Shown: piece by piece, positions 1 through 29,291 of the stretch
Layout of the letters: each line of letters begins with the position of its first letter
How positions within the stretch are numbered: the first letter of the stretch is position 1
DNA from: a virus
Length of the DNA stretch: 29,291 nt
Strand: one strand, 5' to 3'
Virus record (IMG/VR): IMGVR_UViG_3300037069_001242
Location: 1 to 29,291 of that record
Notes under the pieces: model-generated
Seen by the model: the letters and a program-made list of their open reading frames with translations, nothing else
The model's database searches: none
Told to the model about the DNA's origin: nothing
Position numbers and translations under genes: made by a program

Positions 1-394
1 CCTCCTTCAGCTCGACAACCTGCTCACGAGTCGCTATAATCCGCATGATGTTATCTGTTGTAAGCACACAATATTTACAGCTATGCGGGTCGCCGGGTAT
101 GTCGCAGTACTCATTACAAGCATTAAGTACTTGCTCGTATAGGTCGCTCTCCGGCTGCTGCCCCTGGGGCTGTGATTGCAGGGAATCATCTTCTGCTATA
201 CTAAAAGGCTCAAAGACCCCTCGTTGTTGAAGGGGTTTTTGTTTGCGATTGGCCAAGAAGAAGTCGGCTATATCTAAAGCGTCAGCATATACAAACCTGT
301 GGCTGTTACCCTTATAGGCTTCGTCTAGTATTTCATGAGCAAGTTGTTCCCGCTCATCGGCCGTTGGCCGTGATTCTAGGGAATCATCAGTCAT
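1..394 (-). CDS. Hypothetical protein with two Cys pairs (cut by left edge)
   Basis: Open frame of 131 codons running off the left edge with no stop in the window. The ATG overlaps the stop of the upstream gene by 8 nt, which supports translational coupling. I do not recognise the protein. The N-terminal half is acidic and helical; C93, C97, C106 and C109 (CNEYC and CKYC) look like a small metal site. A short motif DDSLxSxP occurs twice (residues 3-10 and 69-76) because the DNA carries a 19-bp imperfect direct repeat at 172-190 and 370-388. The gene is the most distal visible member of the minus-strand early operon. The reading frame is sure; the function is unknown. Confidence 0.7.
   Translation of the reverse strand, partial: MTDDSLESRPTADEREQLAHEILDEAYKGNSHRFVYADALDIADFFLANRKQKPLQQRGVFEPFSIAEDDSLQSQPQGQQPESDLYEQVLNACNEYCDIPGDPHSCKYCVLTTDNIMRIIATREQVVELKE
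172..388. repeat. Pair of 19-bp direct repeats with internal dyad
   Basis: GTGATTNNAGGGAATCATC occurs at 172-190 and 370-388, identical outside the two N positions. The right copy contains a perfect dyad, TGATTC-N4-GAATCA; the left copy has one mismatch. The right copy lies just inside the start of the minus-strand gene at 394. The left copy lies just upstream of a plus-strand TGCTATACT sequence at 194-202. A repressor-type operator or a small coding duplication are both possible. Confidence 0.4.
211..241 (+). terminator. Intrinsic-terminator-like hairpin inside an antisense gene
   Basis: AAAGACCCCT at 212-221 pairs with AGGGGTTTTT at 231-240 (one G-U) around a 9-nt loop, and the 3' arm ends in a T run read in the plus direction. 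An extended -10 (TGCTATACT, 194-202) lies just upstream, so any plus transcript would be only about 30 nt and antisense to the minus-strand gene. The T run is used up in the stem, so termination strength is uncertain. Confidence 0.4.
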
Positions 395-608
395 TAGGAT
401 GCCCATCCAGAGTATTGCGGGCGTGCTGCAGGATTTTAATATCGCGCTCAACCATATATATGCAAAGGTCCTGAATGAGTTGGCTGTGCAGCTCCTTGGA
501 CATGAACCCGACGTATGGCTCAGTAATTTTGATGATGTCCGTAGCGAGGTCGTCGGCCTCTTTTTTGATTGCCTCGGGCAGCTTTGAGTTAGTTGGTTGG
601 TTCGCCAT
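387..608 (-). CDS. Hypothetical small helical protein
   Basis: 73 aa from the second ATG of the frame. This start is preferred because AAGGA lies about 11 nt upstream, while the ATG at 620 has the same AAGGA directly against it. The protein is charged and predicted mostly helical, with no membrane segment and no motif I recognise. It overlaps its upstream neighbour (stop at 589) and its downstream neighbour (ATG at 394), so all three are probably co-translated. Confidence 0.6.
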   Translation of the reverse strand: MANQPTNSKLPEAIKKEADDLATDIIKITEPYVGFMSKELHSQLIQDLCIYMVERDIKILQHARNTLDGHPND

Positions 609-792
609 TTTGTAGGTCATCCTTTGTAATCCATTTTTGCATAATGTTGAAAGTCACGCCCCACGTTTTTGCCATGCTCGTGATGCTGGCACCTTGGGCT
701 CGCATGCGCCGAAAAGTCGTATAGCTCAAGCCATCCGGCGAGTGTTCGTCAACCCACCGTTCGATGCCCACTGTATCAATGCTTTGTTTCAT
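589..792 (-). CDS. Small helix-turn-helix-like protein
   Basis: 67 aa. The segment SITSMAKTWGVTFNIMQKWI (residues about 36-55) has the spacing of a helix-turn-helix: a small residue in the first helix, a Gly turn, then a recognition-type helix. The family is not recognised. The ATG overlaps the stop of the NinB-like gene upstream (ATGA), and the 3' end overlaps the next gene. A DNA-binding regulator or recombination accessory role is inferred only from the fold pattern. Confidence 0.65.
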   Translation of the reverse strand: MKQSIDTVGIERWVDEHSPDGLSYTTFRRMRAQGASITSMAKTWGVTFNIMQKWITKDDLQNGEPTN

Positions 793-1202
793 AACCAGTG
801 TTCACTCCGTTCTATCTCGTTCTGAATCGCCATCAGCCATTCCTGGTCCGTCGCCAGTGGCAGCGGGTAGCCCTGCTCGGCGGATGCTTGCCGGAATCGG
901 TCGATACTCTTCGTCATTTCGAGCTTGTCTAAGTCCGCAGTCGAGCGTAAGAACGTCCGACCTTTTTTCTCGTACTTGAATACTCCGGCGTTTAACTCTT
1001 TGTATATCAACTTTGCTTCGTCGGATGTGTACCCGAAGTGGGCGCCGAATGCCGCTATTATCAAATGCAAGTAATTGTTCTGCGCCAGTGAGCGCTTGGG
1101 CCGGACATGCTTTATCTCCGTGATGGCGTGCTTGCCCACGAGCTCCGTCAGGTACTCGAACGCCTGGTCGCACTGGGCCAAGTCCGCCAGATTGTATCTC
1201 AT
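789..1202 (-). CDS. NinB/Orf-like recombination protein
   Basis: 137 aa, close to the length of lambda NinB (Orf). The stretch KRSLAQNNYLHLIIAAFGAH (residues about 36-55), followed by a YTSDEAK segment and a later RSTADLDKLEMTKSIDRFRQ segment, is the pattern of the NinB family. These proteins bind single-stranded DNA or SSB and can stand in for RecFOR when recombinases are loaded during phage recombination. The gene lies in one operon with the exonuclease/annealing pair, which fits that role. Start ATG overlaps the upstream stop as ATGA. The family call is good; activity is inferred. Confidence 0.75.
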   Translation of the reverse strand: MRYNLADLAQCDQAFEYLTELVGKHAITEIKHVRPKRSLAQNNYLHLIIAAFGAHFGYTSDEAKLIYKELNAGVFKYEKKGRTFLRSTADLDKLEMTKSIDRFRQASAEQGYPLPLATDQEWLMAIQNEIERSEHWL

Positions 1203-1345
1203 TCATCTTTTACCTTATGCTCTACAATTTTCACGATTTTTTCGAGTTGGACAACGGCCGTATCGAACCCGTGTTTACTGCCCATAGCATAGCCATAGGC
1301 AGCCCCAGCGCCAAAGATTCCGATGAGTGCGAATAGTGTGCCCAT
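1199..1345 (-). CDS. 48-aa putative single-span membrane protein
   Basis: A small coding frame between two overlapping neighbours. Residues 2-20 form a hydrophobic Gly/Ala-rich segment (GTLFALIGIFGAGAAYGYAM), followed by a charged amphipathic tail rich in Val, Ile, Lys and Glu. The ATG shares its A with the upstream stop (TAATG), and the stop overlaps the NinB-like start as ATGA. Gene packing is the main evidence that it is real. Function unknown. Confidence 0.6.
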   Translation of the reverse strand: MGTLFALIGIFGAGAAYGYAMGSKHGFDTAVVQLEKIVKIVEHKVKDE

Positions 1346-1590
1346 TATTTGCCTGCCGCCTTTTTCGCTTCATCTTCCTTGGCGTAACAGCCCTCACAGA
1401 CCGGGTAGCCGAAGCCAAACTTATTGTGAATCCTGCGCGACGTGTAGCCGTCGCCAAACGGCATGCGTTTGCCACACTCGGCACAATCGACCTCGGCGAC
1501 CATGTCCTCGCTGTAGAGCGTTGTGACGCGCGCCGGGCTCTCAAACGGCTCGTACTTGTGGGTGCTGTAGTTCCATTTGTCGAGCAACAT
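1345..1590 (-). CDS. Small zinc-ribbon protein
   Basis: 81 aa with two CxxC knuckles, CAEC (residues about 36-39) and CEGC (about 66-69), separated by a basic region containing SRRIHNKFGFGYPV. This is the layout of a treble-clef or zinc-ribbon fold. It overlaps both neighbours by one base. Such proteins are common in phage early operons as nucleic-acid or protein-binding factors; no specific role can be assigned. Confidence 0.7.
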   Translation of the reverse strand: MLLDKWNYSTHKYEPFESPARVTTLYSEDMVAEVDCAECGKRMPFGDGYTSRRIHNKFGFGYPVCEGCYAKEDEAKKAAGK

Positions 1591-1868
1591 TAATATTCCT
1601 CTAAATCCTGGGCCTTGAAACCCTTATCTTTACCGAACACAATCTCGCCGTTTACAATCGACGCTTTGGCTTTCAGCTCGTCAATTAAAAAGTCCATTTC
1701 GTAGTGGTGGCCGTTCGCACAGACACCCTTATAAATAGCCGTTTGGCCCTCAATCGAGTGCAGCGTCGCCTCGAACGCGTCGCAGTAGCTATACCGCAAG
1801 TCATCGTTGACCATCATCTTCATCGGGATGCCGAGTGCAGCAGCTTCGGATTCTAGCGTTTTACTCAT
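1590..1868 (-). CDS. Hypothetical protein
   Basis: 92 aa, not recognised. It ends in an acidic tail (AQDLEEY) and contains a central CANGHHYEMDFLIDELKAK segment, possibly beta then alpha. The ATG overlaps the AAA+ ATPase stop as ATGA, so it is probably translated together with the ATPase and may be its partner; that is inference from arrangement only. Confidence 0.65.
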   Translation of the reverse strand: MSKTLESEAAALGIPMKMMVNDDLRYSYCDAFEATLHSIEGQTAIYKGVCANGHHYEMDFLIDELKAKASIVNGEIVFGKDKGFKAQDLEEY

Positions 1869-3052
1869 GCCTGTACCTTTTGCAATCCGCCGTGTCCGCG
1901 CTGGGTGGTGGTCCCAACGACACGGCCATAGCCATGCGCATGCTCTTCACGGGCGTTCTCGAACTCAATCATAGATTCAGTTTCGAGCTGCAGCGCTTTT
2001 ACGAGGTGCTTCATAGTGATGCACTTGTCGTCGTCCGGGATGGGCTCGATAGCTGCCATCCGCGCAGCCCGCAGCACGGCGTTCTTAATGTAGCCACCGG
2101 ACACCTCGACAATCGCCAGCCGGGTCCAGTCAATGCCAGCATCCAGCGGGCACTCTTCGGGAAACATCCGCTGCCATATCTCAGCCCGCTCTGCTTGGCT
2201 CGGCATAGCGAACTCTAGCTTGAGGGCCAAACGCCGGTTCACGGCCTCGTCGAGCGTTCCTAGGCGGTTTGTAGTGAACACAGTGATGCCGTCGAAGCGC
2301 TCAATTTGTGACAGTAGTTCGTTTATCTGCGCGCCCATAATAGCGCCGACGTTTTGCCGGGTGTAAATCAGGCTGTCGCACTCATCAAATAGCAGGATGT
2401 TTTTAGCACCCTTGGCGGCCTTGAAATGTTTGCGGATATTCCGCTCAGCCTCGCCCGGTGCCGAGCTTTCGATGTCGGCCGTGCTGATGACCGTCAGCTT
2501 GCGTTTGAGCTTGTTGGCGATAGCTTGGGCCATGAGCGTTTTGCCGGTGCCAGGTGGCCCGTAAAACAGCATGCTCACGCCCTTGCCTTTTTCGATGGTT
2601 TTGCCGAAGCCCCATTTCTCGAAAATCAGGTCGGACTGATTCACCTGTTCCAGTGCTTCGAGTATTTGGTTGCGCTTCTCGTCGGCGATGATGACCGTGT
2701 CGAAATCGACCTCGGCTTTGGCATTGCCACCGCGCAGCTGCTCTTCCTCTTCAATGATATCTTGTCCGTTCTCGCTGTCGAGGAAATAGGTGCGAATCCA
2801 ACGGTAGCCATTATTGTGTTCCTCAAACCGTTTGACAGTGTAGAGCGTTTTGCCGGTGCGAACCGTCACGCGGTCGCCCTCAAGATACTTGGGCGGTTCT
2901 AAGTCGTTATTATCCATAGGTGGTGTCTTTGTGGGCGTACCATTCTGCGCCTGTTGCATTAGTTGTTGTTGCATGTTCCATTGAATGTTTGCCTGCTGTT
3001 GCCAGTAGCGTTCCAAATCGGCGGCCAAATTACCCGTAGTTAGCCCGGCCAT
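1865..3052 (-). CDS. AAA+ ATPase (classic AAA type, single domain)
   Basis: 395 aa. A Gln-rich N-terminal segment (1-40) precedes a small beta-rich region (about 55-100) and one AAA module: Walker A GPPGTGKT at 165-172, Walker B ILLFDECDS at 219-227, sensor-1 TTN at 260-262, an arginine-finger candidate NRR at 272-274, and a sensor-2-like GGYIKNAVLRAA at 319-330. This matches classic AAA proteins (Cdc48/FtsH-like remodelling ATPases) more than clamp loaders or DnaA. The substrate is unknown; the N-terminal region may be the adaptor. It lies inside the recombination operon, so remodelling of replication, recombination or host complexes is plausible. Very confident as an ATPase. Confidence 0.9.
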   Translation of the reverse strand: MAGLTTGNLAADLERYWQQQANIQWNMQQQLMQQAQNGTPTKTPPMDNNDLEPPKYLEGDRVTVRTGKTLYTVKRFEEHNNGYRWIRTYFLDSENGQDIIEEEEQLRGGNAKAEVDFDTVIIADEKRNQILEALEQVNQSDLIFEKWGFGKTIEKGKGVSMLFYGPPGTGKTLMAQAIANKLKRKLTVISTADIESSAPGEAERNIRKHFKAAKGAKNILLFDECDSLIYTRQNVGAIMGAQINELLSQIERFDGITVFTTNRLGTLDEAVNRRLALKLEFAMPSQAERAEIWQRMFPEECPLDAGIDWTRLAIVEVSGGYIKNAVLRAARMAAIEPIPDDDKCITMKHLVKALQLETESMIEFENAREEHAHGYGRVVGTTTQRGHGGLQKVQA

Positions 3053-3057
3053 CTGCG

Positions 3058-3306
3058 CTATTCCTTATCGTCGACGAGCTTGTCGAGCTGCTTGCTTAGT
3101 TTGTTGACGTTGCGGTCGTCGCTGCCGATTTTTTCGGTGAGGATGTACGCCTTGATTAAGCTGTCGCTCATGCCATCGACGATTTTGGCGGCTTTGAGCC
3201 GGACCATAGGGTCGGCCTTTGCATCGGCGGCGAGTTCCGCCATCGCTTCCATAACAGTTTTAGTAGTGGCGAACCGTAGTTCTTCAATTCCTTCGGAAAA
3301 CATCAT
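3058..3306 (-). CDS. Hypothetical helical protein
   Basis: 82 aa, almost entirely alpha-helical and charged, ending in a Lys/Asp-rich coiled-coil-like stretch (residues about 62-82). The start is M1 or M2 of a double ATG; only a weak AGAAAG precedes it. It sits between the exonuclease and the AAA+ ATPase with gaps of 4-5 nt, so it belongs to the same transcript. Not recognised; perhaps an adaptor for one of those enzymes. Confidence 0.6.
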   Translation of the reverse strand: MMFSEGIEELRFATTKTVMEAMAELAADAKADPMVRLKAAKIVDGMSDSLIKAYILTEKIGSDDRNVNKLSKQLDKLVDDKE

Positions 3307-3310
3307 TTTT

Positions 3311-4150
3311 TTACACTTTCTCTGCCCGTGCTGGCAGCATTATATTGTTAGATTCATTTAACAGGCGGACGGTTAAATCGTCCAATTCTTTGAGCGTGCG
3401 CAGCTGGTATTTCAGCATGGTTTCGGGCCAGTGGCCCAGGTCCTCGCGCTCGACCGTTAACACGAACATCGGCAGCATCGGGATGCGCGGGTCGCGGAAT
3501 ACCCAATACAGCCGTTCGAGCTTCTCATTGACGACGAAGTATTGCACGTTCTGCGTCCAATAGTCATCGGGTATGCGACGCTCGAAAAACGCCATGAGGT
3601 GCTTGGCTGACGACAGGTGCTTGATTTCGACGGCTTCCGTAATGGCGTCGCCCTCGGCAGGTTTCACCAGCCGGTCCGGTGAGTTGATGATGCGCGGGTC
3701 GACGTCGCTGACGCAACACGCAACTACCATCAGCTCCTTACCACTGTACGCGGTGAACGCTGCAGCTGCGTCGTCCTCTTCGCCAGTGCCCCGTTCCATC
3801 GCGCCGTAGTAGCTACGGCCGTCCTCAAATGTCTCATCGTCCGGGGCAATCGCCACTTGGTCGGCAAGTACCTGGTAGTATTCCAGTTTCTTCGCGCCAT
3901 CGCTCGACAGGATTGCCCTATCGTCCTCAGTCAGCAACGCTTCGAGGTCGGCCTTGAGCGGTGTTTTTTTGCCGGTTAGGATACGCAGTTGTTCCTTATC
4001 CAGTCCGCGCTCACCGAGCAGGTTTTCGATGTCCGATTTCGTGTACTGGCGGGCCGACCAAATGGTACCGAGCCGGGTGCCGGTAATCTTACCGAGCCGG
4101 AATGCGTGCCACTCGTCCGAGCCTTGGGCGAACGCGTCAATTATCTGCAT
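3311..4150 (-). CDS. YqaJ/lambda-Exo-like viral exonuclease
   Basis: 279 aa from the internal ATG at 4150, chosen because AGGA lies 8 nt upstream and the protein then starts at the usual family N-terminus. Motifs fit the YqaJ PD-(D/E)xK nuclease family: GSDEWHAFRLGKITGT near the N-terminus (R18), a Gly-Glu-Glu region near 123-125, SPDRL at 157-161, EIK at 175-177 and an aromatic YWTQNVQYF helix at 198-206. These enzymes chew one strand of duplex DNA to give 3' single strands for annealing. It overlaps the putative annealing protein gene by 14 nt, the usual phage exonuclease-annealase pairing. The stretch at about 45-115 looks like a family-variable insertion. Confidence 0.85.
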   Translation of the reverse strand: MQIIDAFAQGSDEWHAFRLGKITGTRLGTIWSARQYTKSDIENLLGERGLDKEQLRILTGKKTPLKADLEALLTEDDRAILSSDGAKKLEYYQVLADQVAIAPDDETFEDGRSYYGAMERGTGEEDDAAAAFTAYSGKELMVVACCVSDVDPRIINSPDRLVKPAEGDAITEAVEIKHLSSAKHLMAFFERRIPDDYWTQNVQYFVVNEKLERLYWVFRDPRIPMLPMFVLTVEREDLGHWPETMLKYQLRTLKELDDLTVRLLNESNNIMLPARAEKV

Positions 4151-4745
4151 GAGCTTCGTCCTGGCCCTCTGCGGGCTTTTCAGCGGCTTTGGCGGCTGCG
4201 AACCCCGCCTGCTTCTCACGGGCGGCTGCAACGATGTCCTGGTGCTTCAGCAACGAACTGTTGGCTGCCAGCACCTTGTTCAACTCTAGGTTGTTGGTTG
4301 TCGCCTGGATTTGCTCAACGACCGCTGCGCGCTGCTCAGCGTTCTGTTGCTCGCGGAACTTCTCGAACTCTTCCATTTCCTCGCTACTGGCGATTTCGCC
4401 GCTGGCTAGGTAGCCCATCATGGCGAGTGCTCGCCCGAGCGCGATAGTTTGCAGCTTCTCGAAGTCCTTTTGCTTGACGCCAACCTCGCCTTTGGCATCG
4501 CCATCGGCGTCGGCTGTCGAACGTAGTATTTCCCGGTCGCTGACACCGCCTTTCACGAGCTCGATGTACTCGGTTTTGTCTTTCCAAATCCACGCCTTGA
4601 ACTCGACGCTTTTGTCATCCAAATAGGAATGGTCGGTTTCAATTTTGCTTTTCGGGTGGTCGCTGCGAAACAGCTTCAACCGCTCGGCAACTTTCGCGTA
4701 ATCGTTGCCGGACAGCTGCATGGTTTGCGCCTTACGGTCGGCCAT
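4137..4745 (-). CDS. Putative single-strand annealing protein (Rad52/ERF-like)
   Basis: 202 aa. The conserved block is YAKVAERLKLFRSDHP (residues about 16-31), a beta-rich middle, and QTIALGRALAMMGYLASGEI (99-118), which resembles the TxxxGRALAxxGY motif of phage Rad52/ERF-like annealases. The C-terminus is Ala/Glu/Lys-rich and probably disordered, as in many SSB-interacting tails. Next to the YqaJ nuclease it would form a two-component recombination system that loads onto single-stranded DNA and anneals complementary strands. The exact annealase superfamily cannot be decided by eye. Confidence 0.7.
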   Translation of the reverse strand: MADRKAQTMQLSGNDYAKVAERLKLFRSDHPKSKIETDHSYLDDKSVEFKAWIWKDKTEYIELVKGGVSDREILRSTADADGDAKGEVGVKQKDFEKLQTIALGRALAMMGYLASGEIASSEEMEEFEKFREQQNAEQRAAVVEQIQATTNNLELNKVLAANSSLLKHQDIVAAAREKQAGFAAAKAAEKPAEGQDEAHADN

Positions 4746-4887
4746 CGTCGAACTCCTTTTGCATATTCATTATGTGCTTGATTTCAGCCCGAACGCAGCG
4801 ACGACACTGACACAGGACGTCGTGTTTGCGCATCGGTTTTGGTTTCCGGTAAGCCGGACTAAGTTTTGATTTTAGACGTTTGAGCAT
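4732..4887 (-). CDS. 51-aa basic CxCxxC protein
   Basis: Starts at an ATG with GAGGGGGT about 4-5 nt upstream and overlaps the annealing protein start by 14 nt. The N-terminus is strongly basic (Lys/Arg-rich, residues 1-22), followed by CQCRRC, a possible metal or nucleic-acid binding knuckle. Not recognised. The strong Shine-Dalgarno site and the overlap support that it is expressed. Confidence 0.6.
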   Translation of the reverse strand: MLKRLKSKLSPAYRKPKPMRKHDVLCQCRRCVRAEIKHIMNMQKEFDDGRP

Positions 4888-4888
4888 G

Positions 4889-5008
4889 TTACCCCCTCAT
4901 GAGCCATTTAGACGGTTTTAGTTTTCTGGTGTCGTCAATGTATTTCACAGTGACCCCGCCGAACCGTAGCGACGGACGTAAATAATATGGTCCTCTGACC
5001 CTCTTCAC
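4889..5008 (-). CDS. 39-aa basic protein, first gene of the left operon
   Basis: GTG start with AGGGGG 6 nt upstream. The stop is one base before the next ATG. The protein is basic with aromatic residues (GPYYLRP) and no recognised motif. It is the first frame after the proposed leftward promoter, with a leader of about 25 nt, so it may be a genuine small gene or a leader peptide coupled to the operon. Confidence 0.5.
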   Translation of the reverse strand: MKRVRGPYYLRPSLRFGGVTVKYIDDTRKLKPSKWLMRG

Positions 5009-5040
5009 GTAAGCCCCCTTACTCGTTGTTAGCACATATT

Positions 5041-5069
5041 ACTGTACTGAAATACGTTGAGTTCTGCAA
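5041..5069 (-). promoter_or_regulatory. Leftward sigma70-like promoter
   Basis: On the minus strand TTGCAG (5069-5064), a 17-nt spacer, then TACAGT (5046-5041). The start point would fall near 5034, about 25 nt before the GTG at 5008. It lies back-to-back with the rightward -10 at 5085-5090. Confidence 0.5.
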
Positions 5070-5082
5070 GCGGTTATTCTGG

Positions 5083-5096
5083 CGTATAATTACACG
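5083..5096 (+). promoter_or_regulatory. Rightward -10 box inside an imperfect palindrome
   Basis: TATAAT at 5085-5090 is a perfect -10 hexamer; no good -35 is present at 16-18 nt. It lies inside CGTATAATTACACG (12 of 14 bases symmetrical). Only 7 nt separate it from the ATG at 5098, so the transcript should be leaderless or nearly so. Confidence 0.5.
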
Positions 5097-5097
5097 T

Positions 5098-5289
5098 ATG
5101 ACAGCTTCTCAACTCGTCGACGTTGGCACCGCGTACCGCTTCCGCATGGTCGCCGGATTGCTCTGCATGTACGAGGCAACCGAGTTCACTGCCGAGCCGG
5201 AACGTGCCGACACGGGCCTGGAAATCGGCACCCGGTTCACGTTTGAAAACGGCCGACTCGTGAAACATCTGCCGGTTTCGTTTGCGTAA
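5098..5289 (+). CDS. Hypothetical protein, probably leaderless mRNA
   Basis: 63 aa starting at the ATG right after the TATAAT box; a longer frame from 5026 would start upstream of the promoter and is rejected. There is no Shine-Dalgarno sequence. The protein is a small, probably beta-rich domain (GTAYRFRMVAGLLCMYEATEF then EIGTRFTFENGRLVKHLPV) with no motif I recognise. It stands alone on the plus strand between two minus-strand operons and is followed by a hairpin terminator. Its own promoter between the two early operons is typical of a regulator, but the sequence shows no DNA-binding motif. Confidence 0.6.
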   Translation: MTASQLVDVGTAYRFRMVAGLLCMYEATEFTAEPERADTGLEIGTRFTFENGRLVKHLPVSFA

Positions 5290-5416
5290 GAAATCGCACT
5301 GGCGCAGCGTAACGATTCAGTGCATACTAGAACGTGTTTGAGCAGAAATAAAAACTTCACGCAAATGCCCAAACACACCAAAAACAAAAACTGAAAACAA
5401 AAATTCACAAACATAA
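5290..5416. other. Non-coding, A/C-rich stretch
   Basis: No convincing gene. GCACTG and CAGTGC near 5297-5324 can form a hairpin. From about 5344 to 5416 the plus strand is A/C-rich with very few G, so its RNA would be unstructured. GTGTTTG and CAAACAC near 5334 and 5371 are complementary at a distance. A frame on the minus strand here is hydrophobic but overlaps the plus gene and has no start signals. Confidence 0.4.
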
Positions 5417-5445
5417 AGCCGCCAGGTCGAGGCGGCTATTTTATT
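5417..5445. terminator. Bidirectional intrinsic terminator
   Basis: AGCCGCC (5417-5423), 7-nt loop, GGCGGCT (5431-5437), then ATTTTATT on the plus strand. On the minus strand the same stem is followed by a weaker T-rich stretch. It lies between the convergent genes ending at 5289 (plus) and 5537 (minus). Confidence 0.7.
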
Positions 5446-5536
5446 GACAGTTGTATAAATAGGTTATGCAAACGCTTACTATATAATATATACACCATAT
5501 TCCGCTATTGACGAAAAAGGTTTGGTTATTTTATGG
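5438..5536. other. AT-rich non-coding region with promoter-like boxes
   Basis: Very AT-rich, including TATATAATATATA near 5482. TTGACA at 5444-5449 and TTGACG near 5509 look like -35 boxes, but neither has a good -10 at 16-18 nt and no plus-strand gene follows. Could be a melted or bent control region or give antisense RNA against the 5537-5990 genes. Confidence 0.3.
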
Positions 5537-5629
5537 CTAGCGTTCTATGCCGATTATGGCGTTGCAGCGGACACAGCGCCCGTTCATGTTTATCTTATGC
5601 CCGAGTAGCTTGCACCAGATTTTGCGCAT
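5537..5629 (-). CDS. 30-aa Cys-rich mini-protein (DUF1660-like)
   Basis: Begins WCKLLGHKIN after three residues, then GRCVRCN, which resembles small prophage proteins of the DUF1660 type (CK-LGHK ... C-RC). GGTGAG lies 7 nt before the ATG and the upstream gene ends 1 nt before it. Probably binds one zinc through C6, the His of GHK, C19 and C22. Function unknown. Confidence 0.6.
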   Translation of the reverse strand: MRKIWCKLLGHKINMNGRCVRCNAIIGIER

Positions 5630-5630
5630 G

Positions 5631-5990
5631 TTAGTACTCACCAAGCTCGCCACTCATGGCCTTAGCAGCATACTTGCTACGCAGCCGTTGCTCGGTTTCG
5701 CGTTCCCAGTGCATGCGGGCAATCTTTTCGTAGTCTTGGTCCATTTCTTTCATAAACGCCTCGTCGCGCTCGCGTCGACGGCGCTCGAACTTCATGAACG
5801 TGGCCATACCGAATACGCCGAGATACACACCGAAACCGATGCCGTGCCCCAGCGCGTCGCCTCGGGTTTTTGCGGTAAACGCTTGGTAGCCCCATAGAGC
5901 AGCAACCGGCGCATTTGCAATCCACTGGGCCCACTCAGCGAGGAACCCCCGCAAAGGTTCTGGGATGATTCTTTTGATACTCATAGTCAT
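5631..5990 (-). CDS. Putative membrane protein with charged tail
   Basis: 119 aa. Two hydrophobic stretches (about 22-38 and 48-66, GHGIGFGVYLGVFGMATFM) are followed by a highly charged helical C-terminus (EMDQDYEKIARMHWERETEQ and beyond). The ATG at 5990 is used because GGGG lies 9 nt upstream; MSIKR at 5984 is the alternative. The start follows directly after the tRNA-like element. The size and layout would fit a holin or lysis-related protein, but there is no family signature. Confidence 0.6.
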   Translation of the reverse strand: MTMSIKRIIPEPLRGFLAEWAQWIANAPVAALWGYQAFTAKTRGDALGHGIGFGVYLGVFGMATFMKFERRRRERDEAFMKEMDQDYEKIARMHWERETEQRLRSKYAAKAMSGELGEY

Positions 5991-5992
5991 AG

Positions 5993-6099
5993 TGCGAGGC
6001 CCCGGAATCGAACCGGGCGGCTAATCATGCATGTTTCACCACACAGTACTTCACCGAGCGACGGCTTCACCGCTGCCTGTACCACCAGGCGTACCTCAC
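5993..6099 (-). ncRNA. tRNA-like RNA with expanded anticodon/variable region
   Basis: Read on the minus strand: acceptor GTGAGGT pairs with GCCTCGC (7 bp, two G-U), two linker bases, a 4-bp D arm (GCCT/AGGC) whose loop contains GG pairs, and a canonical T arm CCCGG-TTCGATT-CCGGG directly next to the 3' acceptor strand, ending in an A discriminator without encoded CCA. Between the D arm and T arm are about 57 nt instead of a normal anticodon arm. They contain GGTGAA three times at 15-16 nt spacing and CGG/CCG closing pairs. No standard 7-nt anticodon loop is found. It lies exactly between the stop of the upstream gene and the next ATG. Confidence 0.45.
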
Positions 6100-6291
6100 T
6101 CATTTAGATACTCCCAGTTTCTTACGATGCTCGCGGTAAAACGTAACCGCTTCGGTAGCGGCATCGGCAAGGCCCAGCCCGGCGTTTTTACGCTCGATGG
6201 CGAGCTCGTCGCGCAGGGCTTCGATTTCGTCATGTTGGAACTGGCGGAACTTGATGTTTCTGAATCTATTTTCTTTTATCTCAGCTGCCAT
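6100..6291 (-). CDS. Hypothetical helical protein
   Basis: 63 aa, charged and helical (RQFQHDEIEALRDELAIERK), with the look of a small ribbon-helix-helix or coiled-coil protein but without a clear signature. GAGG lies 7 nt upstream of the ATG. Second gene of the operon starting at 6495; its stop is followed directly by the tRNA-like element. Confidence 0.6.
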   Translation of the reverse strand: MAAEIKENRFRNIKFRQFQHDEIEALRDELAIERKNAGLGLADAATEAVTFYREHRKKLGVSK

Positions 6292-6300
6292 TCTACTGCC

Positions 6301-6495
6301 TCACTTTACGGTTGCTCTCATTGATAAAACTTTCTGACCAAAAGTGCCAGTGAAATCGTTATAGGTTTTGCGCTGCTCGTCAGACAGACCGAGCTTGTCG
6401 AACTCGTCAGCCGTTTCATTCAGCATTTGTAATATCTCGCGTTTGAACTGCCCCAGCAGCTCGTTGACTACCTCGTCCCGGTCCGTTCTACTCAT
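6301..6495 (-). CDS. Hypothetical helical protein, near-leaderless start
   Basis: 64 aa from the ATG at 6495. A longer frame to 6531 would start inside the promoter -35 and is rejected. The ATG is 8 nt after the TATACT box, so the mRNA would have almost no leader and has no Shine-Dalgarno site. The protein is acidic and helical (VVNELLGQFKREILQMLNET). Not recognised. It heads the operon 6495-5537. Confidence 0.6.
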   Translation of the reverse strand: MSRTDRDEVVNELLGQFKREILQMLNETADEFDKLGLSDEQRKTYNDFTGTFGQKVLSMRATVK

Positions 6496-6502
6496 GTACC
6501 GA

Positions 6503-6531
6503 TAGTATACTAGTAGTGCGCTTTTGGTCAA
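6503..6531 (-). promoter_or_regulatory. Leftward promoter with palindromic -10
   Basis: TTGACC (6531-6526), 16-nt spacer, TATACT (6509-6504). The -10 lies inside the perfect palindrome TAGTATACTA (6503-6512). The sequence GTATACTATCGGT matches 12 of 13 bases with GTATACTGTCGGT at the 7.0-kb promoter. The -35 overlaps the stop codon of the upstream gene. Confidence 0.6.
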
Positions 6532-6923
6532 CGACTAATCGGCTGGGTAGCCGGGTCGAACATCGCATGCACCTCGGCAATCAGCCGGGCGTCGTTGGCG
6601 GCAAGTTGTTGGTCATTCTTGGCCAGGCGGTCGTCGCTGCTATCACCATGTATGGCAGCCAGGGCTGCGCTCATAGCGCCGAACTCGGTGGCGAAATTGG
6701 CGTACAGTGACGCCTCGATAATAAACAAATCGGCTGGGTTCGGGTGCAAACTTGGCACGAACAGGACGCCGATAATGTTGGCGAGCCAGACGAACGACAT
6801 GCAGCGGTGAAACTGGTACTGAATTTTCGGGTCGACCTGCAAGGCGTGAATAACGTGGCGGCCGAGCACGCCGATGATTATGGCGATAACGGTGACAGTG
6901 TAGGCGAGCGAATTTCCGTGCAT
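6528..6923 (-). CDS. Putative multi-span membrane protein
   Basis: 131 aa from the ATG at 6923, the first ATG downstream of the proposed leftward start point. Two longer starts at 6950 and 6953 overlap the -10 box. Three hydrophobic segments are visible: about 7-30 (YTVTVIAIIIGVLGRHVIHA), 47-62 and 71-93. The C-terminus is charged and helical (DRLAKNDQQLAANDARLIAE). A holin-like topology is possible; no endolysin lies next to it, so the role stays open. No Shine-Dalgarno sequence is seen. Confidence 0.55.
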   Translation of the reverse strand: MHGNSLAYTVTVIAIIIGVLGRHVIHALQVDPKIQYQFHRCMSFVWLANIIGVLFVPSLHPNPADLFIIEASLYANFATEFGAMSAALAAIHGDSSDDRLAKNDQQLAANDARLIAEVHAMFDPATQPISR

Positions 6924-6948
6924 GTTTGCTGTGGGTTTACTTGAGCCC

Positions 6949-6977
6949 ATCATAGCAGGCGCTAAGGGGGCTTGCAA
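6949..6977 (-). promoter_or_regulatory. Leftward extended -10 promoter sharing its -35
   Basis: Minus strand TTGCAA (6977-6972), 17-nt spacer, TATGAT (6954-6949) preceded by TGC, an extended -10. Because TTGCAA is its own reverse complement, the same six bases are also the -35 of the rightward promoter. Confidence 0.5.
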
Positions 6978-7000
6978 TGTTAGTACACCTGTGGTATACT
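6972..7000 (+). promoter_or_regulatory. Rightward sigma70-like promoter
   Basis: TTGCAA (6972-6977), exact 17-nt spacer, TATACT (6995-7000). The start point would fall near 7007, giving a 45-nt leader before the ATG at 7052, which has a good AAAGGTG site. It drives the 7052-9396 gene set. Confidence 0.7.
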
Positions 7001-7019
7001 GTCGGTGTACCGATGGTAC
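6983..7019. promoter_or_regulatory. Operator-like dyads over the rightward promoter
   Basis: GTACACC (6983-6989) and GGTGTAC (7004-7010) form a 7-bp inverted repeat whose centre (6996.5) coincides with the centre of GTATAC in the -10 box. A second inverted repeat, GTACC (7007-7011) and GGTAC (7015-7019), lies just downstream. This is a typical repressor site geometry. Confidence 0.55.
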
Positions 7020-7051
7020 GTTATTATTAAACTCATGAAAGGTGTAAAAAC

Positions 7052-7279
7052 ATGAGCAACCAACTATCAACTTACAATACTACTAGCACTGTGCGGAACA
7101 AGACGCTGCTCGTCGAGCACTGGAACGACTACGCTTCGTTTAGCTTGAACTCAAGCGACGAGGACGGCGAGTACTTACTTATTTTCACTAAAGAAGCCCT
7201 TGGCGACAAGCATTCCACTGTCATTAGCATTTCAGGCGACGACCTCGACGCACTCAAGAAGCTTTTGGGGGACCGCTAA
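7052..7279 (+). CDS. Hypothetical protein
   Basis: 75 aa, acidic, probably alternating strands and helices (KTLLVEHWNDYASFSL, then GEYLLIFTKEAL, ISISGDDLDALKKLL). AAAGGTG lies 8-9 nt before the ATG. First gene of the rightward operon. Not recognised; its position directly after the operator-controlled promoter would fit a regulator or anti-host protein, but nothing in the sequence proves that. Confidence 0.65.
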   Translation: MSNQLSTYNTTSTVRNKTLLVEHWNDYASFSLNSSDEDGEYLLIFTKEALGDKHSTVISISGDDLDALKKLLGDR

Positions 7280-7280
7280 T

Positions 7281-7613
7281 ATGTCACTCAACTGGAACAT
7301 CACCCAAGTCAAAGACTACGAAGAGCTGCAAGAGGGCGCAGCGTGGCAACTGACCGATGCGCTCATTTGGCTGACACTCACCGTCGGCATACCTACAATT
7401 ACCGACGCCAACTGGCAGGAGTTTTACGCCCGTGTGCATTTGCTCGACCTGCTATACAGGTCGCCTGAGAACTGGATTAAGCCCGAGGACGTGCAACGTC
7501 GCATCGGCCTCACAACCAACGTCAGCTCGCTCACTCGCAATCAATTCGTAAAGCGCGCTATCACGGACCGTTTTTTCACGGACCAGCTGGCGCGATTGAA
7601 CGGAACCTACTAA
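7281..7613 (+). CDS. Hypothetical protein
   Basis: 110 aa from the ATG at 7281, right after the upstream stop and with GGGGGA about 10 nt upstream; a longer frame to 7200 lies wholly inside the previous gene. Helical protein with a Trp-rich N-terminal half (AAWQLTDALIWLTLTVGIP) and a basic C-terminus (RNQFVKRAITDRFFTDQLAR). Not recognised. Confidence 0.6.
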   Translation: MSLNWNITQVKDYEELQEGAAWQLTDALIWLTLTVGIPTITDANWQEFYARVHLLDLLYRSPENWIKPEDVQRRIGLTTNVSSLTRNQFVKRAITDRFFTDQLARLNGTY

Positions 7614-7783
7614 TGCAAATCAGCAAGGCACAAATCATCAAAGACTTGCGTGCCATCATCGGGGACAATTACGTCCCCGATGAGCACCGGGGCGCAAAGA
7701 CCAACGAACTAGGCATGACCAAATCCCAGGTCATCAGCTTGGCGACTGAAATCGCCGACTACATCAACGAAAGGAATCAGTAA
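7613..7783 (+). CDS. 56-aa hypothetical protein
   Basis: Small frame whose ATG overlaps the upstream stop (TAATG) and whose TAA is followed at once by the next ATG. Helix-rich with a Thr/Ser turn (LGMTKSQVISLATEIADYIN). Evidence is gene packing and continuous coding density. Function unknown. Confidence 0.6.
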   Translation: MQISKAQIIKDLRAIIGDNYVPDEHRGAKTNELGMTKSQVISLATEIADYINERNQ

Positions 7784-7972
7784 ATGCAAATCACAGTAGC
7801 CATCAAGAACGTCTACGGCAACGAGCTCATTTACCCGGCCTATAAACCCGGTGAAAATGAAGCCGCCGAACTGTTCCTTGCCCTCACCGGCAAAAAGACA
7901 TTCAGCCGTAGCGACATCAAACTAATTAAGAGCCTAGGCTACGACGTAGCCGTGGCACCACAAGAACTATGA
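7784..7972 (+). CDS. Hypothetical small protein
   Basis: 62 aa, likely a compact alpha/beta domain (MQITVAIKNVYGNELIYPAY ... ALTGKKTFSRSDIKLIKSLG). The ATG follows the upstream stop directly. Its last codons are part of a 29-bp direct repeat found again at 8182-8210, beyond the next gene. Resembles small phage proteins of unknown role. Confidence 0.65.
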   Translation: MQITVAIKNVYGNELIYPAYKPGENEAAELFLALTGKKTFSRSDIKLIKSLGYDVAVAPQEL

Positions 7973-8210
7973 AATACATGACCGCAGACCAGTACAGGAC
8001 TAGGCGCATGGGCAGGGCTCGCACAACCGTAAGGCTTACGAAAGGCGAGATAGCTGCCCTGACGAACATGATTGATGAGTACCTGAAAGCTCACGACCCT
8101 GAGTTCGAGCCTGAGTATCAGGCTGACCACGACTACTATGGAGTAATTCGAGAAGTGCTGAATGCACGAAGTACATCGTAAACGTAGCCGTGGCATCACA
8201 ATAACTATAA
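7944..8210 (+). repeat. 29-bp direct repeats flanking one gene
   Basis: ACGTAGCCGTGGCAYCACAA followed by nine further matching positions occurs at 7944-7972 and 8182-8210, 26 of 29 identical. The first copy encodes the C-terminus of the upstream gene; the second is non-coding and leads straight into the ribosome-binding site of the gene at 8223. The segment between them carries one gene and looks inserted or duplicated. Confidence 0.7.
7969..8181 (+). CDS. Hypothetical basic protein within direct repeats
   Basis: 70 aa. The ATG overlaps the upstream stop (ATGA). Basic N-terminus (YRTRRMGRARTTVRLTKGEI) followed by helices and an acidic tail. RTTVRLTKGEIAALTNMID has the strand-helix look of a ribbon-helix-helix DNA-binding protein, but this is only a resemblance. 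It lies between 29-bp direct repeats and uses AGG arginine codons more than its neighbours, which fits a later acquisition. Confidence 0.6.
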   Translation: MKYMTADQYRTRRMGRARTTVRLTKGEIAALTNMIDEYLKAHDPEFEPEYQADHDYYGVIREVLNARSTS

Positions 8211-8222
8211 GGAGTTTTACAA

Positions 8223-8879
8223 ATGGCAACAACTAACAAGACCGAGCATGTGACTATCACCGCTCCGAACATTCAGAGCGTCCAGGTCCGACTCGTCGGC
8301 ACCGCCCCGCTCATGACCGCGCGCTTCAGCCAAAAGGCAATGCGCATGATGCAAGACAAAATGACCGGCGTGACCAAAGCCGGTAGCCGAGTCCGCGAAA
8401 AGCGCGACTTCAATGACGACTACGAACAGGCCAAGCACGTCAGTGCCGACGGCTGGCCCGGCTTTCCGAGCTCCGGCCTGCGCGCTGCAATGGTAAGCGC
8501 CTGTCGCCTCGTCGACTTCCAAATGACCCGCGCTAAGATTTCCATTTTCGTCAAGGCCGACGGCTACGACGTGGTGGACGGCGTGGGCCTGTTCCAAATC
8601 TACGGCGAACCGCACCCCAACACATCCGGCGTGCGCAACGCGACCGGCGTGCTCGACTTGCGCGTCCGCCCAATGTGGGACCAGTGGTTTGCCGAGCCGG
8701 TCGTCCAGTACGATGCTGACCAGTTCAGCCTGAGCGACGTCATCAACTTGCTCAAGCGCGCTGGCATGCAGGTCGGGCTGGGTGAGGGTCGGCCGGACAG
8801 CAAAAAAGGCGTGGGCCTGGGCTTCGGTACGTTCGACGTCGAAACCATCGACCAGCCTCGTCCGTTCAAAGTAAAATAA
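8223..8879 (+). CDS. Phage protein of unknown function, Gly-rich C-terminus
   Basis: 218 aa with a strong AAGGAG site 8 nt before the ATG. Features: TAPLMTARFSQKAM near 28-40, a DGWPGFPSSGLRAAMVSACR block at 76-95, VRNATGVLDLRVRPMWDQWF at 137-156, and the Gly-rich loop GLGEGRPDSKKGVGLGFG at 185-202. The pattern looks like a phage protein family that travels with the next gene; I cannot name it. The PGFPSSG block and the C-terminal Gly loop resemble RAMP (Cas7/Cas5-type) RNA-binding folds, which is a speculation from motif shape. A nucleic-acid-binding or replication role is plausible next to the replication module. Confidence 0.75.
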   Translation: MATTNKTEHVTITAPNIQSVQVRLVGTAPLMTARFSQKAMRMMQDKMTGVTKAGSRVREKRDFNDDYEQAKHVSADGWPGFPSSGLRAAMVSACRLVDFQMTRAKISIFVKADGYDVVDGVGLFQIYGEPHPNTSGVRNATGVLDLRVRPMWDQWFAEPVVQYDADQFSLSDVINLLKRAGMQVGLGEGRPDSKKGVGLGFGTFDVETIDQPRPFKVK

Positions 8880-8898
8880 AGTCATAGGAGGATTTCAT

Positions 8899-9396
8899 AT
8901 GGCAAGTAGTACACGTAAACTAACACCCGACGTCCAAAACGCGTTTCAGCGCATCATGGACCAAAGCCCCACGCGGGGACTCGTGGCGCGGGATGTCGTC
9001 GAACACGCACGGGCAGACAGCAGCCCATTGCACAAGTATTTCGAGTGGGACGACGACAGGGCAGCCGAGCTGTGGCGCGAACGCCAAGCGCGTGAGCTCA
9101 TCAGCTCGTTCACCATCACGGTCGAGAACTACGAAACGCCAGTGCAGGCGTTCGTCAGCCTCGACTCGGACCGCTACAATCACACCGGCTATCGTTGGAC
9201 GGTCGACGTCATGGCCGAGCCAACACTGCGCGACAGTTACCTACGCACGGCGCTGCATGAGCTGCAGTCAATCGAGGCGCGCTACGCGCACGTTACGCAG
9301 CTCTCAACCGTGTTCCGCGCGGTACACAAAGTTGAGCGCAGCCTGAAGCAAGAAATGACACCAGCAGGCCGGAAATCGGTCAAAGCTGGCAAGTAG
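8899..9396 (+). CDS. Phage protein of unknown function, partner of the previous gene
   Basis: 165 aa, AGGAGG about 9 nt before the ATG. The segment VARDVVEHARADSSPLHKYF (28-47), continuing EWDDDRAAELWRERQARELI, then a beta region and a C-terminal helical domain (DSYLRTALHELQSIEARYAH) resembles a family of phage proteins I have seen described only as hypothetical. It directly follows the 218-aa gene, 19 nt apart, and the pair probably works together. The GG-pentamer block starts immediately after its stop. Confidence 0.75.
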   Translation: MASSTRKLTPDVQNAFQRIMDQSPTRGLVARDVVEHARADSSPLHKYFEWDDDRAAELWRERQARELISSFTITVENYETPVQAFVSLDSDRYNHTGYRWTVDVMAEPTLRDSYLRTALHELQSIEARYAHVTQLSTVFRAVHKVERSLKQEMTPAGRKSVKAGK

Positions 9397-9399
9397 ATA

Positions 9400-9955
9400 C
9401 GGCAGGTATCGCATGGCATGGCATTGCATGGCATGGCAAGGACAGGTTCGCCCAGGCTAGGTAATGTGAGGTCCGGCAGGTGCGACAAGGCAAGTTTACG
9501 CACGATGAGGCAAGCCCTGTTCGGGCGAGGCGAGATATAGGTTCGGTTCGGCAGGTAAGGTTCGGTTCGGCGGGGCGTGGCTAGGTTGCTTGAGGCTAGG
9601 TATGGCAGGTACGGCTAGGCAAGTTCTGACTAGGTAAGGCAGCGTTCGGCAGGGAAAGGTTCGGTAGGGTATGGCAGGTGAGGTAAGTCGAGTTCCGGCT
9701 AGATGTGTTGAGGCCAGCTGAGGCTTGGCGGGGTAAGGTCCGATATGGTACGGCAGGTAAGGCACGGTAACGGTTAGGCGAGGCGGGTTTCGGCCTGCTA
9801 AGGCATGCTCTGGTTCGGCCAGATTCGGCAGGTAAGGCAGCGTTTGGCTAGGTACGTCGTGGCAAGGCAGGTTGTGGTGCGCTTCGGCAGGTAAGGCTAG
9901 GCTAGTTGCGCTAAGGACTGGTGAGCTCGGATGGGGCGAGGCATGGCAGGCAACA
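9400..9955 (+). repeat. GG-pentamer periodic region (NNNGG)n, non-coding
   Basis: About 555 nt without a credible gene. The plus strand is built from degenerate pentamers ending in GG (TTCGG, CTAGG, TAAGG, TGAGG, CATGG). Between 9545 and 9600, GG starts at 9545, 9550, 9554, 9559, 9564, 9569, 9574, 9579, 9584, 9594 and 9599. A longer motif GGCAGGTAAGG, where one step is 4 nt, recurs at least four times exactly and about eight times with variants. C occurs mostly singly, so the strands are strongly asymmetric. Pentamers differ from each other, so this is no simple microsatellite except near 9410-9440 (CATGG units). Confidence 0.85.
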
Positions 9956-10009
9956 ACCTGTAGTACAATTTGACCTGTGGCGGATGTCTTAAAAAGCCGC
10001 CAACATCAT
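9956..10009 (+). other. Short spacer with hairpin
   Basis: TGGCGG (9978-9983) and CCGCCA can pair around a 13-nt A/T-rich loop. TACAAT at 9964-9969 resembles a -10 box but has no -35. It may be the promoter region or 5' processing site for the following RNAs. Confidence 0.3.
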
Positions 10010-10079
10010 GAGCGCGTAGTGTACGCAGCACGTCCCGTTGAGACGGGAAGGCCCGGGCCCATCCCCGGCGCGCTCCACC
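10010..10079 (+). ncRNA. Cloverleaf-like RNA element, not a standard tRNA
   Basis: GAGCGCG (10010-10016) pairs perfectly with CGCGCTC (10069-10075). Inside are GTG/CAC (3 bp, loop TACGCAG), TCCCG/CGGGA (5 bp, 6-nt loop TTGAGA) and CCGGG/CCCGG (5 bp, loop CCCATC). The arrangement copies a compact tRNA cloverleaf, but the T loop lacks TTC, the D loop lacks GG and the 3' end is CACC. It lies 8 nt before a real tRNA. Degenerate tRNA or another structured RNA. Confidence 0.4.
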
Positions 10080-10083
10080 TTAA

Positions 10084-10158
10084 TGCAGGGGGTAGGTTGG
10101 ATTCTGGCGAGCCTCATAAACTCGTTACAAGTCGGTTCGATTCCGGCCCCTGCTACCA
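10084..10158 (+). tRNA. tRNA-Met (CAU)
   Basis: 75 nt with encoded CCA. Acceptor TGCAGGG/CCCTGCT with pair 1-72 a T-T mismatch, D arm TAGG/TCTG with a short 6-nt loop containing GG, anticodon stem CGAGC/ACTCG with the last pair open, loop CTCATAA (anticodon CAT), T arm GTCGG-TTCGATT-CCGGC, discriminator A. CAU tRNAs can read Met or, with lysidine, Ile AUA. The unpaired first position recalls initiator tRNA, but the GGG/CCC anticodon-stem signature of initiators is missing. Phage-encoded tRNAs usually offset host codon bias or tRNA cleavage. Confidence 0.8.
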
Positions 10159-10199
10159 AAGTTATTAGTTAACACGTTAATCAATTTTAGGGGGATATA

Positions 10200-10421
10200 A
10201 TGGCAGACGAAACACCAACGAAACACATTTTCCAAGCCCGACTTTTTCAGCAGGCGCGCGTCAACACCGAGACATTCGAGATTGAGGCAGCCAACGCGCA
10301 AGAAGCCAAAAACCGCGCCGAGGCGATTGCCAAGGACAAAGGTTTGACCGACTACGATTTCGAGTTTACGGACCTCACGAGCGTGGCCGAAAGCTCGGCA
10401 AATCAAGCGCCGAGTGAGTAG
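10200..10421 (+). CDS. Hypothetical acidic protein
   Basis: 73 aa, AGGGGG 5 nt before the ATG. One beta-alpha unit is suggested (HIFQARLFQQARVNTETFEI then helix NAQEAKNRAEAIAKDKG), ending in a Ser/Ala/Glu-rich tail. Not recognised. It lies alone between the tRNA and the leader RNA of the replication initiator. Confidence 0.65.
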   Translation: MADETPTKHIFQARLFQQARVNTETFEIEAANAQEAKNRAEAIAKDKGLTDYDFEFTDLTSVAESSANQAPSE

Positions 10422-10441
10422 TTTTTCGGCCCCGTTTTCTG

Positions 10442-10450
10442 TGCTATAAT
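10442..10450 (+). promoter_or_regulatory. Extended -10 promoter
   Basis: TGCTATAAT: perfect -10 hexamer at 10445-10450 with the TG extension. The -35 position (10422-10427) is T-rich but poor. The start point would be near 10457, in front of the structured leader RNA. Confidence 0.6.
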
Positions 10451-10456
10451 GCCGAG

Positions 10457-10628
10457 TAATGGGGTCAATCAGTTTCGTGTCGCAACAGCTGTGCGGCTCC
10501 ATGAAAACATCCACTAACTAACAGGGGTGTTTACATCGGACACAAGCCATGCTAATGTATCAGAAGCGATACGGAACTGAGTGGCTCAAAACTCACCGAT
10601 TTAAGCGCCCCGAGAGAGGCGCTTTTTT
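10457..10628 (+). ncRNA. Structured RNA upstream of the replication initiator
   Basis: About 170 nt between the extended -10 promoter and an intrinsic terminator. Five consecutive stem-loops can be drawn: GTCGCA/TGCGGC (10479-10497), AAACATCC/GGGTGTTT (10505-10532), GTATC/GATAC (10557-10572), TGAGT/ACTCA (10578-10595) and the terminator AAGCGCC/GGCGCTT (10603-10624). It could be a free small RNA or a 5' leader that controls read-through into the initiator gene. It matches no RNA family I recognise. Confidence 0.55.
10603..10628 (+). terminator. Intrinsic terminator overlapping a ribosome-binding site
   Basis: AAGCGCC (10603-10609), 8-nt loop CCGAGAGA, GGCGCTT (10618-10624), six T in a row (10623-10628), then C and the ATG at 10630. 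The GAGAGAGG that should act as Shine-Dalgarno for that ATG lies in the loop and 3' arm of the hairpin. Confidence 0.8.
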
Positions 10629-10629
10629 C

Positions 10630-11487
10630 ATGAAAGGCTTTGGCATCTACGTCAAGAATGACCTGCTAGAACCAAAACATGTGGCTGCAATGGGTGAGGC
10701 TGTATGGCTGTACCTGTGGCTACTCGACAAAATGACATCGGTGAACGAGAACGGGGTAGGGCGCGTGCTCGGTGGCTCGGCAATCACCTACGAGCAAGCC
10801 AAGGCTGACCTCGGTATCCATCGCAACACTTATGTCAAATACGTGCGTCGACTGCGTGATGCAGGCTATATCCAAACGCTCCGTACTCCTTATGGCATGA
10901 TTATCAGTGTTGTCAAGGCTCAAAAGCCGTTCAAACCAAGAAGCACACGAACGCGTGCAACTAAGAAGTCGACGGATGAGATGCACACGAAACGGCACAT
11001 CTCTAGTGATGCACACGAACATGTGCAACCAGATGCACACGAACATGTGCAACCAGATGCACACGATTGGGGCAGAGATGCACACGATTGGGGCAGAGAT
11101 GCACACGAAACGGTACATGTAATTAAGACAATACAAGACAATACAATAGACAATACAAGTATTACTAACGTAATAGACGCATCCGCGTCGAAGCGTTATG
11201 GAAAACCTGAAATAAACGAACTGTTTGATTTTTGGGCTACAATTTGCGGTTATAACATCGAATCACGTGTCACTGCAAATCGTCGTGCAGCAAGCTCATT
11301 GCTCAAAAAGCACGGCAAGGACAAACTCGAACAACTAATCCGAGGCGTCGGTATGGCTCACAGCGACCGATATGCGCCTCGGATTTCTGATTTCACCCAG
11401 CTACAGCAAAAGACCAACGAACTCGTAATGTGGGGTCGCAAGAAACATGGGGGCGATGTCAACGCACCAAGGAGTTACAAAATATGA
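10630..11487 (+). CDS. Replication initiation protein (winged-helix/DnaD-like)
   Basis: 285 aa from the ATG at 10630. The family-like N-terminus KGFGIYVKNDLLEPKH starts here; the longer frame from 10549 would run through the terminator. Residues about 10-100 form a winged-helix domain (VWLYLWLLDKM, then LGIHRNTYVKYVRRLRDAGY, a recognition-type helix and wing). Residues about 117-162 are a His/Asp-rich repeated linker produced by iterons in the DNA. The C-terminal part (INELFDFWATICGYN, RRAASSLLKKHGKDKLEQLI, DRYAPRISDF) resembles the DnaD-type tail of phage initiators. It would bind its own iterons and recruit host helicase. No phage helicase is visible nearby. Confidence 0.8.
   Translation: MKGFGIYVKNDLLEPKHVAAMGEAVWLYLWLLDKMTSVNENGVGRVLGGSAITYEQAKADLGIHRNTYVKYVRRLRDAGYIQTLRTPYGMIISVVKAQKPFKPRSTRTRATKKSTDEMHTKRHISSDAHEHVQPDAHEHVQPDAHDWGRDAHDWGRDAHETVHVIKTIQDNTIDNTSITNVIDASASKRYGKPEINELFDFWATICGYNIESRVTANRRAASSLLKKHGKDKLEQLIRGVGMAHSDRYAPRISDFTQLQQKTNELVMWGRKKHGGDVNAPRSYKI
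10943..11108 (+). repeat. Seven iterons inside the initiator gene, probable origin
   Basis: GCACACGA starts at 10943, 10983, 11011, 11035, 11059, 11080 and 11101, so intervals are 40, 28, 24, 24, 21 and 21 bp, about two helical turns in the core. Two neighbouring units are identical over 24 bp, and two others over 21 bp. Several units contain the dyad GCACA-N6-TGTGC. Iterons inside the initiator gene, followed by an AT-rich stretch, match the lambda O/ori layout. Confidence 0.75.
11118..11180 (+). other. AT-rich candidate unwinding element
   Basis: Directly after the last iteron the sequence turns AT-rich with three copies of GACAATACAA-like repeats (GACAATACAAGACAATACAA region, 11127-11158) and TAATTAAG. 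It still encodes the initiator (an Ile/Asn/Thr/Asp stretch). This is the position where a DNA unwinding element would be expected. Confidence 0.5.
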
Positions 11488-11924
11488 GCTATTCCATCCG
11501 ATTCCGTGGGCGCGATATGCCTGACGTCGAAGTCAGCACCGAGCGTGGCGATAAGCTGAAAGAGATTTGGTTCGACATGAACCGGCAGGATGACCACATC
11601 GACATCGACGGCAACGCGTATGTCGTCAAAGACATCAAAGGGTTTCGTCGCACCGCTGACCCAATCCCAGCCAAACCACGCGACTACTCGCAGACCGCGC
11701 TGACATCCGGCAGAATCTGCCGTGGCAAGTACAGCATCCAAAAGGAAATCCTGCGCATTGCCCGAGAGGTCGGCGGCAAAACCAGCGACCAAAACCCCGA
11801 GGGTACACGCTGGACGTTACTGATTCAGGACCTCGACTGGAAAGAGATGATTCGCCACCAGTTACGCGAACAATCCGGTGTCCTCTGGTGTGACCACCGG
11901 GCAGGGGATTGCGCTTGTGACTAA
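11484..11924 (+). CDS. Hypothetical protein
   Basis: 146 aa from the ATG that overlaps the initiator stop (ATGA), with AAGGAG 9 nt upstream; a longer frame to 11430 lies inside the initiator gene. N-terminal beta-rich region (YSIRFRGRDMPDVEVST, then DIDGNAYVVKDIKGFRR) and a helical C-terminus ending in CDHRAGDCACD. Not recognised. Probably co-translated with the initiator. Confidence 0.65.
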   Translation: MSYSIRFRGRDMPDVEVSTERGDKLKEIWFDMNRQDDHIDIDGNAYVVKDIKGFRRTADPIPAKPRDYSQTALTSGRICRGKYSIQKEILRIAREVGGKTSDQNPEGTRWTLLIQDLDWKEMIRHQLREQSGVLWCDHRAGDCACD

Positions 11925-12438
11925 GGAAATCACATGGCAGCAGTTCAGCTACGACGACCGCCTGAGACTGCGCAAGGCATACGAAGCACGCTGGGACGAG
12001 CTAACGCACGGTGAAAGGATTGACCCTTACGCCATATGGCCCCACAACTGGACAGCCTACATGTCACCGATAGAGTGCAACGTGTGGGGTGACATTCGCT
12101 CTCATGGCCTGCCGCTTTATCCACAACTTCCAATCGGACCCTATTTCGCGGACTTCGCCAGCCCAAGCCTACGCCTTGTCATCGAAGTTGATGGGCGCGC
12201 GTACCACCTCGACAAGCAAAAAGATGCTCAACGCCAGAAGTACCTCGAAAGCGTGGGCTACGAAGTGCATCGTGTTGATGGTCACACCACGTTTGCCGAC
12301 GTCGGCGTGCTAGAGGAAAAATGGGCACAGCAGGAATTGGACCAAGAGCAAATTGAGTCCGCCAAGCGTCTACTCATCGAGCGAGGGTGTGCCGAGTTAC
12401 TCGTTATCGAGTTGGCCCGAGGTGTCCGTTATGCTTGA
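11917..12438 (+). CDS. DUF559-like PD-(D/E)xK nuclease
   Basis: 173 aa from a GTG with AGGGGA 8 nt upstream, overlapping the previous stop by 8 nt; an ATG at 11878 would give 13 more residues but has no ribosome-binding site. The core matches the DUF559/Vsr-like fold: PIECNVWGDI (E53), GPYFADFASPSLRLVIEVDG (D79, E90, D92), a basic helix (DKQKDAQRQKYLESVGYEVH) and a final strand. Such proteins are predicted to cut or nick DNA. Next to the initiator it may act in recombination or replication intermediates, or against competitor DNA. Activity is inferred from motifs. Confidence 0.75.
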   Translation: MTKEITWQQFSYDDRLRLRKAYEARWDELTHGERIDPYAIWPHNWTAYMSPIECNVWGDIRSHGLPLYPQLPIGPYFADFASPSLRLVIEVDGRAYHLDKQKDAQRQKYLESVGYEVHRVDGHTTFADVGVLEEKWAQQELDQEQIESAKRLLIERGCAELLVIELARGVRYA

Positions 12439-12688
12439 CGACTACCAAATCGCTTGCGGCGCCCCCACCTGCGAGTTCTACGGCGACACGTTCGAGCTCG
12501 TTCTGCGCCACAACCGCCGCGCTCATCCCGAACGCCTACAGCCCGAATCGCCCGACATCCGCCGCATCCTCGACGAGCTTGTCACCAACGCCCACAACCA
12601 CTACGTCTACGGGGACAGCTTCGACTTCACGCTGCGCGCAATCGACGTCGCCGAGTTCAAGCTGAAACGGCTCATGGCTCATGGCTGA
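12431..12688 (+). CDS. Hypothetical protein
   Basis: 85 aa from the ATG at 12431, overlapping the nuclease stop by 8 nt, with GAGGTG upstream. N-terminal CGAPTCEFYGDTFELVLRHN and LRHNRRAHPER suggest a possible metal site (Cys, Cys, His, His); the C-terminal half is helical. Not recognised. Confidence 0.6.
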   Translation: MLDDYQIACGAPTCEFYGDTFELVLRHNRRAHPERLQPESPDIRRILDELVTNAHNHYVYGDSFDFTLRAIDVAEFKLKRLMAHG

Positions 12689-12773
12689 CACCCCGCTCTG
12701 CCCGAAATGCGGCGCCAAACTACTCGTCAGCAGGTACGGCACGCTTTGTGGTTATTGCCTTTGGGAACCGTAA
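12681..12773 (+). CDS. 30-aa zinc-ribbon mini-protein
   Basis: Two CxxC knuckles, CPKCG and CGYC, 17 residues apart, a complete minimal zinc ribbon. The ATG overlaps the upstream stop by 8 nt. The -35 of the packaging promoter lies within its last codons. Function unknown. Confidence 0.6.
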   Translation: MADTPLCPKCGAKLLVSRYGTLCGYCLWEP

Positions 12774-12783
12774 CCGCTACAAT
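12755..12783 (+). promoter_or_regulatory. Promoter of the packaging module
   Basis: TTGCCT (12755-12760), 17-nt spacer, TACAAT (12778-12783). The start point would be near 12790, about 14 nt before the small terminase ATG, which has GAGG 7 nt upstream. Confidence 0.55.
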
Positions 12784-12803
12784 GCCTGCAAACGAGGGAA
12801 CCT

Positions 12804-13412
12804 ATGGCAGCTCATAACGGCACCAACGACACACAAACAGTAGTCGCACCGCAAAAAGGGGGCGTCAAACAATCGGAAATGAAGCGTCGTGATGGCCAGC
12901 TCGTCACTCCAAAGCAAGCAGCGTTTATCAAAGGGGTAGCAGCAGGGAAGTCCGGCACACAGGCTGCGCTCGACGCGTACAACACCACGAGCGCGGACAC
13001 CGCCAAGGCCATCGCATCTGAGAACTTATCGAAACCCAACGTGAAAATTGCACTCCAACAGGCGTTAGAACGTAGTGGATTAAGCATCGACCGCGTGGCA
13101 GAGGTCATCACCGACGCATCCAATGCCACCCGAATCGCATCCGGCCCACGCGTCGCCATCGCACCAGACGGCACAGCCACCACCATACCGGGCCTAGTCG
13201 AAACCGACATACCCGACCACGGCACCAGGCTCAACGCCGCTCGGCTCGCCACACAGCTGATGGGCGCGTTCGACAAAGACGACGACGGCAGCGGCAAAGT
13301 CACGTTCAATTTCGGCGGAAACGCCAAGGTTTATCTCAAAAATGATATACACACGGCCGACACGAAGCCGCAAGGACCTCCAAAAGACGCTGAAACACCC
13401 GAGGTCGCGTAA
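12804..13412 (+). CDS. terS: Terminase small subunit
   Basis: 202 aa. The N-terminal DNA-binding region QLVTPKQAAFIKGVAAGKSG (32-51), continuing TQAALDAYN and ENLSKPNVKIALQQALERSG, is the classic small-terminase helix-turn-helix pattern (XtmA/Terminase_2 type). The middle part would form the oligomerisation region; the C-terminus is Pro/Lys/Glu-rich and probably contacts the large subunit. It recognises the packaging site in the phage DNA. Position upstream of the large subunit is normal, although five small genes lie between. Confidence 0.85.
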   Translation: MAAHNGTNDTQTVVAPQKGGVKQSEMKRRDGQLVTPKQAAFIKGVAAGKSGTQAALDAYNTTSADTAKAIASENLSKPNVKIALQQALERSGLSIDRVAEVITDASNATRIASGPRVAIAPDGTATTIPGLVETDIPDHGTRLNAARLATQLMGAFDKDDDGSGKVTFNFGGNAKVYLKNDIHTADTKPQGPPKDAETPEVA

Positions 13413-13945
13413 TGGCTACATCATTCACGACGTCAGACACCATGCAAACCTACTTCGAGCAGTACGCCATGCACAAGTACGGGCTCACTAGTCTCAAGAT
13501 ATCTCAGCAGCCATCCATCAAGGGTTACGTTATCACCGCCAGCCGTAACGGTGCCACCGTCGACGCCACAGTCTCAGACGCGCAGGTCGACGGTTTGCTC
13601 GGACCGGACCAGTCCGTCCAATACCTAATCGACAAAATGGCCCACGAATTAGACCGTATAAGCCCGCGCAAAGGCAAAACCATATCGTTTACCAAGTACG
13701 CCCCACAAAGCCCGTCAGACGTCCTAGATTTGCGTCACAGAGCAATTGAGGGCATGGGCGACATCCGCACTTTGTACGAGCAACGCATGATGGACACGCC
13801 CGACCGTCCCCGCGTGCTCGTCCTTACCCTCCAACAACTCAAGGCAGCCGAGCAATCCCCCGAATGGCTAGGGCGCGTGATGCTCAACGAGGGCGACCAC
13901 ATTCCCGAAATCCACGGCATGAAAGTCGAGGTGCGGCGTGATTGA
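13412..13945 (+). CDS. Hypothetical protein of the packaging module
   Basis: 177 aa; the ATG shares its A with the small terminase stop (TAATG). N-terminal helices, a beta segment (IKGYVITASRNGATVDATVS), and a C-terminal alpha/beta part (RPRVLVLTLQQLKAAEQSPE, then IHGMKVEVRRD). Not recognised. The end overlaps the phosphatase-like gene by 8 nt. Confidence 0.65.
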   Translation: MATSFTTSDTMQTYFEQYAMHKYGLTSLKISQQPSIKGYVITASRNGATVDATVSDAQVDGLLGPDQSVQYLIDKMAHELDRISPRKGKTISFTKYAPQSPSDVLDLRHRAIEGMGDIRTLYEQRMMDTPDRPRVLVLTLQQLKAAEQSPEWLGRVMLNEGDHIPEIHGMKVEVRRD

Positions 13946-14363
13946 CCCGAGCATCAAGTGGAAAGCCAACAGGCGGCTCATCACACCCGTCGACATCATC
14001 CACTCGCGTTTATCCAAGAAGCACTCAGTCGGCAAGGTCCTCGCGGTCGACTTCGACGGCGTCATCCACGACCACAAGCGACCGATTGACGGCAAGCGCA
14101 TGGGCAAGCCACTCCCCGGCGCCGAGCAATCCGTCAACGACCTGTACAACCAGGGCTACACCATCATCATTCACTCGCAGCGCGCCAACAGCGAGAGCGG
14201 CAAGCAGTCAATCGTCGACTGGCTCGACCACTACGGCATCTCGTACAGCGCCGTCACCGCACTCAAACCACCAGCCGACTTCTACATCGACGACAAAGCC
14301 GTCACGCACAAAGACTGGCCGACGACGCTCATGCACATTGGCTACGTGCCCGAGGTCAAGTGA
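13938..14363 (+). CDS. HAD-superfamily phosphatase-like protein
   Basis: 141 aa with GTG start. Motif I VDFDGVIHDH (D38, D40), motif II IIIHSQR (S80), a Lys in LKPP (K110) as motif III candidate and motif IV FYIDDKAV (D118, D119) are all present, without a large cap domain. Known phage relatives are polynucleotide-end or nucleotide phosphatases; the substrate here is unknown. Residues 1-32 form a basic helical extension. The stop overlaps the next start. Its place between the terminase genes suggests DNA end or nucleotide processing, but that is only context. Confidence 0.75.
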   Translation: MIDPSIKWKANRRLITPVDIIHSRLSKKHSVGKVLAVDFDGVIHDHKRPIDGKRMGKPLPGAEQSVNDLYNQGYTIIIHSQRANSESGKQSIVDWLDHYGISYSAVTALKPPADFYIDDKAVTHKDWPTTLMHIGYVPEVK

Positions 14364-14593
14364 TGGCAGACGCACCCAAAGGCCAACCACTCTGCGCCGG
14401 TTGCCTAGAGCCCATCGAAACACCCGACGTCATCCAACAATTCAGCCTAGAGAATCGCTACAAGCGCGACTACGCCAACACACACTTGGGTACCATCCAC
14501 GAGCACGGGCTTGAGCCGCGCGTCCTACTCTGCAAGAACTGCCTCGCCAAGCTCGAAGCCATAAAAGCCAAGGACCACGCCCATGGCAAATAA
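14363..14593 (+). CDS. Small zinc-finger protein
   Basis: 76 aa from the ATG at 14363, with GAGG upstream and overlap with the previous TGA. CAGC (residues about 11-14) and CKNC (about 57-60) form a long-spaced zinc site; the region between has conserved-looking HLGTIHEHG histidines. Fold resembles DksA- or HNH-like zinc scaffolds but lacks their catalytic marks. Function unknown. Confidence 0.65.
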   Translation: MADAPKGQPLCAGCLEPIETPDVIQQFSLENRYKRDYANTHLGTIHEHGLEPRVLLCKNCLAKLEAIKAKDHAHGK

Positions 14594-14900
14594 CCGCATG
14601 ATGTTGGTGTGCAACACTTGCTACCCTACCGACGAGGACATCTATGCCAACCATGGCAAAAGCTGGGCTGAACAACGGCCCGACTTCATTAGTGTCGGCA
14701 AGTGGTATCCCGTCGGCAGCTACCGCACACACACCGATTTAGAGCTTGGAAACGCCATCAACGAGTACCTCGACCGACACTCCCATGAACTAGACGACCC
14801 GAAGCTGAATGAGAACCCGGTGCGGCTGACGTATGAAACGTGGGTCATCGACCAACCCGCCATAACAGCATGGAAGTACGAACCAAATGCCAGTGATTGA
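14583..14900 (+). CDS. Hypothetical protein
   Basis: 105 aa, overlapping its neighbours by 11 and 14 nt. N-terminal CNTCYPTDEDIYANH and a later WYPVGSYRTH hint at a small beta domain, possibly with a metal site through C10 and C13; the C-terminus is beta-rich (RLTYETWVIDQPAITAWKYE). Not recognised. Confidence 0.65.
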   Translation: MANNRMMLVCNTCYPTDEDIYANHGKSWAEQRPDFISVGKWYPVGSYRTHTDLELGNAINEYLDRHSHELDDPKLNENPVRLTYETWVIDQPAITAWKYEPNASD

Positions 14901-15894
14901 CTACAAAGGTTTCGCCGAGGCGCATTTCTACATCAAGAACAAACACGGCGTCTTAGAGCCGTTCAAGTTCAACGACGTGCAGCGCGACTACTACGACGCC
15001 TTACAAGCCGACTATCCCGACATGCAGGGCATCCGCGAGAACATCCTCAAAGGGCGGCAGTTCGGCCTGAGTAGCGAGATAACCGCCATCTTCGCGACCG
15101 ACCTCATCATGTCCGAAATCGGCGAAATCCCCATCATCGACAGCGACGTCTACTCACACAAAGACGAAGAGACTGCCGCACACATCGAACGGTTCAACCT
15201 GTTCGTAAACAGCTACCTGTTCGCCACACAAGGCGGCTCCGCACTCGACATCGAGGATAACCGCGACGCGCTGCTCATGATGCGCAAACAGTTCTTTCAG
15301 TCCGATACTGGTGGCGACCTCATCACGCGCCGACGCCGGGCGCAATACCACTGCCAAACCGCCAGCGCCAAAGTCTCCGGCCGTGGTGGTACCAAGCAGA
15401 ACATTCACTGGTCCGAGGTGGCGTTCTACCCGAACACCGAAATCATGAACGCCAAGAAGCTCGTGGTCGGTGCCGAGAAGCAGGTGCCGCAGAACTACGG
15501 CAAGATATTCCGCGAAACAACTGGCAACCTGGCAGCTGACTACTTCGCCGAAGAGTACAAAGCCGGTAAGGACGGCATCAGCCTGTTCAAGAGCCGCTTC
15601 ATCGCCTGGTACACGTACAAGGATTATCGCGCGCCCGCGCCCGAGGACTGGAACGCCCCAGCCTACTACGCCGCACTGCTCGAAACCCGGCAAGCCGACC
15701 GCGACCAATGCTACTGGCACTATCGCCAGACCAAAGGCTTGCAGGACAAAGAAGAGCTGCGCGAGTACCCGACCTACGACACCGAGGCGTTCCTGTACGG
15801 CGGCAAACCGTTTTTCAATGCCGAGGCCCTGATATTCCACACCAACCGCATCAAGCAACCGATAAGTGAAGCGATGTATGTCCAAGCGCTTTGA
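14887..15894 (+). CDS. terL: Terminase large subunit, ATPase part (split gene)
   Basis: 335 aa. Contains the packaging-motor ATPase motifs: Walker A-like LKGRQFGLSS (54-63), Walker B NIHWSEVAF (172-180) and the coupling motif TTGN (211-214), preceded by an FNDVQRDYYDAL adenine-motif region. It stops after a linker-like segment (FFNAEALIFHTN) where a normal large terminase would continue into its nuclease domain. That domain is encoded separately at 16105, in the same reading frame, 231 nt further on than expected. Only the last five residues (YVQAL) come from the inserted DNA. The two polypeptides would have to assemble to package DNA. Confidence 0.85.
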   Translation: MPVIDYKGFAEAHFYIKNKHGVLEPFKFNDVQRDYYDALQADYPDMQGIRENILKGRQFGLSSEITAIFATDLIMSEIGEIPIIDSDVYSHKDEETAAHIERFNLFVNSYLFATQGGSALDIEDNRDALLMMRKQFFQSDTGGDLITRRRRAQYHCQTASAKVSGRGGTKQNIHWSEVAFYPNTEIMNAKKLVVGAEKQVPQNYGKIFRETTGNLAADYFAEEYKAGKDGISLFKSRFIAWYTYKDYRAPAPEDWNAPAYYAALLETRQADRDQCYWHYRQTKGLQDKEELREYPTYDTEAFLYGGKPFFNAEALIFHTNRIKQPISEAMYVQAL

Positions 15895-16108
15895 GTGCAT
15901 CCGTAAGACGCAGCAGTTGCCCAATGGCCCAGTCATTGACGGCCATGCGTATAAACCAGTCGTGGGCATAAACGACATCGACACCGGGCGCACATACTCG
16001 GTGATGCAATGCGTGAGGTGCGACAAACTCAGCGTAGGTTTTTACGAGGGGTACGAACCAGTGACCGACTCGATAGGCCCAATTGTCAACGTGGGGGGCG
16101 CCTGATGT
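15873..16108 (+). mobile_element. 231-nt insertion splitting the large terminase
   Basis: GATGT at 15873-15877 and again at 16104-16108 bracket 231 nt, a multiple of three. Removing one copy plus the intervening DNA joins SEA-M to MFRLYRPIQPGE in frame and restores a terminase of about 539 aa, a normal length. The insert carries its own 75-aa gene. No intron, intein or transposase signs are seen. Confidence 0.6.
15878..16105 (+). CDS. 75-aa protein inside the split terminase
   Basis: Frame different from the terminase, ATG at 15878 overlapping the ATPase part by 17 nt, stop overlapping the nuclease start (TGATG). Beta-rich with one CVRC knuckle (residues about 45-48) and C7 near the N-terminus; no HNH, GIY-YIG or LAGLIDADG motif. 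Possibly a small accessory protein or a remnant of an insertion. The weak AAGTGA upstream suggests low or coupled translation. Confidence 0.6.
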   Translation: MSKRFECIRKTQQLPNGPVIDGHAYKPVVGINDIDTGRTYSVMQCVRCDKLSVGFYEGYEPVTDSIGPIVNVGGA

Positions 16109-16737
16109 TCCGCTTATACCGCCCCATCCAACCCGGCGAGTTTTTCGTATGCTTCGGCGACACCGCGCAGGGCGGCATCGACAAGAACTACGTGCAGTTC
16201 ATGAGCCAGACCCAGCTCGACATCCCGCTCGTCCTGGCGATGCACGGCACCGCTGCCGAGGCCACGCCGTTCCTCATCCAAGCGCTGCGCTACATCCGCC
16301 AGAAAACCGGCATCCCGCCAACCGTCGCACTGGAACGGCAGAACGGTGGCGCCAGTGCCATGCACGACCTGATGATGGCCAACAGCAGCGACGAGTACAC
16401 CATCTACATCGCCAAGACCGAGGGTGGCGTGATGGGCGAGGACCAGACCAAGAAGCTCGGTTGGGACACGAACGCCATTAGCAGACCGCAGATGCTCGGC
16501 CAGTGGCTCACCGCGTTCAACTCGCGCCAGGTCAAAATCTACGACCGCGAAACCATCGAGCAGCACAGCACGTTCATCGTCAACAAGAACGGCAAACCCG
16601 AAGCCGCCCCCAACACCCACGACGACGCCGTCATGAGCTGCGCCGGTGTCTGGCAGATGTATCAGACCGAGCAGCCACCATCGACCGAGCCACAGGAATA
16701 CACCAGCGGCAACTTTGCGAGTGCGTGGCTATCATGA
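16105..16737 (+). CDS. terL: Terminase large subunit, nuclease part (split gene)
   Basis: 210 aa starting at the ATG within TGATG, with a GGGGGG run upstream. It has the RNase H-like nuclease pattern of terminases: VCFGDTAQGGIDKNYVQF (D19), TVALERQNGG (E77) and NTHDDAVMSC (D173, D174). It cuts concatemers at the start and end of packaging. N-terminal YRPIQPGEFF is the usual linker to the ATPase domain, so the break lies exactly at the domain boundary. Confidence 0.85.
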   Translation: MFRLYRPIQPGEFFVCFGDTAQGGIDKNYVQFMSQTQLDIPLVLAMHGTAAEATPFLIQALRYIRQKTGIPPTVALERQNGGASAMHDLMMANSSDEYTIYIAKTEGGVMGEDQTKKLGWDTNAISRPQMLGQWLTAFNSRQVKIYDRETIEQHSTFIVNKNGKPEAAPNTHDDAVMSCAGVWQMYQTEQPPSTEPQEYTSGNFASAWLS

Positions 16738-16756
16738 AACTAAACGAAAGGACCGC

Positions 16757-17053
16757 ATGAAATCCCAAGATTGGGCCAATCCCGACGAAACCCGCAAGCA
16801 CATCATCGACAGCCTGGGCGCGTTGTGCAACGACCTCGGCTTGAGTTACGCCTACACCGAAACGCATTTCCGCATCACCCTACCAAGCGTGCAGGAAATC
16901 AAGTTCTGGACAGCTACCAAGAAGCGCCGCGTGTTCAACTGGGACGCCATACCCAGCAGCGGCGAAGTCGAGGGCCTGCCGGACGAGTTACCACCAACCA
17001 CAACGCCACTTGACGAGGGCGAGAAGCCAGAGGACAAAGATGCAGAGCGATAA
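16757..17053 (+). CDS. Hypothetical protein
   Basis: 98 aa from the ATG at 16757 with GAAAGGA upstream. A helical start, then a small alpha/beta domain (LCNDLGLSYAYTETHFRITL, EIKFWTATKKRRVFNWDAIP) and an acidic, Pro-rich tail. Not recognised; overlaps the next gene by 14 nt. Confidence 0.6.
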   Translation: MKSQDWANPDETRKHIIDSLGALCNDLGLSYAYTETHFRITLPSVQEIKFWTATKKRRVFNWDAIPSSGEVEGLPDELPPTTTPLDEGEKPEDKDAER

Positions 17054-17321
17054 AACAGTTTCAGACGTATTGCACTACCTGTATGCCAACGGCCAAAAAG
17101 AGCTGGCCGAGGTTGTGCTCGAAGAGTACCGCACTAAGCGCCAAACGTTCACGCCAATGTCGCCACAGGTCATTCATGTACCTACGCCGCCTACGCCCTG
17201 TACACGTCCGCACACATCACCGCTATTCCCAGGCGTCATTATGGGCGGCGGCATTGGTAATGGTATCGGCACCCCACTAAAAGGATTAAACGGGACCATG
17301 CAGCTATGCGCGACAAACTAA
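17040..17321 (+). CDS. Hypothetical protein
   Basis: 93 aa from the ATG at 17040, GAGGA upstream. N-terminal amphipathic helix (VSDVLHYLYANGQKELAEVV) followed by a Pro- and Gly-rich C-terminal half (PTPPTPCTRPHTSPLFPG, GGGIGNGIG) that is probably disordered. Not recognised. Confidence 0.6.
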   Translation: MQSDKTVSDVLHYLYANGQKELAEVVLEEYRTKRQTFTPMSPQVIHVPTPPTPCTRPHTSPLFPGVIMGGGIGNGIGTPLKGLNGTMQLCATN

Positions 17322-17698
17322 ACCCACTCAACGACATCGAACTCAATTACGCGCCAGGTGTTGACCCGAACAAGCGCGTCAAGACCGGCGGCAAAACCAG
17401 TGTCGAGGCGGCCGTCGAGTACCTCGAAACGATGGACGAAATGAAGAGCGTGTTCGACATGGACGGCCTGGAACGTGCTGCCCTGCGCCGCGCAATGGGC
17501 TTCGACTTCGATATCACGTTCGCCCCCAGCAAGATATTCGTCAGTGCCCGCGACCATAAGAAGCTGCGCGTTCACGTCAAGCTCACAGACGGCGACGTCG
17601 ACGCCAATGGCGACATCATCCCCGGCAAGGTCGAAAGCCGCTTAGCCGACGCCTGCGTGCGCCTCAAAGCTAAGTTCGATGAGAGGCAGCTTGCGTAA
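17306..17698 (+). CDS. Hypothetical protein
   Basis: 130 aa overlapping both neighbours (16 nt and TAATG). Helical middle (VEAAVEYLETMDEMKSVFDM) and a beta-rich part (FDITFAPSKIFVSARDHKKL, RVHVKLTDGDVD). Acidic. Function unknown; conserved synteny between terminase and portal would suggest a structural or packaging accessory role. Confidence 0.6.
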   Translation: MRDKLNPLNDIELNYAPGVDPNKRVKTGGKTSVEAAVEYLETMDEMKSVFDMDGLERAALRRAMGFDFDITFAPSKIFVSARDHKKLRVHVKLTDGDVDANGDIIPGKVESRLADACVRLKAKFDERQLA

Positions 17699-17976
17699 TG
17701 TACGGCGAGAAAACCACCACGCACGTCGACGACACCGGCATCGCCACGGCACTCGTCGAGAAGTTCATCGCTGGTAAGGTTGCCAAGACGTTCGTGCGCC
17801 AGAGCGAAACCGTCCACGTCGCCAACGATAGCGAAGCACTGGCCGAACTGCTCAAGCTCATGGACCGTCAAAAGGCTGGCGAAATCCACAGCATCACGTT
17901 CGAGTGTGTGCCCGACGACCGCGATGAGCGGCGCATCCACCGCGTAAAAATGTCATGGATTTGTACGACAACATAA
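17698..17976 (+). CDS. Hypothetical protein
   Basis: 92 aa, start shared with the upstream stop (TAATG). Predicted alpha/beta with the pattern ALVEKFIAGKVAKTFVRQSE and EIHSITFECVPDDRDERRIH. Last gene before the portal promoter, whose -35 lies within its last codons. Not recognised. Confidence 0.6.
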   Translation: MYGEKTTTHVDDTGIATALVEKFIAGKVAKTFVRQSETVHVANDSEALAELLKLMDRQKAGEIHSITFECVPDDRDERRIHRVKMSWICTTT

Positions 17977-17988
17977 GCGTGTTATAGT
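17961..17988 (+). promoter_or_regulatory. Promoter in front of the portal gene
   Basis: TTGTAC (17961-17966), 16-nt spacer, TATAGT (17983-17988). The start point would be near 17995, giving a leader of about 55 nt containing the 15-bp element shared with 24250-24264. Confidence 0.55.
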
Positions 17989-18005
17989 AACTGTAAATCC
18001 GGCCA

Positions 18006-18020
18006 ACTCCATAACGAGAA
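18006..18020 (+). promoter_or_regulatory. 15-bp leader element, copy 1
   Basis: ACTCCATAACGAGAA, identical to 24250-24264. In both places it lies in the 5' leader about 10-40 nt downstream of a promoter-like sequence and upstream of a virion gene. Copies elsewhere in the window were not found. Confidence 0.5.
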
Positions 18021-18050
18021 GCCTACACAAAACCTTATAAGGGGTAACGA

Positions 18051-20606
18051 GTGGCTTCATCGACATCGGCAACAGCGCCGACCAAAAAACTAGCAAAGAC
18101 TGCCGAGGATAACCCGGCTGGCGACCTGCCAGCAACGACCTCGTCCGACAAGACCGACAAAGCTAAAAACCCGTTCCTGACATCCGACCAAGCGCGGGAT
18201 GCCTACGAGGACGCCTGGAAATGGTACCGCGTCTACATGAACCCGCTCGACGAGCTCGAACGTATCGCCCGCAACCGGCCCAGCCCGACCATCGACCCGA
18301 GCCTGCCGCGCATCACGGACGGCACCACGGCTGGCATTATCCTGGAAACACCCAAGCGCGTGTTCGAGCAAGTCCCAACCGGCCACGTCATTAACAAGGA
18401 TGCCCCCGAACTCGCCCCGATTGCTGACACTATCCTGCGCGAAAAGCTCTTATTCCTGTACAACCGCCAGGGCAACCTGCTCCAAAAGACCTGGAACATG
18501 ATAGGCAAGTCGATGACCTACGGCGTAGCCAGCTCGTACACCTTTTTCACGAGCACCAACGGCAAAATGCACACCGATTTCATCCTGCCCTATGCCAAAG
18601 ACAGCTTCGCCGAAAAGGGCAAAGTCTATCAGCCCGACAGCAACTTCCGCTTCCTGCGCAGCTGGTACACCAAGCGTGACATCAAGGCCATAATCGACCG
18701 CGAACAGCGCCTGGAAAAGACCCTCAAGGGCTACAAGACGCCCTACGACCTGCCAAAGATGGCCGACTGGATGGAATCAGGCCCGCAACAGAAGCCCGTA
18801 TACCTCATGACCCCGGCCGAAAAGGAAAAAGGCGGCGATACCGGCGGTTACGAGATGATTCACGTCTTTCAAAAGGGCGTCGGCGCCAATTTCTTCGGTT
18901 TCGCGCCCCGATTCGCCGAGGGACAGAACTTATACGTCAAACCCAACCCCGACCCGCGCGGTGCAATGCCTATAGATGACCTGTATTGCAACATCGACCT
19001 GTCAAACCCGATGGGACGCGGCCAGGTTGAGCTTTGCGGCGGCTTGCAGAACCTGATGGACCAGCAAATGCAGCTGTACCAGTTCATGAGCACCATCATG
19101 CAAGGCCCACCGCTCCAAACTTGGGGCAACGTCAACAAAGCCACGCTGAAATACCGCCCGAATGCCATCTGGGACATGGGCAGCAACATGCAAAACAAAG
19201 TTGAGCCGGTCCAAATCACCAACGAGCAAATCAAGACGTTCGTGCCCAACATGCAGTTCTTAGCGGGCAAGATAAACATGATAAACGCCACCCAGGACAG
19301 CGCTATCCCGCAATCCGCTGGCACGACGACCAGCCAGAGCAAGACGCACGCCGGGGTGCAGCAGCAAGTAGAGCGCCTTGGCGTCAGCGACAACTACCTG
19401 CAGATGATGGCCGAGGCATGGTTCAAAGCCCAGTCCGAAACCAGCCTGAACCTGTACTTCGCCAACATGAAAGGCAAAGAAAAAGTCGACGTCGGCGAGC
19501 AATCCGTCAAGGACCTAGAGGGCACCGTGGCCGCCAAGTACGTCAAGGTCGACCCCCAAACCAATAACGCCACCCTGAACATCGACTACGACAAACTCGA
19601 CACGGCCGTTTTATCATTCCACGTCGACGCCGGTACATCCAAAAAGCTCGACGACGCCGAACAGCTGGCCAAGCTCCAAACCGTCCTGCAGGACGTCGGC
19701 ACCAATGGCCGCGTCATTAGTTGGTTCTTATCGCAAGAGGGCAAGAAGCTCAACTTCGGCGACATCTACAAGCAGATGCTGGAACGCATCGGCCTCACCA
19801 ACCTCGACACTATCCTCAGCGACATGACACCCGAGGAAACGCAAGCCGCCAAGCAGCAGCCGTACCCACTGTTCGACATGCCGAAGCTTTCCGCCAAGTA
19901 CGAGGACCTACCGCCGAGCGCTCAGGTCGGCTTCCTGGCCGGTGCAGGCATTCAGGTCAACGCCCAAGAAGTCATGCAGGCGCCTATCGCCGACCCGAAC
20001 GTCCGTGGTCAGGCACAGGCCATTGGCGACCAAGTGCTGTCGCAGATGCACCCGGCGCTGCAGCAGATGCAGGCCCTCGGCTGGAAACCGAACGACCTGC
20101 CACCCGACACCATGAACGCCGTACTGGGATTACTTGGATTGCCAGCCAACGGTCAGTCACCCGCCCAGCTGAATGCTCAGTCAAGCGCTACCAAAGCCGC
20201 TCACGACATCGTCACCAACCACGCCAAGACCGCGCTGGCGGCCGCCCAAGAAGCCCACAGGCAAGGTATGGAAGTACACAAGACCGCCATGGCCGACGTG
20301 CAGACCGGCGAGATGCAACCGGCCCAGCCCGCGCAACCGGCCAGCAGCGGCGCCGATGGCAGCCAGACCGCCCCGGCCCAACCTGCGCAGGACCCGCAGC
20401 TCACACCAGGCGCACCGGGCGTCGGTGATATATCGCACCACACGAACCCGCTCAACCCGCAGGAAACGCAGATTGCCCACCAGTTGATACAGCACGGCTT
20501 TTCTGACCAGGACGTCGAGCAAGCCATCGTGATGCTGCGCCAGGGTATGCCGATGCAGCAAGTTATTCAGACATTAGGGGCCAAGCATGCCGGTGCCCCA
20601 GCCTAG
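18051..20606 (+). CDS. Portal protein
   Basis: 851 aa, GTG start with AGGGG 7 nt upstream. The size, the position after the terminase and before scaffold and capsid, and the DLYCNIDLSNPMGRGQVEL-type region (stem/wing of large podovirus-like portals) support a portal. A disordered, charged N-terminus (1-45), a folded core (about 45-640) and a long Gln/Pro/Ala-rich C-terminus with coiled-coil stretches (QAAHDIV-like, AALAAAQEAHRQGMEVHKTA) are visible. It forms the dodecameric ring at the packaging vertex through which DNA enters and leaves. The extended C-terminal tail would lie inside the head, as a barrel or gripping element. Confidence 0.75.
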   Translation: MASSTSATAPTKKLAKTAEDNPAGDLPATTSSDKTDKAKNPFLTSDQARDAYEDAWKWYRVYMNPLDELERIARNRPSPTIDPSLPRITDGTTAGIILETPKRVFEQVPTGHVINKDAPELAPIADTILREKLLFLYNRQGNLLQKTWNMIGKSMTYGVASSYTFFTSTNGKMHTDFILPYAKDSFAEKGKVYQPDSNFRFLRSWYTKRDIKAIIDREQRLEKTLKGYKTPYDLPKMADWMESGPQQKPVYLMTPAEKEKGGDTGGYEMIHVFQKGVGANFFGFAPRFAEGQNLYVKPNPDPRGAMPIDDLYCNIDLSNPMGRGQVELCGGLQNLMDQQMQLYQFMSTIMQGPPLQTWGNVNKATLKYRPNAIWDMGSNMQNKVEPVQITNEQIKTFVPNMQFLAGKINMINATQDSAIPQSAGTTTSQSKTHAGVQQQVERLGVSDNYLQMMAEAWFKAQSETSLNLYFANMKGKEKVDVGEQSVKDLEGTVAAKYVKVDPQTNNATLNIDYDKLDTAVLSFHVDAGTSKKLDDAEQLAKLQTVLQDVGTNGRVISWFLSQEGKKLNFGDIYKQMLERIGLTNLDTILSDMTPEETQAAKQQPYPLFDMPKLSAKYEDLPPSAQVGFLAGAGIQVNAQEVMQAPIADPNVRGQAQAIGDQVLSQMHPALQQMQALGWKPNDLPPDTMNAVLGLLGLPANGQSPAQLNAQSSATKAAHDIVTNHAKTALAAAQEAHRQGMEVHKTAMADVQTGEMQPAQPAQPASSGADGSQTAPAQPAQDPQLTPGAPGVGDISHHTNPLNPQETQIAHQLIQHGFSDQDVEQAIVMLRQGMPMQQVIQTLGAKHAGAPA

Positions 20607-20844
20607 CAACACCTACAACGCCAAGATGGGCTGCGATAACTGCGGCTGGATTGCCCTGTACGCCGTGCCCAAAGGCTACGAAATCGAGGACAGCGACCGT
20701 GACACCGAGCATTACAGCTGCTACCACCGGCACAGGTCCGGCGCCGCCACGACGCTGTATTGCATGAACTGTGGCACACCCTACCTGAAAGTCTTTTGGC
20801 AAGAGGACAACGTCGAACCAGCAAAGGTGAGCACCAATGGATGA
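20587..20844 (+). CDS. Small zinc-ribbon protein
   Basis: 85 aa, overlapping the portal end by 20 nt. CDNCG (16-20) and CMNCG (59-63) form a zinc ribbon, with an extra Cys/His group (YSCYHRHRSG) between. Role unknown; many small Cys-pair proteins occur in this genome. Confidence 0.65.
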   Translation: MPVPQPSNTYNAKMGCDNCGWIALYAVPKGYEIEDSDRDTEHYSCYHRHRSGAATTLYCMNCGTPYLKVFWQEDNVEPAKVSTNG

Positions 20845-21193
20845 TACATTCCCGACCGACGCCGTGGTGGTGGGCGACAGCACCGAGGACTATACCAACT
20901 CGACCGTCTACGACCCCGGCCAGCCCGAGGGCCAAGCCGAGCGTATTGCTGAAGAGAACGCCGCCAAAGCCAGCAGCTACCCTATACTCGGCGAAATCCA
21001 CCAATGGTTCGATGCCCAGATTGCCGATTGCCCGAACATCACGAACATCGTGACCGATGCCATGACCGTCAACGGCGCCACCTACACCCGCGAGGTCAGC
21101 ATCGAGGCCCAGGTGCTCGCATTCCAGTTGCTGCAGAAGCTGCTCGAAGAGAAGCGCGACGAGTTCAAGGAGTACCGTTTTGAAGCCGAATGA
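20837..21193 (+). CDS. Hypothetical acidic protein
   Basis: 118 aa, overlapping the previous gene by 8 nt. Disordered acidic N-terminus, then helices (EIHQWFDAQIADCPNITNIV; EVSIEAQVLAFQLLQKLLEE). Its location between portal and scaffold suggests a head-assembly or decoration role; the sequence gives no family. Confidence 0.65.
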   Translation: MDDTFPTDAVVVGDSTEDYTNSTVYDPGQPEGQAERIAEENAAKASSYPILGEIHQWFDAQIADCPNITNIVTDAMTVNGATYTREVSIEAQVLAFQLLQKLLEEKRDEFKEYRFEAE

Positions 21194-21464
21194 TACCCCA
21201 CCAGCTGAACCCGTGCCGCAGACCACCACCGTGTTCGACCCGACGCCCATGAAAGCCGACGAACACGACTGGATGCAGCGCGGTTACATGATTATGGATG
21301 CCTGCCAACCGTCCCGCCCAGAGTGTCATAACGGTGGCATTCCCATCAAGCCGGGCCAGTTATTAGTTAAAGACGCGAAAGGAAACTACCGATTCGAGGA
21401 TGAGACAGATGCCACTATCCCCGAGAGGCAACAGCAGCGACCGACCGAGAGTTCTAAGGACTAG
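21180..21464 (+). CDS. Hypothetical protein, TTG start
   Basis: 94 aa. The frame starts at a TTG with a very good AAGGAG 8 nt upstream and overlaps the previous stop by 14 nt; no ATG is available nearby that keeps this spacing. Two Cys (ACQPSRPEC) in the middle, Pro- and Asp-rich ends. Not recognised. Confidence 0.6.
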   Translation: MKPNDTPPAEPVPQTTTVFDPTPMKADEHDWMQRGYMIMDACQPSRPECHNGGIPIKPGQLLVKDAKGNYRFEDETDATIPERQQQRPTESSKD

Positions 21465-21537
21465 CCCTCTTGCTCACTCGGCCGGTGACTGGTGTTACCT
21501 CGCACCCGTTAGCATCGTTATTGCTCGCAAGGCCGCG

Positions 21538-21566
21538 TTACAGGCTATGGGGTAGCCCCCCTGTAA
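21538..21566 (+). other. Strong stem-loop upstream of scaffold/capsid genes
   Basis: TTACAGG (21538-21544) pairs with CCTGTAA (21560-21566) and, inside, GGGG with CCCC around TAG; a 4-nt bulge CTAT separates them. No T run follows, so a processing or mRNA-stabilising hairpin is more likely than a terminator. The rest of 21465-21612 has no gene and no clear promoter. Confidence 0.5.
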
Positions 21567-21612
21567 GAAATAGCATGGTTGACCACCTAAACAGTCAGAA
21601 AGGGGATGTATC

Positions 21613-22467
21613 ATGGATGACGCAGCAAATGCACCTGATACTCAAGCGTTAGATGACAGTGTCCAAGACCTGCCACTTAACGGACAACCGGCCACGGAAG
21701 CGCCAGCAAATCAAACTACCGAGCCCGCAGCAGACACAGGCACAGACGACGCCGCTGCAGCTCAGGGACAGGATGACAAGCCAGCAGACGACCCGAAGCC
21801 GGATGGCGGAACCGAAACACCGCCTAGCGGTCAGCCCGGCGACAAGCCAGCTGACGATAACGGCCAGCCCGAAAACGCCCAGCAGGACCTTACACCTGAA
21901 GAGCGCAATCGCTTGGCAGCCGAGGCGTTTCGCAACCGGCAACGGACGAGAGCCAACGTCGAGAATACAATCGACCAGAACTACGCCGCAAAGTCCCAAC
22001 AGGATTTTGAGGATGAGGGTTACGAACCAGCCCAAGCCCAAATCGAAGCGTTACGCGCAGAGATGGCTTACAAGGAACAACGTACCCAAATCGCCGAGCT
22101 GAATGCTGGCCTGCAATCCGACGCCGTCAACATCGTGCATGACATGCCCGTGTTCGACCCGAACTCGAAAGAGTTTGACGCTGCATTCACGCAGCAGGTC
22201 GAAGCAGCGTATAAAACCGCCGCGCGTGTCCAAGCCGACCAGAACGGGATAGTGCTCAATGCCGAGGTGCCGCTTTACGACTTTTACAAACAGATGCACG
22301 ACATCTACAGTCGGGGCAACACCACCGGGGCTCTCAGTCAACAACAGGCGAACGCAGCAATGCTCGCCGCAACCGAAGAGCCTGGGGGCAGCTCGACCAC
22401 ATCCAAAGGGCCTGAAACCCTGGACGATATGGAAGCAAGACTTGGGGATGTCGTTATCGCTGGATAA
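21613..22467 (+). CDS. Head scaffolding protein
   Basis: 284 aa, GGGG site upstream, 19 nt before the capsid gene. Residues 1-95 are acidic and Pro/Gln/Asp-rich (disordered); about 96-190 are charged heptad-like helices (TPEERNRLAAEAFRNRQRTR, QIEALRAEMAYKEQRTQIAE); the C-terminus is short and acidic. This layout, low complexity, high Gln/Glu/Asp and the place directly before the major capsid protein are typical of scaffold proteins that guide procapsid assembly and are removed later. No protease gene is seen nearby. Confidence 0.75.
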   Translation: MDDAANAPDTQALDDSVQDLPLNGQPATEAPANQTTEPAADTGTDDAAAAQGQDDKPADDPKPDGGTETPPSGQPGDKPADDNGQPENAQQDLTPEERNRLAAEAFRNRQRTRANVENTIDQNYAAKSQQDFEDEGYEPAQAQIEALRAEMAYKEQRTQIAELNAGLQSDAVNIVHDMPVFDPNSKEFDAAFTQQVEAAYKTAARVQADQNGIVLNAEVPLYDFYKQMHDIYSRGNTTGALSQQQANAAMLAATEEPGGSSTTSKGPETLDDMEARLGDVVIAG

Positions 22468-22486
22468 TTAAAGAGGTTAAAATCCA

Positions 22487-23398
22487 ATGGCCAATACGAC
22501 CAGCTCCACCTTGTCCGCCGACCTACAGACTTACTTTAGTAAGAAGCTGCAGATTCAGGCGAAGTACAAGACCGTCCTCGACCAGTTTGGCTGGACCGAG
22601 AACATTCCTGCGCAAAGCAGCAAAACAATATCATTCACTCAGTACGCAGACCTAGCACCCGCTATCAGCTCGCTCACAGAAGGCACGCCGCCATCCAACG
22701 AAGCACTGTCTAGCACCGCATCTACGGCTACCATCAACCAAATCGGTGCCTACGTGACACTGACCGACCTGGCCACGCTGACCGTCAAGCACCCCGTAAC
22801 CCAAAAGACTACGGAACTGCTCGGCGTGCAGGGCGCTCGTTCCTACGACCGCCTCATCAACGCCACCGTTGTTGCGGGTACCAACGTCGTATACGCAGGC
22901 GGTGCCGCTAACCGCGCAGCCCTGGCCGCCGGTAACGTCATCACCACGACCGAAATCCGTAAGGCAGTCACCATGCTGCGCAACAACGGTGCGGTTGAGT
23001 TCGACGACGGTAACTTCGTGCTCGTGCTCGACCCGTCGGTTGAGGGCGACCTGCTCGGTGACACCACGTTCGCCAACACGGTATACCGCCAGGCAACTCC
23101 GGCCAAGCAGAACGAACTGTACAAGGGTATCGTAACGGTATGGGGCGGCGTGACCGTTGTTCGTAGTAACAACATCCCGACCATCTCTAGCACCGTGACG
23201 GTTCACACCAGCTACGTGTTCGGACAGAACGCTTACGCCGTGACCGACCTGCAGAGTATGCAGATGTACACCGAGGGTCCTGGTACCGTGTCCGACCCGC
23301 TACACCAGATAATGACGATGGGTTGGAAGTGCGGATTCGCTTGCGTAATCCTGAACAACAGCTTCATGGTTCGTATCGAGAGCGCTTCGGCATTCTAG
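22487..23398 (+). CDS. Major capsid protein, N4-gp56 family
   Basis: 303 aa, AAAGAGG 12 nt before the ATG. The family pattern is clear: an N-terminal YFSKKLQIQAKYKTVLDQFG, then NIPAQSSKTISFTQYADLAP, LTEGTPP, an INQIGAYVTLTDLATLTVKH strand-helix, a GTNVVYAGGA turn and the C-terminal GTVSDPLHQIMTMGWKCGFA. N4-gp56-type proteins have the HK97 fold and build the icosahedral head. At 303 aa it is shorter than N4 gp56 but in the range of small relatives. GC-rich, highly codon-biased, as expected for the most abundant protein. Confidence 0.88.
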   Translation: MANTTSSTLSADLQTYFSKKLQIQAKYKTVLDQFGWTENIPAQSSKTISFTQYADLAPAISSLTEGTPPSNEALSSTASTATINQIGAYVTLTDLATLTVKHPVTQKTTELLGVQGARSYDRLINATVVAGTNVVYAGGAANRAALAAGNVITTTEIRKAVTMLRNNGAVEFDDGNFVLVLDPSVEGDLLGDTTFANTVYRQATPAKQNELYKGIVTVWGGVTVVRSNNIPTISSTVTVHTSYVFGQNAYAVTDLQSMQMYTEGPGTVSDPLHQIMTMGWKCGFACVILNNSFMVRIESASAF

Positions 23399-23416
23399 GG
23401 TACTGAGTAGTAACTA

Positions 23417-23442
23417 GGGTGGCGGCATAAACCCCGCCACCC
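23417..23442 (+). other. Strong stem-loop after the capsid gene
   Basis: GGGTGGCGG (23417-23425), 8-nt loop, CCGCCACCC (23434-23442), a perfect 9-bp stem. No T run follows. It may protect the capsid mRNA 3' end or reduce read-through into the next gene. Confidence 0.65.
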
Positions 23443-23462
23443 CGCCACGAAAGGCATTTACT

Positions 23463-23684
23463 ATGGCAGCAGAGCCAGAAACAACAACCATGCGGCTCGA
23501 CAATGACATCACGGTCAACGGCCGGACATTCAAAGCAGGTATGAAAACCGAAGTTCCCAAGAACCAGGCCGACGACCTTGCCCGAATGGACCACGAACAC
23601 ACTCAGTACTTACTCAATCTGAGCAAGAAGCAGGTATACACTGACGCCGTCAAGACCAACATTCAAGTCGGGTCCGTCCAGTAA
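23463..23684 (+). CDS. Hypothetical small head-region protein
   Basis: 73 aa, GAAAGG about 10 nt before the ATG. N-terminal RLDNDITVNGRTFKAGMKTE looks like a beta-hairpin domain with a turn, then a helix (NQADDLARMDHEHTQYLLNL). Such small proteins after the capsid gene are often head-decoration or head-completion factors; not proven here. Confidence 0.65.
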   Translation: MAAEPETTTMRLDNDITVNGRTFKAGMKTEVPKNQADDLARMDHEHTQYLLNLSKKQVYTDAVKTNIQVGSVQ

Positions 23685-23700
23685 CGAAAGAGAGATAACC

Positions 23701-24150
23701 ATGCCTACTTTTGGTATCGGTGGCTATCAGTTTGAGTACGAGGTTGGCAACAACGCCGTGACGTTCAAATTCTGGGACCCAGAGGACGCAAACAACACAG
23801 CTGAAGTCACTATCGACAAGAAAGACTTGCCCAAGGGTGTCAGCAGCTTAGAGGGCCGCATCGTGTCCGACCTTGCATTCCGCATGGCCGCCAAGACGCT
23901 CAACTCGAAGCGCGACGCGCGCATCAAGAAACAGACCAATGACGCGACGAACGCCAAGGTCGACAGCGACGCTATCACCCGCGAGCAGTCCGAGGACTTT
24001 TTGGCCAACGCCAAGGACGTCAAGACCGAGCCTGATTTCGTCACGAAAGACGGCACCAATGTCTTTACCGGCGGCCCCGCCGGGCAGGACGTACATGGCA
24101 ACCCGGTCACCGACCCGGAAGCCAGCAGCTCATCGAGCAGCAAGAAGTAG
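23701..24150 (+). CDS. Hypothetical protein
   Basis: 149 aa, AAAGAGAG upstream. N-terminal beta-rich region (FEYEVGNNAVTFKFWDPEDA), then a helical, charged middle and a Ser-rich tail (SSSSSSKK). Followed by an intrinsic terminator, so it ends the portal-capsid transcript. Not recognised. Confidence 0.65.
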   Translation: MPTFGIGGYQFEYEVGNNAVTFKFWDPEDANNTAEVTIDKKDLPKGVSSLEGRIVSDLAFRMAAKTLNSKRDARIKKQTNDATNAKVDSDAITREQSEDFLANAKDVKTEPDFVTKDGTNVFTGGPAGQDVHGNPVTDPEASSSSSSKK

Positions 24151-24156
24151 CGAACA

Positions 24157-24180
24157 GGGGCGGCCCACACCGCCCCTTTT
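24157..24180 (+). terminator. Intrinsic terminator
   Basis: GGGGCGG (24157-24163), 6-nt loop CCCACA, CCGCCCC (24170-24176), then TTTTG. Ends transcription after the capsid module. Confidence 0.8.
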
Positions 24181-24206
24181 GCTCTACCAAAGCATTATGT
24201 TATATA
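24179..24206 (+). promoter_or_regulatory. Promoter for the virion-protein genes
   Basis: TTGCTC (24179-24184), 16-nt spacer, TATATA (24201-24206); TATAAG at 24211 is an alternative -10. The -35 overlaps the terminator T run, so termination and initiation are back to back. Confidence 0.5.
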
Positions 24207-24249
24207 TAGGTATAAGCACTACGAGGCCAGCGCATAACCGCAGCCGACT

Positions 24250-24264
24250 ACTCCATAACGAGAA
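24250..24264 (+). promoter_or_regulatory. 15-bp leader element, copy 2
   Basis: ACTCCATAACGAGAA, identical to 18006-18020, in the leader of the next gene. It is a candidate binding site or RNA element shared by late virion transcripts. Confidence 0.5.
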
Positions 24265-24275
24265 CCTGTAGGCAA

Positions 24276-25313
24276 ATGAAAAATTATTTAATTTCTCTAG
24301 TAGCAGGTTTAATATTCATGGCACCAACATTCACAGTCAACCCCGCTGCAGGTGGTATACCCATCTCCGGCAACTTGGGGCCGTCACAAAATACTATCCA
24401 AACGCCGTCCCCGAGCAGTAACTTTCAAATCACTGCCCCGACCCAAAACCAGTACCTCGGCGGCACCATCTCCTCGCCACAGACCGGCGGCGGAACGGCG
24501 GCAGCATCTCCCGTTGACAACACCGGGATGACCGCCGGTCAGCTCAACGCCTCCAACATATCGCAAATCAACGGCCAGCTCGGGCAACTCGACCCGCAGC
24601 AACAAATCGGCCTGGACAACCTGCAGAACTCATACAATAACTCGCTGAACGGCCTCAACCAGCAACACGGCATCGCCCAGAATCAGTACAACACCCAGCA
24701 GCAGCAGAATACCCAGAACTACACCAACAACCGCAACAACATTATCACCAACACCAACGCGCAGATGAGCGCCTTGCAGCGCCTGCTCGGGCTGAACGGT
24801 GCCGGTAACAGCTCCGCCGCCTACGACCTCGTGCCCTACGCCGCCAGTCAGTACGGCAGCCAGAATCTCAACCAGGCCCAGCAGACTTACGGACAGAACG
24901 GCTCTAACCTGCAGAACGCTTGGGACGCTACCGAAGCCAGTTACAACACGAACAAGGACAACCTCGGCCACCAGCTCTACGCCGGTCAAAACAGCCTGAA
25001 GAGCGGTATCGCCCAGACCCGTGCCAACTTGCTCAGTGAACTCGGCCAGTTACAGGGCAACAGCGCACAGTACGACCCGCAAATCAATTCCCTGCTCAGC
25101 CAAATCACGCAGCTGTCGAACCAGTACGCCAACCCTGTCATGCAGACTGACAAGCTCAGCTTCACCCCGGCCACGCTCGCCAACTACAGTCTTGGCCAAC
25201 AGACGGCCGCTCACAATAGCCAGAACCCCGGCGCCAGTGAGATAAACCCGACGTTCCTGGGTATGCTGCAGGGCAACCAGCGCGACCAATTCGGTAACAT
25301 AATCACAGGATAA
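24276..25313 (+). CDS. Gln/Asn-rich putative virion protein
   Basis: 345 aa. Residues 1-18 look like a hydrophobic signal-like segment (MKNYLISLVAGLIF), but its DNA is unusually AT-rich and AGG lies only 3 nt before this ATG. The ATG at 24318 (MAPTFTVNPAAGG), with AGCAGG 10 nt upstream, is an equally likely start. The body is Gln/Asn/Ser-rich with many YNN, QQ and NNL repeats (QNQYNTQQQQNTQNYTNN) and helical segments (SQINGQLGQLDPQQQIGLDN). No enzyme motif. Low-complexity proteins of this kind in phages are often internal virion or ejection proteins. Confidence 0.65.
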   Translation: MKNYLISLVAGLIFMAPTFTVNPAAGGIPISGNLGPSQNTIQTPSPSSNFQITAPTQNQYLGGTISSPQTGGGTAAASPVDNTGMTAGQLNASNISQINGQLGQLDPQQQIGLDNLQNSYNNSLNGLNQQHGIAQNQYNTQQQQNTQNYTNNRNNIITNTNAQMSALQRLLGLNGAGNSSAAYDLVPYAASQYGSQNLNQAQQTYGQNGSNLQNAWDATEASYNTNKDNLGHQLYAGQNSLKSGIAQTRANLLSELGQLQGNSAQYDPQINSLLSQITQLSNQYANPVMQTDKLSFTPATLANYSLGQQTAAHNSQNPGASEINPTFLGMLQGNQRDQFGNIITG

Positions 25314-25319
25314 AACACA

Positions 25320-25865
25320 ATGTCGAACTTTCTTTCAGACCTCGTCAACGCTGGCAAGGCACTCATAGGCGATAACAACAAGCCGGCAGCAGCTGCAGCG
25401 CGAGTGGTCACCCCGCAAAGCAATCCATACAGCTACCAACTCAACGCGCAGCAACCGCAGATACAGGGCTCGCAGAATCCCGGCTATATACCGCTGCAAA
25501 ACTCCGGTTTCGGACCAGCTGGATACTCGTCCGGCTTGCAGAACGCATACAGCAACCCCCAGCAGGGCCAGCCGTTGCAGTACCTGCGTAGTGGCGGCAC
25601 GTTCGGACCGTACAGCGTCGGCGCTGGCGGCAACTACGGCGGCGGCATCCAACAGGGCTTTGTCCCGGCAGCCATCGCCAACGCCCAAGCTATGCAGTTA
25701 CAACAAGCCACACCCGGCGCGTTGCCACAAGGCAACGCCTACAATCCCGGCTATATACCGCTGCAAAACTCCGGTTTCGGACCCGTCGGCCAAACCGTCG
25801 GTATGCAGCCCACACAGCAGCAACTGCCGACTCTTAACCCGCAGCAAGGAATGAATCTGTACTAA
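25320..25865 (+). CDS. Putative virion protein with duplicated motif
   Basis: 181 aa, 6 nt after the previous stop. The N-terminus MSNFLSDLVNAGKALIGD is similar to the start of the next protein (MGFLDNLVNMGQAVAAQI), suggesting a common amphipathic targeting helix. The remainder is Gln/Gly/Asn/Pro-rich. NPGYIPLQNSGFGP occurs twice, encoded by identical 41-nt DNA segments at 25476-25516 and 25743-25783. Probably a structural or ejected protein. Confidence 0.6.
   Translation: MSNFLSDLVNAGKALIGDNNKPAAAAARVVTPQSNPYSYQLNAQQPQIQGSQNPGYIPLQNSGFGPAGYSSGLQNAYSNPQQGQPLQYLRSGGTFGPYSVGAGGNYGGGIQQGFVPAAIANAQAMQLQQATPGALPQGNAYNPGYIPLQNSGFGPVGQTVGMQPTQQQLPTLNPQQGMNLY
25476..25783 (+). repeat. Perfect 41-bp direct repeat within one gene
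   Basis: Copies at 25476-25516 and 25743-25783, identical over 41 bp including third codon positions, both in frame. The interval is 267 bp. The lack of silent differences suggests recent duplication or gene conversion. Confidence 0.85.
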
Positions 25866-28800
25866 TGGGCTTCCTCGACAACCTCGTCAACATGGGCCAA
25901 GCGGTCGCCGCCCAAATAAACCCGTTCGACAACGGCCGGACGTACAACAGCGTGCGACAGCAGGGCGCTAACTTCACGCCACGCGCACCCGCACCCGTCT
26001 ACCAGCAGGCGACCCACAACGGCCTGACCAACTTTGTCGGCGGCTCGATGGTCAAGCCGCTGATTCAATTCCCGCTCGACGCTGGCATACAGCTGTACAA
26101 TCACGGCGTCGCTCCGGCGTTCAACCTGCCGCAGCAGCAGCTGCAGAACAACCCGCTCCTGCAATACAGCGCCAAATTCGCGGGTGCCAACGGTTCGATG
26201 CGGCAGACTATAGGGTCGGGCATTCAAACCGGCCTGACGCTCGCAGGCGGCCCTCTGACGAGCCTTGCCGAGCGCGGGGTCGGTACGACTGCCGCCGCAC
26301 TCATGCCACGCGCTACATCTGCAGCCTTGGGTGCTGCTCGACTGGGACTGCCCGAAGCAGCTGCCGGTCGAGCATTGCCCACGGTTATTAAGTACGGCAC
26401 TGGCGCGCTCGCGGGTTCTGCCGGTGGTGCTGGGTTCAATGCCGCCGCTGCATACGGGGCTGGTGCTAATGCCAAGCAGACATGGAAAGCTGCCGGTCAA
26501 GGTAGTTTGTTCGGGCTGGGGCTGGGTGTTGGGGCGCCACTGGCGGCGGATGCGCTCGGTGCTGGCGCTAAGTTGGTGCATGACAACACTAGGCCGCTCA
26601 GTAACCAGCATGGTTTCTTAGGTGGCCCGAACGCCACGGGCTACAAAGCCGCCCAAGCCGCAGGTAAAGTGTTCCCTGGCGTTGACGGCCAACCACGGTT
26701 CGAGGGTGATGATAGTGGGGCGAAGTGGAAAGACTTTTATAAGACGGTCAATAATAGCGCGCCGCAAAAGCTCGGCGACGTACTCGACCACCCGGCCCTA
26801 TTCCAACAGTACCCGGACCTCAAAGACGTGACCGTCAAGTTCAACAAGGGCGCAGAATCCGATGGGACCAAGGGACAATCCGGCAAGAACAGCATCATGT
26901 TGCATACGGCATCGTTCAGTGGCACAGGCGGCCAGATTGCGGACGACATGAAAGGCACACTGCTACACGAGGTCCAGCACGTCATACAGGAAAAAGAGGG
27001 TTTTGCAACAGGGGGCTCACCTGACTTAATACGCCAGAGCGCAGTGGCTGAGGCCCGTAAGAATATGGAGGCACTCAGGGCTCCTATGAATAAGGCCGGT
27101 TTTGACACCCCCGAGTACAAAACGCTACAGGCTCAATATCGTAAGAATGCTCAAGTGCTACACCAAGCTTTATTCAATCCAGAGGATTTTCATAGTCAGT
27201 ACAAGAAACTAGCTGGCGAAGCCGAAGCCCGTGCCGTTCAAGCTCGGATGAATATGCCTGATTCGCAGCGGTACGTAAAGGGGCAGCAGTATTATCATGG
27301 CACCAGCACCGATGCCGCGAACGCCATACGCAAAGAGGGCTTCAAAGACCATACAGGTAAAAACCTATCCCCAGCTTTCGGAAACGGCACTTACTTAGTA
27401 AACCGACGAACGGGCGCAATGAGCTATGCAGATTTCAGGCGCAAGAATGTTATCAGCGCGTATTTACCAGATAACCTCAAGCTGTACAAGGCCAAGGATA
27501 GTGAGGCGTATACGCTTGATACCAAAAAACTCAAACAACAGGGCTATGACGGCGTCGAGATACCCTATAGCGCGACTGAAAAGAATGTCACGATATTTAA
27601 CCCCGATAAAATCAAGGTTGGTAAAGCTCCCGCCAAATCCACATTCTACAACTCCCTAGACGTCCCCAAGGACCAGCTGATTGTGCAGCATGATGGCGGT
27701 AAAGCGGCCGCCAGAGTAAACCCCGAAGCACCCAAACCGGACATCCAGCCTATCCTCGCTCACATGAAACAGTTTCCCAACGGCGTAGACGTAAACGCCG
27801 TGCGTGAGGCTTTCAAGAACGACCCAGAGGCCCTACTGAAGCTCGAACAGACACAGCACGAAATACTTGCTAAAAAAGCAGCCGACGTTACAAAGGCTAC
27901 TCAGGAAAAAGTCGCGGCAGCCGAAGCCAACGCCCGCGCAAGCGGTACTAAAACCCCGCTCGGCAAACCCCAGCAGTACCGCACCATCCACCAAGGCGGC
28001 CAGATTAAGGCTGTCGAGGGTCAGCCGGTCAAAATCGTCGACGGTGTCGATACATTCGTGCACAAAGGCGACAATGGTTACATCGTCAGTGAGGCATCCA
28101 CCGGCCAGTTCCTAGCCACATCGACATCGCCAGAGGGTGCAATCGCCAAGGCAAAGTTCAGTATAAATAATGTGGGCCTAAGTAAGTTCAAGCAGCTCAT
28201 AGCAGAGAAACAGCTACCGGCCGAACAGCTCGCTACTAAGGCACCCGCAGCCCCGAAAACCGCAGCCACCCCAGAAATTGACTTGAGCGGTCCTGACAAG
28301 TTCGACGACCCGAACACCTACTACAAGGCAAATGAGACAGAGGCCGAGTTCCAAGCACGTCGCAAAGCAGCCCAGGCTGGCCCAAACGGGTATCTGTACG
28401 GAACCGACAAAGAAGTAAAAGCAGCCCAGGCGAACGCCAAATCCGCCAACCCCGAACTAGCTAAACTCCAAGCCCAGCTACCCAAAGGCTACACCGCACA
28501 GGCTGACGGCTCCGTACTCGACCCCAAAGGCCAGGAAATGACAATGGGCGCGGTCCAGGACCTCGTACAGCCCAAATACATCACCGAGTTCGAGCACGCC
28601 ACCAAGACCGGCGACCACGCCACCATGCAGCGCATCGCCGCCGAGCACCCGAACGACAACCGCGTGCACATCGGCGTGACTGATACAAAGCCGAGCGCAG
28701 ACGTCAACGCCCTCAACACACAGCGCAACTCAATACTCGAAGCACGCCGGACACTCGACCAAAAGTTGAGCACTGAATACGACGCAAAAGCCAAGAACCT

Positions 28801-29291
28801 CAGCCCAGCCGACGCCGAAAAACTCAAGGCACAGTATCAGACCCGATTCAGCAAAGAGGCTCCGTCAACTGACGCCCTCGACAAGCAAATCAAAGATTTC
28901 CAAATGAACGAAGTGGCCGACAAAAAGACGCAGACCACCGTAACGCGCCTCGTAAATGAGTCCCACAGTCAGAACACATACGACCCGAAGAGCACCGGCT
29001 ACTTCATCGACCTATCACCCAAAAACATCAAAGATGTCACGCCCCTCAAAGGCATCAACGACTACCCCAAGCAGAGTGGCGAGCACAACATCTATGTCGA
29101 TACGAAATCGGGCATTACCAGTGTCCGTGTAGAGCCCTGGAACGACGGTGAGTGGCGTGTATCAAACGGCAATGGCAATGAAATCGCGCGGCTACCATCC
29201 GAACAAGCGGCGGTTGATTTCGGCAAAAAAGCACTCACTATCGAGAATGAGGCCGCACGCCAAGGCAAGCGAGTTATATTAAGCGGTTCCA
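25865..29291 (+). CDS. Giant polyvalent protein with metallopeptidase- and ART-like regions (partial)
   Basis: More than 1140 codons, open to the right edge; the ATG shares a base with the previous stop. In order: an amphipathic N-terminus (1-20), a Gly/Ala-rich hydrophobic region (about 115-240), a LLHEVQHVIQEKEGFATGG segment with the HExxH zinc-protease motif at 368-372 and a distant GEAEARAV (E452) as possible third ligand, then YYHGTSTDAANAIRKEGFKD (H478) with a later GNGTYL and GVEIPY, the pattern of an ADP-ribosyltransferase fold (about 475-590), and a long helical, Lys/Ala/Gln-rich C-terminal part. Such multidomain polyvalent proteins are known in phages and are thought to be delivered with the genome. 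Enzyme activity is inferred from motifs. Confidence 0.75.
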   Translation, partial: MGFLDNLVNMGQAVAAQINPFDNGRTYNSVRQQGANFTPRAPAPVYQQATHNGLTNFVGGSMVKPLIQFPLDAGIQLYNHGVAPAFNLPQQQLQNNPLLQYSAKFAGANGSMRQTIGSGIQTGLTLAGGPLTSLAERGVGTTAAALMPRATSAALGAARLGLPEAAAGRALPTVIKYGTGALAGSAGGAGFNAAAAYGAGANAKQTWKAAGQGSLFGLGLGVGAPLAADALGAGAKLVHDNTRPLSNQHGFLGGPNATGYKAAQAAGKVFPGVDGQPRFEGDDSGAKWKDFYKTVNNSAPQKLGDVLDHPALFQQYPDLKDVTVKFNKGAESDGTKGQSGKNSIMLHTASFSGTGGQIADDMKGTLLHEVQHVIQEKEGFATGGSPDLIRQSAVAEARKNMEALRAPMNKAGFDTPEYKTLQAQYRKNAQVLHQALFNPEDFHSQYKKLAGEAEARAVQARMNMPDSQRYVKGQQYYHGTSTDAANAIRKEGFKDHTGKNLSPAFGNGTYLVNRRTGAMSYADFRRKNVISAYLPDNLKLYKAKDSEAYTLDTKKLKQQGYDGVEIPYSATEKNVTIFNPDKIKVGKAPAKSTFYNSLDVPKDQLIVQHDGGKAAARVNPEAPKPDIQPILAHMKQFPNGVDVNAVREAFKNDPEALLKLEQTQHEILAKKAADVTKATQEKVAAAEANARASGTKTPLGKPQQYRTIHQGGQIKAVEGQPVKIVDGVDTFVHKGDNGYIVSEASTGQFLATSTSPEGAIAKAKFSINNVGLSKFKQLIAEKQLPAEQLATKAPAAPKTAATPEIDLSGPDKFDDPNTYYKANETEAEFQARRKAAQAGPNGYLYGTDKEVKAAQANAKSANPELAKLQAQLPKGYTAQADGSVLDPKGQEMTMGAVQDLVQPKYITEFEHATKTGDHATMQRIAAEHPNDNRVHIGVTDTKPSADVNALNTQRNSILEARRTLDQKLSTEYDAKAKNLSPADAEKLKAQYQTRFSKEAPSTDALDKQIKDFQMNEVADKKTQTTVTRLVNESHSQNTYDPKSTGYFIDLSPKNIKDVTPLKGINDYPKQSGEHNIYVDTKSGITSVRVEPWNDGEWRVSNGNGNEIARLPSEQAAVDFGKKALTIENEAARQGKRVILSGS

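Follow-up and report, generated by a model that had tools for sequence, protein, structure and literature searches.

A truncated phage gene with an ADP-ribosyltransferase-type domain nested in a predicted metallopeptidase and with relatives joined to internal virion proteins

The Gene and Its Genomic Setting

The window, meaning the whole stretch of DNA that was analysed, is one entire IMG/VR virus record of 29,291 bases. An open frame on the plus strand starts with an ATG at 25865 and extends to 29290 (1142 codons) with no stop up to the contig end, in agreement with an original prediction from the sequence alone that had described one gene of more than 1140 codons. As the window represents the whole virus record, this gene, called the polyvalent gene below, is cut at the contig end. 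It is located in the head/structural region, with a terminase piece (phrog_24361) and the major capsid protein (phrog_1357) upstream. Homologues of a conserved neighbour gene of 345 amino acids were found in the same order, just 5' of the polyvalent gene, in L013 and L002, two of the loci compared with the window, and a scan with this neighbour led to the contig of L013 again and to nothing else. The following features were assigned:

22487 to 23398, plus strand: major capsid protein (phrog_1357, E 6e-46)
24276 to 25313, plus strand: conserved neighbour gene, 345 aa (homologues in L013, 39% identity, and L002, 31%)
25865 to 29290, plus strand: polyvalent/internal virion protein gene, its first 1142 codons, cut off where the contig stops (single open frame without a stop)
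25865 to 26539, plus strand: conserved N-terminal region, residues 1–225, with most of the Gly/Ala-rich stretch 101–240 (similarity to L013 and L002; G+A content)
25919 to 25942, plus strand: NPFDNGRT motif, residues 19–26, candidate virion-targeting tag (motif count and position)
26627 to 26746, plus strand: degenerate LPD23-like segment, about residues 255–294, containing GKVFPGVDGQPRFEGDDSGAKW (alignment with LPD23 of relatives)
26747 to 27274, plus strand: zincin-type metallopeptidase domain, about residues 295–470, with H368, E369, H372 and E452 (invariant motifs, model, family matches)
27275 to 27643, plus strand: nested ART-PolyVal-type ADP-ribosyltransferase (ART) domain, about residues 471–593, with H478, Y510, D562 and N574 (profile-profile comparison)
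27647 to 27730, plus strand: displaced terminal strand segment of the peptidase domain, residues 595–622, YNSLDVPKDQLIVQHDGGKAA (segment profile, 12.7 bits)
27731 to 28564, plus strand: unassigned middle region, residues 623–900 (low-confidence model; no relatives)
28565 to 29290, plus strand: exchangeable C-terminal module, residues 901–1142, 242 codons (L002 nucleotide match)

Searches with the full-length window protein gave nothing above threshold in Pfam, NCBIfam or PDB sequences, and the case for its domains therefore rests on relatives. RNA families were found neither in the window nor in L002.

The N-Terminal Region and Its Motif

The N-terminus of the window protein shows weak similarity to that of the L013 protein (24% identity, E 1e-4) and resembles the L002 protein with 28% identity over residues 17–158 and 46% over residues 6–44. 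A hydrophobic Gly/Ala region had been proposed and is indeed present, with a G+A content of 46% in residues 101–240 compared to 23% overall, and with one marginal hydrophobic peak of 19 residues at 209–227 (mean 1.11).

Close to the start of the protein lies the NPFDNGRT motif. An N-P-F-D-G-G-K-T-like octamer pattern was matched 10 times in the 984,000 residues of open frames of the loci compared with the window, whereas shuffled sequences gave 0.95 matches on average; as the sequences were already known when the pattern was drawn up, this excess is descriptive. The stronger point is the positional restriction of the octamer. All matches fall within ~65 residues of a protein start: once each in the polyvalent/internal-virion proteins of the window, L013, L097 and L102, twice each in those of L002 and L098, and in the product of the gene just 5' in L002 and L097. 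The octamer is absent from L103. In analogy to the T4 capsid targeting sequence, the hypothesis is put forward that the NPFDNGRT-type motif might be a virion-targeting tag. A short gene just 5' of the polyvalent gene was also seen to recur (window 25320–25865, L097 4506–5000, L002 9357–9842); it starts with the N-terminal motif in L097 and L002, and the motif is not recognisable in the window copy.

The Zincin-Type Peptidase Domain and Its LPD23-Like Segment

The zinc-protease motif LLHEVQHVIQ, already noticed in the original prediction, was substantiated by the comparison with relatives. HEVQH occupies residues 368–372 and is followed by GEAEAR at 451–456, in which E452 is a candidate zinc ligand. 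HExxH, G-E-x-E-A-R and several neighbouring positions are invariant in an alignment of 49 sequences, and a search with a five-sequence alignment revealed at least 538 confirmed relatives of the HExxH region in IMG/VR, of which 80 were kept. From this number of relatives and the invariance of HExxH and GE.EAR, it can be concluded that the HExxH region did not arise by chance. A tblastn search of named phages located the peptidase region, with 27–31% identity, in F116-like phages, Pseudomonas phage AF and others; the annotations of these proteins range from hypothetical and PLxRFG to structural or internal virion protein. Among the relatives, solo proteins of about 400–600 residues are common, and others are embedded in giant proteins of up to nearly 5000.

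LPD23 (PF18838) was matched by 43 of the 49 family members, and further Pfam matches were to DUF6782 (a putative metallopeptidase; 12 members), Peptidase_M78 (five) and ART-PolyVal (eight). The window itself has no Pfam LPD23 hit, its segment aligns with the LPD23 of relatives, and L013 reaches E 0.0019, which is below the cut-off. The window peptidase likewise stays under the Pfam thresholds, and P0006 passes both cut-offs (DUF6782 and Peptidase_M78). Residues ~255–470 probably form a genuine LPD23-zincin unit.

The predicted model is of high confidence over most of the peptidase domain and places HExxH and E452 on helices. Fold matches of the window model in BFVD were mostly polyvalent-domain proteins, 15 of them at E below 1e-3. 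A PDB fold search with the peptidase-ART model returned helical-bundle look-alikes only and matched no solved fold, and the name zincin-type therefore rests on motif and family evidence rather than on a fold match. The ART part of the model is of low confidence.

Two further records are of separate interest. In the 278-kb Pseudomonas aeruginosa plasmid p382, positions 1098–16100 encode a 5000-residue LPD23 protein with a peptidase and an ART-like region, and the plasmid is possibly a phage-plasmid. The Limnohabitans phage DC33 (PQ492659, 39 kb) encodes a 3125-residue polyvalent protein and is filed under Inoviridae, likely due to a taxonomy error.

The ADP-Ribosyltransferase-Type Domain and Its Nesting

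An ART-like HGT...GxGxYL pattern had been proposed downstream of the peptidase motif, and this feature is present: HGT corresponds to residues 478–480, Y510 lies in GNGTYL and D562 in GYDGVE. Profile-profile comparison by hhalign, with a two-sequence profile of the window and L013 as query and five established or likely ART-PolyVal members as target, yielded 97.8% probability (E 8.8e-13, 120 columns). Pfam ART-PolyVal (PF18760) gave 15.8 bits (E 0.025) for the full length and 23.9 bits (E 7.5e-5) for the segment at a cut-off of 31.2, and a Pfam PARP match on the window protein was also sub-threshold (E 0.0043). H478, Y510 and D562 agree with the H-Y-D configuration of polyvalent-protein ARTs, in which H lies on strand 1, Y on strand 2 and D on strand 5 (Iyer et al. 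2017, PMC5512222). The aspartate of GYDG, D562, would correspond to the strand-5 residue of that description.

A deviation was found at position 574, ahead of a V-V-F strand, where the window has N and L013 has T, compared to E or Q in most aligned members; E/Q at this position is a feature of the members aligned here and lies outside the published ART-PolyVal definition. Because N574 replaces the usual E/Q, ART activity is uncertain, and the predicted ART may be weak or dead. The ART segment has a GC content of 47.7%, compared to 54–64% in the flanking parts of the gene.

In most relatives of the peptidase, a D-V-P-x-x-x(-x)-I-V segment is located about 25–45 residues after GE.EAR, and several proteins end right there. 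Only in the window and L013 does the ART start 27–29 residues after GE.EAR, ahead of the D-V-P segment; other relatives with a downstream ART have it placed after this segment. A profile of the D-V-P segment, trained on 56 other family members with the window, L013 and L097 left out, matches residues 595–622 of the window (12.7 bits), 659–700 of L013 and 672–713 of L097, which has an uninterrupted peptidase without an ART. The best score on shuffled sequences was 5.0 bits, among the shuffles that reported a match. The simplest reading of these matches is that the peptidase domain received an ART cassette ahead of its last strand. An arrangement in which the ART simply follows the peptidase was dropped, as the displaced terminal strand was found after the ART (595–622). 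The presence of both peptidase and ART, as first suggested, stood, but the ART is inserted into the peptidase rather than placed after it.

Internal Virion Proteins and a Variable Slot in Related Phages

The L013 protein matches the window over residues 252–608 (31% identity, E 4e-41). It has 839 residues and is encoded by a separate gene, with an LPD23-peptidase[ART] part followed by a C-terminal stretch that looks ParB-like by eye. The next gene in L013 encodes 1091 residues that match the phrog_6651 internal virion protein as well as internal virion proteins of Syn5, P60, ProddE and CRP-403. A search with this internal virion gene found L097, L098, L102 and L103; each of these encodes N-terminal part and internal virion protein together in a single fused polypeptide, of 1352–1785 residues. 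The insert between the two parts is an LPD23-peptidase in L097 and a ParB-like-looking stretch in L102, and no recognised enzyme domain was found in the inserts of L098 and L103. The 2383-residue protein of L002 combines an LPD1-type peptidase region, with an LPD1 match and a HEFAH motif, a module that also occurs in the window, and a region of internal virion protein type; residues 1877–2097 of P0002 match the internal virion protein D of ProddE.

According to these sequences, two parts are kept in related phages, an N-terminal region and an internal virion protein of T7-gp16 type, either fused or adjoining, and the segment between them varies. By comparison with these relatives, the window gene would be expected to extend by about 1100 codons that encode an internal virion protein.

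The Middle Region and the Shared C-Terminal Module

No relatives of the middle region (residues 601–900) were found by pattern scan or tblastn, and the C-terminal half was modelled with a mean pLDDT of 55. From residue 901 on, the gene shares a module with L002: window 28565–29291 and L002 12947–13673 are 96.8% identical in nucleotides, with no similarity immediately upstream. The two copies differ by 12 synonymous and nine non-synonymous codons. Elsewhere, the two genomes are far apart (about 53% protein identity in the terminase and 21% in the capsid). Searches of bacterial and archaeal genomes and of named phages did not turn up the module.

A recent exchange of this module between phages is likely, as judged from the nucleotide match. 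Alternatively, the C-terminal 727 bases could come from an assembly chimera with another phage, which would render the apparent exchange an artefact. The 97% match indeed extends to the very end of the contig between unrelated flanks, but the reading frame is kept across the junction at 28565, which lies 727 bases from the contig end, the L002 module occupies an equivalent position between effector region and internal virion protein, and the copies differ at 21 codons, so a chimera is considered quite unlikely. New effector domains had been suspected in the long C-terminal half; this half turned out to consist in part of the apparently exchanged module (901–1142), and no sign that this module is a new effector was seen, its predicted model being poor.

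Proposed Function

The window gene is proposed, with a probability of roughly 65%, to encode a polyvalent ejection protein of a tailed phage, probably podovirus-like, with an exchangeable effector slot that holds a peptidase[ART] unit. Peptidase and ART share one frame, so that biochemically unrelated domains are combined in one polypeptide. The earlier suggestion of a polyvalent protein gains support in that both domains belong to polyvalent-protein families, the gene lies in the structural region and relatives are joined to internal virion proteins. In the proposed mechanism, the conserved N-terminus and the missing, presumably T7-gp16-like C-terminal part would serve packaging and ejection. 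The slot between N-terminus and ejection part would carry enzyme domains that are directed at the host and can be exchanged; in the window, these are an LPD23-zincin metallopeptidase and the ART inserted before its last strand. The protein would most likely be packaged in the head and enter the cell with the first DNA. Inside the cell, the peptidase might cleave its own polypeptide, of which no direct sign was seen, or a host protein, and the ART might modify host targets by ADP-ribosylation.

It might also be that peptidase and ART are maturation or structural parts, the peptidase trimming the core protein at assembly and the ART being a degenerate spacer. This is reminiscent of DdrB of phage P1, which is processed before packaging, and a processing role has been proposed for such peptidases (PMC5512222); Asn in the window and Thr in L013 at ART position 574, instead of E/Q, point in the same direction. 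However, L098, L102 and L103 share the internal virion protein without having the peptidase, which is therefore not needed for assembly in this group, and the ART retains its H, Y and D, so this explanation appears rather unlikely. Early expression as a free, unpackaged polyvalent effector, as is conceivable for the solo LPD23-peptidase proteins of 400–600 amino acids in other phages, is very improbable: many relatives are solo proteins, but the homologues of the N-terminus in related phages form one polypeptide with an internal virion protein, and the gene is placed in the structural region.

Beyond the ejection protein with an effector slot as proposed for the window, a more general and tentative idea is that the T7-gp16-like ejection protein of this phage group serves as a general injection vehicle, in which the N-terminal NPFDGGKT-type tag, carried in two relatives by the product of the preceding gene as well, would direct cargo to the virion core, effector modules would be swapped between tag and ejection part, and the ART-in-peptidase would act as a protease-coupled payload.

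Relation to Known Systems

The N-terminal part of T7 gp16 is a lytic transglycosylase, whereas the domains in the window's group are variable and of effector type. Internal virion proteins D of the T7 gp16-like kind (Syn5, P60, ProddE) appear in relatives of the window gene as the C-terminal half or as the next gene. T4 Alt is a model for an ART that is packaged in the head and injected; it belongs to the R-S-E clade, whereas the window ART falls in the H-Y-D (ART-PolyVal) clade and shares its polypeptide with a peptidase. The virion RNA polymerase of phage N4 is similar in its features, being a giant ejected protein with a HExxH domain that is packaged unprocessed, but no counterpart of its RNA polymerase module was seen in the window protein. 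Like the window protein with its LPD23-like and ART-PolyVal-type parts, gp60 of Pseudomonas phage F116 combines LPD23, a HExxH peptidase with GE.EAR and ART-PolyVal in one giant tailed-phage protein. In F116, the ART is located about 300 residues after a complete peptidase, whereas the window ART lies inside the peptidase, before its last strand, and the LPD23 part is degenerate in the window.

Phage polyvalent proteins, including peptidase and ART domains, have been described (Iyer et al. 2017, PMC5512222), and their injection was predicted in 2017. Polyvalent effectors as such are known; the nested ART-in-peptidase architecture and the slot series, which were not found described in the open-access papers covered, appear to be new. 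The group offers a natural comparison for how polyvalent domains are selected, transported and exchanged: one kind of internal virion protein occurs with no recognised enzyme, a peptidase, a peptidase with an inserted ART, or other cargo, and the recurring N-terminal motif provides a concrete candidate for a packaging signal.

Additional Observations in the Window

The large terminase is apparently split in the window (14887–16737) into open frames at 14887–15894 and from an ATG at 16105 to 16737, with a Cys-containing frame of ~75 codons between them that overlaps via start and stop codons. The terminase of L002 is similarly split, with a different small frame (257–622). On the minus strand, window 1865–4745 holds a cluster that is probably devoted to recombination/replication, with genes for a RecE-like exonuclease (phrog_434) and an AAA-type ATPase-like protein (phrog_3757/10401).
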